NCBI RefSeq assembly: GCF_001438655.1 | Contig: NZ_JQBR01000004.1 | Span: forward strand, 124,001 to 188,000 | DNA: 64,000 nucleotides | DNA from: Pediococcus cellicola | GTDB taxonomy: Bacteria > Bacillota > Bacilli > Lactobacillales > Lactobacillaceae | Direction: 5' to 3' | In this document: positions 1 to 64,000 of the stretch, piece by piece | Layout of the letters: each line of letters begins with the position of its first letter | Numbering within the stretch: the stretch's first letter is position 1 | The notes under the pieces: generated by a model | Told to the model about the DNA's origin: nothing | The model's input: the letters and a program-made list of their open reading frames with translations, nothing else | Databases searched by the model: none | Program-made: the position numbers and the translations under genes

Positions 1-543
1 ATAACGACCGTCATTACGTCGATAAACAATATTTACGCCGTCGGTTTCCGCATCTTGATAAATGAAGAAATCATGTCCAAGCATATCCATTTGTAAAACG
101 GCTTCCTCACTATCCATTGGTTTTAGAGAAACTCGCTTTGTGCGCACAATGTCAAATTTACTTTCTGGTGTTTCATCCTCATCACTCTCATCAATGTCAA
201 GTTCTGCCCCAGAAATTTCAACACCTTTATAGCCTTTTTCACGAGATTTACGATTAATTTTTGTTTTATATTTGCGGATTTGGCGTTCCAACTTATCAGT
301 TACCAAATCAACGCTTGCGTACAGATCAGGTGATGTTTCTTCAGCTCTTAGTACTAAATATGGAAGCGGAATGGTAACCTCAACTTTAGCCGTCTTATCA
401 GGATGTACTTTGAGGTTTACATGTGCCTTCGCATTAACACTCGTATCAAAATACTTTTCTAGCTTGCTAATACGTTTTTCCACGTAATTTCTAATTGCTT
501 CTGTCACTTCAATATTTTCGCCACGTACATTAAAATCAAGCAT
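1..543 (-). CDS. hpf: Ribosome hibernation promoting factor, long form (3' end cut by window edge)
   Basis: Translation from the ATG at 543 starts MLDFNVRGENIEVTEAIRNY, the usual N-terminus of the long HPF/RaiA family, which dimerises and stores 70S ribosomes as inactive 100S particles in stationary phase. About 181 codons are present. They cover the N-terminal S30AE domain, an acidic linker (DIDESDEDE) and most of the C-terminal dimerisation domain (MDMLGHDFF), so only the last few residues are missing. A GGGAGAGA ribosome binding site precedes the start. It is monocistronic, with its own promoter at 632-660. Confidence 0.95.
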   Translation of the reverse strand, partial: MLDFNVRGENIEVTEAIRNYVEKRISKLEKYFDTSVNAKAHVNLKVHPDKTAKVEVTIPLPYLVLRAEETSPDLYASVDLVTDKLERQIRKYKTKINRKSREKGYKGVEISGAELDIDESDEDETPESKFDIVRTKRVSLKPMDSEEAVLQMDMLGHDFFIYQDAETDGVNIVYRRNDGRY

Positions 544-631
544 AAATCTTCTCTCCCTTCAGTAGCAAGCATTCTTGCTCGCTCAAACACGATATTGAAA
601 GGACCACTCTTCTAATATCTTGCTTAACCCC

Positions 632-660
632 ATTATAAATGAAAACGCTATTTTAAACAA
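632..660 (-). promoter_or_regulatory. Sigma-A type promoter of hpf
   Basis: On the minus strand TTGTTT (655-660) and a perfect TATAAT (632-637) are separated by 17 bp, about 90 bp upstream of the hpf start codon. The box sequences are seen; promoter activity is inferred. Confidence 0.65.
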
Positions 661-683
661 ATAAAAAACAGGAAAAAACACCT

Positions 684-1373
684 TTATCGACACAAAGTGA
701 TACACTCAACCAGACCAGCTCCTGCTGTATAAAGTGTCTCTGCCGCATGTCGCAATGTGCGCCCCGTTGTGTAGACATCATCTACTAACAGAATTTTTTT
801 GTTTTTAACTTTTGGCTGCCAATTTTCGGCGATTTGAAAATGATTAATCGTCCGTAAACGATCCTGTCGTTTCTTTTGAGATTGCCGTTTTTCATCTTTT
901 TTTCGATGCATAACTAACAAATTAGTCACCGCTAAATCACCTATCAAGCCGATCACTTGGTTAAAACCACGTGTTTGCCACGTTTGTTCATCAATAGGCA
1001 GTGGTACAACGAAATCTGAAGGCTTTTGTGCTTTTATAAACATTTCAAATTGTTGGCAAAAGACGTGACGTAAACGATAATCCCCTTGAAATTTATAATC
1101 GTGCATGTATTGTTTCATAGCCGCATTATACGTGTACAGTGCCTGATTATGAAACACGTAATTTGATTTAACTTGCCATTTTTGACAATCGTGACACAAA
1201 TTTGTTGAACTTTGAATACGCCCACATACTGGGCAACTCTTAGCAGCTTCAATTTTTTGAAAGGTTGATAAGCATTGCTCACATGTTGGCACCATCTGAT
1301 ACTTTTGAGGTAATAACAAAAAGCTGAGTGGCCAAGCCGATCGGATGACTCGATTACACAGTAGACAATTCAT
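684..1373 (-). CDS. comFC: ComF family protein (phosphoribosyltransferase-like competence protein)
   Basis: This 229-residue protein has N-terminal CxxC pairs (CLLCNRV, CEQCL, CPVCG, CHDC) forming zinc-binding knuckles. Its C-terminal type I phosphoribosyltransferase domain ends in the PRPP loop ILLVDDVYTTGRT (about residues 190-202). ComFC works with the ComFA helicase in uptake of transforming DNA in naturally competent Firmicutes; its enzymatic substrate is not settled. The gene overlaps the 3' end of comFA by 20 bp, indicating translational coupling. Both genes look intact. Confidence 0.93.
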   Translation of the reverse strand: MNCLLCNRVIRSAWPLSFLLLPQKYQMVPTCEQCLSTFQKIEAAKSCPVCGRIQSSTNLCHDCQKWQVKSNYVFHNQALYTYNAAMKQYMHDYKFQGDYRLRHVFCQQFEMFIKAQKPSDFVVPLPIDEQTWQTRGFNQVIGLIGDLAVTNLLVMHRKKDEKRQSQKKRQDRLRTINHFQIAENWQPKVKNKKILLVDDVYTTGRTLRHAAETLYTAGAGLVECITLCR

Positions 1374-2688
1374 ATAGTTCCTCCTTAGCCTTTCGATTCA
1401 CAAACCGGATTTGTTGCATCGCTTTTTTTACACTTCGCGAAATTCCTGCACACACAAAGACGACATTACCTGTTGGCCGTTTCGGATTACGTCCGACCCG
1501 ACCAGCAATTTGAACCAATGCTGCTGAAGAAAATGTAGCATCATCCGCCCCCAAGACACACACATCGATTCCTGGAAACGTGACGCCACGCTCCAAAATC
1601 GTTGTTGTAATAAGACCATCAAGTTGCTGTTCGCGCATTTGTTGTACCTTTTCCAACCGTTGTTCATCTGCAGAATAGACCGTTTTAACGTTTAGATGCG
1701 GAAATAAGCAATTTACTGCAGTTAAAACTAACGGTAGATGACGAATATGTGGCACAAAAATCAGAAATTGACGTTTGGCCTGTTGACACTCTGTAAGTAA
1801 TTTTTTGACAGACGTAGGCAATTGCTTTTTACCCAATTTTTGATACCAATTTAAAACTAAAACAGGCTTAATTTCTGGTAGTGGATGCCCATGAAACCGT
1901 CGTGGCAAATAGCTCACTTGTAATTGTTTTTGCCGAACTTTTTTTAATAAATCATCCCCAGGAGTCGCCGTCAAAAACAGGCACGATCCTGTTTTCTTTT
2001 TGGCTTGTTGCGTGGCAAACAGCAGCTTTTTATTCTGGGCATAAGGAAAGGCATCCACTTCATCAATAATCAAAATATCAAAAGCATGGTAAAATCGAAG
2101 TAACTGATGGGTCGTAGCAATTGTCAACTGGGTATATCGATAAGGCTGTTCTTGATGGCCGTGTAACAATGCAATTTCCACTTCCTGAAATGCCGCCTTT
2201 AGACGTGGAAACAGTTCTAAGCAAACATCAACTCTGGGCGAGGCTAAGCAAACACGTTTACCTTTTTGTAAGGCGTCATTAATACCTGGAAAAAGCATTT
2301 CTGTTTTGCCGGCACCGGTAACCGCCCATAGCAAATGATCACGCCCCACATCAAAGGAGGCTTGCACTTCGCTTGAACATCGCACTTGACTTGCAGTTAG
2401 TTGCCCTTGCCACGTCAGATACGTTGGTAGTGTTTTGAAGTCGTTTGGCTCGTTAATTGTCACAAATTTATCCAATGTAGAGACCCGTCCCAATTGAATA
2501 CAACCCGGACAGTAATATTCGCCACGTGGTAACGCAACCGTATCCTTACTAAACCATGTCTGGCAGCGTTGGCAACAGACACGGGATTGTGTTTGCTGAA
2601 ACGTTTCTAGTGTCCGCATTTTTTTAGAGTCACGTTTCCAGTAACGTGGTTTAATGACTAACCGTCCATAAAATTCGGATTCTTCCAT
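1354..2688 (-). CDS. comFA: ComFA, DEAD-box ATPase/helicase for DNA uptake
   Basis: This 444-residue superfamily 2 helicase carries Walker A AVTGAGKTE (about residues 121-129), a DEAD-type box IIDEVD, motif III LTATP and motif VI QIAGRVGR. An N-terminal zinc finger (CCQRCQTWF...CPGC) precedes the helicase core, as in other ComFA proteins. The family drives single-stranded DNA through the ComEC channel during transformation. The start at 2688 has GGTGAT six bases upstream. It is transcribed divergently from yigZ across 46 bp. The sequence looks fully functional. Confidence 0.95.
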   Translation of the reverse strand: MEESEFYGRLVIKPRYWKRDSKKMRTLETFQQTQSRVCCQRCQTWFSKDTVALPRGEYYCPGCIQLGRVSTLDKFVTINEPNDFKTLPTYLTWQGQLTASQVRCSSEVQASFDVGRDHLLWAVTGAGKTEMLFPGINDALQKGKRVCLASPRVDVCLELFPRLKAAFQEVEIALLHGHQEQPYRYTQLTIATTHQLLRFYHAFDILIIDEVDAFPYAQNKKLLFATQQAKKKTGSCLFLTATPGDDLLKKVRQKQLQVSYLPRRFHGHPLPEIKPVLVLNWYQKLGKKQLPTSVKKLLTECQQAKRQFLIFVPHIRHLPLVLTAVNCLFPHLNVKTVYSADEQRLEKVQQMREQQLDGLITTTILERGVTFPGIDVCVLGADDATFSSAALVQIAGRVGRNPKRPTGNVVFVCAGISRSVKKAMQQIRFVNRKAKEELYELSTV

Positions 2689-2734
2689 TATTCATCACCT
2701 AATTTTAAATACGCTAACGAAAGGCAATTCTTTT

Positions 2735-3379
2735 ATGGAAACTAAATTTATTACCATTACTCAAAACGACCAACATGAACTCGATATTAAAAAATCACGT
2801 TTCATTGCAAATGGCTTTCGCATCAAAACAGAACAAGAAGCCACAAAATTCATAGCAGAAATCAAGTCCTTGCACCATAAAGCGAATCACCATTGTTTCG
2901 CTTACATGCTTGGTGTAGACGACCACATTCAACGAGCAAGCGATGATGGCGAACCCTCTGGGACAGCTGGCGTTCCAATATTAGAAGTCCTTCAAAAAAA
3001 TCACGTGCACAACACTTTGGTAGTCGTGACACGTTATTTTGGGGGCATCAAATTGGGTGCCGGTGGTCTCATTCGTGCATACAGTAATGCTACTTCCCAA
3101 CTGTTAGAACAAACTGGATTAGTCAACCGTGTTGAACAAACGCTCTTACATCTAACTATTACCTACGCCCAACTTGATCAGCTCACCCACTGGTTAAAAA
3201 CGCATGCCTATCAGATTCAAGATACCAAGTATACTGATCAAGTGGTGGTAGCAGTTGCGGTGACCACCCACGATGTTGACTCTTTTCAAGAGGCTTTAAA
3301 GAACCTTTTTCGTGGACAAATCGCCTTTCAACCACAAGGTACACAATATAATGAAATTCCATTTAAGAATGACGACTAA
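2735..3379 (+). CDS. yigZ: YigZ/IMPACT family protein
   Basis: The 214-residue protein shows the IMPACT signature: KKSRFIANGF, HHKANHHCFAY, then RASDDGEPSGTAG and VTRYFGGIKLGAGGL. This UPF0029 fold is followed by a DUF1949 C-terminal domain. The family is widespread beside comFA in Bacilli. The biochemical role is uncertain, with links to translation or nucleic-acid binding. It is divergent from comFA and ends at a strong bidirectional terminator at 3382-3442. Confidence 0.92.
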   Translation: METKFITITQNDQHELDIKKSRFIANGFRIKTEQEATKFIAEIKSLHHKANHHCFAYMLGVDDHIQRASDDGEPSGTAGVPILEVLQKNHVHNTLVVVTRYFGGIKLGAGGLIRAYSNATSQLLEQTGLVNRVEQTLLHLTITYAQLDQLTHWLKTHAYQIQDTKYTDQVVVAVAVTTHDVDSFQEALKNLFRGQIAFQPQGTQYNEIPFKNDD

Positions 3380-3381
3380 AA

Positions 3382-3442
3382 AAGCCCTTTAAAATGATGA
3401 TGAGCTGACTCTCTGCTCAAATTTCATCATTTTAAAGGGCTT
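3382..3442. terminator. Bidirectional terminator between yigZ and tagO
   Basis: A 19-bp perfect stem (3382-3400 with 3424-3442) is flanked by A and T runs. A second short stem (TGAGC/GCTCA) lies inside the loop. It separates the convergent genes yigZ and tagO. Confidence 0.85.
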
Positions 3443-3465
3443 GATTGATTCACTACAAACCAATA

Positions 3466-4647
3466 CTAGTCTTGATTCTTTTTATTTTTTTTATCCATTT
3501 GTTTTTGTTTCATATGTCGAATCTCTCTTTTTTCACGTTCATTTTCCAAACGATCACTTGCCTCTTTGGAAGTTGTGGAAGTTACAATTTTTTGTATCCA
3601 ATTCAGGAATGGTCTCCGGTCTCGACCAACCAGACCGATTGCTTCGACAAAAAGCTCCAAGCCGATTAAGATACCAATGGTTAACAGGACAGATCCCCAA
3701 ATTGGAGAAATCGGATATAGCAATGCAATAAACGAAAAGATTAGAGAAATACCGTAAATGACAAAAACGGTCTGCCGATGGGTCAGACCCATCTGCATCA
3801 AACGATGATGAAGATGGCGTTTATCTGCATGTGAAATGGACTCCTTATTTAAGATTCGTCTAAGCATGGCGAACACGGTATCCGTGATTGGTACTCCCAA
3901 TATCATCACCGGAATGATCACTGAAATAAAAGTGGCATTTTTCAGTCCAGATAATGAGAACACCGAGATCATAAATCCAATAAATAAGGCACCTGTATCC
4001 CCCAAATAAATCCGTGCCGGAAAGAAATTATAAGGCAAGAAGCCAATCTCTGCTGCTGCCAAAGTAAAAATCATGATAACCGTATAGACATTTGGCGTGG
4101 GTAAGAAAAACAATCCCGTAACTCCGGTTGTAAAAAGAGCAATAATTGAAACACCCGTAGCTAACCCATCCAAACCGTCAATTAAATTAATCGCATTGGT
4201 AATGGCGGCAATCCACAGATACGTAATTGGAAAGCTTAACCATCCCAAACCAATCGTTCCTACAAACGGGATGGTTAAGGTTGTCATTCGAACACCAGCA
4301 AAAATGAAAACTTCAATCGCTGCCAGGGAAATTCCGATCATTTTCTGATAAGGCTTTAAGACAAAAATATCATCTATAATCCCGGTTAGCACAATGAGAC
4401 ATTCACCACCAAAAATTCCCCACAGCTGACGCGTTGGAATTTGATCACGCAATAAAAAGAAAATAGCAAAGTTAAAAGCTAAGAAAATTGCTAAACCGCC
4501 CATTGTGGGCATGGGGATCTTGTTTACTCGCCTTGCAGTAGGTTCATCGACCGCCCCAACTTTAAAAGCAAGCCGTCTAACAAACGGTGTTAGCACAGCA
4601 GAAATGATCGCTGTCGCAAATAAACTTACAATAATTTCAAATCGCAT
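3466..4647 (-). CDS. tagO: UDP-GlcNAc:undecaprenyl-phosphate GlcNAc-1-phosphate transferase (TagO/WecA, MraY family)
   Basis: This 393-residue polytopic membrane protein has the MraY/WecA active-site motifs GIIDDIF, NLIDGLDGLATG and IYLGDTGALF, plus the HHRLMQMG histidine motif used for nucleotide recognition. It would link GlcNAc-1-phosphate to undecaprenyl phosphate on the cytoplasmic face, the first step of wall teichoic acid or other glycopolymer synthesis. The C-terminal 45 residues are very charged (KREIRHMKQKQMDKKNKKNQ) and lie in the cytoplasm. The gene stands alone, with no tag or eps genes next to it. Confidence 0.93.
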   Translation of the reverse strand: MRFEIIVSLFATAIISAVLTPFVRRLAFKVGAVDEPTARRVNKIPMPTMGGLAIFLAFNFAIFFLLRDQIPTRQLWGIFGGECLIVLTGIIDDIFVLKPYQKMIGISLAAIEVFIFAGVRMTTLTIPFVGTIGLGWLSFPITYLWIAAITNAINLIDGLDGLATGVSIIALFTTGVTGLFFLPTPNVYTVIMIFTLAAAEIGFLPYNFFPARIYLGDTGALFIGFMISVFSLSGLKNATFISVIIPVMILGVPITDTVFAMLRRILNKESISHADKRHLHHRLMQMGLTHRQTVFVIYGISLIFSFIALLYPISPIWGSVLLTIGILIGLELFVEAIGLVGRDRRPFLNWIQKIVTSTTSKEASDRLENEREKREIRHMKQKQMDKKNKKNQD

Positions 4648-4745
4648 GTTAGACCCCTTTTCTCGTCAATATTCTTATTATACAAACCCCACAGAAGTAA
4701 CACAAGGTCCATGATAGCACTCCCAAATAAAATGAAATTAAAAAA

Positions 4746-4781
4746 CTGGCTATGGAGCCTAAAACTCGTTAACATAGCCAG
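4746..4781 (-). terminator. Terminator of kimA
   Basis: A 9-bp stem CTGGCTATG/CATAGCCAG (4746-4754 with 4773-4781) is followed on the minus strand by a TTTTTAATTT tract. Confidence 0.75.
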
Positions 4782-4822
4782 CTTTTAAAAGCCTAAATTA
4801 TATTTAAATTTAACTTCGTGTC

Positions 4823-6658
4823 CTACTCATTTAAATGGTAATGATAAGTAGAAACAATAATATTTTCACGTGAGTTTAGCGCCGCTCTGAGTCGTAACCC
4901 AGTTTGGTTATGCAGAATATTTTGCCAAGGTCGCCTTGGTACAAATTGTGGCACCAAAACAGTTGTCGTGTAGTTTCGTTCCGCGGCTCGTCTGGCAATG
5001 ACATCACAAAAACGTAGTGTTGGATTAGCAATTGAACGATATGAAGAATGGATATCTACAAACCGTACATCTGGATATTCTGCTTTAAATTCAACAGCCG
5101 TCTTATGCTCTTTCTTGGGATCTGCGTCAAAGGAAACATGCATCGCAATGACGTAGTCTCCAATAGACCTCGCATAATTAATTGCGCCTGCAGTCACACG
5201 CGTGACATTGCTGACCAACACAATCACAGTTGAACCATCATAGTCATGCAATTGCACTTTACCTTTAGCTGCAATTCGCAATTGTTTAGCAACTTTCACG
5301 TAATGCTGGTGAATTTTGAAGAACAAGCGTAATAAGACTGGCATCACAATCAAATATGGCCAAACGTTCCCAAAGTGTAAGAAGAATAAACAAACAACAA
5401 GTCCAAATGATAACGCTGCGCCTAGAAGATTAGCTGAAGATTTTAATAACCAATGCCCTGTCCGTTCTCGGAACCAATGAATAATCATCCCCGATTGAGA
5501 CAAAGTAAATGGCACAAAAACACCAACTGCATATAAAGGAATTAACAAACTTGTTTGCCCATGGAAAATCAGGATTAGGACAATGGCACCCACTGCCAAA
5601 GAAATGATCCCATTTGAGTATCCGAGTCGATCCCCACGATCCATATAGGCATGTGGCATATATTTATCTTTAGCTAAATTATATGCCAACATTGGAAACG
5701 CTGAGAATCCAGTATTAGCAGCTACCGCCAAAATTAAAGCCGTTGATAGTTGTAGTAAATAGTAGAACAGCCCATGACCAAACACCATTTCACCGACTTG
5801 TGAAAGAACTGTCTGCTGGCTATTTGGCAAAATACCGCCAGCATAGCTCAAGAATGTAATGCCCGCAAAGAAGACTGCCAAAATCAAAGCCATAATTGTT
5901 AATGTACTTGCTGCGTTTCTTCGTTTGGGTTTCTTAAAATTAGGAACCGCATTACTAATAGCTTCAACCCCAGTTAATGATGAAGACCCGGATGACAGGG
6001 CTTTTAAGAAGAGTACCACTGTCATTCCTGGAACAGCCGTCCCAACACTGGCAGCGGCATGTGCCACTACCCTTCCAGTTACAATGTTGAAGAAGCCAAT
6101 TCCCACCATTATTGTGATCATCACAATAAAGAAATAAACTGGAAAAGTTAAAAATGAAGCTGAATCACGTAAGCCTCTGAGGTTTAGTGCCATAATTCCC
6201 AGCACAATCAAGATTGCAATTGGTACAGAATAGGGATGCATACTTGGGATTGCTGAAGTAATGGCTTCTGTTCCTGAAGTGACACTAACAGCAACCGTTA
6301 GCATATAATCAACTAACAAAGAACCACCGGCAACTAAACCAGCTGATTTTCCCCAGTTAGTACTTGCCACCACATAGGCGCCACCACCGGAAGGATAAGC
6401 CTGAATAATTTGTCGATAAGACAACGTAATGGCAAACAAAAGAATTAAAACAATTCCAGCGACTGGCAAGGCGTACCAAGTAGCTGCTGCCGAAAGCACA
6501 AGTAATACCGATGTAATCTGTTCAGTACCATATGCAATAGATGACAAAGCGTCAGATGATAATAACGCTAAAGCCTTAAATTTAGTTAGGGCTTGTCCAC
6601 CTTCATCCAAAGTTTTAAGTGGTTTACCAATCAAGAGTCGTTTTAAATAACGCCACAT
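4823..6658 (-). CDS. kimA: KimA-type potassium importer (APC superfamily)
   Basis: The protein has about 12 transmembrane segments followed by a soluble C-terminal domain of about 130 residues (from KVQLHDYDG onward), the architecture of B. subtilis KimA. Strong family markers are FLIGKPLKT-like IGKPLKTLDEGG, LLSSDALSSIAYGTEQ and AYPSGGGAYVVA. KimA is a high-affinity K+/H+ symporter inhibited by c-di-AMP. I place the start at the ATG at 6658 (611 residues) because GAGGAG lies just upstream; an in-frame extension reaches 6712 without a good ribosome site. The gene follows the groEL terminator. A 5' leader of up to about 240 bp contains a 9-bp hairpin at 6725-6749. Confidence 0.88.
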   Translation of the reverse strand: MWRYLKRLLIGKPLKTLDEGGQALTKFKALALLSSDALSSIAYGTEQITSVLLVLSAAATWYALPVAGIVLILLFAITLSYRQIIQAYPSGGGAYVVASTNWGKSAGLVAGGSLLVDYMLTVAVSVTSGTEAITSAIPSMHPYSVPIAILIVLGIMALNLRGLRDSASFLTFPVYFFIVMITIMVGIGFFNIVTGRVVAHAAASVGTAVPGMTVVLFLKALSSGSSSLTGVEAISNAVPNFKKPKRRNAASTLTIMALILAVFFAGITFLSYAGGILPNSQQTVLSQVGEMVFGHGLFYYLLQLSTALILAVAANTGFSAFPMLAYNLAKDKYMPHAYMDRGDRLGYSNGIISLAVGAIVLILIFHGQTSLLIPLYAVGVFVPFTLSQSGMIIHWFRERTGHWLLKSSANLLGAALSFGLVVCLFFLHFGNVWPYLIVMPVLLRLFFKIHQHYVKVAKQLRIAAKGKVQLHDYDGSTVIVLVSNVTRVTAGAINYARSIGDYVIAMHVSFDADPKKEHKTAVEFKAEYPDVRFVDIHSSYRSIANPTLRFCDVIARRAAERNYTTTVLVPQFVPRRPWQNILHNQTGLRLRAALNSRENIIVSTYHYHLNE

Positions 6659-6724
6659 TTTATAATGCTCCTCTACAAAAATAAAATTAACCCGAGTCAT
6701 AAACCCGGGCACTGCAAATCAAAC

Positions 6725-6749
6725 ACAAGTTTACTACAAATAAACTTGT
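6725..6749 (-). other. Hairpin in the kimA leader
   Basis: A perfect 9-bp inverted repeat ACAAGTTTA/TAAACTTGT has a 7-nt loop and lies about 67 bases upstream of the kimA start. No clean T-run follows on the minus strand, so it is not a standard terminator. I could not match the leader to the ydaO-type c-di-AMP riboswitch consensus that controls kimA in Bacillus. Confidence 0.4.
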
Positions 6750-6899
6750 TATGCCATCCTAATTTATTGTTTCCTTCGTAAACCCCTCTACGCAGTCCAT
6801 TCAACCACATCTATACATGAAGTGCAACTTTAATATCCACAATCTAAATGCTTAAATTGGATCATGTCAGTTTGTCTAATCCCCATTTAGAAATCAAAA

Positions 6900-6938
6900 A
6901 AAGCTTCAAAATCGACCTATCATCGATTCTGAAGCTTT
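6900..6938 (-). terminator. Terminator of groES-groEL
   Basis: A 16-bp stem with one mismatch (6900-6915 with 6923-6938) is followed on the minus strand by seven T residues. Confidence 0.9.
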
Positions 6939-6955
6939 AAAATCTAAATTTTTCT

Positions 6956-8587
<1,632 letters not shown>

Positions 8588-8614
8588 TCATTTCACCTCA
8601 TAATTTTATTTTGA

Positions 8615-8899
8615 TTAGTCAACAATTGCGACAATATCTTTTTCATGGAGCACTAAGTATTTTTTATCCTCATACGAAACTTCAGTGCCAGCATACTTAT
8701 CAAATATCACTGTATCACCAGTTTTAACAGAAGGTGCAAGCTTTTCACCGTTATCTAATACGCGTCCCTCACCCACGGCAACAACTTTACCGCTTTGTGA
8801 CTTTTCTTTAGCATTACTTGCCAAGACGATGCCACCAACGGTTTGTTCTTCTTCTTCCTGAGCTTCTAAAATCACGCGATCTCCTAATGGTTTTAACAA
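8615..8899 (-). CDS. groES: 10 kDa co-chaperonin GroES
   Basis: The 94-residue protein starts [20 protein letters not shown] and includes the mobile loop (TVGGIVLAS) and the roof and base segments ([13 protein letters not shown]) typical of GroES. It caps the GroEL chamber. It is the first gene of the groES-groEL operon; CIRCE lies 30 bp upstream of its start codon. Confidence 0.99.
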
Positions 8900-8928
8900 T
8901 ATAAATCCCTCCAGTTATTTATAATGAT

Positions 8929-8955
8929 TTAGCACTCTTGATGTCTAAGTGCTAA
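8929..8955 (-). promoter_or_regulatory. CIRCE element (HrcA operator)
   Basis: TTAGCACTC-N9-AAGTGCTAA matches the CIRCE consensus TTAGCACTC-N9-GAGTGCTAA with one mismatch. It lies between the promoter and the groES start, the expected place for HrcA repression of the chaperonin operon. Confidence 0.95.
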
Positions 8956-8966
8956 CAACAATATTT

Positions 8967-8994
8967 ACTATATCATTCTCAATTTAGAATGCAA
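8967..8994 (-). promoter_or_regulatory. Sigma-A type promoter of groES-groEL
   Basis: TTGCAT (8989-8994) and TATAGT (8967-8972) are spaced 16 bp apart on the minus strand, immediately upstream of CIRCE. Confidence 0.75.
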
Positions 8995-9095
8995 GCTTTT
9001 TACTGACCTTTTTTGACAAAAGGATTCAGCACCTTGCTAAACATGCTATACTAAAGGAATAATTATGGGAAAGGAATTTTTGTGAGGTGTTTAGC

Positions 9096-9758
9096 ATGCA
9101 GCTTGAAAAAAAATCTATCTATATTTTAATTACGTACATTATCGTTTATCTTTTGCCTAGTTTTTTAAATAGTTTTTTTAAATTAAGCACAACCATGATT
9201 TTTAATGTTCAAATTATCGATTACGTCTTGGGTGCCATTATTTTAAGCTTTTTGGCTTTTCACAACATGCCCCACAATCTTCCCGAACAACACCAACGCA
9301 GTGTGTGGCAAACCATTTTATGGGGGCTTTTAGGCTTTATCGTGGTCATTTTTCTTCAGTCCGTGATTTTACGACTCATCGCACAAATGGGTGGTCAAAC
9401 TGCCTCTCAAAATACAAGTAGCTTGCTGGCAATTATCAAGCGTTACCCACTGTACACCCTGGCCATTGTGGTTGGTGCACCAGTGATGGAAGAAATTGTC
9501 TTTCGAAAAGTTCTCTTTGGTAATTTGGCGACGGCTTTACACTTTATGAATCCTAAAGTCTCCCAAGTGGTCACCGCCCTCATTGCCAGTGGTCTTTTTG
9601 CCTTTGCACATGCAGATGGTCACCTGATCTTATACGGCGCGATTGGCCTTTGGTTTTGTTGGTTATATCAACACACCGGTCGCATTCAAACGTCAATGAT
9701 TGCTCACATCCTGATGAACACGCTAGTTGTTCTTCCAATTTTAATGACAACCGTATAA
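9096..9758 (+). CDS. CPBP-family intramembrane metalloprotease
   Basis: This hydrophobic protein of 220 residues has the CAAX/CPBP signatures EEIVFRKVLFG (EExxxR), FAFAHAD and a late HILMNT motif, which supply the Glu and His metal ligands in the membrane. In Lactobacillales, family members can serve as bacteriocin self-immunity proteins or general membrane proteases; no bacteriocin gene is nearby. The ATG at 9096 is preferred over a GTG at 9087 because GAGGTG lies six bases before it. It converges with rex, with only 2 bp between stop codons and no terminator. Confidence 0.85.
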   Translation: MQLEKKSIYILITYIIVYLLPSFLNSFFKLSTTMIFNVQIIDYVLGAIILSFLAFHNMPHNLPEQHQRSVWQTILWGLLGFIVVIFLQSVILRLIAQMGGQTASQNTSSLLAIIKRYPLYTLAIVVGAPVMEEIVFRKVLFGNLATALHFMNPKVSQVVTALIASGLFAFAHADGHLILYGAIGLWFCWLYQHTGRIQTSMIAHILMNTLVVLPILMTTV

Positions 9759-9760
9759 AC

Positions 9761-10384
9761 TTACTCGTGATTCACAGCATAGATTAGTGTCTGTAATTCA
9801 TTAGTCAAATCAATATTTTGAATTCGGACATCATCTGGTGCACTAAGTCTGACAGTCGTAAAATTCATGATACCTTTTATACCAGCGTCCACCAATTTGT
9901 CAGTTACCGCTTGAGCAATTGCAGCTGGGACTGTAATAATGGCTATCTCAATTCGCTGGTCTTTCAGTTGCTCTTGTAAATTTGCCATTGCATAGACGGG
10001 AACATTACTTTGAACTGAACCAATCAATTCAGGATTAATATCAAAAGCAGCACTAATTCGGACGTTACTGTTTTTGTGAAAGTTAAAGTTTAATAAGGCA
10101 TGCCCAAGATTTCCAACCCCAATTAAAGCCACGCTGGTCAGTGTGTCCTGGTCGAGGATCTTTTCAAAAAAAGTAATTAATTTACGGACATCGTAGCCAT
10201 AACCACGTCTTCCCATTGGTCCAAAGTAGGCAAAGTCGCGGCGAATAGTGGCAGCATCGACTTGAATGGATTCTGCCAGTTCTGCAGATGAAACACGCAA
10301 TTTATTAGCATAAAGCAAATTATTTAAATATCGATAATACAACGGTAATCTTTTAGCCGTTGCTTCAGGAATTTTTTTATTCAT
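9761..10384 (-). CDS. rex: Redox-sensing transcriptional repressor Rex
   Basis: The 207-residue protein has an N-terminal winged helix ([21 protein letters not shown]) and a Rossmann domain with the NAD(H)-binding motif [11 protein letters not shown]. Rex senses the NADH/NAD+ ratio and represses fermentation and respiration genes. The start at 10384 has GAGAGGGG upstream; an upstream in-frame ATG at 10402 lacks one. A Rex-like half-palindrome lies 20 bp upstream of the start (10405-10421), suggesting possible autoregulation. Its place between groESL and the ABC-F/tsaD genes is the conserved Bacillus arrangement. Confidence 0.95.
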
Positions 10385-10404
10385 AGTTGCCCCTCTCTTC
10401 AAGT

Positions 10405-10421
10405 TTGTGAATAAATAACAA
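10405..10421 (-). promoter_or_regulatory. Possible Rex operator
   Basis: TTGTGA-N5-TAACAA resembles the Rex consensus TTGTGA-N6-TCACAA. It has one base mismatch and is one base short in the spacer. Its position just upstream of rex would fit autoregulation, but the spacing defect makes this tentative. Confidence 0.3.
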
Positions 10422-10496
10422 ACTTATTTTACCACTTAACGATGATCCGCTACATTTCATTCAGAACAAATTATATTTCGGAAAGGATGATCCATT

Positions 10497-12434
10497 TTGA
10501 TTTTATTGCAGGCCCAAAATGTCAGTCGCGAATTTAGCGGTGACCCACTCTTCGCAAACGTTACGTTTGACATTCAAGACCAAGACCGGATTGGCTTAGT
10601 TGGCAGAAACGGTGCTGGCAAGACCACCCTCCTAAAGATGCTTATCGGACAAACTGTTCCTGATTCTGGACAAATCACTTCTAAAAAGGGACTTTCTATT
10701 GGTTATTTAGCCCAAAACCAAGGTTTAGATACGCAAAAAACGATTTGGAACGAGATGCTCAGTGTCTTTCAACCGCTTATCGTGCTGGAAAATGAAATTC
10801 ATGAAATTGAACATGAACTTAGCTCTGAACAAATCATTGCCAATCAAACTGAGTTTACCCGTCTTTCTACCTTATATGACCAAAAACAACAACAATTTAA
10901 AGCTGAAAATGGTTTTGGTTACCAAGCAGAGATTCGTGGCGTTTTGCATGGCTTTGGTTTTGAGGAGGCCACCTACAAGCACCCAGTTGAAAATTTATCA
11001 GGAGGACAAAAAACTAAATTAGCCCTTGCAAAACTTTTACTGGAACAACATGATTTACTCGTGCTAGACGAACCGACTAATCATTTAGACATGAGCACCC
11101 TTAATTGGCTAGAGAATTACATCAAAAGCTATCATGGCGCCCTTTTAATTGTGTCACATGATCGCTATTTCTTAGACCACGTTGTGACGCGTGTTTTAGA
11201 CTTAGATCGAAAAACAGTAACCAATTATATAGGTAACTATTCAAATTACATTGATCAAAAGGCCAGTCGTTTAAAAACAGAATGGAAAGCCTATGAAAAA
11301 CAACAGACCAAAATTAATAAACTAGAGGATTTTGTCAATCGCAATATCGTCCGTGCCTCAACCACTAAACGTGCCCAAAGCCGGCGAAAACAACTAGAAA
11401 AAATGACAGTTCTTGAACGTCCCACTGAGACCAATGGCGAGATGCATTTTCATTTTGCTGTTAAGCAAGCCAGTGGTAACGTTGTGTTGACCGTCACAGA
11501 TGCAGCCATTGGGTATGATCAACATATCTTATCAAGCCCAATTAATATCGAGCTTAACAAACACCATGTATTAGGTATTGTTGGCCCCAACGGAATCGGT
11601 AAATCTACCTTGTTAAAAAGTATTCTGGGCCAAATTCCTTTTTTGCGCGGCACTTACAAACTAGGAACTGGTGTACAAATTGGTTACTACGATCAGGAAC
11701 AACACAATCTTGACGATAAAAAGACGGTTTTAAATGAACTTTGGGATGAGCATCCACTCGTGGATGAAAAAGATATCCGTTCTTTACTCGGGAGTTTTTT
11801 ATTTTCTGGAGATGATGTCGCAAAACAAGTCAAAAATTTAAGCGGTGGCGAACGTGCGCGCTTACTTTTGACAAAGCTTACCATGCAAAGGGATAATTTT
11901 CTGATCTTGGATGAGCCAACCAATCACTTGGACATTGATAGCCGTGAAGTTTTGGAAAATGCTTTAAATGAATTTGATGGCACCGTTTTATTTGTATCAC
12001 ATGACCGTTATTTTATTAATCGAGTAGCGACAGAAATTCTGGAAATTTCAACACAGGGCAGTCAACTCTTTTTGGGGGACTATGATTATTACTTAATGAA
12101 GCAACAAGAGCAGCTTGCAAATGCACAGGAAGCGTACAAGAATCCGGAAGTCCATAATCAGCAACCTGATTCAAACAAACAAAATTATCTGGCTTCTAAG
12201 GAAAAACAAAAAAGTCAGCGAAAACTTCAGCGTGAAATTGACAAATTGGAGACCGAACTTGATCATTTAGCTGATCAAGAAAAGCACATTCAAACTCAAA
12301 TGGCCGACCCAACGATTTTCAATGATCATCTCAAACTAGAAGAATTGCAAAAACAATTAACTCTCGTTCAAACCGATATCACTCAAACTGAAAATGCTTG
12401 GACACAAAAGAGTGAAGAACTAGAGGAAAATTAA
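10497..12434 (+). CDS. ABC-F family ATPase (YdiF-like)
   Basis: This 645-residue protein has two ABC ATPase domains and no membrane segments. Walker A motifs are GRNGAGKTT (about residue 37) and GPNGIGKST (about 363). Signatures are LSGGQKTK and LSGGERAR, and both Walker B/D-loops read DEPTNHLD. An arginine-rich linker follows the first domain and a charged coiled coil occupies the last 80 residues. ABC-F proteins act on ribosomes; this subgroup (YdiF/Uup-like) is housekeeping rather than clearly an antibiotic-resistance factor. Translation probably starts at TTG 10497, preceded by GGAAAGGAT. Confidence 0.88.
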   Translation: MILLQAQNVSREFSGDPLFANVTFDIQDQDRIGLVGRNGAGKTTLLKMLIGQTVPDSGQITSKKGLSIGYLAQNQGLDTQKTIWNEMLSVFQPLIVLENEIHEIEHELSSEQIIANQTEFTRLSTLYDQKQQQFKAENGFGYQAEIRGVLHGFGFEEATYKHPVENLSGGQKTKLALAKLLLEQHDLLVLDEPTNHLDMSTLNWLENYIKSYHGALLIVSHDRYFLDHVVTRVLDLDRKTVTNYIGNYSNYIDQKASRLKTEWKAYEKQQTKINKLEDFVNRNIVRASTTKRAQSRRKQLEKMTVLERPTETNGEMHFHFAVKQASGNVVLTVTDAAIGYDQHILSSPINIELNKHHVLGIVGPNGIGKSTLLKSILGQIPFLRGTYKLGTGVQIGYYDQEQHNLDDKKTVLNELWDEHPLVDEKDIRSLLGSFLFSGDDVAKQVKNLSGGERARLLLTKLTMQRDNFLILDEPTNHLDIDSREVLENALNEFDGTVLFVSHDRYFINRVATEILEISTQGSQLFLGDYDYYLMKQQEQLANAQEAYKNPEVHNQQPDSNKQNYLASKEKQKSQRKLQREIDKLETELDHLADQEKHIQTQMADPTIFNDHLKLEELQKQLTLVQTDITQTENAWTQKSEELEEN

Positions 12435-12451
12435 TTTCTTGCCACAAAAAA

Positions 12452-12473
12452 AGAGACCAGGAAGCTGGTCTCT
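12452..12473. terminator. Bidirectional terminator after the ABC-F gene
   Basis: A 9-bp perfect stem AGAGACCAG/CTGGTCTCT with a 4-nt loop is flanked by A7 and T5 runs, so it can serve the plus-strand ABC-F gene and the convergent minus-strand serine hydrolase. Confidence 0.85.
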
Positions 12474-12647
12474 TTTTGTCTCTGAACTTTAATAGTCGAA
12501 ATTGAAGAAAATGCTGCCTTCCTCACTTAACTACGGAAAATACACGACTCGTTGAGTGAATCATCCGGTTTCCTAGTCTGCCATAGCAATTTTAGTTACA
12601 TGGACAACGTCGGCTGCTTGCAATCAAAATACCTTTTTCCCCTCTTT

Positions 12648-13643
12648 TTATGCTTGGAAAAATATATCAATTAGTCGATCACAGTCCGATTGCCAGCGCG
12701 AATTATTGCGTGTCGGATAAATGCGATTAGTTAAGCACACAAAACCTCTTTTTCGTGCAGGATCAAATGCTAAAATTGTTCCAGTATAACCAGTTTGCAC
12801 ATACTGTTCCTGGTGGTTAATTCTTCGCCAACCTAATGTTCGCCCAGCTTCATCGTAACTGGCCATCAAATCGAATAAGTTCGGATCTAAGATTTCTTTT
12901 TGCTGATACTTGCCTCGGTTAATCATCATTTCGGTGAAAACCGTTAAATCACTTAAAGTTGAAAACAACCCTGAATGACCGCTTTCCCCATTTAACAATA
13001 ACGCCTTATAATCATTAACCTGACCTTGAATCTGTCCACGTTGTACATCTACTTCTGTAGGTACAAAGCGCGATTTAGGTCGGTTTAAATTATAACCCGT
13101 ATTAGTCATGGCCAAAGGATACCAAATGTGATCTTGCACACTTCTATCAAGTGAGCCATTTAGCGTACGAATAATCAGTCCTAACAGAATAAAGCCTAAG
13201 TCTGAATAAACTGTTTTTGTCCCTGCTTGATAAGCCAGCGGATCTTCATATATTTTCTTTATAAGCTCAACACCAGACAAATTATGTGTATTAGACACAT
13301 CAGCCGGCAACCCACTGTTATGCAAGAGTAAGTTTTCAATAGTCACTTCTGGATGAGAAAAGCCAGGTAAATACGCTGTTACCGAGTCTTTCAATCCTAA
13401 TTCATGAACAGCGAGAAGCTGAAAGACGCGAGTTGTTGTCGCCACTACTTTTGTTAAGGAAGATAAATCATAGATCATGGAGGGGTCTAATCGTTCTGCA
13501 AACGTATCTTTTCCTTGAAAGCCATGATAAAAACTATCAATTTGGTTTTCATTAATAAAACTAAAGGATGCTCCATAGACATCGCCACGGTCAATGATGG
13601 CATCGATTTCATTTTTCATTTTTGTAAATCTATCTTCTGTCAT
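12648..13643 (-). CDS. Serine hydrolase, beta-lactamase class C family
   Basis: The 331-residue protein shows the penicillin-binding/class C fold motifs: SLTK (SxxK, in YDLSSLTKVV), YSD in place of YxN, and HSG in the KTG position (GESGHSGLFS). No signal peptide is visible, so it is probably cytoplasmic. Such proteins hydrolyse esters or peptides; the substrate cannot be told from sequence. The gene lies 20 bp downstream of tsaD and probably shares its transcript. Confidence 0.85.
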   Translation of the reverse strand: MTEDRFTKMKNEIDAIIDRGDVYGASFSFINENQIDSFYHGFQGKDTFAERLDPSMIYDLSSLTKVVATTTRVFQLLAVHELGLKDSVTAYLPGFSHPEVTIENLLLHNSGLPADVSNTHNLSGVELIKKIYEDPLAYQAGTKTVYSDLGFILLGLIIRTLNGSLDRSVQDHIWYPLAMTNTGYNLNRPKSRFVPTEVDVQRGQIQGQVNDYKALLLNGESGHSGLFSTLSDLTVFTEMMINRGKYQQKEILDPNLFDLMASYDEAGRTLGWRRINHQEQYVQTGYTGTILAFDPARKRGFVCLTNRIYPTRNNSRWQSDCDRLIDIFFQA

Positions 13644-13663
13644 AACTTTGTCCCCAATTCGTT

Positions 13664-14701
13664 TTATTTAACGGCGTCTGGTACCCAGTCAAACTCTAAA
13701 CTTGGTTCAGCATTCAAATTTGCATCTGCAAAAATATGATGATTCATCGCAACATAACCAGCAGCTCCTATCATCGCTGCATTATCTCCACACAGTTTTA
13801 AAGGTGCTTTCACAAAATCAAGTTCTGGCTGACTTTTTGCCAACTGCTTGTCAAGTGTCTCGCGCAATCCACGATTGGCGGCCACACCACCTGCTAAAAT
13901 AAGTTGTTTAACCGGCAACTTAGCACAAGCTGTCAAAGTTTTTTGCACAATCACATCAATTACACTTTGTTGAAAACTAGCTGCCAAATCAGCTTTGTCC
14001 AAAGTTTCGCCAATTTGATCAGCATGATGTACTGTGTTAATAAAAGCGCTCTTCAAGCCGCTAAAGCTGAAATCTAAATTGTCTTCATGAATCATGGCCC
14101 GAGGAAAATGAAAATTATCTTTTCCTTGATGTGCAAGTTCATCGATTTGCTTACCAGCTGGATAGCTGATTCCCAATACACGCCCTATTTTATCATAGGC
14201 TTCTCCGGCTGCATCGTCACGTGTTTCACCGATAATTTGAAATTCATTTTCATAAGGCATATAGACAAGTTCCGTATGACCACCAGAAACCAACAATGCC
14301 ATCGCTGGAAAAACAATGGGTTTCACAAATCGAGCCGCATAAATGTGTCCGGCCATATGGTTAACCGGAATAAGTGGCAAGTCATTGGCATAAGCAAAAA
14401 CTTTAGCAGCCGCCACACCAACCAATAAAGCACCAACTAATCCTGGACCATATGTGACAGCAACAGCTGTGAGTTGTTCTGTTTTGATTTGGGCTTCCTT
14501 TAAGGCTTCATCGATGCAAATGGTAATTTGTTCGATATGATGCCGACTAGCTACTTCAGGAACTACCCCACCAAATCGCTTGTGACTATTGATTTGCGTG
14601 GCAATCACATTTGATAAAATCTTTTGACCGTCTTCAATCACGGCCACGCTGGTTTCATCACAACTAGATTCAAATGCTAAAATCAAATTCTTTTTTTTCA
14701 T
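13664..14701 (-). CDS. tsaD: tRNA N6-threonylcarbamoyladenosine transferase TsaD
   Basis: The 345-residue protein begins [20 protein letters not shown] and holds the metal-binding HxxxH motif of the family (HMAGHIYAA), plus VSGGHTELV and [11 protein letters not shown]. It transfers the threonylcarbamoyl group to A37 of ANN-decoding tRNAs, working with TsaB (15268-15993). The start at 14701 is preceded by GGAGAG; an in-frame ATG further upstream at 14719 is less likely. It lies 7 bp after rimI in a tsaB-rimI-tsaD operon. Confidence 0.97.
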
Positions 14702-14708
14702 AACTCTC

Positions 14709-15284
14709 CTAATCTCCACGGGTCAAGTCTAAGGTCATATCGATGGCATCTTCATGATCACCAAAGTAGTAATGAGCTTTAACGCCTGTTTTCTCAAAGC
14801 CTAACTTCAAATATAATGCCTGCGCACGCAAATTACTGCGTCTTACTTCAAGGGTCATTTTTTGATAACCAATATACTTGGCTTTCTTGATCATTGTATC
14901 AAGCAAATAACCACCGATGCCGCGATTTTGTTTATCTTCTACAACAGCCACATTCGTAATATGAGCCGTTTTACTCCGATCATCAAACGATGCGCCAATA
15001 AATCCCAACATACGATCATGATATCGAATTACCAAATATAGCCGGTCATACTTTCGACGTAGTTCATTAGCAAATGCCGTCCTGTCCCAGGGTGTTTGCC
15101 CTTCATAAACCGAGCGTTCCACATTTAAAATATCAGGAATGTCAGGTATCATGGCTTTGGCGATAAAGTAAGTGTCATCTTCAATGCGAATGACATGATC
15201 TCGAATCTCAAAAGCTTGCTCTCTTAATTGTTTTGTACGATTAAAAAATCGGTCTTTAATAATTGCTTTAAATTTTTTCAACAT
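14709..15284 (-). CDS. rimI: Ribosomal-protein-alanine N-acetyltransferase family protein RimI
   Basis: The 191-residue GNAT protein contains the acetyl-CoA loop NRGIGGYLL and the [20 protein letters not shown] motif specific to RimI. It has a longer N-terminus (about 40 charged residues) than E. coli RimI. I start it at the ATG at 15284, which overlaps the end of tsaB by 17 bp; upstream sequence in this frame belongs to tsaB. It acts as a protein N-terminal acetyltransferase, classically on ribosomal protein S18. Confidence 0.92.
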
Positions 15285-15993
15285 ACGGCTTCGTATCCTC
15301 TTGTGGATGTTGTTTCTTCCATTCAACCTCAGCTTGTGTAAGACGTAAATACTTTGGAATGAAATTGAACGGATGTGCAACTGGTTTGGCATCTAAACCA
15401 AGCTGTCCAAGTACAAATGCATTTGGTAAATTCTGTGCGTCGGCAACCCGTCTGAAATTATTTCCGAGTGCTTCGTGTAAAATCTCGGCGTACACCGCCA
15501 CATCTTGACCAACAAACCAAACAGGTTCTTGTTGACTAGCCAATTGTGCCACCAGTTTTTCAATCGAGATATGACGATCTGCCATTACCGCCTCTAACCC
15601 ATTTTTAGTGCGACGATAGACACCAGCAAAAACATTTTGGCGTCTAGCATCAAACATTGGGACAATTAAGCGGCCTTCATCACTCACATTTGCAGCCAAT
15701 GCAGTTAAACTCGAGATACCAACTAAATCAATATTTAACGTATAAGCTAGTGTTTTAGCGGTGGTTGCTGCAATCCGTAAACCTGTATATGATCCTGGGC
15801 CTTCAGCCACAACAATCCGCTGTAAATCACTTGCATGCACGCCGGCTTGTTGCAAAAGAGTTTCAACAACTGGAAGTAATTGCACGCTATGGTTGCGCCC
15901 AATGTTCGTGGTAGTCATTGCCAACAAGCGATCATCCTCTAAGACCGCAGCGCTTAGTGGTCGATTCGAAGTGTCTAATGCCAATAATTTCAT
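15268..15993 (-). CDS. tsaB: tRNA threonylcarbamoyladenosine biosynthesis protein TsaB
   Basis: The 241-residue protein starts MKLLALDTSNRPLSAAVLED and has the family motif VAEGPGSYTGLRIAATTAK. It is an inactive ASKHA-fold partner that binds TsaD and TsaE in t6A synthesis. It is the first gene of the tsaB-rimI-tsaD run, with GAGGAAA upstream of its start. Confidence 0.96.
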   Translation of the reverse strand: MKLLALDTSNRPLSAAVLEDDRLLAMTTTNIGRNHSVQLLPVVETLLQQAGVHASDLQRIVVAEGPGSYTGLRIAATTAKTLAYTLNIDLVGISSLTALAANVSDEGRLIVPMFDARRQNVFAGVYRRTKNGLEAVMADRHISIEKLVAQLASQQEPVWFVGQDVAVYAEILHEALGNNFRRVADAQNLPNAFVLGQLGLDAKPVAHPFNFIPKYLRLTQAEVEWKKQHPQEDTKPYVEKI

Positions 15994-16159
15994 TACTCAT
16001 TTTCCTCATTTATAAATTTTTGTAGCTGTCACTTAAATAATTACGCTTTTTTTCAGCGTTTCAACTTCACAGCATTAATCACACATCATTTGAATCAAGT
16101 AATGCTTTTCCCTAAATATCTTATCACAATTTTACGTTTGGGTAAGCACCCATAAAAAA

Positions 16160-16191
16160 GAACTCGGAAATCACTTAAGATTCACGAGTTC
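16160..16191 (-). terminator. Terminator of galE
   Basis: GAACTCG/CGAGTTC arms (16160-16166 with 16185-16191) enclose further GATTC/GAATC-type pairing and are followed on the minus strand by TTTTTT. Confidence 0.75.
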
Positions 16192-16202
16192 CTCAAACTT
16201 AA

Positions 16203-17192
16203 CTAGTCTTCAAAACCATTTGGATGCTTTTGCGTCCAATTCCATGCTGTTTTGATGATTTCATGAACATCATCATACTTAGGTTGCCAATGTAAAATCT
16301 CACGTGCTTTATCACTTTTTGCAACTAAGGTATCAGGATCTCCAGGGCGCCTAGGAGCCACCTTTGCCGGAATGCGCTCACCAGTTGCTTCCCGAGCTGC
16401 TGCAACAATTTGTTTAACTGAAAATCCTGTTGATGAGCCTAGATTAAATGCGGCGCTTTCATGCCCTGCCTGTAGATATTTCATGGCAAGAATATGGGCG
16501 TCTGCTAAATCCATGACGTGAACATAATCCCGCACATTTGAACCATCCGGGGTCTGATAGTCATCCCCGAAAATCTGTAGCTCAGATCGTTTTCCCAAAG
16601 CCACTTGCAAAACAATCGGAATCAGATGGGTTTCTGGATGATGATCTTCACCAATTGTGCCATCTTCCGCTGCACCCGCAACATTAAAGTAACGTAAGGC
16701 TACAAACTTAATGCCATAGGCCACGTCCGCCCAATGCATGATTTTTTCCATCATGAGTTTACTTTCCCCATATGGATTAATCGGATTTTGTACATCAGTT
16801 TCTTTAATGACTGCATTTTCAGGATTCCCATAAGTAGCAGCCGTTGATGAAAAGACAATCCGGTTGACATGGTTAGCATGCATTGCTTCGAGTAAAGTAA
16901 TCACACCACCCGTGTTATTATCAAAATATTTTAACGGATCCTTCATGGACTCCGGAACAATTGAAAATGCCGCAAAATGAATCACCGTATCAATTGATTC
17001 TTTTTGAAAAACATCATCCAAAAAGGCCCGGTCACGTACATCACCTTTGTAAAAGCGTGCTTTTTTGGAAACAGCTTGTCGATGACCTGTTACTAAATTA
17101 TCAACCACTGCCACATCTTCACCTTGTTCAACCAATCTTTTTACCATGTGGGAACCAATGTATCCTGCGCCACCAAGTACCAAAACCGCCAT
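16203..17192 (-). CDS. galE: UDP-glucose 4-epimerase
   Basis: The 329-residue short-chain dehydrogenase-like protein has the NAD-binding [12 protein letters not shown], the catalytic SSTAATYG and YGESK (YxxxK) motifs, and the sugar-binding [15 protein letters not shown]. It interconverts UDP-glucose and UDP-galactose, feeding the Leloir pathway and wall polysaccharide. GAGGAGG lies just before the start. It is transcribed alone; no galK or galT is adjacent. Confidence 0.96.
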
Positions 17193-17257
17193 GATATGCC
17201 TCCTCTAATCTGTATACATGCCCCTATTATAGCATAGCTCCTCCGCCAAATCCTGAT

Positions 17258-18013
17258 TTATAGCGATTGCCAAGTACACTCAGCTTCACAGTAAGTTTCA
17301 CCATTAACCAGCATCTTATGTAAGGTTTGCATGTTACCTTTTTCATCAGTCGTTTTAATCGCCTGACTAGTGACCACATGTCCATATTGAATCTCTTTGT
17401 GGTACTGAATATTAAGCCGGGTAGGCATATGCGTTTGTAAAAAATCGGCCGGTAACACATCAAGTAACCATTCAAAATAATGAGAATTATTGACATGACC
17501 ATTGGTATCCAAATCAAAATATCGAACTGGGTACGTTTTAACCATCACTTCTTGTTGATCATCTGGTATTTTGCGAACACGCGGCAAACGCGCCAATCGT
17601 TTCACTTCATCACTACCGTATGGATCAACCAATTCTGGAATCAAATTTCCCATTCGACGTGTTTTATGATTCATCAAAACAAAATTGCTATTAACTCGCA
17701 TTAAGGTTTGACCTTGATCATCTGTTACTGAAAAGTGACGTTCACAAAAGAACTTATTACGAGCTGTGGCTTCTGTCCCTAATTGAATGGTTGTTCCAAT
17801 TTTAGGAAGTTTCGCAATTTCCATCACATACTGGGTGACAACCCAGCCCACTCCGTATTTCATGACTTCACTGGTTCCAACACCTAACTGTTCGCTTTGA
17901 TCTTCAGATGCTAAAACCATTAAATTAACGAGCATGGGGATCGAAGCGTGATAAGTACGATCACCATCATAATAAACAAGACGATGTTTTTCGCTAAATT
18001 TTTTTCCTGCCAC
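17258..18013 (-). CDS. Acyl-ACP thioesterase
   Basis: The 251-residue protein has two hot-dog domains. The second carries the family motif DLDTNGHVNNSHYFEW, whose Asn and His are used for catalysis, and the first has the paired motif ASEDQSEQLG. It releases fatty acids from acyl carrier protein in the cytoplasm. The start appears to be a GTG at 18013, with GAGGGG about 11 bases upstream. It lies 40 bp downstream of rsmI, so it may belong to the replication/c-di-AMP gene string. Confidence 0.9.
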   Translation of the reverse strand: MAGKKFSEKHRLVYYDGDRTYHASIPMLVNLMVLASEDQSEQLGVGTSEVMKYGVGWVVTQYVMEIAKLPKIGTTIQLGTEATARNKFFCERHFSVTDDQGQTLMRVNSNFVLMNHKTRRMGNLIPELVDPYGSDEVKRLARLPRVRKIPDDQQEVMVKTYPVRYFDLDTNGHVNNSHYFEWLLDVLPADFLQTHMPTRLNIQYHKEIQYGHVVTSQAIKTTDEKGNMQTLHKMLVNGETYCEAECTWQSL

Positions 18014-18053
18014 TGGTCATTCTTCCCCTCTGTCGAATTTATTTGTTAATGTT

Positions 18054-18929
18054 TTATTCTTTTAGATGATGGTAATTATTATAAACATCCTGCTTTTTAA
18101 GTCCACGTAACTTTGCGACCTGTTTGATCGCATCATTAGGCTTTTCACCAGTACTAATTAAATTAGCTACTTGGTCTTCAACAGACATCTCAGGCAGAGA
18201 CTCCGTCAAACGCTCTTCTTGTTGATTACCCTCAACGATAACCACAAATTCACCACGAACTTCATTATCACTGGCCCACGTCAATAATTCCTGTAAATTT
18301 CCTCGCAAAAACTCTTCAAACTTCTTAGTGAGTTCCCGACACAGCACGGCCTGACGCTCGCCACCAAAAATTGCCACCATATTTTTCAAAGTTTTTTTCA
18401 ATCGATGTGGTGCCTCATAAAATAGAAGCGTTTCTTTTTTGGGAACCAGTTTTTCCAATTGTCGTTTTTGCTCTGCGGGCTTGCGATTTAAAAAGCCAAA
18501 AAAATAAAACGGCTGTGGACTTAAACCTGAAGCAATCAAAGCCGTCAACCCGGCGTTTGCCCCCGGTAAGGGCACAACTGGAACCTGATTTTTAATACAA
18601 GCAACCACTAAATCGTGCCCAGGATCACTAATCGAGGGCATTCCTGCATCACTCACTTGAGCAATATTTGTTCCTTGCACTAATTTAGAAACCAGTTCCG
18701 GAACCCGTTCTCTGGTATTGTACTCATGAAAACTAATTTGCCTTGTTTCGATTTCAAAGTGATTCAGCAGCTTTTGTGTATTTCGTGTATCTTCAGAAGC
18801 AATTAAATCAACCGTTTTTAAAATTTCCACACTGCGAAAAGTCATATCTCCCAGATTACCAATTGGAGTTGGCACTAAATACAACGTACCGGTTGCTTGA
18901 TTTTTTGCAAAACTTTTTTGTGATTGCAC
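18054..18929 (-). CDS. rsmI: 16S rRNA (cytidine(1402)-2'-O)-methyltransferase RsmI
   Basis: The 291-residue protein has the tetrapyrrole-methylase-fold motifs LYLVPTPIGNLGDMT, SEDTRNTQKLLNHF, VSDAGMPSISDPG and PLPGANAGLTALIASGL. It methylates the ribose of C1402 in the decoding centre. The start is GTG at 18929, with AAGGAG eight bases upstream. It lies directly downstream of yabA, as in Bacillus. Confidence 0.96.
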   Translation of the reverse strand: MQSQKSFAKNQATGTLYLVPTPIGNLGDMTFRSVEILKTVDLIASEDTRNTQKLLNHFEIETRQISFHEYNTRERVPELVSKLVQGTNIAQVSDAGMPSISDPGHDLVVACIKNQVPVVPLPGANAGLTALIASGLSPQPFYFFGFLNRKPAEQKRQLEKLVPKKETLLFYEAPHRLKKTLKNMVAIFGGERQAVLCRELTKKFEEFLRGNLQELLTWASDNEVRGEFVVIVEGNQQEERLTESLPEMSVEDQVANLISTGEKPNDAIKQVAKLRGLKKQDVYNNYHHLKE

Positions 18930-18940
18930 TGTCTTACTCC

Positions 18941-19285
18941 TTACCGGTCTCCATAAATTACATCAAGACAAAAAGCACATGGTTCATCGTTTTCACGGTG
19001 CTTGCCAAACCACTCATTGCACACATGATAACCACGCCCGTACAACTTTTCTAAATTTTTCCGTGATTTTGAAAGGCCGTGTTTCGTACTTTTTTGCTCT
19101 TCTTTTTTGGAAGGCTGTTCATATTTACTGAGACGCTCACGTAAATGCTCGTTTTCAATCACGAGTTCAGCATTTTCCTCTAATATTTCTGTCATTCCAT
19201 TTTGAAGCTCTTTGATTTGATCCAACATTCGCTGAGTTTCATCCTGAATACCACTGAAACTTTCGTATATCTCCCGTTTATTCAC
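18941..19285 (-). CDS. yabA: Replication initiation control protein YabA
   Basis: The 114-residue protein has an N-terminal coiled coil (EIYESFSGIQDETQRM... with leucine repeats) and a C-terminal zinc-binding part with His and Cys ligands (HVCNEWFGKHRENDEPCAFC). YabA binds DnaA and the DnaN clamp and limits re-initiation at oriC. It is located between holB and rsmI, its conserved position. Confidence 0.95.
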   Translation of the reverse strand: MNKREIYESFSGIQDETQRMLDQIKELQNGMTEILEENAELVIENEHLRERLSKYEQPSKKEEQKSTKHGLSKSRKNLEKLYGRGYHVCNEWFGKHRENDEPCAFCLDVIYGDR

Positions 19286-19324
19286 AATTTCACCTCATTG
19301 CACAATCACTACGCTTAAAATGCA

Positions 19325-20329
19325 TCAGTAAATTTGACATAATCGAATTGTCAAGGCTTCCATTACATTTTGAAAACTGACATTTCGATTCAATAGATTT
19401 TTTGCTTCCAGCGCCTTTTGAGTGGCCAGAAGTAACGACGACATTGATTTCGTTGCTAATTTCGCGTTAATTTGCGGGTCTTGATTAGGGAAGCTCAGAC
19501 GTGTGCTTTGTGGATTCACTTTTAAAATCAGTGCCTCTCGACAAAAGAGCATCACAACGTCCAGAATCAATTGTTGATTGTCTTTGGTTTTAGCTAAACC
19601 AACAATTTTGGCTTGTACCTCTACAAAAGCACGCATGTCTTTTTGATAACTCATTAAAAACCAACGACTTAATGCCGTTTGAACTTGGGACAGCCAATCA
19701 TCCTTCACCCAATTTTCCACTTCTGCCACACTATTCGTCAAGTTCATTACCATGGCAATTAAACTCGGCGCAATGTTCTGGCTTTGCAATTCTGTTTGAA
19801 ATTGATCCTGTGATAGCGGTTTTAACTCAACCACTTCAGTTCGCGAAATAATGGTTGGTAACATTAAATTTTTGTTAGCTGTTAACAAGAAGGCCGTCAC
19901 ATTTGGGCTTGGTTCTTCAATAAACTTTAAGAGGCTGTTAGCTGCCCCAGCAGTCATTTTATCTGCATCAGAAATTATAAAAACCTTTTGATTTCCTTCA
20001 ACTGCACTCTTAGTAAATTCAGCCTTCAAAAATCGCACTTGGTCGACCTTGATACTTTGTCCATCAGGCTTTACCATGACGACATCCGGGTGCTGTCCTG
20101 TGCTAATTCGACGACATTCTTGACACACCCCACACGGTTGCCCATCTTGAAGATTTAAACAAAAAAGACGCATTGCAATCCATGTTGCCAACTCGTCTTT
20201 TCCAATCCCGGTTTCACCTGCAAATAAATAGGCATGCGCCAATTCGTGGTTTTCAATCACCTTAGCAAAGTGTTGCACCAAGGCGGGCTGTTTGTTAAAA
20301 ATTACCGTTTTGATATCATCGGCCGTCAT
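19325..20329 (-). CDS. holB: DNA polymerase III subunit delta'
   Basis: The 334-residue clamp-loader subunit has a P-loop-like GETGIGKDELA, a zinc module with four cysteines (CLNLQDGQPCGVCQECRR) and a sensor region ISRTEVVEL. It forms part of the clamp loader with DnaX. AAGGAG lies 10 bases before the start. The gene is preceded by darA and tmk, the standard Bacillota arrangement; the yaaT-type gene found between holB and yabA in Bacillus is absent here. Confidence 0.93.
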   Translation of the reverse strand: MTADDIKTVIFNKQPALVQHFAKVIENHELAHAYLFAGETGIGKDELATWIAMRLFCLNLQDGQPCGVCQECRRISTGQHPDVVMVKPDGQSIKVDQVRFLKAEFTKSAVEGNQKVFIISDADKMTAGAANSLLKFIEEPSPNVTAFLLTANKNLMLPTIISRTEVVELKPLSQDQFQTELQSQNIAPSLIAMVMNLTNSVAEVENWVKDDWLSQVQTALSRWFLMSYQKDMRAFVEVQAKIVGLAKTKDNQQLILDVVMLFCREALILKVNPQSTRLSFPNQDPQINAKLATKSMSSLLLATQKALEAKNLLNRNVSFQNVMEALTIRLCQIY

Positions 20330-20357
20330 TTAGTTGCTGCTCCTTTATTGCTAAGCT

Positions 20358-20687
20358 TTAAAACTGCTGAAATTTCTCAATTGGCATCACAAACACGGTT
20401 GCACCACCAACCTGGACTTTCACTGGATAAGCTGTCGTCCCTTCCATACTAGCATCTAGATTTACAGGTGGTGTCATGAATTCTTCACGACTGTGAGAAG
20501 CTTCTTTGATCATTGCTAAAACTTCATCCACTCGCTGATCATCAATCCCAATCATATACGTGGTATTACCTGACTTTAAAAAGCCGCCAGTTGTAGATAG
20601 CTTTGTTGCTCGAATATTGGCATCAATAAATTGGTCACTCAATTGACTCGCATCTTTATCTTGTACAATGGCAATAATTAATTTCAT
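20358..20687 (-). CDS. darA: Cyclic-di-AMP receptor DarA (PII-like, YaaQ)
   Basis: The 109-residue protein has the PII-like motifs MKLIIAIVQDKDASQL, RATKLSTTGGFLKSGNTT and TPPVNLDASME of the DarA/PstA family, trimeric proteins that bind c-di-AMP. The downstream target is not established. It lies between tmk and holB, as elsewhere in Bacilli. The same window encodes KimA, another protein governed by c-di-AMP. Confidence 0.94.
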   Translation of the reverse strand: MKLIIAIVQDKDASQLSDQFIDANIRATKLSTTGGFLKSGNTTYMIGIDDQRVDEVLAMIKEASHSREEFMTPPVNLDASMEGTTAYPVKVQVGGATVFVMPIEKFQQF

Positions 20688-20712
20688 AACATTCGCGCTC
20701 CCATCTAATTAA

Positions 20713-21354
20713 CTAATTAAAAAATTCTTGATTTGCAGCATAGATTATCTTTTCAACATCCTGAACAACTTGATCTTTACTTTTGGTGGCGTCAATAACC
20801 TTAATTCGTTGCGGTTGTGCCTTAGCAATTTCTAAATAAGATTTACGGACACGTTGATGAAACGAGAGTTGTTCCACGTCCAAACGATTAATTTCATCAG
20901 TTCGGTGGGTCATGATGCGCTGCAAACCTACCTCGGACGGGACATCAAAATAAATGGTCAGATTGGGCAACAGTCCCCCTGTGGCAAACAGATTCATTTG
21001 ATAAACCTCAGTTGTTCCAATTTGACGACCAGCCCCTTGATAAGCCACCGAGCTATCAATATAACGATCACACAAAACCAATTTATTTTCATCTAATGCT
21101 GGTTGGATGGTTTCTACAATGTGCTGACGGCGAGCGGCTGCGTACAATAAAGCTTCTGTTCGGTCATCCATCTCAGTGTTCTTGCGATCCAAAATAATGT
21201 GACGAATTGCTTCTGAGATTCGGTTGCCACCAGGTTCTCTTGTGACCACTAATTTGTCTTTTAAAACAGGTGTTAAATCGGTAACTACCTTATTTAGCGC
21301 AGTTGTTTTTCCCGCCCCATCTGGTCCTTCAAATGAAATAAACTTTCCTTTCAC
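20713..21354 (-). CDS. tmk: Thymidylate kinase
   Basis: The protein has Walker A FEGPDGAGKTT, the DR(Y) motif LCDRYIDSSVAYQGAGR and TREPGG. It phosphorylates dTMP to dTDP. No ATG start exists. I prefer the GTG at 21354 (MKGKFISFEG..., 213 residues), which gives the family's normal N-terminus. An in-frame GTG at 21372 adds six residues, and neither has a perfect ribosome site. An ATG between them at 21362 is out of frame and ends after three codons. Confidence 0.93.
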   Translation of the reverse strand: MKGKFISFEGPDGAGKTTALNKVVTDLTPVLKDKLVVTREPGGNRISEAIRHIILDRKNTEMDDRTEALLYAAARRQHIVETIQPALDENKLVLCDRYIDSSVAYQGAGRQIGTTEVYQMNLFATGGLLPNLTIYFDVPSEVGLQRIMTHRTDEINRLDVEQLSFHQRVRKSYLEIAKAQPQRIKVIDATKSKDQVVQDVEKIIYAANQEFFN

Positions 21355-21381
21355 AATGCCATCTCGTTTCACCTATTTTTA

Positions 21382-21981
21382 CTACATTTCCGTTCGGCCT
21401 TCAACAGCCTTAAACAAGGTCATTTGGTCTGCATACTCAATATCACTACCAACAGATAAGCCATGAGCCAGACGTGTTACTTTAATACCCGCCGGCTTAA
21501 TCAGTCGTGATAAATACATGGCTGTAGCTTCCCCTTCTGGTGTTGCATTTGTTGCCACAATAACTTCTTTAATTGCTTGATTAGTCTGCAAGCGTTTCAA
21601 AAGGCTCGAAATATTCAAATCTTCTGGGCCTTTACCTTCCATTGGTGAAAGAACACCTTGTAACACGTGATAGAGGCCATGATACTCCTTCATGTCTTCC
21701 ATGGACATCACATCTTTAGGATCTTCAACCACTAATACTGTTGATTGATCACGCGACTTATCTCGGCAAATTTCACAAGGATCCTCCTCAGTGATATTGC
21801 CGCAAACACTACAAAAATGTAAGTCACGTTTGGCAGAAACTAGCGCTTTTGCAAACTCCGTCACGTCGTCTGCCTGCATGTCAATCGTAAAGAAGGCCAA
21901 TCGTGTGGCACTTTTTTCACCGATTCCCGGTAATTTCATATAACTATCAATTAATTTTGCTATTGGCTCTGGATACTGCAT
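21382..21981 (-). CDS. recR: Recombination mediator RecR
   Basis: The full-length 199-residue protein has the helix-hairpin-helix [14 protein letters not shown], the four-cysteine zinc finger ([16 protein letters not shown]) and the TOPRIM segment VVEDPKDV...[14 protein letters not shown]. It works with RecF and RecO to load RecA at gaps. It lies between ybaB and tmk in the conserved dnaX-ybaB-recR order. Confidence 0.97.
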
Positions 21982-21997
21982 TTAAAAGCCCTCATTC

Positions 21998-22312
21998 TTA
22001 CATTCTAGGTAGGCCCTTTGTGTACTTACCCATCGTTTTACTAGTTTGCTCATCAATTTGCTTCATGGCGTCATTAACAGCTGCCACAACTAAATCTTGG
22101 AGCATGTCTACATCATCTGGATCTACCGCTTCAGGCTTGATGGCAATATCTTTCATAATCTTATTACCTGTAAAAGTAACTTTGACCATATCATCAGGAG
22201 CTACACCGGTAAACTCAGTTGCATCTAATGTATTCTGTTCCTCAGTCACCTTTTTTTGCATTTTTTGCATTTGGCGCATCATATTTTGCATATTTCCCAT
22301 TCCGCCGCGCAT
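21998..22312 (-). CDS. ybaB: Nucleoid-associated protein, YbaB/EbfC family
   Basis: The 104-residue protein starts [20 protein letters not shown] and has the family's [20 protein letters not shown] motif. It is a small dimeric DNA-binding protein. I use the ATG at 22312 because AAAGGTGG precedes it with good spacing; a second in-frame ATG lies six codons upstream at 22330. It lies 24 bp downstream of dnaX. Confidence 0.95.
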
Positions 22313-22336
22313 TTTAGTTCCACCTTTCATTTTTGA

Positions 22337-24106
22337 CTAATCATTTTTGACTTCCACCGTATCCGTGCCAAATAGGTCTTGTGCCTTTTGAACAATTGGA
22401 TCCGGCTCTTGGTTTTCACTTGATTCTTTAACTTCATCTGCTGAAGGATTCCCATTTTCTTCTTGGGTAGTACCTTCATTATTTTGTAAATCCTCTTTAT
22501 GTTGATGAATATAGCTCTGCCGGATTTCTGGCCACTGTTCAGCATCTACATAAGCAATCTTGAGATCATGACCAACCAATTGATCGATATCTTTGCTCAG
22601 CAAGTCACGTAATTCGCCATCATCAGCTGCACGTTCATACAAAAAGGCATAATTAAAGGCAATAACAGCCCCTTCCTCACTCGCCGCTACAGGTTGCGCG
22701 ACATGCATTAGGGCCCTTTGCGTTACATCCAACATAGACATTAAGTCTGGCCAAATCTCTTTTAATTGTACCAAATTTTGCTTTGTTGCGTTGGCTAAGA
22801 CCGGATATATTTTGGAAAGATTTGGTTTAACTTTATGACTACGTGCCTTATTTACACGTGCCACAGCTTGGCTTTGTGGTTGCGATCCAGTGTTAGAAAT
22901 CGTCTTAGTTTCAAGTTGTTTAATCTGGTCAGTTAACTTTTTAACCTGATTTTGGAGTTGATTTATTTCTGCATTGGTCTCACCTTCAACTGGTAGCTCA
23001 GTCTTTTGTGGCTGATTACGCGTTTGGGGTTTCGCAAGCTTAATCGTCAAGACTTCCATATATACATCCGGATGAGTGGTAAAACGCATTTGCTGTTGAG
23101 TTTCATTCAAATAATCAATCATTTGATAAATCTGTTCAGCACTCAGTGTTTTGGCAAACGTCTTAAACTGATCATCCACATCGCCCAATGACTGGTCCAC
23201 AATCAAAGCCGGATCCTGCTGATACAAAAGCAAGTTGCGACAAAAATTAATGAGATCTTCGATAAATCGATTAGCGTCCTTACCCTCAGCCAAAACTTTC
23301 TCTAAAGTCTCTAGTGCCTGACTAACTTGCTGACTGCTGATCTCATCAACATACGTATTCAGCAACTCATGATTCACGCTGCCTGTCACTTGCAAGGCAT
23401 TTTTTAAAGTGATTTCATTATCTCCAAAAGACAAGGTTTGGTCCAAGATGCTAAGTGCATCCCGCATGCCACCTTCAGCTGCTTTAGCGATAATCATTAA
23501 CGCTTTTTCATCGAAAGTGATTTGTTTCTGTTGCAAAATGTAAACCATTCGCTTGTAACTATCTTGCGTTGAAATGCGTCGAAAATCAAATCGTTGGGTT
23601 CTAGAAATGATGGTCAATGGTATCTTTTGTGGCTCCGTTGTGGCTAAGATAAAGACAACGTTTGCTGGTGGCTCTTCTAAAGTCTTCAACAGTGCGTTAA
23701 AAGCCCCGGTCGATAACATATGAACTTCATCAATAATATAAACCTTATAATCCGCTTCTGTGGGGGCATACTTAGCTTTATCACGAATATCACGGATTTC
23801 TTCAACCCCATTATTGGAAGCCGCATCGATTTCAATGACATCATTTAAACGTCCCTGCGTAATCGCCTTGCACGTTGAACACTCATTACACGGTTCTCCA
23901 TCTTTAAGGTGATGGCAATTAATTGCCTTGGCAAAAATCTTAGCCGCCGACGTTTTACCTGTGCCTCGTGGGCCGGTAAATAAATAGGCATGACTGGTTT
24001 GCCCGGTAATGAGCGCATTTTTTAGGGTCTGGGTGATAACTTGTTGCCCAACAATTTCATCAAACCGTTGGGGCCGCCAAACGCGATATAAAGCTTGATA
24101 GCTCAT
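22337..24106 (-). CDS. dnaX: DNA polymerase III subunits gamma/tau
   Basis: The 589-residue protein begins MSYQALYRVWRPQRFDEIVG and has Walker A GPRGTGKTS, a zinc module (CHHLKDGEPCNECSTC), DEVHML and the sensor-1 FILATTEPQKI. A long C-terminal tau region with a predicted coiled coil ends in an acidic, poorly conserved tail (GTTQEENGNPSADEVKESSE). It is the clamp-loader ATPase. GAGGGG precedes the ATG at 24106. The gene follows the scRNA terminator. Confidence 0.96.
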   Translation of the reverse strand: MSYQALYRVWRPQRFDEIVGQQVITQTLKNALITGQTSHAYLFTGPRGTGKTSAAKIFAKAINCHHLKDGEPCNECSTCKAITQGRLNDVIEIDAASNNGVEEIRDIRDKAKYAPTEADYKVYIIDEVHMLSTGAFNALLKTLEEPPANVVFILATTEPQKIPLTIISRTQRFDFRRISTQDSYKRMVYILQQKQITFDEKALMIIAKAAEGGMRDALSILDQTLSFGDNEITLKNALQVTGSVNHELLNTYVDEISSQQVSQALETLEKVLAEGKDANRFIEDLINFCRNLLLYQQDPALIVDQSLGDVDDQFKTFAKTLSAEQIYQMIDYLNETQQQMRFTTHPDVYMEVLTIKLAKPQTRNQPQKTELPVEGETNAEINQLQNQVKKLTDQIKQLETKTISNTGSQPQSQAVARVNKARSHKVKPNLSKIYPVLANATKQNLVQLKEIWPDLMSMLDVTQRALMHVAQPVAASEEGAVIAFNYAFLYERAADDGELRDLLSKDIDQLVGHDLKIAYVDAEQWPEIRQSYIHQHKEDLQNNEGTTQEENGNPSADEVKESSENQEPDPIVQKAQDLFGTDTVEVKND

Positions 24107-24148
24107 TTTGAATTTCCCCTCAATCATTTTTGCAAACTAAATAAAAAG

Positions 24149-24174
24149 CTCCTAGCCATAGTAGTGACTAAGAG
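24149..24174 (-). terminator. Terminator of the small SRP RNA
   Basis: On the minus strand CTCTTAG and CTAGGAG (one G-T pair) form a 7-bp stem followed by CTTTTTATTT, about 20 bases beyond the SRP RNA 3' end and before dnaX. Confidence 0.65.
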
Positions 24175-24189
24175 TTTCTCAATTTCCTA

Positions 24190-24282
24190 ATAACTTAAGG
24201 CACAAGACAGAACAGACTTAGTGCTGCTTCCTTCCGGACCTGACACAATTCGTAAGTCCACCCTTGCCTTAAGGCCTCTCGG
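24190..24282 (-). ncRNA. ffs: Small signal recognition particle RNA (scRNA/4.5S-type)
   Basis: The minus strand contains the universal apical domain GTCAGGTCCGGAAGGAAGC followed by AGCACTAAG, the GGAA tetraloop and symmetric loop recognised by Ffh. Long-range pairing CTTAAGGCA/TGCCTTAAG (24194-24202 with 24265-24273) closes the rod. Its location between tadA and dnaX is conserved in Bacilli. Exact ends are estimated. Confidence 0.95.
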
Positions 24283-24287
24283 CACTA

Positions 24288-24818
24288 TTAATAATACTCG
24301 AATTCACTCAAAATTTCTACTAATTTGTTTATTTTTTTTGCGACTTTTTTTTGGGCCCGTATTTCACGGAAAAAATCCTGCATAATCTGACTCGCCTCAC
24401 GCCCAAAAAGTCCCTCGTGAATTGTAACTTGATGATTTAAACGCTGATCAGATAACAACTGATATAAACTTTGTACCATACCAGCTTTCGGATCACGAGC
24501 TCCAAAATAAATTTCAGGAATTTGTGAGTTAATAATTGCCCCACTACACATCATACACGGCTCAATGGTAACAAATAATTGGCACTCCCACAGCCGCCAA
24601 CTTGATATTTTTTGGCAAGCCTGTTGAATGGCAATGATTTCAGCATGTGCCGTAGCATCTTGATTTTGCTCACGCAAATTATGTCCGCGTCCGATAACTT
24701 GATTCTGGCAGACGACGACCGCACCTATTGGGACCTCACCCATTTCTTTGGCTTTCCGAGCCTCTTCTAGGGCCAAGCTCATGAAATAGAGTTCTTGATT
24801 AGTAGCTAAACTTGGCAT
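24288..24818 (-). CDS. tadA: tRNA adenosine(34) deaminase TadA
   Basis: The 176-residue deaminase has the zinc site HAEIIAIQQAC (HAE with catalytic Glu) and EPCMMCSGAII (PCxxC). It converts A34 to inosine in tRNA-Arg(ACG). The chosen ATG at 24818 has GGGAGG immediately upstream and lies one base past the stop of the preceding gene, so the two are translationally coupled. A longer in-frame version would run into that gene. Confidence 0.95.
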   Translation of the reverse strand: MPSLATNQELYFMSLALEEARKAKEMGEVPIGAVVVCQNQVIGRGHNLREQNQDATAHAEIIAIQQACQKISSWRLWECQLFVTIEPCMMCSGAIINSQIPEIYFGARDPKAGMVQSLYQLLSDQRLNHQVTIHEGLFGREASQIMQDFFREIRAQKKVAKKINKLVEILSEFEYY

Positions 24819-24819
24819 A

Positions 24820-25428
24820 TTACGCCTCCCTAACACTCTGGATAATATAGTAGCCTTTTTCACGACGGAGAATTTCGGCATTTCCAAAAGTACTAGTCAT
24901 GGTTCTTTTAGCCGACGGTGCACCCTGCTTTTTTTGAAGCACAATCGTTAACGTCCCACCGATTTGAAGATGATTTTTAGCTTCAACCAATATTTTGGAC
25001 ACAACTTCCTTCCCAGCTCGTACGGGAGGATTAGAAATAATCGTTTGATAATCTGCGGACTTCACTGTGTCATACACATTAGATTCCCAAATGCGGACAT
25101 TTTCAATCTGGTTCTGTTGGGCATTCTGCTGACACAATTCTAAAGCACGGCGATTCACATCTACCATGTCAACCGATATTTGTGGTAAAACTTTGGCCAG
25201 GGCTAAGCCAATGGGACCATAACCACAACCCACATCTAAAACTGGCCCCTTATCAATTTTTTTCAAATTCAGTGTTTCCAATAAAACGCGTGTGCCAAAG
25301 TCAACTGTATCCTTTGAAAAAACACCGTTATCCGAATGGAAAGTCAGATTTTGTCCTAATAATGTGAATTGCCACTGTCTTTTTTCATGTAAAACTTCTG
25401 GATTTTGTGTATAATAATATTCAGTCAT
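24820..25428 (-). CDS. Class I SAM-dependent methyltransferase, RsmC-like
   Basis: The 202-residue protein has SAM motif I VLDVGCGYGPIGLAL (about residues 60-74) and the N6/N2 base-methylase motif IISNPPVRAG (NPP(F/Y)-type). It matches the ybxB/RsmC-like group predicted to modify a guanine in 16S rRNA, though the exact substrate is inferred. GAGGAG precedes the start. It forms an operon with tadA and is divergent from nrdH. Confidence 0.9.
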   Translation of the reverse strand: MTEYYYTQNPEVLHEKRQWQFTLLGQNLTFHSDNGVFSKDTVDFGTRVLLETLNLKKIDKGPVLDVGCGYGPIGLALAKVLPQISVDMVDVNRRALELCQQNAQQNQIENVRIWESNVYDTVKSADYQTIISNPPVRAGKEVVSKILVEAKNHLQIGGTLTIVLQKKQGAPSAKRTMTSTFGNAEILRREKGYYIIQSVREA

Positions 25429-25546
25429 AAATAAGCTCCTCTTTTGAACCTATTATATCGAATTATCAATCAAAATACATAACTAACTTAGCGTTAGGTC
25501 GATTACTAAAAAGTGAACCAAAATTGTTTTTCTTCAAAACCTTATC

Positions 25547-25598
25547 AGACCACCATATTTAGTATGAGTATCAAAAAAAATACTAAATATGGTGGTCT
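25547..25598 (+). promoter_or_regulatory. Paired NrdR-box-like palindrome upstream of nrdHEF
   Basis: Two 19-base arms (25547-25565 and 25580-25598) are perfect reverse complements. Each contains TACTAAATATGGTG or its complement, which agrees with the NrdR box core CACTATATATAGTG at 11 of 14 positions. The two boxes are centred 30 bp apart, close to three helical turns, and lie just upstream of the -35 box. This layout fits cooperative NrdR binding. The same sequence could also fold as an RNA hairpin before TTTT, but no plus-strand gene lies upstream. Confidence 0.6.
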
Positions 25599-25603
25599 TT
25601 TCA

Positions 25604-25631
25604 TTGAAATTTACATTATATGCTGTATACT
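25604..25631 (+). promoter_or_regulatory. Promoter of nrdHEF
   Basis: TTGAAA (25604-25609) and TATACT (25626-25631) are spaced 16 bp apart, about 50 bp before the nrdH start codon. Confidence 0.7.
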
Positions 25632-25680
25632 GAATTTATTCGTTAAACATAAAAGAAACAGAGAACTGAGGGTGAATAGT

Positions 25681-25911
25681 ATGAGTGAAGTAACAATTTA
25701 TACAAAAAACAACTGTATGCAATGCAAGATGACAAAACGTTTCCTAAGTGAACATAATATTCCTTTTAAAGAACGTAATATTAATACGAACCCAGCTTAT
25801 ATTGACTACTTGAAATCTCAAGGCTTTCAAGCGGTTCCGGTTGTCGAATCAAATGGCAATGAGCCTATCGCTGGCTTCCGGCCTGATATTTTGAAACAAC
25901 TTGCTATCTAG
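25681..25911 (+). CDS. nrdH: Glutaredoxin-like protein NrdH
   Basis: The 76-residue protein has the redox motif CMQC (residues 12-15, in NNCMQCKMTKRFL), FKERNIN and the AVPVVE cis-proline segment. It reduces class Ib ribonucleotide reductase. The ATG at 25681 is preceded by GAGGGTG; a long in-frame upstream extension crosses the promoter and is not used. It heads nrdH-nrdE-nrdF. Confidence 0.96.
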   Translation: MSEVTIYTKNNCMQCKMTKRFLSEHNIPFKERNINTNPAYIDYLKSQGFQAVPVVESNGNEPIAGFRPDILKQLAI

Positions 25912-25936
25912 TAGAAGCATCAATTATCAGGATAAC

Positions 25937-25976
25937 AAAAACGCATCATGCTGCCTATTACAGCTAGGCGTTTTTT
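25937..25976 (+). terminator. Terminator-like hairpin between nrdH and nrdE
   Basis: AAAAACGC/GCGTTTTT (25937-25944 with 25968-25975) with an inner GCTG/CAGC stem is followed by a T run. It would reduce nrdEF transcription relative to nrdH. Confidence 0.65.
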
Positions 25977-26020
25977 ATTTTTGCTTATTTTTATGATAAT
26001 CACAGAAAGGCGTGGAAATT

Positions 26021-28186
26021 ATGAGTCTTAAAAACCTTAAAGATGTCACTTATTATGACTTAAATAACGAAATCAACATCCCCGTTGATAACCAAATCCC
26101 TTTAAATAAGGATCATGAAGCTCTGGCTGCTTTTTTAGAGCAAAACGTCAAACCCAATACGATGAAATTTGCTTCGTTACAGGATCGTTTTGACTATCTT
26201 ATACAAAACGATTACATAGACGAAGCCTCCATCAAGAAATATTCGCTGGCATTTTTAGAAAAGCTGTACAAATTTTTAAAAGCACAAGATTTTCATTTCC
26301 GCTCTTTTATGGCAGCTTACAAATTTTATGCCCAGTACGCCTTAAAAACGAATGATAATAGTTATTATCTCGAAAATTTCATCGATCGTGTGGCTATGAA
26401 TGCAACTTACTTTGCAGAAGGCGATGAACAACTTGCGTTAGATATTGCCGATGAAATCATTCATCAGCGTTATCAACCAGCAACACCGAGCTTCTTAAAC
26501 GCTGGTCGAAAACACCGTGGTGAACTCGTATCTTGTTTTCTTATTCAAGCCACAGACGACATGAACGCCATTGGTCGAACGATCAACTCTGCGCTACAAC
26601 TATCCAAATTGGGTGGTGGTGTTGGCATTAACCTTAGTAATCTTCGTGAAGCAGGTGCCCCAATCAAGGGGATTGAAGGAGCTGCAAGTGGTGTTGTCCC
26701 TGTTATGAAGCTCTTAGAAGATAGTTTTTCTTACGCAAATCAATTGGGTCAGCGTCAAGGCGCCGGCGTAGTTTATCTAAATGTCTTTCATCCAGATATT
26801 ATTGCTTTCTTATCAGCTAAAAAGGAAAATGCAGATGAAAAGATTCGGGTTAAAACATTATCGCTTGGAGTTGTTGTCCCCGATAAATTTTATGAACTTG
26901 CCCGTCAGGATCAAGACATGTATCTTTTTAGTCCCTACTCTGTAGAGAAGTATTATGGCAAACCATTTTCTTACGTCGACATTACGGCCGAATATGATAA
27001 TATGGTGGCCAACCCCGCCATTACAAAGACCAAATTAAAGGCTCGTGATCTAGAAAATGAACTTTCAAAACTCCAACAAGAGTCTGGGTATCCTTATATT
27101 GTTAATGTGGACACCGCAAACCGTGATAATCCAATTTACGGAAAAATTGTAATGAGTAATTTGTGTTCCGAGATTATGCAAGTGCAAACACCTTCACAAA
27201 TTGATGATAAACAGGAATATACCGAGCTTGGAACTGATATTAGTTGTAATTTAGGTTCTACAAACATTGTAAATATGATGAATACGCCTAACTTTGGGCA
27301 TTCTGTGGAAACAATGGTACGCGCACTTACCTTTGTGACCGACCACTCCAATATTAATGTGGTCCCATCTATTCAAAATGGCAATTCACTTGCTCACACA
27401 ATTGGTTTAGGTGCTATGGGTCTACATGGTTATTTAGCAAAAAATCATATGTATTATGGAAATCAAGATTCTTTGGATTTCACTAGTGTTTATTTTATGC
27501 TTCTCAATTATTGGACCTTAAAAGCCTCCAACAAAATCGCTCGAGAACGTCAGACTACCTTCCATAATTTTGAAAAGAGTAAGTATGCCGATGGTAGTTA
27601 CTTTGATAAATATACTTCTCAAGACTGGGGACCTAAAACCAAAAAGGCTCAAGATCTCTTTGCGGGTATTACCATTCCAAGCCGAGAAGACTGGCAAGCT
27701 TTAAAAGAAGCTGTTATGAAAGATGGCCTTTATCACCAAAACCGGATGGCCGTCGCACCAACAGGTTCCATTTCATACATTAACGACGCCACTGCTAGTT
27801 TACAACCCATTGTCAATCGGGTTGAGGAACGCCAAGAAAAGAAAATTGGTAAAATTTATTTTCCAGCTCCATATTTGGATAACAGTACTTTAAAATATTA
27901 TCAATCCGCCTACGACATTGATATGCGTAAAGTTGTGGACATATACGCTGCAGCTCAACAGCACGTTGACCAAGGGATGAGTATGACGTTCTTTATGCGT
28001 TCTACCATTCCAGAAGGCCTTTACGAATGGAAAGATGGCCGTACTAATAAAATGACAACACGCGATTTGAACATTCTACGTAATTATGCTTATAATAAGG
28101 GGATTAAATCAATTTATTATATTCGGACGTTTACTGATAATGATGGCGAAGTTGGTGTTAATCAATGCGAAAGTTGCTCAATTTAA
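26021..28186 (+). CDS. nrdE: Class Ib ribonucleoside-diphosphate reductase, alpha subunit
   Basis: The 721-residue protein has the substrate-site cysteine in LVSCFLIQ, the active-site NLCSEI (Asn, Cys, Glu) and a C-terminal redox pair NQCESCSI. It reduces ribonucleoside diphosphates using the NrdF radical and NrdH electrons. It lacks an N-terminal ATP cone, as class Ib enzymes do. The start is the ATG at 26021; a GTG nine bases upstream is also in frame. Confidence 0.98.
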   Translation: MSLKNLKDVTYYDLNNEINIPVDNQIPLNKDHEALAAFLEQNVKPNTMKFASLQDRFDYLIQNDYIDEASIKKYSLAFLEKLYKFLKAQDFHFRSFMAAYKFYAQYALKTNDNSYYLENFIDRVAMNATYFAEGDEQLALDIADEIIHQRYQPATPSFLNAGRKHRGELVSCFLIQATDDMNAIGRTINSALQLSKLGGGVGINLSNLREAGAPIKGIEGAASGVVPVMKLLEDSFSYANQLGQRQGAGVVYLNVFHPDIIAFLSAKKENADEKIRVKTLSLGVVVPDKFYELARQDQDMYLFSPYSVEKYYGKPFSYVDITAEYDNMVANPAITKTKLKARDLENELSKLQQESGYPYIVNVDTANRDNPIYGKIVMSNLCSEIMQVQTPSQIDDKQEYTELGTDISCNLGSTNIVNMMNTPNFGHSVETMVRALTFVTDHSNINVVPSIQNGNSLAHTIGLGAMGLHGYLAKNHMYYGNQDSLDFTSVYFMLLNYWTLKASNKIARERQTTFHNFEKSKYADGSYFDKYTSQDWGPKTKKAQDLFAGITIPSREDWQALKEAVMKDGLYHQNRMAVAPTGSISYINDATASLQPIVNRVEERQEKKIGKIYFPAPYLDNSTLKYYQSAYDIDMRKVVDIYAAAQQHVDQGMSMTFFMRSTIPEGLYEWKDGRTNKMTTRDLNILRNYAYNKGIKSIYYIRTFTDNDGEVGVNQCESCSI

Positions 28187-28211
28187 TTAAAGTGAGAAAG
28201 GAACAATACTT

Positions 28212-29225
28212 ATGGCAGATGCAAAGCTAAATCCATTAAAATGGACTCCCAAAGGTAATTACAAGGCAATTAATTGGAATCAAGTTTCTGATGAAATTGA
28301 TAAGGCTACTTGGGAAAAATTAACCGAACAATTTTGGTTAGATACCCGAATTCCTATTTCAAACGATCTTGACGACTGGCGAACTTTAGACGAGGATCAC
28401 AAGTGGGTTGTAGGCCATGTTTTTGGTGGCTTGACCTTACTTGATACACTTCAGTCACAAGACGGAATGGCAGCCCTACGAAAAGACGTCCGTACCCAAC
28501 ATGAAACAGCCGTCTTAAACAATATCCAATTTATGGAATCTGTTCACTCTAAGAGTTACTCTTCTATTTTTGAAACTTTAAATACACCTGAGGAAATTGA
28601 CGAAATTTTCTCTTGGAGCGACACCGAAGAATTTTTGCAAAATAAAACGAAAAAAATTTACACCCTTTATCATGATGACGGCGATCCTTTGAAGAAGAAA
28701 ATTTCAAGTGTCTTTCTGGAAACCTTCTTGTTCTATTCTGGTTTCTTTACCCCACTTTACTATTTGGGCCACAACAAACTAACAAATGTTGCTGAAATCA
28801 TCAAACTTATCTTACGTGATGAATCTGTTCATGGCACTTATATTGGTTATAAATTCCAATTAGCTATGAAAGAACTCCCAGAAAGTAAACAACAGGAGTT
28901 GAAGGACTGGATGTTTAATTTCCTTTATGAACTCTATGATAACGAAGAAAAGTATGTACACGTTCTGTATGACCAAGTTGGTTGGACAGACCAAGTTCTA
29001 ACTTTCACACGTTACAACGCCAACAAAGCCTTAATGAACTTGGGACAAAACCCACTCTTCCCTGATACAGAAGCCGATGTAAATCCCATCGTGATGAATG
29101 GTATCTCAACTGGGACGGCCAACCATGACTTCTTCTCACAGGTTGGTAATGGTTACCGCCTGGGACAACTCGAAACCATGTCTGATAAAGATTATAATAT
29201 TGGGGAACCTAAAGATCACAAATAA
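28212..29225 (+). CDS. nrdF: Class Ib ribonucleoside-diphosphate reductase, beta subunit
   Basis: The 337-residue protein has the metal-ligand helices of the R2 family (NIQFMESVHSKSYSSIF with ExxH, and LRDESVHGTYIG with ExxH). It houses the dimetal-tyrosyl radical cofactor. It lies 25 bp after nrdE. No nrdI flavodoxin gene is present in this operon or window. Confidence 0.98.
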   Translation: MADAKLNPLKWTPKGNYKAINWNQVSDEIDKATWEKLTEQFWLDTRIPISNDLDDWRTLDEDHKWVVGHVFGGLTLLDTLQSQDGMAALRKDVRTQHETAVLNNIQFMESVHSKSYSSIFETLNTPEEIDEIFSWSDTEEFLQNKTKKIYTLYHDDGDPLKKKISSVFLETFLFYSGFFTPLYYLGHNKLTNVAEIIKLILRDESVHGTYIGYKFQLAMKELPESKQQELKDWMFNFLYELYDNEEKYVHVLYDQVGWTDQVLTFTRYNANKALMNLGQNPLFPDTEADVNPIVMNGISTGTANHDFFSQVGNGYRLGQLETMSDKDYNIGEPKDHK

Positions 29226-29234
29226 ATTCTAAAA

Positions 29235-29270
29235 AATGTCTATAAGTTTGCGAACTTATTGGCGTTTTTT
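29235..29270 (+). terminator. Terminator of nrdHEF
   Basis: A long stem (AATGTC with GGCGTT plus ATAAGTT/AACTTAT, 29235-29266) is followed by a T run. The AGGAGG of the next gene starts nine bases later. Confidence 0.8.
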
Positions 29271-29288
29271 TATTAGGAGGTAAAAACG

Positions 29289-29867
29289 ATGAAATCGATT
29301 CGATCAATTTGCGTATTTTGTGGCTCGAATACCGGTTATGACGATAATTTTAAAAAAATAACCATTGAATTAGCTGACTACCTGGCCGTTCATCACTATC
29401 GATTAGTCTATGGTGGTGGCCGTCTGGGTCTAATGGGTGTTTTGGGTAACGAGATGCTTGATAAGGGTGGCGATGTTTTAGGTGTCATTCCCAAAGTACT
29501 TGTAAATGAAAAATTAGCTCGGATTCCGAACGACAAGATTATCACCACTGCCGATATTTCAGAACGTAAGCAATATATGTTGGATGCCTCAGATGCTTTT
29601 ATCGCCTTACCTGGTGGCTTTGGTACCTTCGAAGAATTTTTCACCATGTTATCTTGGAGCCAAATCAATCTCCACCAGAATCCACTCGCGCTCTTAAATG
29701 TAGATGGTTTTTACGCGCCATTGATTCAATTACTCAACCAAGCTGCAGAGGCTGGTTTTGCACCCAAGGAAAACTTAGATCTATTTGTGACTGCAAAGCA
29801 CATTCCAGAATTATTCGAAAAGATGGGATCATTTCGTCATACCCAGCCTACTAAATGGACTAATTAG
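29289..29867 (+). CDS. LOG family protein (TIGR00730, nucleotide 5'-monophosphate phosphoribohydrolase)
   Basis: The 192-residue protein has the Rossmann CVFCGSNTGYD, YGGGRLGLMGVLG and the signature PGGFGTFEEFF. Relatives cleave the N-glycosidic bond of nucleoside monophosphates, including cytokinin ribotides in plants; the bacterial substrate here is unknown. AGGAGG precedes the start. It follows the nrdF terminator, so some read-through is possible. Confidence 0.92.
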   Translation: MKSIRSICVFCGSNTGYDDNFKKITIELADYLAVHHYRLVYGGGRLGLMGVLGNEMLDKGGDVLGVIPKVLVNEKLARIPNDKIITTADISERKQYMLDASDAFIALPGGFGTFEEFFTMLSWSQINLHQNPLALLNVDGFYAPLIQLLNQAAEAGFAPKENLDLFVTAKHIPELFEKMGSFRHTQPTKWTN

Positions 29868-29891
29868 CGACTCATACTTTTATAGCACAAC

Positions 29892-29939
29892 AAAAATACC
29901 GATATTTACCTACTAATTTAGGGCTTTATCGGTATTTTT
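29892..29939 (+). terminator. Terminator of the LOG gene
   Basis: A 13-bp perfect stem (29892-29904 with 29927-29939) ends in a T run. Confidence 0.85.
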
Positions 29940-29940
29940 T

Positions 29941-30565
29941 TGAAACAACTTTATTTAGAATTGGATAAACTTGACCATTCTCACACTTCTGTGGCAAAAA
30001 ATTTTTACCTTTTGTTCAGCTGTAAGTGCTTCATAACACTACTTGAGAAAAAGTTAAAATTTCCACCACTCTATTCGCATAAACCGCGATAAATCATCAG
30101 GATACTATTGGCGATGGGCTCAGACCCACACTATAGCCTCTGTAAAGGCTGCGGTTTCTACGGTACTCCCTTTTCAATACCGTCGTCAGCACCGCTCATA
30201 TTTACTAAAAGATGGTGTTTCACAACTGCAATTGGGCATACCAATGTATAAAGAGCCTGAATCTTTTTCTGTGCTATGACAGTTAGTTTGATCGTCAGGC
30301 CTAACGCTGTGGCTCGCTCATAACCATCGACCCAATTTTTAAATTACTTGCACTCACAATGACAGCATCAAATTGCTCGCTATTTATATAACGTGACTGC
30401 TGCATAATCAGCTTTCTGATTTTGTTCAAAACCAGTAACCAGCAAACTTTTGTATTCGAATTAGTTTGTCTCATAAATCTCAAGTTTTTTCCAAAGCAAA
30501 GTTCGCTTTTGCACATTGAATTCAATCACAATAACAAAAATGGTACATACGTCCTTTTGAAGATA
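29941..30565. other. Long gene-less interval with RNA-like structure and a possible decayed gene
   Basis: No credible intact gene lies between the LOG-gene terminator and the rplL terminator. Plus-strand bases 30081-30183 can form a closed multi-branch fold: AAACCGC/GCGGTTT enclosing two hairpins, followed by ACGGTA/TACCGT. On the minus strand 30158-30343 is open for 61 codons without an upstream start, and shorter protein-like pieces in the other frames precede it, so gene decay is an alternative. I do not recognise either. Confidence 0.4.
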
Positions 30566-30570
30566 AAAAA

Positions 30571-30594
30571 AGAACCCACCGTAAAGTGAGTTCT
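30571..30594 (-). terminator. Terminator of rplJL
   Basis: On the minus strand AGAACTCAC pairs with GTGGGTTCT (one G-T pair) and is followed by seven T residues, 17 bases past the rplL stop. Confidence 0.85.
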
Positions 30595-30611
30595 TTTCAA
30601 ATGTAAAGTGC

Positions 30612-30980
30612 TTATTTAATTGTAACTGATGCGCCAGCTTCTTCAAGCTTAGCTTTAACATCGTTTGCTTCTTCTTCAGAAACATCTTCTTTGATTGCTG
30701 AAGGTGCTTTGTCAACAAGGTCTTTAGCATCTTTCAAGCCAAGTCCTGTGATTTCACGAACTGCCTTGATAGCCTTAACCTTAGCTGAACCAGCTTCTGT
30801 TAATTCAACAGTGAATGATGTCTTAGCAGCAGCACCATCGCCACCTGCAGCACCTGCAGCTGCAACAGGAGCAGCTGCAGAAACACCGAATTCGTCTTCG
30901 ATAGCTTTAACTAAGTCATTTAAGTCAGTAATTGAAGCGCCTTTTAAGTCTTCAATAAATTGGTCTTTATCTAATGCCAT
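30612..30980 (-). CDS. rplL: 50S ribosomal protein L7/L12
   Basis: The 122-residue protein has an N-terminal dimerisation helix ([17 protein letters not shown]), an Ala/Gly hinge ([16 protein letters not shown]) and the C-terminal factor-binding domain ([19 protein letters not shown]). It recruits translation GTPases. It is co-transcribed with rplJ, 33 bp upstream. Confidence 0.98.
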
Positions 30981-31013
30981 TTTTTGTTTCCTCCATTTGT
31001 ATGTCTAATTTAA

Positions 31014-31520
31014 TTATGCAGCGTCTTCTTCAGACTTTTTATCTGCAACAGCTTTAACAGCGTATGCCACATTACGAACAGGTGCTTGTAATACATTAGC
31101 AAGCATGCTGAGCAAGTCTTCACGGCTTGGCATTGAAGCATATGTGTTGATTTCTTCGATTGAAGCTACTTTACCTTCGATCATGCCACCCTTAAGTGTA
31201 AGTGCGTCATGTTCATCAGCAAATTTCTTCAAAATCTTTGCAGGAGCTACTGGATCCTCATCAGAGAATGCAACAGCACTTGGTCCAACAAAGACATCAT
31301 TTAAGTCTTTATAACCAGCTTTTTCTGCAGCACGAGTCAAAATCTTGTTTTTAATCACATGCAATGTAACACCAGCATCACGTAATTCCTTACGTAACTC
31401 AGTGTCTTCTGCAACTGTTAATCCACGAGAATCAACAACGATTGCGGAAGCGGCTTTGCTAAAATAATCAACAGCTGTATCAACAATTGCTGCTTTTTTA
31501 GCGATTGCTTCTTTACTCAT
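31014..31520 (-). CDS. rplJ: 50S ribosomal protein L10
   Basis: The 168-residue protein starts [20 protein letters not shown] and has the RNA-binding [20 protein letters not shown] region. Its C-terminal helix carries the L7/L12 dimers. The leader at 31553-31660 matches the L10 autoregulatory leader type. Confidence 0.98.
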
Positions 31521-31552
31521 TAATTTTCACCTCCAGCAATTTTTTAATTATA

Positions 31553-31660
31553 AAAAAATCCGCACCCAGACCTGGGATACGGAAATTTACATTTCTACGT
31601 TCCTCGGCAGGTAATATTAAGACGAAATCGTCACCTGAGTCTTAGGCAAATTTTATTATA
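31553..31660 (-). promoter_or_regulatory. L10 leader (rplJL autoregulatory RNA) with attenuator
   Basis: The minus-strand leader contains TACCTGCCGAGGA, typical of Bacillota L10 leaders. It is followed by a hairpin with CCG/CGG and CCCAG/CTGGG pairing (31560-31582) and a T7 run, a terminator placed just upstream of the rplJ ribosome site. A perfect TATAAT lies at 31655-31660, though no good -35 is visible at 17 bp. L10(L12)4 binding is expected to control read-through. Confidence 0.8.
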
Positions 31661-31714
31661 ATTTACTTATCCAAGTTACCATAGCGTTTAATACATGTCA
31701 ACCTACAATTCAAA

Positions 31715-32404
31715 CTAGAATTGGGCCAAATCAACATGAACGCCAGGACCAAATGTAGAAGCTACAGAAACGTTCTTCACATAAGTTCCTTTAACAGATG
31801 CTGGACGAGCACGTACAATTGTATCTTCAATCACATTCAAGTTGCCTAACAACTTGTCAGCATCAAATGATACTTTACCAATTGGCACATGAACATTACC
31901 GTCACGGTCTGTTCTGTAAGTAACCTTACCAGCTTTTGATTCCTCAACAGCCTTAGTTACATCCATAGTAACTGTGCCAGTCTTAGGGTTAGGCATTAAG
32001 CCTTTAGGTCCAAGGACACGGCCTAAACGACCAACTTGAGCCATCATATCAGGTGTTGCAATAGCAACATCAAAATCTAGCCAACCGTCTTGAATGCGTT
32101 GAACCAAATCATCATCACCCACAACATCAGCACCAGCTGCTTGTGCGTCTTTAGCTTTTTGACCTTTAGCAAATACGATTACAGTTTGTTCCTTACCAGT
32201 ACCATTTGGTAAAACAACCGCACCACGTAATTGTTGGTCTGCTTGTTTTGTATCTACATTTAATTTAAAAACTGTTTCAACAGTTGCATCAAATTTAGCG
32301 AAATCAACCTTTTTGACTAATTCCAAAGCTTCCTTTGGTGCATATGCTTTTGTGGTATCAACTTGCTTTAAAGCGTCTTGATACTTTTTACCTCTTTTTG
32401 CCAT
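31715..32404 (-). CDS. rplA: 50S ribosomal protein L1
   Basis: The 229-residue protein begins [16 protein letters not shown] and has the signature [15 protein letters not shown]. It binds 23S rRNA at the L1 stalk. The ATG at 32404 has AAGGAGG upstream; sequence in frame further upstream is leader. It follows rplK in one operon. Confidence 0.98.
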
Positions 32405-32492
32405 CTGTGTTTTCCTCCTTGCAAATGTGGTTTTATCGGATTTTCCTCCCACTTGATACATCCACTTTAATGGAGTATCCGACTACAACAAC

Positions 32493-32918
32493 CTAGTCTT
32501 TAACTTCAAAGCCCATGCTGCGTGCAGTACCTTCGACCATGCGCATTGCAGATTCAACATTTGCAGCGTTTAGATCTTGCATTTTTGTTTCGGCGATTTC
32601 CTTAACTTGATCCTTGGTTACAGTTGCAACCTTGTTCGTGTTAGGTTCACCAGAACCATGTTCAACACCGGCAGCTTTCTTCAAGAGAACAGAAGCAGGT
32701 GGAGTCTTTGTAATAAAGTCAAATGAACGATCTTCATAAACTGTAATTACGACAGGAATTAACATGCCAGCTTGGTCAGCTGTACGTGCATTAAATTCCT
32801 TTGTGAATCCCATGATATTAATACCTGCTTGCCCTAATGCAGGACCAACTGGTGGAGCCGGAGTTGCTTTTCCGGCGGGAATTTGCAATTTAACAACGTT
32901 TGCTACTTTTTTTGCCAC
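32493..32918 (-). CDS. rplK: 50S ribosomal protein L11
   Basis: The 141-residue protein has [20 protein letters not shown] and the C-terminal [10 protein letters not shown]. It binds the GTPase-associated centre of 23S rRNA. It heads the rplK-rplA operon behind the promoter at 33010-33038. Confidence 0.98.
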
Positions 32919-33009
32919 GAGACATACCTCCTTATAAGTCCGTGTGTGGTATGATGAGGATTTAAATTTCCTCTCCCACGCTTATATATGCACAAAAGCA
33001 TACCCCAAG

Positions 33010-33038
33010 AGTATACCATGTAATGTTCAAAAGAACAA
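33010..33038 (-). promoter_or_regulatory. Promoter of rplKA
   Basis: TTGTTC (33033-33038) and TATACT (33010-33015) are spaced 17 bp apart on the minus strand, between nusG and rplK. Confidence 0.7.
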
Positions 33039-33046
33039 ACACAGAT

Positions 33047-33592
33047 TTAATCAAGCTTATCGATCTGATCCATATCAAGCTCAGTACTTGTTTCTCGTCC
33101 AAACATATTGATGTTGACCTTTAACTTCATATTCTTATTATCAACTTCAGTAATTTTACCTGTTAAGCCAGAAAAGGCACCATCAACAATTTTAACCGTC
33201 TCGCCTTCTTCAACATCAATATCAGCATGCCGTACAGACATCCCTAAATGTCTTAAAATACGCTCTGCTTCATCTGGTAATAATGGTGATGGTTTACTAC
33301 CTGAACCATGTGAGCCGACAAAGCCTGTTACACCAGGCGTATTTCGGACAATATACCAAGACTGGTCTGTCATGACCATTTCTACAAGTACATATCCAGG
33401 AAACTCTTTTTTCATTGTAACTTTATCTTTACCATTCTTATTTTCATGCTCTTCTTCTTCAGGTACTACCACTCGAAAAATGTTATCCTGCATCCCCATT
33501 GATTGAGAACGAGACTCCAAATTCGCCTTTACTTTGTTTTCATAACCTGAATACGTATGTAGCACATACCAATTTTTTGCTGCAGATTCCAA
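33047..33592 (-). CDS. nusG: Transcription termination/antitermination protein NusG
   Basis: The protein has the NGN domain (NWYVLHTYSGYENKVKANLE, FPGYVLVEMVM, TPGVTGFVG) and the KOW motif (VKIVDGAFSGLTGKI). It binds RNA polymerase and modulates pausing and termination. I start it at a TTG at 33592 (181 residues), with AAAGGAG seven bases upstream; the in-frame ATG at 33619 precedes that ribosome site and lacks its own. A terminator-like hairpin lies close upstream at 33628-33647. Confidence 0.95.
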   Translation of the reverse strand: MESAAKNWYVLHTYSGYENKVKANLESRSQSMGMQDNIFRVVVPEEEEHENKNGKDKVTMKKEFPGYVLVEMVMTDQSWYIVRNTPGVTGFVGSHGSGSKPSPLLPDEAERILRHLGMSVRHADIDVEEGETVKIVDGAFSGLTGKITEVDNKNMKLKVNINMFGRETSTELDMDQIDKLD

Positions 33593-33627
33593 TTTATTTC
33601 TCCTTTGAATGTTGACCAAAATAAAAA

Positions 33628-33647
33628 AACTCCGTCTCCACGAAGTT
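33628..33647 (-). terminator. Terminator-like hairpin between secE and nusG
   Basis: On the minus strand AACTTCG/CGGAGTT (one G-T pair) with a 6-nt loop is followed by seven T residues. It ends only 16 bases upstream of the nusG ribosome binding site, so it may end secE transcripts or attenuate nusG. Confidence 0.65.
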
Positions 33648-33692
33648 CCATCACAAGTATTGTATCAAAAAAAAACAATTAGTGCCATCGAT

Positions 33693-33860
33693 TTACTGGA
33701 ATAAACCAAGAAAAAGTTGAACTAACCAATCTACTAAAGCGAAAAACGCCACGAAGAATACGGACAGTCCAATGACAGAAGAAGAATCTTTACGTAATTG
33801 ACGTCCGTTTGGCCAAGTAACTTCATGCATCTCATGAATAACACTTTTTATAAATTTCAT
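33693..33860 (-). CDS. secE: Preprotein translocase subunit SecE
   Basis: This short gene encodes 55 residues starting MKFIKSVIHEMHEVTWPNGR, with the conserved amphipathic helix (VTWPNGRQL) and one transmembrane segment (SVFFVAFFALVDWLVQLFLG). It clamps SecY in the translocon. AGGAGGAAAG precedes the start, partly overlapping the end of rpmG. It sits in the standard rpmG-secE-nusG order. Confidence 0.95.
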   Translation of the reverse strand: MKFIKSVIHEMHEVTWPNGRQLRKDSSSVIGLSVFFVAFFALVDWLVQLFLGLFQ

Positions 33861-33872
33861 TGAACTTTCCTC

Positions 33873-34022
33873 CTAGCGAGTTTCTCGATGTAGCGTGTGT
33901 TTGTTACAATGTTTACAGTATTTTTTAACTTCTAATCTTGTCGTACGATTAGGGTTTGCGGCCACTGTATAATTTCGTGATCCGCAAACCGAACATGCTA
34001 AGGCAATTTGTTTTTGCGCCAT
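33873..34022 (-). CDS. rpmG: 50S ribosomal protein L33
   Basis: The 49-residue protein starts [19 protein letters not shown] and has four cysteines in two CxxC pairs (CSVC and CKHC), the zinc-binding form of L33. It ends KHTLHRETR. It lies 12 bp before secE. Confidence 0.95.
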
Positions 34023-34130
34023 TATTATATATCTCCCTAATTAATCAAACCTAACTTTATCATGCCGTTGTCAGCATGTCAATTTCATTACTTTGTGACT
34101 AGACCTGATCAAAATAAACTGAGTAATCAA

Positions 34131-34154
34131 AAAATAGAGCCGAAGCCCTATTTT
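34131..34154 (-). terminator. Terminator of the sigma factor gene
   Basis: On the minus strand AAATAGGGC-TTCG-GCTCTATTT (one G-T pair) is followed by a T run, a few bases after the stop codon. Confidence 0.7.
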
Positions 34155-34163
34155 AATCACATA

Positions 34164-34760
34164 TCATTGAAACACACGTCGTGTAAATTTATTTCGGCAC
34201 CGATTAATCGCGTTTAATACTTGTGACTCTTCACAATTTAAAATCTTTGCAATCTGAGCACTAGTTTTTCCCGCGAAAAAAAGTCCTGACACTTGCGACT
34301 CAAACTTAGAAAGATCCGCACAATAATTCCGACAATCCTCTTTCAAAACGGCAAGTTCATGCGGACCACCGTGCTTGGTCACAAATAACCTTTCATATTC
34401 ACTGCTTTCATTCTGCATGGCATCCAGTGAACTACAAAGTAAATTCGACCGCCGCTTAAACGCCATTTCTCGGCGAATCAAACTATAAATCCGATTTTGA
34501 AAGTTGGTTTGAAAGAATTTTCCCAAAGTGATATGGCGCTGACCATCAAAATTAGCAATCGTATTAAAAAAAGTGATTCGGCCTTCTTGCAACCAATCGT
34601 CACGATCATAACCTCTCAAAAAATACTTGGCTTTGACACGCATGACGATTGGGAGATACTGCTGAAATAAATACTCAAAACTATCTGAATCGCCTGCTCT
34701 ACTGGCTTCAATTAGTTTTTGTTCACGTGCATATTCAATTTTACGTACATTGTTAGTCAT
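34164..34760 (-). CDS. Sigma-70 family factor, SigH/ComX-like
   Basis: The 198-residue protein has sigma region 2 (RGYDRDDWLQEGRITFFNTIANFD, the DxxQE-type core-binding and -10 region) and a region 4-like helix-turn-helix (GKTSAQIAKILNCEESQVLNAI). Its location upstream of rpmG-secE-nusG is that of sigH in Bacillus. In lactobacilli such factors are called SigH or ComX and can switch on late competence genes; comFA-comFC in this window are candidate targets. The region between 2 and 4 is short. Regulation is unknown. Confidence 0.85.
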   Translation of the reverse strand: MTNNVRKIEYAREQKLIEASRAGDSDSFEYLFQQYLPIVMRVKAKYFLRGYDRDDWLQEGRITFFNTIANFDGQRHITLGKFFQTNFQNRIYSLIRREMAFKRRSNLLCSSLDAMQNESSEYERLFVTKHGGPHELAVLKEDCRNYCADLSKFESQVSGLFFAGKTSAQIAKILNCEESQVLNAINRCRNKFTRRVFQ

Positions 34761-34870
34761 TTAAGGCTCCTAACCAGCCTCCTCGAAAAATAATATACCA
34801 AAATAGCTGCTCATACATCAAGAGAACGTACGTTTAAATGGGAGAATTATGTTGTTTTTTACAGAAAATA

Positions 34871-34914
34871 AAACTGCGAAAAAAGGTGCTCAATAACAAC
34901 CTTTTTCGCAGTTT
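34871..34914. terminator. Terminator of rlmB
   Basis: A 15-bp stem with one bulged A (34871-34886 with 34900-34914) carries A/T-rich tails on both sides. On the minus strand it follows rlmB. Confidence 0.75.
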
Positions 34915-34955
34915 TTCGTTAATTTTGCGTACTATTTTTCAAAAACTTCCTACTT

Positions 34956-35744
34956 CTACAATAAATGCCGAGTTGAAAATCCCTGATAGATTAATAAACT
35001 AGCTGCAACACTGGCATTTAAACTTTGCACTTGGCCAACCATTGGAATCGTTAAGGTCTCATCCACCTGTTTTTTCAATAGTGGTGAAATTCCCTTTCCT
35101 TCATTGCCAATCACCAAGCCAACCGAGCCTGTGGCATCCCAACGTCGATAATCGGTCCCGTTCATATCGGTCCCGAATATCCACATGCCTCGTTTCTTTA
35201 ATTCTTTGACTGTATTAACCAAGTTGGTCACCCGAACCACCGGCACATGTTCAATGGCCCCGGCAGATGTTTTTGCAACCGTACTGGTTAATCCAACCGC
35301 ACGATGCTTAGGAATAATAACGCCATGCACCCCAGCTGCATCAGCTGTTCGTAATATTGATCCCAAATTATGAGGATCCTCAATGCTGTCTAAAATGAGG
35401 ACAAACGGGGCTTCATCTTTAGCGGCCGCTTTTTTGAACACGTCTTCCAAGTCTGCATATTCAAAAGCTGCAATTGCCAAAACAACACCCTGATGATTTT
35501 GTCCATCAGCTAAATGGTCTAATTTATGTTTGGGAACTTGCGACACAATTAACTTTCTTTTTTCCGCTAACTTCACAATGTCGTGGATAGCGTCCGCTTT
35601 CAATCCTTCTTGAATAAACACTTTATTAATCGTTTGCTGTGATTTTAGAGCGGACACAGCAGGATGCCGGCCAATGATAAAATCACCTGATGCTTCAGAT
35701 GTTTCATTAGAAGTCTGCTGCTCATTTTGTTTATTTTGTGTCAT
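34956..35744 (-). CDS. rlmB: 23S rRNA (guanosine(2251)-2'-O)-methyltransferase RlmB (TrmH/SpoU family)
   Basis: The 262-residue protein has an N-terminal L30e-like substrate domain ([13 protein letters not shown]) and the SPOUT domain with [34 protein letters not shown] and [19 protein letters not shown], the three TrmH motifs that form the SAM-binding knot. It overlaps the 3' end of mrnC by 14 bp. Confidence 0.94.
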
Positions 35745-36144
35745 GCGTGATAATTCCTTCCTCGACTTGGTCGATACACCAATTGGCTAGCCAATCTAAT
35801 CGTTCTTGCTGACCGCTCAACGAAAGGTAGCCCATAAGTGCTTCAAATCCTGTTGAAATTCGATAAGTCAGCACCGAAGTATTTTTGGCCGATGTGTGGC
35901 TTTTGGCATTTCGTCCTCGCTTAAAATACTCTTGTTCGGTTTCCGTCAAAATTTTTTGCTCTGTCATGGCGCCAATCAACGCTGCCTGTGCTTTAGCAGA
36001 AACAAAATTGGTTGCCGTATGATGCAGTTTAGTAGGCTTAGTTAACCCTTTTTGGATCAAATGTCTCCTTATATAAACTTCGTACACGGCATCTCCTAAA
36101 TAAGCGAGCGCAATACCATTTAGTTGTCGATAATCTTCTGTCAT
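35731..36144 (-). CDS. mrnC: Mini-ribonuclease III
   Basis: The 137-residue protein has the RNase III signature [17 protein letters not shown] but no dsRNA-binding domain, which defines mini-III. It trims 23S rRNA termini. It lies 4 bp after cysS and overlaps rlmB, the conserved cysS-mrnC-rlmB order. Confidence 0.95.
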
Positions 36145-36148
36145 TTAC

Positions 36149-37555
36149 CTATATCCTTTTCCATCTTGTGCCCTGAGGCGTATCTTCTAAGACAATCCCT
36201 TGACTTTTAAGTTGATCACGAATTTCATCACTGCGTTGAAAATCTTTATTATCTCTAGCCGCATTTCGCTGTTCAATGAGTGCTTTAATGGTGTCATCTT
36301 CCAAATGATCATCAGCTAATTGAATTCCAAAAATACCAACTAATTGCGTAAATTTCGATTTCAAAAAGGCCAATGTGTCTTGTTTCACGTTTACACGCTC
36401 ACTGTATACATTTAAAACCTTAGCTAGTTCATAAACCACAGCAATCCCGTTTTGAGCATTAAAGTCGTCATCCATGGCCTGATTAAATTGCCCCACTAAC
36501 GTCTCAACTTGTTGTGTCACTTCAGGATCCGTCCCAGGTGTGGCATCTTTAAAACGATAATTGAGATTTGTGAAGGCGTTCTTTAATTTGGCTAAGTTGT
36601 TGCCCGCTTCTGCTAAGTTTGCCTTCGTATATTGAATAGGTCGACGATACTGTGTCGTCGCCATAAACAATCGTAAAATCTGAGGATCCATTTGCTGTAC
36701 AATATCATGAACAGTCACAAAATTACCAAGCGATTTACTCATTTTTTCGTTTTCATCACCAACGGTCACAAAACCATTGTGCATCCAGTAATTTGAGAAA
36801 GTTTTACCTGTTTTTGCCTCACTTTGGGCAATCTCATTTTCATGATGCGGAAATTCAAGATCTTCACCACCAGCATGAATATCAATTGTTTCTCCCAAAT
36901 ACTTGGTGGCCATTACAGAACACTCAATGTGCCAACCCGGTCGGCCTTTTCCCCAAGGTGCCTGCCAGGAAATCTCGTCTCCTTTTGCCCCTTTCCATAA
37001 TGCAAAATCAATGGGATCTTCCTTGCGGGCTGTTTCTTCATCGCTCACGTGCTCACTGGCCCCCTGCTCAAGATCGTCAATATTCTGACCTGACAGTTCA
37101 CCATAATGCTGAAACTTCCGGGTGCGATAGTAAACGTCCCCTTCTGAAACATAAGCATAGCCTTTATCCAACAAAACCTGTATAAAATCAATGATTTCCG
37201 GAATATTTTCGGTTGCCCGCGGATTAACCGTTGCAGGTTCCACATTAACTGCTTGGCTATCCTGCATAAACGCCTTAATATATTTTTCAGCTAATTGAGG
37301 TACAGTTGTATGGTCTTTTTTGGCTGTATGAATCATTTTGTCATCAACATCTGTAAAATTAGACACAAAATTTACTTTGTAACCTCGATACTCAAAATAG
37401 CGCCGAATAGTATCAAACGCAATGATACTACGCGCATTGCCAATATGAATATAATTGTAGACTGTGGGTCCACACACATACATGTTCACAATATGAGGTG
37501 TAATCGGTTGAAAAACCTCCTTTTTGCGCGTCATCGTATTATATAGAGTTATCAT
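36149..37555 (-). CDS. cysS: Cysteinyl-tRNA synthetase
   Basis: The 468-residue class I synthetase has the HIGH-type motif [13 protein letters not shown], zinc ligands ([20 protein letters not shown]) and KMSKSLGN. It charges tRNA-Cys. The ATG at 37555 has AAGAGGG nine bases upstream. No T-box leader is visible; a possible weak promoter (TAAAAT near 37595) lies after the gltX terminator. Confidence 0.97.
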
Positions 37556-37657
37556 AAAAGCGGCCCTCTTTCCTGTTTTCATTCTGCTTTGATTTTATCA
37601 CATATCGCAATATGCAATATAGAAAACTCCCTTTTTCAAATTCAAAGCACTTAAAAA

Positions 37658-37697
37658 AACAACTAATTCAAAGGTTTGTACCTTTAAATCAGTTGTT
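37658..37697 (-). terminator. Terminator of gltX
   Basis: AACAACT/AGTTGTT arms (37658-37664 with 37691-37697) and an inner AAAGGT/ACCTTT stem are followed by seven T residues on the minus strand. Confidence 0.8.
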
Positions 37698-37709
37698 CTT
37701 CTTGAATCA

Positions 37710-39197
37710 TTATGCCAATTCATCAATCATAGCTTTAAGATGTGACATAGCCGTTTTTTGGCCTAATAACTCAATTGTTTCTGGTAATTCAGGGCCATGC
37801 ATTTCATGGGTAATCGCAATTCGAATTGGCATCCAAAGCGCGCGTCCCTTTACGCCCGTCTCTTTTTGAACGGACTTGATTGCTGCCAAAATTTCAACCG
37901 TATCAAAAATAACCATTTGTTCAAACTTGGCATATAAAGCCTTTAAGACTGGTAAAGCTGTATCCGCAGAAATTTCCTGACGTGACTCTTCATCAATCTC
38001 ATCTGGTCCATTGAAAAACAAATCAGCCATTTCGTTAATTTGTGCGGTATAACTCATTTGTCGTTTATACACATTGATTAACTTTCGAGCCCATTCCACA
38101 CGTTCCGGTGCCGGATTCTTTTCAATATTACCCGCTTTAATTAACTGACGTAATGCAGAATCCATAACGCGGTCTTCGTCTGCAGCTTTTACATACTGGT
38201 TATTAATCCACTCCAGTTTTTTACCGTCAAAAGCAGCAGGGGATTTGCTCAACCGTTTTTCATCATACATCTTAATTAATTCACGTTGCGTAAAGATTTC
38301 ACTTTCGCCAACTGGTGACCAGCCTAGTAAGACAATAAAGTTTAACATGGCATCTGGAAGATAACCCAAGTCACGATATTGTTCAATAAACTGAAGCACA
38401 CTTTCATCTCGTTTGCTTAGCTTTTTACCGGTTTCAGTATTAATAATTAAACTCATGTGACCAAACTTAGGTGGTTGCCAGCCAAACGCTTCATAAATCA
38501 TCAATTGTTTTGGCGTATTGGCAACATGGTCATCGCCACGGAAAACGTGAGAAATTTCCATTTTATGATCATCAACGACAACCGCAAAATTATATGTTGG
38601 CATACCATCGCGTTTTTGAATCACAAAATCGCCACCAATGGTACTAGAATCAAAGGAAATATTGCCTTTAACAATATCATCCCAGCTATATGTTTTATGT
38701 TCTGGGACCCGGAAACGAATAACAGGCTCTAAACCAGCGGCTTTTGATTCTGCAATTTTAGCGGCTATTTGTTCTTTAGTCATTCCCGCATACTCATACT
38801 CATAGTGAGGCATCTCGCCACGTGCTTTTTGAGCTTCACGTTGCTTTTGAAGTTCCTCTTCGGTCTCATAAGATTCGTAAGCCAAATCTTTATCCATTAA
38901 TTCTTGGATTAGGGGTTCATAAATTGCTTTTCGTTCAGATTGACGATAAGGACCATAATCACCTGGCTTATCAGGACCTTCATCCCAATCAAGACCCAAC
39001 CATTTCAGATTTTCAAGCTGGCTACGTTCCCCATCCTTGATATTGCGGCTGGTATCCGTATCCTCAATTCGAATAATAAACTTGCCTTTGTAATGTCGCG
39101 CAAACAAATAATTAAATAGAGCTGTTCTCGCATTACCAATATGCAAATGACCAGTAGGACTTGGTGCATAACGAACACGAATCTTACTTTTTGCCAA
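37710..39197 (-). CDS. gltX: Glutamyl-tRNA synthetase (non-discriminating type expected)
   Basis: The protein has [20 protein letters not shown] (HIGH) and [10 protein letters not shown] (KMSKS-like). I take a TTG at 39197 as start ([16 protein letters not shown], 495 residues), with AAAGAGG eight bases before it; the ATG at 39218 lies upstream of that site. In lactobacilli this enzyme usually also mis-charges tRNA-Gln for GatCAB; that part is from family knowledge. Confidence 0.96.
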
Positions 39198-39283
39198 AAT
39201 TAACGCCTCTTTCTTCATTTTTCACATTTTATTGCTTAATCAATTGTACAATTGCCATTCAAATAAATAAAGGTACAATCACG

Positions 39284-40399
39284 CTATTTTTCTGAATGCT
39301 GATCGGTAATTCCTCTAGTTGAATGCGCCGGTTTGGCGAAAATCATTCTTCCTGCATCCGTTTGAAGCGCACTGGTGACAACAACATCTAATTCTTGATT
39401 AATAAAGTACTTACCTTCTTCAACCACAACCATTGTGCCATCATCCAAGTAAGCAACTCCCTGTTGCCGTTCAGTTCCGTTTTTAACGACCATGACGTGC
39501 AACCCCTCACCAGGAATCACTCGAGGCTTCAAAGCATTCGCCAACGCGTTAATATTTAAGACTTGTACATTTTGAAATTGACTGACTTTATTCAAATTAA
39601 AATCATTCGTCACGATCACCGCGTCTTTATCTTTAGCAAGTTGAATCAGTTTACTGTCAACTTCTTCGATTTCGTCGTAATCGCCTTCGTACATTTCAAT
39701 CGGCACAATACGCTCATTTTGCAATTTATTTAAAATGTCTAGGCCACGACGGCCACGAACCCGTTTAATACTGTCGGATGAATCTGCGATATACTGCAAT
39801 TCATAAAGCACAAAATTAGGAACCAACAAGGTGCCCTCAATAAATCCCGTTTTGATCAAGTCGTAAATACGACCATCAATTAAAATATTGGTATCGAGAA
39901 TCTTATAGTGGTGAAAATTATCAGAAACTTTTCGATCCAACACATTTTTAGCACTTTCTGGTTCTTTACGTCTCGTAAAGAGCTTGCGCCACTCATCTGC
40001 TTGCGTCGTCCCAATTCGAAATCCTAAATAACCTAAAATGAGCATCAAAATAATCGGTACTACTGTATTTAAAAAGAAGATTTGTTGTCGATAAAATAAG
40101 GTCGAAATTAAGATTGCTAAAATCAAGCCTATCCCCGTCGACATACTTCCGTACAATAATTTAACTAGTGGAATTTTAGAAATTTGCTTTTCTAAGCGAC
40201 TTACTAATCGTTCCACATAACCGGCTAAGAACAATGAAATAATAAAGAAAATAATTGCACCGACTAAAAAATTTGTTACTGAGTTGCTTAGCCACCAATG
40301 ATTCCCCAACGATAGTAAAATCCAAAGCGGTGGCAAGAGAATGACACCAAGTGCCCCACCTGCCAACGCAAAGACTGCTTTAATGATTCTTCTTTTCAT
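39284..40399 (-). CDS. PIN/TRAM domain membrane protein (YacL family)
   Basis: The 371-residue protein has four N-terminal transmembrane segments, a PIN nuclease domain starting ILDTNILIDGRIYDL (acidic Asp at DTN, later VDSKL and VTNDFNL), and a C-terminal TRAM domain (GEGLHVMVVKNG, YLDDGTMVVVEEG). PIN domains cut RNA; the TRAM domain may bind it. It lies between radA and gltX, as in Bacillus. Its physiological role is not settled. Confidence 0.92.
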   Translation of the reverse strand: MKRRIIKAVFALAGGALGVILLPPLWILLSLGNHWWLSNSVTNFLVGAIIFFIISLFLAGYVERLVSRLEKQISKIPLVKLLYGSMSTGIGLILAILISTLFYRQQIFFLNTVVPIILMLILGYLGFRIGTTQADEWRKLFTRRKEPESAKNVLDRKVSDNFHHYKILDTNILIDGRIYDLIKTGFIEGTLLVPNFVLYELQYIADSSDSIKRVRGRRGLDILNKLQNERIVPIEMYEGDYDEIEEVDSKLIQLAKDKDAVIVTNDFNLNKVSQFQNVQVLNINALANALKPRVIPGEGLHVMVVKNGTERQQGVAYLDDGTMVVVEEGKYFINQELDVVVTSALQTDAGRMIFAKPAHSTRGITDQHSEK

Positions 40400-40433
40400 T
40401 AAACTTCCCTCCTCTCAACTTCGACACTTTAGA

Positions 40434-41804
40434 TTAATTGAAAACCTTCCGCAAAGCCTCGCTCAAAGTAGCTACGCCGACAACTTGAATCCCCTTTGGT
40501 GGTGTCCAGCCTTGCAAATTATTTTTAGGTAAATAAATCCGCTTAAAACCTAACTTTTGTGCTTCGGCTACCCGCTGTTCAATTCGGTTCACGCGGCGAA
40601 TCTCACCTGTCAAGCCAATTTCGCCCACAAATGCATCCATAGGATCCGTACCTTTATTACGGTAACTAGATGCGATACTCATGGCAATCGCTAAATCGAT
40701 CGCCGGTTCATCTAATTTCACGCCACCAGCTGCTTTTAAATAAGCATCTTGATTTTGCAGTAAGAAATTAGCTCGCTTTTCAAGGACTGCCATCAGTAAA
40801 GAAACGCGATTATGATCCAGCCCACTTGCAGTCCGTTTGGCATTTCCATATGTTGTGGGCGTAATTAAGGCCTGAACTTCAACCAAAATTGGTCGTGTGC
40901 CTTCCATAGAAACAACGATTGCTGAACCTGTCGCATCTTTTAAACGCTCCTCCAAGAAAATCTCCGAAGGATTAGCAACTTCATGCAGACCTGTTTCACG
41001 CATTTCAAAAATACCCAATTCATTAGTAGAACCAAACCGGTTTTTAACAGCTCGCAAAATTCGATAAGTATGATGCAAATCCCCTTCAAAATACAAAACA
41101 GTATCTACCATATGCTCCAGAATCTTTGGTCCCGCAATGGCACCGCCCTTTGTCACATGGCCCACTATAAAAATCGTAATATTGTTAGTTTTGCCGATTT
41201 GCATGAGTTCTGAGGTCACTTCTCTAACCTGAGCCACACTTCCGACTGCTGACTGAATATCAGGTTCTTGCATTGTTTGGATGGAATCAATGATCACATA
41301 CGTAGGTTTTAGTTCTTTAATAGCCGCTTTGATACTCGTCATATCTGTTTCTGGAAACAAATAAAAGTTTTCACTCGCAACATGCAATCGATCCGCTCGC
41401 ATCTTGATTTGAGCCGCACTTTCTTCACCCGAAACGTAAAGAACCCGATGCTTTGTTTCGCTTAACTGGCCAGAAATTTGCAGTAAAAGGGTCGATTTTC
41501 CAATTCCAGGATCCCCACCAATTAAAACCAGGGAACCCGAAACGATGCCACCACCTAAAACACGATTAAATTCCTCTAATCCCGTCTTCACACGTGGTGT
41601 TTCACTCATATCAACTTGACTTATTAATTGAGGTTTTGCATGTTGTCCTTCAAAACTGACACGCGCCTGATGGTTTTCTTTTTCACTTTCAACACGTTCT
41701 TCAACTAAAGTGTTCCACTGACCACAGCTGGGACACCGGCCCAAAAAGCGTGGGGATACATAGCCACAATTTTGGCACACAAACTGTGTTTTCGCCTTTG
41801 CCAT
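40434..41804 (-). CDS. radA: DNA repair protein RadA
   Basis: The 456-residue protein has an N-terminal zinc finger ([18 protein letters not shown]), RecA-like Walker [11 protein letters not shown], the RadA-specific [11 protein letters not shown] motif, and a Lon-like C-terminal domain ([14 protein letters not shown]). It is a helicase that promotes branch migration in recombination. AAGGAGG precedes the start. Confidence 0.97.
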
Positions 41805-41880
41805 TTGGTATAGTCCTCCTTAATTTTAGCATACTGTTCACACAACGCTTACAGATCTCATCACTTTTTTAAGACATCAT

Positions 41881-42417
41881 TTAGCGTCCTGAGGATCCAA
41901 ACCCACCTGTCCGTTTGATCGCGCGTTCATCTTCGCCATCAGCTTGTAGATAAGGCATAAAAATACCTTGACCAATTCGCTCACCTTTCTTTATGGTGAG
42001 ATCCTTCAATCCCATATTAATAAGTTGAACAAAAATTTCGCCTTCGTTCGCGTCATTATTATAATAATCTGCGTCAATGATTCCAACACCATTTGGCAGA
42101 ATTAAATTCCGTTTTAAGGGATTACTCGACCGGTTTGCCATCAACAAATATTCATCATCTTGCATATATGCCTTAATGCCAGTAGGAACTAAAAAGGGCT
42201 TTAAATCGCGACTACCATTAATAAGATCCGTTTCACTAACGGATTGATTATGATGCAGTTGCCAAAGCACCTTCAAAAAATTGGTTTTCCAAATTGAAGG
42301 TAATACAAAATCCTCAGCTGCTTCAAAATCGTAACCCGCAGCATGTTTTGTAGATCGATAAGGCAACGTTAAATCTTGATGCTTATATTTTGAAACAATT
42401 TCAAAGCCACGTTTCAT
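41881..42417 (-). CDS. dut: dUTP diphosphatase-like protein
   Basis: The 178-residue protein has trimeric dUTPase motifs HAAGYDFEAA, ANRSSNPLKRNLILPNGVG, IIDADYYNN and the C-terminal GFGSSGR. It hydrolyses dUTP to dUMP and keeps uracil out of DNA. The ATG at 42417 is favoured by GGAAAGGA upstream. An insertion of about 30 residues (VLWQLHHNQSVSETDL) between motifs 1 and 2 makes it longer than E. coli Dut. Confidence 0.9.
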   Translation of the reverse strand: MKRGFEIVSKYKHQDLTLPYRSTKHAAGYDFEAAEDFVLPSIWKTNFLKVLWQLHHNQSVSETDLINGSRDLKPFLVPTGIKAYMQDDEYLLMANRSSNPLKRNLILPNGVGIIDADYYNNDANEGEIFVQLINMGLKDLTIKKGERIGQGIFMPYLQADGEDERAIKRTGGFGSSGR

Positions 42418-42613
42418 AAGTTCAAATCCTTTCCTACTCCCTATCATGTAAATACGTCTAAAAAGGTTAATCTTGTTATATTATCCGTTTATAAGCGCAC
42501 TTTGTAAACCAATTCAGCTAGGTAAATAGATAAACTTAAGAATCTAATTGACTTTCCAAAAAACAGAGGCGACAATTGAAGACAGAAAACCAATTATACA
42601 AGGAAGTGAAGAG

Positions 42614-42937
42614 ATGAAATTTAGCAATGATGGTCATCAAATCAGCTTTGACTATCAAGATAATTTAGGTGGTCGCTTAACCTATTTTCCAATTCGAAAT
42701 GAGAAGACTTTGGTGATTGAACACCTATTTGTGAATCCTGACTTGAGAGGACAAGGCTTTGCCCAGCAATTAATGTTAGCCGCAATTCGATTCGCCAAAA
42801 AACAAGGTCAACTCATTTATCCTCTGTGCCCCTACGCACAAGCATTCTTAAAGCAGCATCCCGAATACCATAATTTAGTTGATCTGCAGACCAATGATAT
42901 TCAAACAGAAATGGAGAAAAATAATGGATCAAAATGA
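42614..42937 (+). CDS. Small GNAT-like N-acetyltransferase (COG2388 type)
   Basis: The 107-residue protein has [20 protein letters not shown], the acetyl-CoA pyrophosphate loop in its minimal YjdJ-like form, followed by [17 protein letters not shown], the usual end of this subfamily. The substrate is unknown. The ATG at 42614 is preceded by AGGAAGTGAAGAG. It overlaps rpiA by 14 bp, so the two are coupled. Confidence 0.88.
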
Positions 42938-43610
42938 ATTAAAAAAATTAGTCGGTCGTAAAGCTGTCACCTTTATTCAAGATAATACTGTTGTCGGACT
43001 TGGTACCGGTTCCACTGTCAAGTTCATGGTAGATGCGTTAGGTGAACGTGTCAAAAACGAACATCTGCATATCGTAGGTGTTCCGACTTCCAATCGAACC
43101 GCAGAACAAGCCAAAGCACTTGGCATTGAAGTCAAATCTGTTGATGAAGTAGACCACATCGATTTGACAATTGATGGTGCTGATGAAATCAGTGCAGACT
43201 ACCAAGGTATCAAGGGTGGGGGTGCCGCTCATCTATTCGAAAAGATTGTAGCGACCAATTCAGACAAAGTCATGTGGATTGTAGACGAATCCAAAATGGT
43301 AAAAACATTAGGCAAATTTCCACTACCCTTGGAAGTCATTCCTTATGGGAGTCAACAAGTTTTAAAAAAACTTGCAGCTAAAGGTTTACATCCAGAATTC
43401 CGCTTAGATGAGAACGGCAACCACGTGTTGACTGATTCAAAAAACTATGTCATTGACCTTCATTTAGGACAAATTGAGCATCCTCACAAATTAGCCGATT
43501 ATTTAATTAAACAAGTAGGTATCGTTGAACAGGGTCTCTTTTTAGATATGGTCAACACAATCATCGTCGGCCGTCAAAATGGACCGGAAGTCATTCAAGC
43601 TCGTCCCTAA
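42924..43610 (+). CDS. rpiA: Ribose-5-phosphate isomerase A
   Basis: The 228-residue protein has the motifs [26 protein letters not shown] and [14 protein letters not shown], which include the catalytic acidic residues and the phosphate loop. It interconverts ribose-5-phosphate and ribulose-5-phosphate. GGAGAAAA precedes the start. Confidence 0.97.
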
Positions 43611-43695
43611 ACCTTTTTTAATCAATATTTAAGCATTTACTAATTATTCGTTTTCGACTACAATGTTTATATAACTTAGGTGAGGAGTGAATAAA

Positions 43696-45039
43696 TTGAG
43701 TAATAGTATTTCTAAAGAACAAATTGACCGTTACGCAAAACATTATAACGATCAAAACAAATCAAAAGTCCTTGAACGCGCGGTTACTAAAAATGGTATT
43801 TTAGCTGCTAGCGAAGGCCTTCGTGGTGGTGCTGATTACAGTCCCGTCTTTTCTATTGATTTAAAGACTGGCGCCGTTGCCAACCAAAAACAAAGTGGTC
43901 GTTGTTGGATGTTTGCCGCATTGAACACGATGCGTCATCATCTTTCTGATGAATTTAAGCTAAAGGATTTTGAACTTTCTCAAAACTATACCTTTTTCTG
44001 GGATAAATTTGAAAAAGCCAACTGGTTTTATGAAAATATCATTACAACTGCGGACAAACCAACCTCTGACCGCAAAGTTTCATGGTTATTAAATGAACCT
44101 CAAGGTGATGGTGGCCAATGGGATATGCTTTGTGCCATTATTGATAAGTATGGTATCGTACCGGAATCTGTTTATCCAGAAACTTATAACAGTAACAAGT
44201 CCAACGAATTCAACACTTTATTTAACGAAAAGTTACGTAAAGATGCCGTTGAATTACGTGAACTTGTGAATGCAAAGACTTCTGAGGAACAAATCCAATC
44301 ACGTAAAGAAAAAATGTTGGAAGAAGTTTACCGAATGGCTTCATACAGCTTCGGTGAGCCACCAACAACTTTTGATTGGGAATATCGTGATGATGATCAG
44401 AATTACCATCGTGAAGCTGGATTAACTCCTAAATCTTTCTACGAAAAGTTTGTTGGTTGGGATCTTGAAAACTATGTCTCAATCATCAATGCTCCTACAG
44501 ATGACAAACCATTTAACCACACTTACACTATTGAAATGTTAGGTAACGTTGTGGGCGGTCGTCAGGTTAAACATTTAAACTTGAATATGCATGACTTTAA
44601 ACAAGCTGCTATCAACCAACTCAAAGCTGGACACAGTGTTTGGTTTGGTTGTGATGTTGGCCAACACTCAGAGCCAAGAAAACGTGGCTTGTTAGATCTC
44701 GGCGTTTACGATGAAGAATCTCTTTTCGATATTGACCTTTCGATGTCAAAAGCTGAACGTTTAGATTACAGTGAAAGTTTAATGACTCATGCCATGGTCA
44801 TCACTGGTGTAGACCTTGTTGACGGCGAACCTAAGAAATGGAAAGTTGAAAACAGTTGGGGCGAAAAAGTCGGCACAAAAGGTTACATGGTCATGACAGA
44901 TGAATGGATGAGCGAATACTGCTACCAAGTTGTTGTGGACAAGCAATTTTTGACCGAAGACCAACGTAAAGCACAAGCCGAAGAACCAACAAAATTATTA
45001 CCATGGGATCCAATGGGTGCCTTGGCATATAAAGACTAA
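43696..45039 (+). CDS. pepC: Aminopeptidase C (bleomycin hydrolase family)
   Basis: The 447-residue papain-like peptidase has the catalytic GRCWMFAALN (Cys), LMTHAMVITGV (His) and KVENSWGEK (Asn). It removes N-terminal residues from peptides in the cytoplasm, typical of lactic acid bacteria. I start it at a TTG at 43696, with GAGGAG eight bases upstream; a GTG at 43687 overlaps that site. Confidence 0.96.
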   Translation: MSNSISKEQIDRYAKHYNDQNKSKVLERAVTKNGILAASEGLRGGADYSPVFSIDLKTGAVANQKQSGRCWMFAALNTMRHHLSDEFKLKDFELSQNYTFFWDKFEKANWFYENIITTADKPTSDRKVSWLLNEPQGDGGQWDMLCAIIDKYGIVPESVYPETYNSNKSNEFNTLFNEKLRKDAVELRELVNAKTSEEQIQSRKEKMLEEVYRMASYSFGEPPTTFDWEYRDDDQNYHREAGLTPKSFYEKFVGWDLENYVSIINAPTDDKPFNHTYTIEMLGNVVGGRQVKHLNLNMHDFKQAAINQLKAGHSVWFGCDVGQHSEPRKRGLLDLGVYDEESLFDIDLSMSKAERLDYSESLMTHAMVITGVDLVDGEPKKWKVENSWGEKVGTKGYMVMTDEWMSEYCYQVVVDKQFLTEDQRKAQAEEPTKLLPWDPMGALAYKD

Positions 45040-45053
45040 TTATTCAAAACGCA

Positions 45054-45090
45054 ACAGGGTCTCATCCAAATCGGATGAGACCCTGTTTTT
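45054..45090 (+). terminator. Terminator of pepC
   Basis: A perfect 14-bp stem (45054-45067 with 45073-45086) with a 5-nt loop is followed by TTTT. Confidence 0.9.
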
Positions 45091-45220
45091 GCTTTGGATG
45101 CCTATTAAAATTACTGTAATTCAAAATAAGACTCAACTGAGCCTTTATACTTTATGCCTTGATAGGCATGGAATTACCCAATTTGTTTACCTTTTTATGC
45201 TAAAAACATTTCCAAACAAA

Positions 45221-45247
45221 AAAGCCAGCCATTTTACTGGCCAGCTT
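45221..45247 (-). terminator. Terminator of the small minus-strand unit
   Basis: AGCTGGCCA and TGGCTGGCT arms (two mismatches) are followed by TTTTTTG on the minus strand. Confidence 0.55.
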
Positions 45248-45260
45248 TCTCTTAGAGGTA

Positions 45261-45320
45261 TCAGAACTTGTCTCCATTAAGGGGCAAGGCTGATACTTTA
45301 AGATTACCATTGGTACTCAA
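45261..45320 (-). CDS. Possible 19-residue peptide in the small unit
   Basis: A TTG at 45320 lies about eight bases after GGGGGTG and opens a frame reading MSTNGNLKVSALPLNGDKF before TGA. A seven-codon frame (MLFEYQW) starting from an overlapping ATG is the alternative. Neither has a transmembrane segment, unlike known type I toxins, so the gene may be decayed or the RNA may be non-coding. Confidence 0.2.
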   Translation of the reverse strand: MSTNGNLKVSALPLNGDKF

Positions 45321-45352
45321 AAAGCATCACCCCCTTTCGTTTTAATAATTGC

Positions 45353-45381
45353 ATCTTAGTTCAAAACTGTATGAAATGCAA
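45353..45381 (-). promoter_or_regulatory. Promoter of the small minus-strand unit
   Basis: TTGCAT (45376-45381) and TAAGAT (45353-45358) are spaced exactly 17 bp apart on the minus strand. Confidence 0.5.
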
Positions 45382-45466
45382 CTAATAAAGCCTAGTTCGT
45401 TCACCATCACTTAAAAATCAAGCCACCGGTCCTGTTTTAACATCAAAACAAGGAACGCGGTGAACG

Positions 45467-46138
45467 TTACACCAAAACCTCTTTACTAATAATATTTAAT
45501 TGTTCATCAAACTGGTAAACAATTGGCTCTCCATTGGCGACTTCCACACCATCAATGCCTTCATCACTAATCTGTTCTAGATATTTGATTAATGCACGCA
45601 AAGTACTTCCGTGTGCGACAATCAACTGGTTTTTACCTGCTAGCAATTGGGGGGCAATGTGATCTGTCCAATAAGGAAGTAAACGATGATAAGCCATTTC
45701 TAAGCTCTCGCCGCGTGGCTCAATATCCCCTAATTCCATGTATCGCCTGTCTGATTCTGTTTCTTTCAATAAAGGTGGCACAGCTTTAAAGCTACGTCGC
45801 CATAGGGCTACCTGATGTGTCCCGTATGTTTTTCTGGTTTCATCCTTGTTTTGCCCACGTAAAGCCCCGTAATGGCGTTCATTCAGCCGCCAAGCTTTAT
45901 GAACTGGCAACCAATTTTGGTGAATTTGGTCCATCACAATATTAGCCGTTACAATCGCTCGTTTGAGTAATGAAGTATGCACAGCACTAAATTGAATCTG
46001 TGTCTGCAAAATCAGTTTACCAGCCTGCTGAGCTTCTTTTTTCCCCTGCTCCGTTAGTGGGACGTCACTCCATCCCGTATACACATTGTCGCGATTGGCA
46101 ACACTTTGTCCGTGTCGTAACAAAACTAAGTACGTCAT
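45467..46138 (-). CDS. gpmA: 2,3-bisphosphoglycerate-dependent phosphoglycerate mutase
   Basis: The 223-residue protein has the phosphohistidine motif [31 protein letters not shown] and [16 protein letters not shown], the two His and the Arg/Glu of dPGM. It interconverts 3- and 2-phosphoglycerate in glycolysis. It lacks some usual residues around the first His (QSVAN instead of ES.WN), so it may be a paralogue rather than the main glycolytic enzyme. It lies 2 bp after the EamA transporter gene. Confidence 0.88.
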
Positions 46139-46140
46139 TT

Positions 46141-47184
46141 TTAGTCCTCATCTTCAATATTTGAATTAAGATCCTTAACTTTATCAAGTATCTTCGAAGC
46201 TTCAAGATCTGTTTGTTTTTCAGGATAAACAGGTTGTCCCATTTCTGAACGAATAGATTTTGAACGATTCCCAATAAAGGTAATCACTGATCCCAATAAG
46301 ATAATAACAATTCCCACAATCGTTGGTAAGTTAATTTGCTCGCTTAAAATAAATGCTGCTAAAATCGGTGCTAAAGCCGGTTTTATGAAGAAGACCAATG
46401 AAGCAGTTGAAACATCGGAAGTTTCCATAGCCAAAAAGTAGAAAGCAAACCCACCACCAGTCACACACACACCAATAAAGAATAGTAACGGTGCATATTG
46501 CCAACTTATATTTTGAATAATCGGAATGTTAGCGAACGGTTTTAGGTAACCCACTTGTTTCATAGACTGGCTAATCAAAGGAATATGTGTCACTAACACA
46601 ATGGCAAGTAACTCTACAGTTCCGGTCAAAAAAGTAAAACAAGTCATTACAATACCATTTAAATCCCGTTTCTGTGAACCATAACGAGAAATAATGCTAT
46701 ACAAACCAAACGTTAATGCTGAAGTAACTGCCAACGTTAATCCTACGACATTTGTTAAATGAGCAGGATTGACAATAATCAAAAGACCAATTACTGAGAC
46801 TACTACCGAAATTAAATTAGCACGTCCTAAACGTTCGTGCAAAATTAAGTAAGAAAAAATCAAGGCAAAAACGGGATTGCAACTAAACAACACCGCAACT
46901 GTCGCTGCTGGTGAATAGACAATTGCAAGTTGGTACAGGGTCATACTAATGATGACACAAACAAATCCCGTAATGGTAAATAATCCTAAATCTTTCCAGT
47001 TGAGTTGTCGTTTTTGCTTTTTTAATGCCGATAAGGCAATGGGCAGTAAAACAATTCCCCCGACAGCAAAACGAATGAGATTTAACTGAATGGGGTCGAA
47101 TGCACCTCCAGCTAGTTTAAGGGCAATTTCCATTAAACTAAACATTAAAGTAGAAAAACTAATATAAGCGACTGTTTTTTTCAA
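46141..47184 (-). CDS. EamA/DMT family transporter
   Basis: The protein has ten predicted transmembrane segments in two EamA repeats (for example [17 protein letters not shown] near the start and [17 protein letters not shown] near the end) and a charged C-terminal tail. It is an inner-membrane metabolite or drug exporter with unknown substrate. I prefer a TTG at 47184 (347 residues), 12 bases after GGAG; another in-frame TTG at 47202 lacks a ribosome site. It is co-transcribed with gpmA. Confidence 0.82.
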
Positions 47185-47237
47185 TTTCTTTATTATCTCC
47201 AAATCTTATAACTAAGTTCTTACCAACAAATAATTCT

Positions 47238-48146
47238 TTAAGTTATGAATCCTGATTTCACAAACATCATCAACAACGGAATTACGGCTAGACTTAATAA
47301 AGTCGTTTCCGTCACCATAATTGCTGCATACTGCTCATCAGCATGATACAATTTGGCAACCACCGGTGCATTTGTCATGACCGGCATGGCAGACTGTAAA
47401 ATAAATACCTGCTTCATTAAGATCGGCACGGGCATTGGAAGCACTAATAGTGTCATCAACAGCGGAGCAAAAATAAATCGACCTGACAACACACCTAAGC
47501 TATCACGATTTAACGATACGTTTTGAATGCCAGCACGTTGAATCGCAATCCCGATGAAAAACATCGAAAGTGGAATCGTTAATCCACCGATATACGAACA
47601 ATCTGTCAAAATAAACTGCGGCAGTTGAATATGAAAAAGAACCAATAAAACCCCCACAATAAATCCCAGTAGTGGCGGCGAAAAGATCTTTTCTAAAGTT
47701 GTTTTCAGGCTAAATGCTTGTTTATGTGTCCCATCGCGTTGAATAAGCCAAACACCTAGTGTCCAAAAAATGGTCGTGTTGGCCATATAATAAACTAAAA
47801 CATAGGGCAAACTTTGGTTTCCAAACAATGCCATGTTGACTGGCAAACCAATAAAAACGGTATTGGAGTTTAAAAACATAGACTCAAATAGCCCGCGATG
47901 TTCCTCTTTAATTTGCATGACACGTATCAACACAGCCGCCAATGCAAATAAAATTAACATCGACAAAACTGGAAAACGTAAATCTGGTAGTGTACTTAAA
48001 AGTCTTTTTGCAGTAAAATCATGAGTAATCGTACTAATCATATAAGCTGGCAGTGCTATTTGGGTAACTAATTTAGCTATTAAACGTGAGGATTGCTCAT
48101 CAAACCATTTACGCCATGACAGCATATAGCCAATGGCAATCATCAC
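47238..48146 (-). CDS. AEC family transporter (auxin efflux carrier/malate permease type)
   Basis: The protein has about ten membrane segments and the family's IALPAYMISTI and NSNTVFIGLPVNMALFG motifs. It likely exports or imports an organic anion such as malate. The first canonical start is GTG 48146 (302 residues), but this cuts off part of the first membrane helix. In-frame homologous-looking sequence extends to 48191 (ITIFLHSIQGVIIII), where AGGGAAG sits seven bases before an ATC codon. A non-canonical AUC start, or a mutated one, is therefore likely. Confidence 0.82.
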   Translation of the reverse strand: MMIAIGYMLSWRKWFDEQSSRLIAKLVTQIALPAYMISTITHDFTAKRLLSTLPDLRFPVLSMLILFALAAVLIRVMQIKEEHRGLFESMFLNSNTVFIGLPVNMALFGNQSLPYVLVYYMANTTIFWTLGVWLIQRDGTHKQAFSLKTTLEKIFSPPLLGFIVGVLLVLFHIQLPQFILTDCSYIGGLTIPLSMFFIGIAIQRAGIQNVSLNRDSLGVLSGRFIFAPLLMTLLVLPMPVPILMKQVFILQSAMPVMTNAPVVAKLYHADEQYAAIMVTETTLLSLAVIPLLMMFVKSGFIT

Positions 48147-48350
48147 AATGATAATAATGACCCCTTGAATACTATGTAAGAAAATTGTGATTTTATCGCT
48201 TCCCTAATTGGTGTATGATAAGTGCAACAATGATTAGTATAGCATATTTTCATAGTCCATTTTCATGATTTGGCCTATGAAATCTGATGTAAGCATAGGG
48301 AAAACGTTTTAATTTTTAAAAAACTATTAACCGAAAAGAGGTCTCTGTTA

Positions 48351-49484
48351 GTGAGCGAAAAACACATGAAAGCGCCCAAGCTCTCGCGCAAAAAGATTTG
48401 GATAATTGCAGGAATCGTGGCTTTAATTTTAGTGATTGCTGGCGGCATTAAAGCCTACACCATGTATACAGGTGCCCAACACGTGGCTAAACAAACCTAC
48501 CAAAAAGCCAAAACACCAACTGCACGTAACGTTTCAAAAGTGATTAAAAATAAAAAGCCCCTGAATGTTTTAATTTTGGGAACGGACACGGGAGCCTTAG
48601 GACGCAAAACCAAAGGCCTGAGCGATACAATGATCGTAGCTTCATTAAATGCACAAAAAGAAACTACCTATATGACAAGTATTCCAAGAGATACTCAAGT
48701 CACCATTAATAATACTTCGCAAAAAATAAATGCGGCTTATACGATCGGCGGCGCATCACAGTCCATTAAAACTGTCCAAAACCTGCTAGATGTTCCCATT
48801 GATTTTTATATTGTGATGAACATGGGAGGGCTTAAAGAACTAGTGAATTCTGTCGGTGGCGTTGACGTTACACCACCCCTAACCTTTAAATATGGTTCTG
48901 CCAATGTGAAAAAGGGTGTTAAAACGCATCTAACTGGAAAACAAGCGCTGTCTTATTCGCGAATGCGCTATGACGATCCTAACGGCGACTATGGTCGTCA
49001 AAAGCGACAGCGACAAGTCATTTTAGCCGTTGTACGTAAGGCCCTCTCAATTAGTTCTGTGACGCGTTTCCAAACCATTCTAAACTCTGTTCAGAAAAAT
49101 ATGAAAACCAACCTTACATTTAATGATATGCTGGCATTACGTTTTAGCTATAAAAATGCTTCTCACCACATCAAATCGACCACATTAGAAGGTGATGGCG
49201 AAATGATTGATGGCCTTTCTTATCAGGTTGCTTCCATGACGGAAAGGCGCCGCGTGTCTAATAAAATTCGCCAAGAGTTGGGACTATCCAAAACAACCAA
49301 GTTAAAAAATGGGACTTCAACTAGTTCTTCAACGGCAAGTTCCTCAACAAATACGTCTGACCAAAGTACGCAAACCACAACAGACACGACAACAACTTCT
49401 GATTCATCAAGTTATGGATACAGTACAACAACGGATACCACCAATCAATACAATAACTCTGGTACACCGCCTGCAACACCTTAA
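48351..49484 (+). CDS. LytR-CpsA-Psr (LCP) family glycopolymer transferase
   Basis: The 377-residue protein has a short cytoplasmic N-terminus, one transmembrane helix (IWIIAGIVALILVIAGGI) and the LCP domain with ILGTDTGA, KGLSDTMIVASLN, SIPRDTQV and the Arg pair SYSRMRYDDPNGDYGR. It attaches wall teichoic acids or capsule to peptidoglycan. The last 70 residues are a low-complexity Ser/Thr tail. It starts at GTG 48351. It is followed by a strong terminator at 49490-49536. Confidence 0.94.
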   Translation: MSEKHMKAPKLSRKKIWIIAGIVALILVIAGGIKAYTMYTGAQHVAKQTYQKAKTPTARNVSKVIKNKKPLNVLILGTDTGALGRKTKGLSDTMIVASLNAQKETTYMTSIPRDTQVTINNTSQKINAAYTIGGASQSIKTVQNLLDVPIDFYIVMNMGGLKELVNSVGGVDVTPPLTFKYGSANVKKGVKTHLTGKQALSYSRMRYDDPNGDYGRQKRQRQVILAVVRKALSISSVTRFQTILNSVQKNMKTNLTFNDMLALRFSYKNASHHIKSTTLEGDGEMIDGLSYQVASMTERRRVSNKIRQELGLSKTTKLKNGTSTSSSTASSSTNTSDQSTQTTTDTTTTSDSSSYGYSTTTDTTNQYNNSGTPPATP

Positions 49485-49489
49485 AATTC

Positions 49490-49536
49490 AAAATAGGAGC
49501 CTGGAAATTGATATCTTTTCCAAGGCTCCTATTTTT
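49490..49536. terminator. Bidirectional terminator between the LCP gene and accA
   Basis: A long stem (49490-49507 with 49516-49534, one internal mismatch) is flanked by A- and T-rich tails. Confidence 0.85.
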
Positions 49537-49595
49537 ATGTGTTACTTTCCGTCTAACCCGCCAATTAACTCTATTTTGGCATAATCAATATTGTG

Positions 49596-50369
49596 CTAAC
49601 ATGACAAAAGGCGAGCAAACTTCTGCTGTCTTTGCCGTTTCAACGCATCCGCATCCAAGCTTTCAAGACGCTTAAGTGCTGCCAGCAATCCCGCATCAAT
49701 TCTTTCATAAAGTGTTTTAGCCGGCGTTTCAGCAATAATTCCATCAACCAGCCCTATACCCGCTAACTGTTGTGCCGTCATCGGCATATATTCGCTAGCA
49801 TCACGGGTCTGGTTCTGATTTTTTAAAATAGCTTGAACGGCTTCCGGAGAGGCAACCGAAAACAAGGCATTTTCTAGCATCAAAATTTTATTAACATTAC
49901 TAAATGCCAAAGCTCCTCCACTATGTCCCTCACCTAAAAAGAGTGTCACATTAGGAACTGTCAGCTGACCCATCGCCAAAATTAAATCTGCAATGGCTTG
50001 ACTTTGACCATGCTGTTCAGAGAAAACACTGGCGTCAGCTCCTGGCATATTGAGCATCGAAATAACTGGTCGTTTAAACTTTTCAGCAGTTTTAATCACC
50101 CTTAAGGCCTTACGATACCCTGTCACGCGAACCGCGCCTGCATTCATTTCCTGCCTTTGTTGAATATTGGCCCCACGGTTGACCCCTAAAAGTGTGACCG
50201 GTCGCCCGTGAAAGAAGCCCAATCCGGCCGTAAGTGCCCTGTCATCCCCTAATTGCCGATCCCCATGGATTTCGAAAAAATCGGTTATTAACTGACTAAT
50301 CACCTGTTGTGCAGATAGGCGCTTGGCAGAACGCACAAGGGCTATTTTTTCTTCTAACTTTTTTGGCAT
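49596..50369 (-). CDS. accA: Acetyl-CoA carboxylase carboxyltransferase, alpha subunit
   Basis: The 257-residue protein has FFEIHGDRQLGDDRALTAGL, MLNMPGADAS and EGHSGGALAFSN, the CoA-binding crotonase-fold motifs. With AccD it transfers CO2 from biotin to acetyl-CoA. It is the last gene of fabH-accB-accC-accD-accA, 4 bp after accD. Confidence 0.96.
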   Translation of the reverse strand: MPKKLEEKIALVRSAKRLSAQQVISQLITDFFEIHGDRQLGDDRALTAGLGFFHGRPVTLLGVNRGANIQQRQEMNAGAVRVTGYRKALRVIKTAEKFKRPVISMLNMPGADASVFSEQHGQSQAIADLILAMGQLTVPNVTLFLGEGHSGGALAFSNVNKILMLENALFSVASPEAVQAILKNQNQTRDASEYMPMTAQQLAGIGLVDGIIAETPAKTLYERIDAGLLAALKRLESLDADALKRQRQQKFARLLSC

Positions 50370-50373
50370 GCTT

Positions 50374-51162
50374 TCATTTCCCCCGATGTAATTTCAACAA
50401 AGTAGCTAAACTACTGCGCAGGCGCTCACGTGGGACAATTTGGTCAACCAGACCATGCGTCAGTAAATCTTCAGCCGTCTGAAAATTGGCTGGCAAAATT
50501 TCATGCGAAGTTTGGGCAATCACCTGTTTACCAGCAAACCCAATCTGAGCCTTATCCTCGGCTAACACATAATCTGCTTTAAATCCAAAGCTCGCAGAAA
50601 CACCACCCATCGTAGGATCCGTTAAAACGTTAATAACGAGGGTTTTTGCATCTAACAACGCTTGCCACTCGTTTAAAATTGAATTCATCTGCAAAAGCGA
50701 ATAAATGCCTTCTTGCATGCGTGCCCCACCAGATGCAACAAACAATATCAACGGTATTTTTTGTGTCAAAGAAACCTGCATAATCTGTTTTAGCGCTGCA
50801 CCTACCGCGGTATTCAGTGTTCCCATCATAAAGTGGCTGTCCATAATTCCTAGCGCCACCGGATAGTTGTCAATTTTTGCCGTGCCAATTTCGATTGCTT
50901 CTGATTCACCGGATATCTTTTTAGCATCCTTAAGTTTGTCTTGATATCCAGGAAACTGCAAAGAATCTGATGTCTGCTTTGGCAATACCATTGGCTGCCA
51001 ACTCTCTGGATCCACGCTGATTTTTAAGCGCTGAGGGACACTTAACCGTTGCAAGTAATGACAAAAAGGACACCGAAAATACGGTGCCCACTGAAGTTCA
51101 TGGACATGCTTGCCACAGTGCTTACAAACTTGCCAGCGATTTTTTTTAGGCATATGACTCAT
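50374..51162 (-). CDS. accD: Acetyl-CoA carboxylase carboxyltransferase, beta subunit
   Basis: The 262-residue protein has the N-terminal four-Cys zinc ribbon (CKHCGKHV...CPFC), then VASGGARMQEGIYSLLQM and PTMGGVSASFGF. It pairs with AccA. It overlaps accC by 17 bp; GGGAGA precedes the ATG at 51162. Confidence 0.97.
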   Translation of the reverse strand: MSHMPKKNRWQVCKHCGKHVHELQWAPYFRCPFCHYLQRLSVPQRLKISVDPESWQPMVLPKQTSDSLQFPGYQDKLKDAKKISGESEAIEIGTAKIDNYPVALGIMDSHFMMGTLNTAVGAALKQIMQVSLTQKIPLILFVASGGARMQEGIYSLLQMNSILNEWQALLDAKTLVINVLTDPTMGGVSASFGFKADYVLAEDKAQIGFAGKQVIAQTSHEILPANFQTAEDLLTHGLVDQIVPRERLRSSLATLLKLHRGK

Positions 51163-52489
51163 TTTTGGTTTCTCCCATTAATTCTTCAACTGAATGGATT
51201 GTATAGTGATCTTCCATAAAAGCCTTGCTGTGAACGAGTTGTCTCAACTCACTCAGATTGCTCCCGATGCCTTCAACTCTCACTTGTTCAAGAGCATCTT
51301 GCATCTTTAGAATGGCCATTTTTCTGGTCTTAGCACTCACAATAATTTTCGCAAGTAGGCGATCATAATATGGCGTCACCTGATCGCCTGCCTTTAAGCC
51401 GGTATCTACTCGTGCTTTTTCAGGAAGGCAGAATTGATCCAAACGCCCCGTTTCAAACTGACCTTCCTCTAAGTCATTTTCGGCATTTAACCGGCATTCA
51501 ATGGCATGTCCTTTAAAATGAATCGTTCGCAAATTTGGTGTTTCACGAGCCGCCACCTGAATTTGTGCTTGCACGATGTCAACTTGACTAGTTTCTTCAG
51601 TAACGCCATGTTCCACTTGTAAACGCGTGTTCATTTCCAAAAAGTAGAATTGATGATGCACAAATAAGAATTCAACTGTACCAAGACTTTCATAATGGGC
51701 ACCATCCAATAATTGATGAACAAGTTGATAAAGTTGTTGACGTTCGGCTTGATTCAAAACGCTCGCATTACTTTCTTCAATGATTTTTTGACGATGTTTT
51801 TGTAAGCTACAATCACGATCACCTAGAATCATCAAGTGGTCACGCCACCCCAACACTTGCACTTCAATATGACGAGCGGTTTCAAAATCTCTTTCTAAGT
51901 ATACTGTACTGTCCAAAAAGGACATTCCTGCTTCTTCTTTAACGGTTTCGTATTTGGCTAATAATTCTTTTGCTGAGTTAGCTTTGCGAATGCCTTTGCC
52001 ACCGCCACCATGACTGGCTTTTAAGAGTACTGGATATCCTAGTTTGTTAGCCGCTGCATAGAGTTGAGGTTCACTTGAAATCATCTCAGAACCCGGAATA
52101 ACCGTGAGTCCCCGGCTTAGGGCAATTTTTCGGGAATGCGTCTTATCAGAAAAATCTCGAATGTGTGTTGCTTGTGGGCCAATCCAAGTCATACCACACT
52201 CTTCACACATCTGAGCAAACAGTTCATCCTCAGATAAAAATCCATATCCAGGATGGATCGCATCTGCATGTATATTAATGCCTGCCATCAAAATGGCTTC
52301 ACGATTTAAATAGGAATCCTTAGCCGCTGCCGGACCAATACAAATAGCCTCGTCGGCCAGCTGAACAAACATTGCGCCCTGATCAGCTTTTGAAAAGACG
52401 GCAACAGTCGCAATATCCATTTTTTGGCAGGCACGAATGATACGAATCGCGATTTCGCCACGGTTTGCAATTAATACTTTTTTAAACAT
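51146..52489 (-). CDS. accC: Biotin carboxylase subunit of acetyl-CoA carboxylase
   Basis: The 447-residue ATP-grasp protein has KVLIANRGEIAIRIIRAC, the glycine-rich KASHGGGGKGIRKA and the catalytic FLEMNTRLQVEHGVTE. It carboxylates biotin on AccB using ATP and bicarbonate. It overlaps accB by 8 bp. Confidence 0.97.
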   Translation of the reverse strand: MFKKVLIANRGEIAIRIIRACQKMDIATVAVFSKADQGAMFVQLADEAICIGPAAAKDSYLNREAILMAGINIHADAIHPGYGFLSEDELFAQMCEECGMTWIGPQATHIRDFSDKTHSRKIALSRGLTVIPGSEMISSEPQLYAAANKLGYPVLLKASHGGGGKGIRKANSAKELLAKYETVKEEAGMSFLDSTVYLERDFETARHIEVQVLGWRDHLMILGDRDCSLQKHRQKIIEESNASVLNQAERQQLYQLVHQLLDGAHYESLGTVEFLFVHHQFYFLEMNTRLQVEHGVTEETSQVDIVQAQIQVAARETPNLRTIHFKGHAIECRLNAENDLEEGQFETGRLDQFCLPEKARVDTGLKAGDQVTPYYDRLLAKIIVSAKTRKMAILKMQDALEQVRVEGIGSNLSELRQLVHSKAFMEDHYTIHSVEELMGETKNESYA

Positions 52490-52874
52490 TCTGATTTCCT
52501 TTTACTAAAGTCATGAGGGGCTGATCATAAGCGACTGGATCGCCGTTCTTAACGTGAATAGTCGCGATGGTCCCGGCTTGTGTACTGGTAACGTCATTAA
52601 ACAACTTCATACTTTCAATTTGTGCGACTACTTCACCCTGTTTGATCGCTTTTCCTGCCTTAAGTTGTTTTTCAAGGTGAACAACCCCTACCATGGGACT
52701 TTTAATAACGACCTCATTCGTATTGGGAAGATTAACAGTCCTCTCAGTATTTGAAGAAACACCTGATTTTTCTTTTTTGACATGTATTTTGACTTGATCA
52801 AATTCTAAATCCACTTCACTGAAATTCATTTTCTCTAATTTGTCCAGTAAGTGATCAACATCCGTTATATTCAA
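52482..52874 (-). CDS. accB: Biotin carboxyl carrier protein of acetyl-CoA carboxylase
   Basis: The 130-residue carrier has an N-terminal helix, a charged linker, and a biotinyl domain with IESMKLFNDV, where Lys of SMKL is biotinylated in place of the usual AMKM. I start it at a TTG at 52874, eight bases after a perfect AGGAGG; in-frame sequence further upstream overlaps fabH. It lies between fabH and accC. Confidence 0.94.
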   Translation of the reverse strand: MNITDVDHLLDKLEKMNFSEVDLEFDQVKIHVKKEKSGVSSNTERTVNLPNTNEVVIKSPMVGVVHLEKQLKAGKAIKQGEVVAQIESMKLFNDVTSTQAGTIATIHVKNGDPVAYDQPLMTLVKGNQNV

Positions 52875-52887
52875 ACTAATCAACCTC

Positions 52888-53868
52888 CTAGAAATTGATA
52901 AGCATGCTTGCATAATCCAACCCAGCACCAAATCCTGTTAAAAGAATTTTTTTCGGTGCCTGTGCATCTCGTTTCAATTGGTCCAGTGCCATAGGAATTC
53001 CCGCTGAAGAAGTGTTGCCATATTGCACAACATTAACCGGAAATTTCTGCATCGGAATGCCTAGAGTCTGGCTAATCTTTTCAATGATACGCAAATTAGC
53101 TTGATGACAAATCACAGCATCAATGGTCGTAGCATCCAAGTGATTTTTGGCAAGAATGTGCTGCATCTGAACGGGTACTTTTTCAGTTGCAAATGTAAAC
53201 ACCGAGCGGCCATCTTGAAAAAAGGCATCCATTTTTGGATAATTTGTTGCGGCAATTTCTTTGATTGGCTGCACCCGGCCACTATGAATAGTTTGGTGTT
53301 CACTACCTACACTTTGTAATTTTTCATCAATTAAAAATTCTTCGTTTGAATTTTCAGTGACCTCTAAAAGTGCCCCACCAGCTCCGTCACCAAAGAAAAC
53401 CGCTGCCGTTCGATCTGTAAAATCCATCATTTTAGAATTTGTTTCCCCGCTAATCACCATGGCATTGTGATAGCGTCCTGTACGCAGAAATTTTTCCGCT
53501 GTGCTCAAGCCGAACACAAATCCAGCACACGCTGCTGAAATATCCATTGCAAACGCGTTTTTAGCGCCAATCTTGTCCTGAACTATACAAGCCGTAGCCG
53601 GTGTTAAGCTATCCGGTGTGATTGTTGAAACCAAAATTAAATCAATGTCGGCCGCTTGTAAGCCACTTTTTTCAAGTAATTGCTGAGCAACCTGCGTACA
53701 CAAATCAGAAGTATCTTCGTCATTCATCGCATAGTGTCGTGTTTGAATACCCGTATGCGTTTGAATCCATTCATCACTGGTATCCATGATTTTACTTAGT
53801 TCAAAATTGTCCACAACCCGTTTAGGGACATAATGACCAGTTGCTGAAATCTTAACGTTCACCGTCAT
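52888..53868 (-). CDS. fabH: Beta-ketoacyl-ACP synthase III
   Basis: The 326-residue thiolase-fold enzyme has the catalytic triad in SAACAGFVFGL (Cys), CHQANLRI (His) and YGNTSSAGIP (Asn). It condenses acetyl-CoA with malonyl-ACP, the first step of fatty acid synthesis. The ATG at 53868 has GAGGAAG upstream. It heads a five-gene fabH-accBCDA cluster; an extended -10 (TGTTAAAAT) lies about 45 bp upstream. No FabT-like operator was recognised. Confidence 0.96.
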   Translation of the reverse strand: MTVNVKISATGHYVPKRVVDNFELSKIMDTSDEWIQTHTGIQTRHYAMNDEDTSDLCTQVAQQLLEKSGLQAADIDLILVSTITPDSLTPATACIVQDKIGAKNAFAMDISAACAGFVFGLSTAEKFLRTGRYHNAMVISGETNSKMMDFTDRTAAVFFGDGAGGALLEVTENSNEEFLIDEKLQSVGSEHQTIHSGRVQPIKEIAATNYPKMDAFFQDGRSVFTFATEKVPVQMQHILAKNHLDATTIDAVICHQANLRIIEKISQTLGIPMQKFPVNVVQYGNTSSAGIPMALDQLKRDAQAPKKILLTGFGAGLDYASMLINF

Positions 53869-53984
53869 ACTAACTTCCTCACTTATTCCTGTTTTCTTTA
53901 TTTTAACAATCTTTGCGATTCTTGGGTAATTTGGAATGGCTTCCACGTTAAATTTTTACACTTTATTAGTTTTTGGCCCAATAA

Positions 53985-54029
53985 AAAATAGTAACACCCA
54001 GAAATGAACATTCCCAGATGTCACTATTT
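53985..54029 (-). terminator. Terminator of the manO-EIIA-EIIB unit
   Basis: On the minus strand AATAGTGACA pairs imperfectly with TGTTACTATT around a longer loop, with a T6 run after it. Confidence 0.7.
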
Positions 54030-54034
54030 ATTGA

Positions 54035-54535
54035 TTAAAGATGATATTTTTCTAACATCGGTAAAATTTCTTTTTTGCCGTCACTTGGAACTTTCTGTGC
54101 AAAAACATCTAACCCCAATTCATGCAAAGTACGAATGGCCTTCACTTCCAAAGGACCCACTGCAATGGTCTCATTTAACATGGTCATTCCTTCTGAATAA
54201 GCCAGGCTACCAATGTCAATACCTAAATGGCTTAGATTGACACCGCCCTGAACCAACCTTAACATGTCTTGGACCGTCTCCGTTAACAGAAGAATTTTAA
54301 ATGAATCAAACATAGGATCATGATAGAGACGCAACATTTTTTCAATCGTAATCACATTAGTCGGTACGCCCATCGGTGCAGCCTGCGTGATTAACGTCTT
54401 ACGTAACGCATCATTGGCAACATTATCAGATACCACCAAAATGCGGTTTGGATGAATATTTTTTGTCCATGAGGTCGCAACTTGTCCGTGTAGTAAACGA
54501 CTATCCACCCGAGCTAATAAAATTTCCATTGCCAT
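54035..54535 (-). CDS. PTS mannose-family EIIB, stand-alone copy
   Basis: The 166-residue protein has the EIIB-man signature LARVDSRLLHGQVATSW, with the phosphorylated His at residue 16. It would take phosphate from an EIIA and pass it to the sugar in the EIIC-EIID channel. Its start overlaps the stop of the EIIA gene (TAATG). It is the second EIIB of this locus; the first is fused in 57362-58342, and the proteins are clearly paralogous. Confidence 0.93.
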   Translation of the reverse strand: MAMEILLARVDSRLLHGQVATSWTKNIHPNRILVVSDNVANDALRKTLITQAAPMGVPTNVITIEKMLRLYHDPMFDSFKILLLTETVQDMLRLVQGGVNLSHLGIDIGSLAYSEGMTMLNETIAVGPLEVKAIRTLHELGLDVFAQKVPSDGKKEILPMLEKYHL

Positions 54536-54945
54536 TACCTACCGTCTCCGTCATCTTGAATTTCCAAGTGACGCACGCCAGCTTTGGCAGTTGCCTCCAA
54601 GTGCATGACAACTTCTGATAATGTACGATCGCGCACCGTATAAGCTTCAACCAACATGGGTAAATTCAGGCCCGCAAGTAACGCCATGTTCTCTGCATGT
54701 TCAGATACAATTTGGGTAGCCACATTAAAGGGTGTGCCACCATATAAATCGACCAGCAAGACAACCTGGTCCTGTTTTGAAAAACCAGCAAGTGCCTTTT
54801 GATAATCTTGCATTAGTTTCTCTGGATCTTCACCAGGTTGAAAATTGACTGCAACTATTTTTTCTTGTGCTCCAAAGATCATAAAAGACGATTTTAAAAT
54901 ACTTTCCGCCAATTCACCATGACTGGCGACAATATATGCGATCAT
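54535..54945 (-). CDS. PTS mannose-family EIIA, stand-alone copy
   Basis: The 136-residue protein starts MIAYIVASHGELAESIL, with the phosphorylated His at residue 9, and has VVLLVDLYGGTPFNVA. It accepts phosphate from HPr. The ATG at 54945 has GGGGAG eight bases upstream; a GTG at 54954 also opens the frame. It lies 58 bp after manO and overlaps EIIB. Confidence 0.93.
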   Translation of the reverse strand: MIAYIVASHGELAESILKSSFMIFGAQEKIVAVNFQPGEDPEKLMQDYQKALAGFSKQDQVVLLVDLYGGTPFNVATQIVSEHAENMALLAGLNLPMLVEAYTVRDRTLSEVVMHLEATAKAGVRHLEIQDDGDGR

Positions 54946-55003
54946 ACACTTCACTCCCCTTGTCTGCTTGTCTCTTGATGCTCAAGTCTGTCAGTTGTCT
55001 CGA

Positions 55004-55384
55004 TTAATGACTTTTCCGTGTAACTAGGCGCTTGACCCCGCGTTTAATCACATCCCACATTCCTAATGAACGTACAATGCGGTCTGGGTCTACATAATTG
55101 CGAATCGCACGTAAGACTTGCTTAGGATCCTTTGCTGCAAAAGAATACGTGCCATTCTTTTTTGTCTTCATAGCAAATCTAGGAATCCACTTGCCCTTGA
55201 AAATCACAGAAACGATCACATAATCCACTTCATCCCAAGGAATTTGGACAAATTTTCTGACATCTCGATCGTTAAAAAACTCGAACCCGCGATCGCCAAT
55301 CATAATTTTTCCATAGTCTGTCATTCCTAAAAAAGAAGTGCCTTCTACTACGAGATCAACCTTTGTATTAATCGATTGTGGCAT
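55004..55384 (-). CDS. manO: DUF956 protein ManO, accessory to mannose PTS
   Basis: The 126-residue protein matches the DUF956 family found at the end of Lactobacillales man operons: NTKVDLVVEGTSFLGMTDYG and VQIPWDEVDYVIVSV. A regulatory role in man expression has been proposed for the family, but the mechanism is unclear. It is preceded by its own promoter (55421-55449) and a terminator after EIID, so it probably starts a separate unit with the second EIIA and EIIB. Confidence 0.9.
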   Translation of the reverse strand: MPQSINTKVDLVVEGTSFLGMTDYGKIMIGDRGFEFFNDRDVRKFVQIPWDEVDYVIVSVIFKGKWIPRFAMKTKKNGTYSFAAKDPKQVLRAIRNYVDPDRIVRSLGMWDVIKRGVKRLVTRKSH

Positions 55385-55420
55385 TTAATTTTACTCCATT
55401 TCTTCCTCTTAATGACCACC

Positions 55421-55449
55421 ATTATAAGGCGTTTCGGTCATTTAAGCAA
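55421..55449 (-). promoter_or_regulatory. Sigma-A type promoter of manO-EIIA-EIIB
   Basis: TTGCTT (55444-55449) and a perfect TATAAT (55421-55426) are spaced 17 bp apart on the minus strand, about 40 bp upstream of manO. Confidence 0.75.
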
Positions 55450-55492
55450 AATAATTTATGATTCAATCAAATTGTTTTACCTGCATCACTTA

Positions 55493-55543
55493 AAATTTAA
55501 AAAAATAAGTAAAATCATTTCTGACTTTACTTATTTTAAATTT
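55493..55543 (-). terminator. Terminator after the EIID gene
   Basis: AAATTTAAAATAAGTAAA pairs with TTTACTTATT and the following T- and A-rich bases, giving a long AT-rich stem and T7 tail on the minus strand. It is 50-100 bp past the EIID stop. Confidence 0.7.
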
Positions 55544-55593
55544 GTCTTTTCCTTAAGACTGGTTATCAGCCTATCCCAATATAGTGATTAATT

Positions 55594-56508
55594 TTACATT
55601 AAACCAATAACGTGGAATACAACACCGACAACGAACAAGCCAAGAATGACAACTAATGGAGAAACCTTCTTCTTTAAGAGCCACATACATAAGAAAGTTA
55701 AAAGAACAGCTGCTAAACCTGGAATCAAAAGATCCAAGTTATCTTGTAAGGTAGTCACCTTATCAAGTGTTAATGAACGACCTGCAGCTTGTTGAATCAA
55801 GGCTTCCTTAATACCAGCAGCTCCTGATGGAAGATGACTCCAGTCAATGTAGGCACCTTTTTGTTGACGCACTGTTGAAACAATCGGCGTAAACTTCACA
55901 ACTACCCAGCGGTTAATCAACGCCCCAATGATAAACATACCTACGATGGAAGCAACTTTAGTGACGTTTTGTAATAAGCCACCGGATAAATCATTCGTAA
56001 TCGCACTACCTGCTCGGTAGCCAAACTCTTGTGTATACCACATAAAGCCCATTCGGATGACGTTCCATGCGACAAAGTAAAGAATTGGTCCCATGATATT
56101 TCCACCCATTGCAAGTGAAGCAGCAACGGCACCAATAATTGGTTTAACAGTGTACCAGAACACAGGATCACCAATACCAGCTAAAGGACCCATCATACCA
56201 ACTTTAACGTTTTGGATCGTGGCATCATCAATTGGAGCACCATTTGCACGGTCCTCTTCAAGGGCCATTGTGACACCAATAATTGGTGAAGCCAAGTAAG
56301 GATGAGTATTAAAGAATACCAAATGACGCTTCAAGGCCTCAGAGCGTTCCTCTTTTGTCTTATACAAGCGTTTAATCATTGGAATTAATGAATAACACCA
56401 GCCACCATTTTGCATACGTTCGTAGTTCCATGAACCTTGAATGAATGTTTGACGTAGCCAGATAGAAATATGATCGCCACGTGTTAATTTTATTTGTTTA
56501 TCTGCCAT
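55594..56508 (-). CDS. manZ: PTS mannose-family EIID
   Basis: The 304-residue membrane protein begins after a charged N-terminus, with IWLRQTFIQGSWNYERMQ, GVTMALEEDRANGA and MGPLAGIGDPVFWYT, all typical of EIID-man. With EIIC it forms the sugar-translocating complex, which also serves as receptor for some class IIa bacteriocins in related species. GGAGGAG precedes the start. It lies 21 bp after the EIIC gene. Confidence 0.96.
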   Translation of the reverse strand: MADKQIKLTRGDHISIWLRQTFIQGSWNYERMQNGGWCYSLIPMIKRLYKTKEERSEALKRHLVFFNTHPYLASPIIGVTMALEEDRANGAPIDDATIQNVKVGMMGPLAGIGDPVFWYTVKPIIGAVAASLAMGGNIMGPILYFVAWNVIRMGFMWYTQEFGYRAGSAITNDLSGGLLQNVTKVASIVGMFIIGALINRWVVVKFTPIVSTVRQQKGAYIDWSHLPSGAAGIKEALIQQAAGRSLTLDKVTTLQDNLDLLIPGLAAVLLTFLCMWLLKKKVSPLVVILGLFVVGVVFHVIGLM

Positions 56509-56529
56509 TTTCTATGCTCCTCCTTTTCT

Positions 56530-57336
56530 CTAATAATGATCAATAATATCGCCAACAGGGTCGCCAGTATTTGAACCGCCACCATTATTAGATCCACCTT
56601 GTTGTGAAAGTGAAAGGTAAATAAGAGCGAGGGACAAACCAATAGCACCAAGTGCAATTAAAGTTAATTGACTAATGGTTGCTAAAACAAAACCAATGGC
56701 AAAGAATGGCCAAACTTCACGGGTAGCAATCATGTTAATAACCATTGCATATCCAACGGCCACAACCATACCACCACCGATTGATAAACCATCTGTTAAC
56801 CAGCTTGGCATTGCATCTAACATTCCCTTAACAGGACCAGCACCAATTGCTAAGATTAATGCGGCAGGAACTGCAATTCGGACACCTTGTAAACAAACAG
56901 CAAATAAATGCCAGCCTTCAACACCACGAATACTTCCACGGCTAGCTGCAGCATCCATCAAGTGAACAACACCAGTTGCAATGGTACGAACAATGATAGT
57001 TAAAAGTAATCCGGCAACAGATAGTGGAATTGCAATCGCAATCGCTGATGAAACTCCGGCTCTGCCCTGTCCACCAAGAACAAGAATAATTGCAGATGCA
57101 ACAGATGCTAAAGCAGCATCAGGTGCGACAGCAGCACCGATATTTGCCCAACCCAAAGCGATCATCTGAAGTGAACCACCTAAGATCATGCAAGGAACTA
57201 AGTTTCCTGTTACCAAACCAATTAAAGTACAAGCAATTACTGGTTGATGAAAATGGAATTCATCCAAAATTCCTTCCATACCAGCTAGAAATGATACTAA
57301 AATAACTAATACCACTTGAATAGCGTTTAAAGTCAT
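56530..57336 (-). CDS. manY: PTS mannose-family EIIC
   Basis: The 268-residue polytopic protein begins MTLNAIQVVLVILVSFLAGM and has GMEGILDEFHFHQPVIACTL and ALGWANIGAAVAPDAALASV, hallmark EIIC-man sequences. The C-terminus ends in a Gly/Ser/Asn-rich tail (QQGGSNNGGGSNTG). It lies between EIIAB and EIID. Confidence 0.96.
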   Translation of the reverse strand: MTLNAIQVVLVILVSFLAGMEGILDEFHFHQPVIACTLIGLVTGNLVPCMILGGSLQMIALGWANIGAAVAPDAALASVASAIILVLGGQGRAGVSSAIAIAIPLSVAGLLLTIIVRTIATGVVHLMDAAASRGSIRGVEGWHLFAVCLQGVRIAVPAALILAIGAGPVKGMLDAMPSWLTDGLSIGGGMVVAVGYAMVINMIATREVWPFFAIGFVLATISQLTLIALGAIGLSLALIYLSLSQQGGSNNGGGSNTGDPVGDIIDHY

Positions 57337-57361
57337 GATTATTCCTCCAATTTCTTAAAAC

Positions 57362-58342
57362 TTAAGCTTTCTTTTGTTTGTTCAACTCATTTTGAGCTTT
57401 TTGAAGAATTGCATCCATATTTTCCTTTGAATCAGCAGGAACCTTACGAACATCGAATGTCACTCCATCAGCTTTTAATTTTCCAAACGTATCAATATCA
57501 TCTTGGTCAAAAGCCAAAACTTTGTTAGGTTGAACCTTTCCTACAGAATGTGACATAGAACCAATATTTAAAGTCTTAATTGGCACGCCACCTTCAATGG
57601 CCTTAAGCGCATCTTGTGGAGTTTCAAAAAGTAATAAAGCTCGTTGACCACCAAAATGCTTATCATCTTTAGCCAACTTAATCATTTGATTGATTGGAAC
57701 CACATGAGCCTTAACACCAGAAGGAGCAGCTTGCTTAATCATATTGGTTCGCAATTCATCGTGTGCCACATTATCGGAAACAACGATAATCCGTGTTGGA
57801 TTCGTCGTCTTTGTCCAAGTTGTTGCAACCTGACCATGAAGTAAACGAGAATCAATTCGTGCCAAAACATATTCAAGCTTGCCAGGCGCGCCTGCATTTG
57901 ATGGTTGTGCGTTTGCTTTAGCAGCTGCCTTTGGTTTTGGTTGTAATTCTTCTGGTCGAATTTTGATTCCTTCTACACCAGTTTCGAGGATATGAGCTGC
58001 GATGTCACGCGCACTATCCATAGACATTCTGGAAGCATATGCTTCAATTAACATTGGCAAATTCAATCCAGAAACAATTGCCCACGTATCTTTGTGAGCT
58101 TCAAATAAGTTATTAACTTGGTTGAAAGGTGTGCCGCCCCATAGATCAACTAAGAATAATACCTCATCTTGATTCTCGAAAGTGGCAACCGCCGCTTCCA
58201 ATTTTCCTTTAATGTCATCAGGTCCTTCGCTGGGTTTTAACGTAACAGCCTTGACGTCTTTTTGTTCACCGAAAATCATTGATCCGGATTGCAAAATACC
58301 ATTGGCGAATTCACCATGACTAGCAATGATAATCCCTACCAT
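57362..58342 (-). CDS. manX: PTS mannose-family EIIAB
   Basis: The 326-residue fusion has an EIIA domain (IIASHGEFANGILQSGS with His9, LFLVDLWGGTPFNQ), an Ala/Pro linker (PKPKAAAKANAQPSNAGAPG) and an EIIB domain (LARIDSRLLHGQVATTW). It phosphorylates mannose, glucose or a related sugar during uptake. It is the first structural gene behind the sigma-54 promoter at 58477-58492, with a leader of about 120 bases. AGGAGG precedes the start. Confidence 0.97.
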   Translation of the reverse strand: MVGIIIASHGEFANGILQSGSMIFGEQKDVKAVTLKPSEGPDDIKGKLEAAVATFENQDEVLFLVDLWGGTPFNQVNNLFEAHKDTWAIVSGLNLPMLIEAYASRMSMDSARDIAAHILETGVEGIKIRPEELQPKPKAAAKANAQPSNAGAPGKLEYVLARIDSRLLHGQVATTWTKTTNPTRIIVVSDNVAHDELRTNMIKQAAPSGVKAHVVPINQMIKLAKDDKHFGGQRALLLFETPQDALKAIEGGVPIKTLNIGSMSHSVGKVQPNKVLAFDQDDIDTFGKLKADGVTFDVRKVPADSKENMDAILQKAQNELNKQKKA

Positions 58343-58476
58343 TTCTATACCTCCTAATTTTGATTGTTACAGTAAATAAAATTAATAAATAAGTTCTCTA
58401 TACCCTGTAACTAATTTTTGAATCAGACGTTGATACTTAAGTACAAGACCATCATTTTTGCACTCACCCTTATATA

Positions 58477-58492
58477 TGCAAAAACCGTGCCA
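58477..58492 (-). promoter_or_regulatory. Sigma-54 (-24/-12) promoter of the mannose PTS operon
   Basis: The minus strand reads TGGCACGGTTTTTGCA, matching the -24 GG and -12 GC elements with the required 10-bp spacing. Its position upstream of manX, next to a LevR-type activator gene, is strong support. No rpoN gene lies in this window. Confidence 0.93.
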
Positions 58493-58504
58493 AGATACAC
58501 TACG

Positions 58505-58518
58505 TGAAAACGCCTACT
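58505..58518. promoter_or_regulatory. Putative catabolite responsive element (cre)
   Basis: TGAAAACGCCTACT agrees with TGWAARCGYTWNCW at 13 of 14 positions. It lies 13 bp upstream of the -24 box, between promoter and activator dyad, where CcpA could block activation. Confidence 0.5.
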
Positions 58519-58530
58519 TCAACACTAAAA

Positions 58531-58585
58531 AAATGACACACAATCTTTGATACAGAAATAGTGTATCAGCTTTTGTGTGTCATTT
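58531..58585 (-). terminator. Terminator of levR
   Basis: Outer 13-bp arms (58531-58543 with 58573-58585) enclose an inner TGATACA/TGTATCA stem. Seven T residues follow on the minus strand. Confidence 0.85.
58547..58568. promoter_or_regulatory. Candidate LevR upstream activating sequence
   Basis: TTGATACA-N6-TGTATCA forms a dyad about 55-90 bp upstream of the sigma-54 promoter, the usual distance for an enhancer-binding protein. Related TGATAC half-sites occur in a larger palindrome upstream of levR (61545-61582). It is nested in the levR terminator. Confidence 0.5.
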
Positions 58586-58594
58586 TGTCAATAT

Positions 58595-61525
58595 TTAATT
58601 ATTTTGGCCCATAACCGACTTTGACTCGCTTGTTTTAGTCACACTCTTCAGTTGCCAAGTTTCTAACAGTTTTACAACATAATACGTTTCGGCATGTGCC
58701 AAAGTAATACGAATCTTTCTCAAATACGTTTCATTGGCTGCCAAAACCGGTTTGTACCAATTTGATTGCTTAATTTTCTTCAGTTCTTCTTGAGGAGCTG
58801 ATATTTCACCATGCGTCAATGTGCGCTCAATGGCACCTGCGATATGCATAATTAAGTTCACTTTGAAGGACCCTGTAAACTTGGTTTGTGTATCATTTTG
58901 TAACTCATCAATGTATTGCCACAACACATCTGTAATTTTGTGTGGATTAATAAATGTATAAAATTCATCCAGATACTGCCAACACAGTTCTTTAGTTAAC
59001 TTTAAATCCTGATGGTCATCCAAGACGCTCAACGAGTCTCTTTCAATGACTTTATGGATAAAGCTTTCACCGCCACCCTGTAAAACCTTTTGTAACGGCA
59101 TAAAAGGCACCTGAATCTTTGGATGAGTGACCCCTGTCGTTGCAATAATTTGGTACTTTTGTTGAATTTGTTCCAAATGATGTGCCATTCCCACTAAGGA
59201 AATTGGGATGACCTTAATGTCATCAATTAAGTTTTCGACTAAAAGTTGATCCAAAACGTGCTTGATTTTTTTAGCCGTCCCCTCACCAGTTGAACAAATC
59301 GCAATAATGGCTTTGGGACGCGCCACTTCTGGAACACCATCCATCTGCTTAACGGCCGCGGACTCGGCTTCATTAGATTCCGTAGCATTGATTCGAGAAT
59401 AACCGCGAAATTCACGTAACTCAGAATAAATGGCAGCCAAATCGGTATCAATAAAAGAGGCTTTTCTAGCGGCTTCTAAAACCATAGCGGTTGTGACCAT
59501 ATCGATGGTTTTCACCGGAATATGGGTTTCATCCGTAATTTTATGTCCAAATGTACTTAAAGATCCCATATCCACAAGAAGTAACACACCGTTACCTTCG
59601 TCTGCTCGTTTCACACAGTTTTCAATTTCTTTATAGGCCACTTTTGGTTCCATGTCTAGAGGCATATCAAAGGACTGAATGGTGTTGTCAGATAACAGTT
59701 GAGAGACAACTTGTACCATTGAGGTTGCTGTACTGCTACCATGAGCGGCAACCACAATACCCACTTTTCCAGATGTTGGCGCGTCTTTTAAAGAAACCAA
59801 CAAAATTGCTAAATAATAACTCTCGGATTCTGGAATAGGTACGTTATAGCGATTTTCTAGTTTTGACTTTATTTTCTGAGCAATTTGCATTTCATGTGGA
59901 TACTCATCCACCATGGCCACCAAGTCACGGCTCATCGTCCGCATTGGTTTTCCAGACTGGATCCGTTTGATAAATGAACTGATATGCAAACTCATTGCGT
60001 ATAAAAAGTTATCCCGAAAATGATACTCTAATTCTTGCTCAATCTTAGTTTGAATAGCCTTTGTAAAATCAATAATATCTTGGTCTACAATCTCAGCCAA
60101 TTTTGTTTCCGAACGTCCTTCATTTTCATCGGGCGTAAAGGTCTTCAAATGTAAATTAATATCCGTGGTAATAAAATGATTAATGTGTTCTTGATCTAGA
60201 CCTTGTTGGCGCAGCAAGGTGGCTTTATCCCCAATGATTTCGTAAAGATTATATGGCAACTCATAACTATCATTACGATTTGGTAAAACATGATTATCAG
60301 AATCCGGTCGAATGGTCATATAGGGTTCCAACAATTTGGAAATGTCTCCCGAATCCCTTCGATTAGATGCCAAATTAACCAGTCCGTCTTTAATATTGGC
60401 CGGCAAGTCATCCACTGTAATCATAATTTCGCCCTTGTTTTCAATATTATTCAAAAACCCTCGGGCACATACTAGCTGAATATTTGATTTTAATTGTCCT
60501 ACGTTGCCATAAGTCACACTGCCTAATAAGGACTGAACCACGTCTTCAGTCAACGTAATTTGTTTATGGGTTCGTTTCGCTTCAATGCTTAACAACGCCT
60601 TTAGCAGTTCGATCCGCTCTTTAGGACTTCGTTTATTAAACGCCGGTAACTGAATCGTAATAGGAATGCGCCGTACAAAAGTCTTGAGCAAAGAACTTTC
60701 CGGATCCTCGGTGGTAGCACATACCAAACGAACATTGGCATGGTGAATTTTTGACGTTTCACCCAATTTACTGTATGTCCCATGATCCATGAAATAAAAG
60801 ATCATTTCTTGACCTTCCGGGGGCAATCGATGGACTTCATCCAAAAAAAGCATGCCATTATTGGCCTCTTGAATCAGACCGTCTTTATCTTCATTAGCGC
60901 CAGTAAAGGCTCCTTTGACATAACCAAATAGATGTGACATCAGTAATTCTGGATTATGGGAATAGTCAGCGCAATTAAAGGTCACAAGTTCATCGGTTTT
61001 TTTGATCAGATTTTGATTTTTAGCAAACTGAAACATGGCATTGGCAAAATAGGTTTTCCCCGAACCAGTCGGTCCAATCACGAGCGTATTTAAACCACGT
61101 GGTGGATATAAAATGGCGGCCTTAGCCTGTTCAATTTGGTTGTGCATACTAGAACTATTGCCGATCATATGCTCAAAAACGTCGCTTATTTCGTTCGACG
61201 TTTCACTTAGCGAGACACGACTGGGCTTTTCCAAGCCACTATGAATGCGTCTTTTTCCCGCCACAAGAGGAGAAAAGTCTACTTCTTTTTCCTGGTCTGT
61301 TCCGGCATCAATTAATCGGCAGTATCGCACTGGGCGACCGGGTATTTTACTCAGCTTTTTTTCACGCACTAATTGGTTTAATTCCTTACTAACATTTGAC
61401 CGAATTAAATCTAAGGCGTTAGCGACTTCTTCAGTGGTCAGCGCCTTTCCAGTGGTCAATTCAGTCACTGTACTCGTCTGTGTTTTTTCTAGCACAAACT
61501 GATGAATACGTTCTTTTCTTCTCAT
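58595..61525 (-). CDS. levR: Sigma-54 dependent activator LevR/ManR of the mannose PTS
   Basis: The 976-residue protein has, in order, an N-terminal winged helix, an AAA+ domain (Walker A GPTGSGKTYF near residue 150, GAFTGA for sigma-54 contact, Walker B GMLFLDE), a first PRD, an EIIA-man-like domain with His (VVAAHGSSTATS), an EIIB-like domain with Cys (AIICSTGEGTAKKI), and a second PRD (PRD2) ending with conserved His. PTS phosphorylation of these domains is expected to tune activity. The ATG at 61525 has GGAG upstream. It is transcribed in the same direction as the PTS genes it controls. Confidence 0.96.
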   Translation of the reverse strand: MRRKERIHQFVLEKTQTSTVTELTTGKALTTEEVANALDLIRSNVSKELNQLVREKKLSKIPGRPVRYCRLIDAGTDQEKEVDFSPLVAGKRRIHSGLEKPSRVSLSETSNEISDVFEHMIGNSSSMHNQIEQAKAAILYPPRGLNTLVIGPTGSGKTYFANAMFQFAKNQNLIKKTDELVTFNCADYSHNPELLMSHLFGYVKGAFTGANEDKDGLIQEANNGMLFLDEVHRLPPEGQEMIFYFMDHGTYSKLGETSKIHHANVRLVCATTEDPESSLLKTFVRRIPITIQLPAFNKRSPKERIELLKALLSIEAKRTHKQITLTEDVVQSLLGSVTYGNVGQLKSNIQLVCARGFLNNIENKGEIMITVDDLPANIKDGLVNLASNRRDSGDISKLLEPYMTIRPDSDNHVLPNRNDSYELPYNLYEIIGDKATLLRQQGLDQEHINHFITTDINLHLKTFTPDENEGRSETKLAEIVDQDIIDFTKAIQTKIEQELEYHFRDNFLYAMSLHISSFIKRIQSGKPMRTMSRDLVAMVDEYPHEMQIAQKIKSKLENRYNVPIPESESYYLAILLVSLKDAPTSGKVGIVVAAHGSSTATSMVQVVSQLLSDNTIQSFDMPLDMEPKVAYKEIENCVKRADEGNGVLLLVDMGSLSTFGHKITDETHIPVKTIDMVTTAMVLEAARKASFIDTDLAAIYSELREFRGYSRINATESNEAESAAVKQMDGVPEVARPKAIIAICSTGEGTAKKIKHVLDQLLVENLIDDIKVIPISLVGMAHHLEQIQQKYQIIATTGVTHPKIQVPFMPLQKVLQGGGESFIHKVIERDSLSVLDDHQDLKLTKELCWQYLDEFYTFINPHKITDVLWQYIDELQNDTQTKFTGSFKVNLIMHIAGAIERTLTHGEISAPQEELKKIKQSNWYKPVLAANETYLRKIRITLAHAETYYVVKLLETWQLKSVTKTSESKSVMGQNN

Positions 61526-61544
61526 TTTACCAGTCTCCAATTTT

Positions 61545-61582
61545 ACTGATACTGTGTTGATACACTTAAATACAGTATCAGT
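61545..61582. promoter_or_regulatory. Palindrome upstream of levR, candidate autoregulatory operator
   Basis: ACTGATACTGT and ACAGTATCAGT are perfect 11-bp arms separated by 16 bp, which themselves contain TTGATACACTTAA. It ends 20 bp before the levR start codon. The half-site matches the dyad upstream of the PTS operon. Confidence 0.5.
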
Positions 61583-61750
61583 TTAACATACACTACTCAT
61601 TTATACAGAATTGATGCAATCGTTTTAAAAAAGTAATTCGTGATGTGGCCAAATTATGTGAATTTGTCATTCGAACAAATCACGCCTAAAATACAGTTTT
61701 AGACGGTTAACTAAAATTATAAAATCTATTATTAAGGGAGAAGCTTACCT

Positions 61751-62904
61751 ATGTTTCGCAAAGTTCTTTTAACTTTAACTATTCTTTGTTTGTGTGTTGT
61801 TTCAACGACAACGGCAAACGCAAAATCGACTTATAAGCGCATTTCTGTAACCAAAGTCCGTTCACAAACTTTCCACAATGCTAAAAATACAGGCGCTGTT
61901 TATAATCGAACACATTCTAAGCGATTATTCTATCTTAGAAAACATCCCCACACGACCTGGCATGTCACCTATCAAGAAACGTTGCGTTATCACGGAAAAA
62001 ATGCCGTCTACTATTATGTTAAAAGTGGCAACAAAAATATGCCGGTTGGGTATGGCGACACTACCTGCAAAAAGGAGCAGCCCCTTTTTGGATAAAAGCC
62101 ACTCACGCGGCCGCTATTGATGTCAAGACAGGGCATCTTTTATACACTAAAAATGCCACAGCAAAGGTGCCAGTTGCTTCATGCATCAAGTTATTAACGA
62201 TCTATAACGTTTTACAAAAGGTTCACACGGCGAAATACACCTGGAATTCCATTGTTAATACTTCGGGCACGGGATTGTATCAAATGTCTCAAAGTCAAGC
62301 TTGCGGTGGTTTTGTCCTTAAACATCACGTAAAATACACCGTACGGAAACTGTATCAGGCAGCTTTAATTGATTCTTCAAATGCCGCCACAATTGCCTTA
62401 GGGCGCTGGGTAGCTGGAAGCAATGCCAAGCAAATTCGTAAAATGCGGACACAACTCAGCAGTTGGGGACTTCGTGGCAACTATATAATTTCAGTGAGCG
62501 GCCTAGACAATGGTGACTTAAGCCGGTATGGCTATCGTTACCCCGGTTCTGGATATTACGCACAGAACACAATTTCTGCACAAGATTTAGCGGTTGTGGC
62601 AAGAAACTTGGTTTACAAATATCCAGAAGTGACAAACACCACTAAAATTAATCACGCAAGGGTCCACGGACAATGGATTCACAATGTGAACACCACACTC
62701 CCAGGACGAAAATATAATGTCGCGTCGCTACACATCAACGGTCTTAAAAATGGTTATACTCCACGAGCTGGCTACTGCTTAGTTGGTTCGAGTTGTAAAC
62801 CAGGCTATCATAAGCTTATTACTGTCATCATTCATGATGACGATATGAGTAGTGATACTACCGCATTAATGACACACATTTATAAGACCCATCGCTTACG
62901 GTAA
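61751..62904 (+). pseudogene. Frameshifted D-alanyl-D-alanine carboxypeptidase (peptidase S11)
   Basis: The first frame (61751-62095) encodes a signal peptide (MFRKVLLTLTILCLCVVSTT, cleavage near ANA-K) and an SH3-like wall-binding segment. The second frame (to 62904) continues with GWVWRHYLQKG, the SxxK motif (SCIK in PVASCIKLL), SSN (IDSSNAAT) and LKNGYTPRAG, where KNG replaces the usual KTG. The frames join at an A5 run near 62034-62038; one extra A would restore the reading frame. The break may be a mutation, a phase switch or a sequence error. Confidence 0.85.
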
Positions 62905-62922
62905 ACTGACGCACCATACGAA

Positions 62923-62958
62923 AAAGGAGCTAGGATTTTATTCCTAGCTCCTTTTGTC
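62923..62958 (+). terminator. Terminator of the carboxypeptidase gene
   Basis: A perfect 13-bp stem AAAGGAGCTAGGA/TCCTAGCTCCTTT (62923-62935 with 62942-62954) is followed by TTGTC and flanked by A5 upstream. Confidence 0.85.
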
Positions 62959-62970
62959 TATCTTATTTTA

Positions 62971-63056
62971 TGCACCCAAGAAGATTCGAACTTCCACCGG
63001 GAAAACTCCCGACAAGATCCTTAATCTTGCGCGTCTGCCAATTCCGCCATGGGTGC
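62971..63056 (-). tRNA. tRNA-Leu (anticodon AAG)
   Basis: The 86-nt sequence folds as a class II tRNA. The acceptor stem is GCACCCA/TGGGTGC, the anticodon stem is CAAGA/TCTTG, and the loop TTAAGGA gives anticodon AAG. A long variable arm (CGGGAGTTTTCCCG) and the TTCGAAT T-loop follow. CCA is not encoded. Confidence 0.96.
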
Positions 63057-63114
63057 AACAAAACTATTACCTAAACTATATTAGCAAAAAACGGTAATAG
63101 TTACAACCTTTTTC

Positions 63115-63582
63115 TTAAAAAACACCATGGGTTTCCTGAATAAGGTGAAGTTTTCCTCTGCATCTTCCACATCGGTATTTTTGTAAATTAATGTGGCGTT
63201 GGCGTTGAAAAACTAAGCCACAATCCTGACATTGATAAGTCAAAATTGTTTTCTTTCGACGCGTTTTAGGGCCTGCCGGGGCGTAACGTAACCCACCAAC
63301 TTGGCTCAGTAATTTTTTAAAATCTCGATCTCGATGCTGATAACCCAAATGGTGTAAATGAAGATGATAATGGCACAGTTCGTGTTTCACAACACCAATT
63401 AAAGTTGTCATATCATGTTCTGTTAACATACGTGGATTGATATCAATATCGTGACTTTGCAGCTGATAACGGCCGCCCGTTGTTCTCAATCGGCTGTTAA
63501 AAAAAGCTCGGTGTTTAAACGGCTGGTGGAACGTTGTGAGCGAAATATCGGTCACTAGCTTTTGCAGTTCATTATCTGTCAT
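63115..63582 (-). CDS. SprT-like zinc metalloprotease family protein
   Basis: The 155-residue protein has the HExxH motif in VVKHELCHYHLH and a C-terminal zinc ribbon (CQDCGLVF...CGRC). It matches the SprT/YdcK family found in Bacilli, related to eukaryotic Spartan; the bacterial role is unknown. The ATG at 63582 lies 4 bp past the tex stop codon, so translation is likely coupled. Confidence 0.9.
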   Translation of the reverse strand: MTDNELQKLVTDISLTTFHQPFKHRAFFNSRLRTTGGRYQLQSHDIDINPRMLTEHDMTTLIGVVKHELCHYHLHLHHLGYQHRDRDFKKLLSQVGGLRYAPAGPKTRRKKTILTYQCQDCGLVFQRQRHINLQKYRCGRCRGKLHLIQETHGVF

Positions 63583-63586
63583 CGCC

Positions 63587-64000
63587 TTATTTTTCTTCCG
63601 GATCCAGCATTGTGAGTTGAATACGTTGACGATCCAAATCAATACTTTCCACCCAAACCGTAACCACGTCACCAACCGAGACGACATCACCAGGATTTTT
63701 GATATACTTCTTAGTCAGTTTAGAAATGTGCACTAACCCATCTTGTTTGACACCGATATCCACAAAGGCCCCAAAATCAACCACATTACGGACGGTCCCT
63801 TGTAATTTCATGCCAGGCTTTAGGTCTTTTAATGTCAAAACATCGCTTCTTAGCAGTGGTGCCGGCATTTCATCACGTAAATCACGGCCAGGCTTTTCCA
63901 AGCCAGCGATGATGTCCTTTAACGTCTCTGATCCAACCTCTAGTTCGGTGGCTGTTTTAGTTAGATCAATTGATTTAAAGGTTTCGACAGCTTTTTGCGT
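63587..64000 (-). CDS. tex: Tex-family RNA-binding protein, C-terminal part (cut by window edge)
   Basis: The visible 137 codons hold the end of the helical region (VGSETLKDIIAGLEKPGRDL, DEMPAPLLRSDVL) and an S1 RNA-binding domain (LQGTVRNVVDFGAFVDIGV, QDGLVHISKL) with a short tail. This is the C-terminus of Tex, a large conserved protein that affects transcription. It is upstream of, and coupled to, the sprT-like gene. Confidence 0.93.
   Translation of the reverse strand, partial: TQKAVETFKSIDLTKTATELEVGSETLKDIIAGLEKPGRDLRDEMPAPLLRSDVLTLKDLKPGMKLQGTVRNVVDFGAFVDIGVKQDGLVHISKLTKKYIKNPGDVVSVGDVVTVWVESIDLDRQRIQLTMLDPEEK

Follow-up and report, generated by a model that had tools for sequence, protein, structure and literature searches.

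In Pediococcus cellicola, a manO-EIIA-EIIB gene group located behind the main mannose PTS operon appears to form a transcription unit of its own, with a sigma-70-type promoter and outside the sigma-54 control of that operon. We think it somewhat better than an even bet that its free-standing EIIB is a partner of the activator LevR, comparable to EIIB-Mpo of Listeria, and that it has exchanged LevR/sigma-54 control for the manO promoter. Such a LevR-partner pair driven by the manO promoter is probably a genuine, if modest, change in the wiring of a sugar-control circuit that is already known. The window analysed here is a stretch of 64,000 nt of P. cellicola NZ_JQBR01000004.1, and coordinates are counted within it. 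On its minus strand the order is levR, a candidate LevR dyad, a sigma-54 motif, EIIAB-EIIC-EIID, a hairpin, a sigma-70-type promoter, manO-EIIA-EIIB, a terminator and fabH-accBCDA (the names fabH and accBCDA were assigned from sequence). The features are as follows.

61558-61580, minus strand: another candidate LevR site, shortly before levR, of possible use in autoregulation
58595-61540, minus strand: levR, sigma-54 activator with PRDs and an EIIA-Man domain (PF00158, two PRD stretches, PF03610)
58527-58585, minus strand: larger inverted repeat with a T run just after levR, around the dyad, found by eye; likely the levR terminator
58548-58568, minus strand: candidate LevR site TGATACA-N7-TGTATCA, located 76 bp ahead of the sigma-54 motif
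58476-58493, minus strand: sigma-54 -24/-12 motif TTGGCAC-N5-TTGCAT of the main operon
57362-58342, minus strand: EIIAB of the main mannose PTS (PF03610 and PF03830)
56530-57336, minus strand: EIIC of the main mannose PTS (PF03609)
55594-56508, minus strand: EIID of the main mannose PTS (PF03613)
55496-55540, minus strand: A/T-rich hairpin with a T run after EIID, a predicted terminator (from folding and genus conservation)
55421-55449, minus strand: predicted sigma-70-type promoter TTGCTT-17-TATAAT (from sequence and genus conservation)
55004-55384, minus strand: manO (DUF956), first gene of the unit, adjoining the Man-PTS (PF06115, E 5.3e-55, 184.6 bits against a cut-off of 26.9)
54535-54945, minus strand: free EIIA (PF03610, E 7.1e-28)
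54035-54535, minus strand: free EIIB of the Man/sorbose family, 166 aa, the proposed LevR partner (PF03830, E 4.3e-45)
53980-54029, minus strand: predicted terminator after the free EIIB and before fabH (folding z -5.90)

The original prediction had described a hairpin after EIID followed by a -35/-10 promoter, manO and free EIIA and EIIB, and all of these parts were found; the coordinate at which it ended, 55449, coincides exactly with the -35 of the manO promoter. It had also called the main operon sigma-54 dependent, in agreement with the motif at 58476-58493, which matches at 11/11 positions. EIID and manO are on the same strand, 209 nt apart. The free EIIA and EIIB are open frames with a good ribosome-binding site, and the stop of EIIA overlaps the start of EIIB (TAATG). 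The EIIA frame opens at a GTG (54954), and its likelier start is the ATG at 54945, preceded by AAGGGGAG; the levR frame begins at a TTG, with a later ATG (61525) being likelier. The pair has no EIIC or EIID of its own, the downstream genes being fabH-accBCDA, and the distance from levR to the free EIIB is 4 kb within one locus. A search of 53900-61800 against Rfam gave no hits with an E-value of 0.1 or below. In a scan of named genome contigs, which may leave out near-identical genomes, the sole match was P. parvulus, with a free EIIA 72% identical to that of the window. Another genome placed in Pediococcus (G154, locus L102) has the same gene order as the window. Beside levR, at 61751-62904 on the plus strand, there are two successive ORFs, the first with no Pfam match and the second D-alanyl-D-alanine carboxypeptidase-like (PF00768, from profile position 36), which are possibly one broken gene.

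We next consider the link between the free EIIB and LevR. The window LevR has the sigma-54 interaction domain, the PRDs and the EIIA-Man domain, as revealed by Pfam, and its His519, His600 and His899 are kept in 57/57 LevR rows. His600 (EIIA-Man domain) and His899 (PRD2) were equated by domain with His-585 and His-869 of B. subtilis LevR, which, in the available text of PMC10864463, is stimulated at the former and inhibited by EIIB~P at the latter. The rpoN gene was found in 12/12 Pediococcus genomes. LevR proteins of at least 56% identity were detected in 25 of 151 Lactobacillaceae genomes, clearly separated from the next best at 36-38%, and a free EIIB was present in the LevR locus of all 25. 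Together with G151-G154 and G156 these make a set of 30 Lactobacillaceae loci; levR is not in view in G154, and G155 was left out because its contig ends inside levR. The EIIB was kept without EIIA in 10 of the 30, four of these genomes being Pediococcus. In the Pediococcus loci L039, L042, L043 and L104 there is no EIIA between levR and EIIB, and the gap is 20-31 nt. In the order-wide sample, LevR was present in 143 of 246 genomes, of which 40, all from other families, were fetched. A free-standing EIIB was found in 37 of these 40 loci, mostly right after levR and without EIIA, and no EIIB was in view in the other three (L184 and L221, of one genus, and L219). In most relatives examined the free EIIB lies next to levR.

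Since the LevR histidines match the B. subtilis sites and Listeria Mpo/ManR offers a precedent, we take the free EIIB to be a LevR partner, and by analogy it may phosphorylate LevR. The pair had been proposed earlier to act as phosphorylation signals on LevR; we retain this for EIIB, by linkage and published precedent, and infer the phosphotransfer itself. In the mechanism we propose, the free EIIB would receive its phosphate from the free EIIA, a donor that could be replaced, or from the EIIA half of EIIAB. In the absence of transport of a mannose-type sugar, EIIB would stay phosphorylated and would phosphorylate His899 in PRD2 of LevR, and the sigma-54 operon would be off; sugar would drain the phosphate and release LevR. 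In most relatives examined the EIIB lies behind a sigma-54 motif, so that sensor and target would increase in step. In the Pediococcus clade of the window, levR would have left the manO-EIIA interval, leaving EIIA-EIIB behind the manO promoter with no LevR site or sigma-54 motif, and supply of the sensor would no longer depend on the operon under its control.

The free EIIA and EIIB might instead be spare phosphocarriers that feed EIICD, for transport or as a backup, their linkage to levR being historical. Feeding of the EIICD channel while the main operon is off had been suggested in the original prediction as well. Intact catalytic histidines in all rows fit this explanation, as do seven of the 37 order loci, where EIIB comes in an EIIA-EIIB-EIIC-EIID set. 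Furthermore, three genomes (G010, G024 and G061; L153-L155) have the order EIIA-EIIB-EIIAB-C-D-manO, with the pair directly before EIIAB, and no LevR match at 1e-60; rpoN is missing from G024 and G061, and G010 has a divergent copy. These genomes indicate that it can pay to retain the pair in the absence of LevR. However, EIIB stays by LevR in L185, L186, L188 and L218 although no EIIAB, EIIC or EIID is in view there. The window pair has no IIC or IID of its own, and EIIC and EIID come from the sigma-54 operon, so that there would be little channel to feed when this operon is off. Taken together, we consider the spare-carrier explanation unlikely.

One residue that might have separated transport from signalling was set aside. 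The free EIIB has Gln at the position of Arg304 in E. coli IIB-Man (numbering from the alignment), an Arg that is reportedly needed for transfer to sugar. This position is Gln in 22/68 free EIIBs and Arg in 61/61 fused ones. The other five EIIBs of the genome, each with its own IIC and IID, also have Gln, so the residue proves nothing and was rejected as a sign of a non-transport EIIB.

Sigma-54 motifs were counted when at least 10/11 positions matched directly before the free EIIA or EIIB. Outside Pediococcus, 18/19 Lactobacillaceae loci had such a motif before the free pair or the EIIB, the exception being G099, and so did 30/37 order loci (31 with L208 added by eye, its EIIA being broken into two frames). 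In Pediococcus, the window included, none of the 11 loci had it directly before the free pair. The free EIIB also lacks the motif in G099, L185, L186, L188, L198, L214 and L218, and the condition is thus not confined to Pediococcus. In six of the 11 Pediococcus loci (G044, G076, G004, G103, G129 and G156) the pair, or EIIB alone, is 20-66 nt behind levR; in five (the window and G151-G154) the pair is 4-60 nt behind manO. These data raise the possibility, which we put a little short of an even chance, that the LevR-sensor EIIB of Pediococcus has been taken out of the sigma-54 regulon of LevR, either behind levR or in the manO unit, turning a self-coupled feedback loop into a separate sensor supply.

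Gene order suggests how the manO unit may have arisen. The order EIIAB-C-D-manO-levR-(EIIA)-EIIB is found in the other Pediococcus loci and in the g38 loci, which we believe to be Lactiplantibacillus. In the window clade the genes run manO-EIIA-EIIB-fabH, and levR lies ahead of EIIAB (out of view in P. parvulus). A departure of levR from the manO-EIIA interval would explain both order changes and would place the pair behind the manO promoter; the move was presumably in this direction. In g38, fabH is next in 4/5 loci and acc genes are present in two; across the g38 and the other Pediococcus loci, fabH is in view as the next gene in L054, L065, L110, L138, L139, L156 and L157. A sigma-54 motif precedes the free EIIA in 4/5 g38 loci in a weaker form, GGCAT, with no dyad in the interval tested, which makes the state just outside Pediococcus uncertain. 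Two loci of two other families also have EIIB behind manO, L198 at 68 nt and L214 at 453 nt, a gap so long that the two genes are perhaps not on one transcript. The neighbourhood, if not the co-transcription, has therefore arisen more than once, a hint that ManO is part of this signalling module too.

A candidate LevR site accompanies many of the sigma-54 motifs. The exact dyad TGATAC-N(3-15)-GTATCA occurs twice in the 64-kb window, where 0.05 copies are expected, with no third exact copy; two further matches with two mismatches are at 31457 and 62332. In the loci examined, we looked for dyads with at most two mismatches to TGATACA/TGTATCA, 40-140 bp before sigma-54 motifs that precede EIIA, EIIB or EIIAB. 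Such a dyad was detected before 36 of 63 motifs, compared with 0.58 in shuffles (max 2), a partly circular count in that the consensus was drawn from the window and the window is among the loci counted, with the shuffles as the control. In 34 of the 36 cases the dyad lies 73-91 bp before the -24/-12 element, and the remaining 27 motifs have no dyad within these limits. Similar dyads at the levR start in L099, L101, L186, L189, L218 and L222 suggest that LevR regulates its own gene. Upstream of manO, a dyad with at most two mismatches was found in 0/12 Pediococcus regions, and the best match in the window unit has three mismatches. The proposed site, TGATACA-N-TGTATCA mostly 73-91 bp before -24/-12, is testable. 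The likely levR terminator hairpin (58527-58585) encloses the dyad, and its outer arms, TGACACAC and GTGTGTCA, resemble a variant half-site pair, as in L142.

The manO promoter has a perfect TATAAT and a -35 that matches only in TTG (3/6 bases). A consensus scan of 46000-58000 gave 30 promoter-like sites compared with 30.8 +/- 6.0 in shuffles, no excess, and 12 terminator-like sites compared with 10.0 +/- 3.2, about chance; it listed neither the manO promoter nor the A/T-rich hairpin after EIID, and this single-sequence promoter scan was set aside as evidence. The hairpin itself folds at -20.7 kcal/mol (76-nt segment; z -5.24), with 0/200 shuffles as good. We then compared EIID-manO gaps in the Lactobacillaceae loci fetched, using the 51 of 58 that were at least 60 nt long and dropping the seven shorter ones. 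TTGNNN and TATAAT spaced by 16-18 nt occurred in 19/51 gaps, compared with a mean of 0.3 in dinucleotide shuffles (max 2, 40 rounds), and a terminator-like hairpin with a T run in 35/51, compared with a mean of 3.15 (max 8). In Pediococcus, with G155 counted, the promoter was present in 10/11 gaps (L041 fails) and the terminator in 11/11; the hairpins vary in sequence between species and keep their place and shape. The promoter is also present in P. parvulus, where the contig is cut 92 nt before manO. Outside Lactobacillaceae, such a promoter was found in only 2/19 gaps from other families of the order. Judged on these gaps, the predicted terminator and manO promoter recur in Lactobacillaceae and most regularly in Pediococcus. 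A single promoter match is weak alone, and it is the conservation in the genus that makes this one credible. The separate sigma-70-type unit of the original prediction is thereby upheld, with genus-conserved terminator and promoter and with no sigma-54 motif or dyad. Expression of manO-EIIA-EIIB would, as first proposed, be constitutive, and the promoters would presumably be used independently of read-through. An inverted repeat around the window -10 (AATGACC...GGTCATT) was dropped after its left arm was seen by eye to be lost in P. parvulus. The EIID-manO gap of L100, 457 nt long, folds strongly as one long structure and is perhaps an inserted repeat element.

Read-through is an objection to a separate unit: the main transcript could pass the A/T-rich hairpin and leave the pair mostly under LevR/sigma-54. 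The hairpin is G+C-poor and the gap of 209 nt lies between genes of one strand. We take lmo0099 of Listeria to be manO. It rises with mpt in one Listeria mutant according to the available part of PMC3017082, and manO of E. faecalis falls together with the mpt operon according to that of PMC2941500, a co-regulation that makes read-through possible. Against it, the terminator in 11/11 and the promoter in 10/11 Pediococcus gaps are far above shuffles, and we regard the lack of a functional separate unit as improbable.

Returning to the LevR-partner reading, we asked how old and how constrained the free pair is. In a tree of EIIB (134 rows), the B domains of 61 fused EIIABs are set apart from all other rows by a branch with SH-aLRT 99. 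The window free EIIB groups with the free EIIBs of Pediococcus (SH-aLRT 98), and the clade of five manO-EIIA-EIIB loci has an SH-aLRT of only 88. The EIIA tree points the same way at poor resolution, its fused rows lying on one side of a branch with a support of only 47. The trees are quick ones with SH-aLRT only, built on a chosen part of the loci, and their deep forks are often unresolved. By these trees the free EIIB did not arise recently from an EIIAB half: throughout the order, fused and free EIIBs form distinct lineages. The description of the free pair as paralogous to the EIIAB halves was therefore right but concerns an old event, the EIIB split predating the order, and the phylogeny of both copies, named earlier as a check, separates free from fused EIIBs. 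In the window, identity between free and fused forms is 0.40 for EIIA and 0.44 for EIIB. The active-site His is kept in 27/27 free EIIA rows and in 68/68 free EIIB rows (phospho-His in DSRLLHGQ). Between two Pediococcus members, dN/dS is 0.074 for EIIA, 0.053 for EIIB and 0.049 for manO at a dS of 1.4-1.7, near saturation; the comparison of the window with L038 gives no dS for manO and EIIB. These ratios indicate purifying selection on EIIA, EIIB and manO, as estimated from the coding sequences. That the pair are decaying duplicates is very improbable: free copies diverge faster than fused ones in Pediococcus (mean identity 0.624 vs 0.876 for EIIA in six loci, 0.727 vs 0.807 for EIIB in nine) and EIIA is absent in four genomes of the genus, but dN/dS of 0.05-0.10 (dS near saturation), histidines kept in all rows, open frames and a good ribosome-binding site disfavour it.

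The first gene of the unit, manO, was found in 12/12 Pediococcus genomes. An AlphaFold model of ManO, made with two sequences, had a mean pLDDT of 37 and was unusable. Tandem manO genes are present in L099, L100 and L101, where the second, 37-43% identical to the window manO, lies before EIIA, and several g33 genomes also have a second manO.

In lactic acid bacteria the mannose PTS is a main route of glucose entry, and class IIa bacteriocins use it as their receptor. Its role in class IIa bacteriocin sensitivity is described in the available part of PMC2941500. An EIIB that is linked to LevR throughout the order and has exchanged its promoter class in a single genus would be a natural experiment on whether a controlled operon must make its own sensor, and the arrangement gives a hint about the role of ManO. 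A literature search found no paper evidently on this Pediococcus arrangement, a weak result since most subscription papers were outside its reach.

Several known systems can be compared with the window. The levR-pts10A-pts10B genes of Lactiplantibacillus plantarum belong to the same gene families and presumably stand in the order levR-pts10AB; a 2010 paper by Stevens reportedly deals with sigma-54 in this species. Unlike in the window, manO and the free EIIA have levR between them there. The available text of PMC3162934 predicts a sigma-54 promoter upstream of lp_0586 (pts10A). The mpt locus of E. faecalis (EF0018-EF0024) resembles the window in having an extra, distinct EIIB besides EIIAB-C-D, a LevR-type MptR and manO downstream, but its sigma-54 operon begins with the extra EIIB and manO is co-regulated; the available part of PMC2941500 mentions no extra EIIA.

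In B. subtilis, EIIB~P acts on the PRD2 histidine to inhibit the activator, as described in the accessible part of PMC10864463, and our proposal for the window is alike in this respect. It differs in that the window EIIB is a second EIIB, outside the LevR-controlled operon. EIIB-Lev of B. subtilis is a component of the lev transporter, which is under the control of LevR itself.

The window EIIB is of the Man family, has the phospho-His, lies outside the fused-EIIAB clade and is encoded with a LevR-type regulator. The manR-mpoABCD genes of Listeria likewise place a LevR-type activator beside a mannose-family EIIA and EIIB, and Zebre is said to have found in 2015 that EIIB-Mpo acts on ManR both by contact and by phosphorylation. 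In our tree, free EIIBs of other families group with the Listeria-like rows (L208 and kin, recognised by gene order), the deep forks being weak. The available text of PMC11537053 presents Mpo as a glucose/mannose sensor whose expression is constitutive and which sets the activity of ManR, and that of another paper, PMC10580955, describes Listeria mpo as transcribed by sigma-54/ManR. Listeria mpo has its own IIC and IID, whereas the window pair has neither and is placed behind a sigma-70-type promoter.
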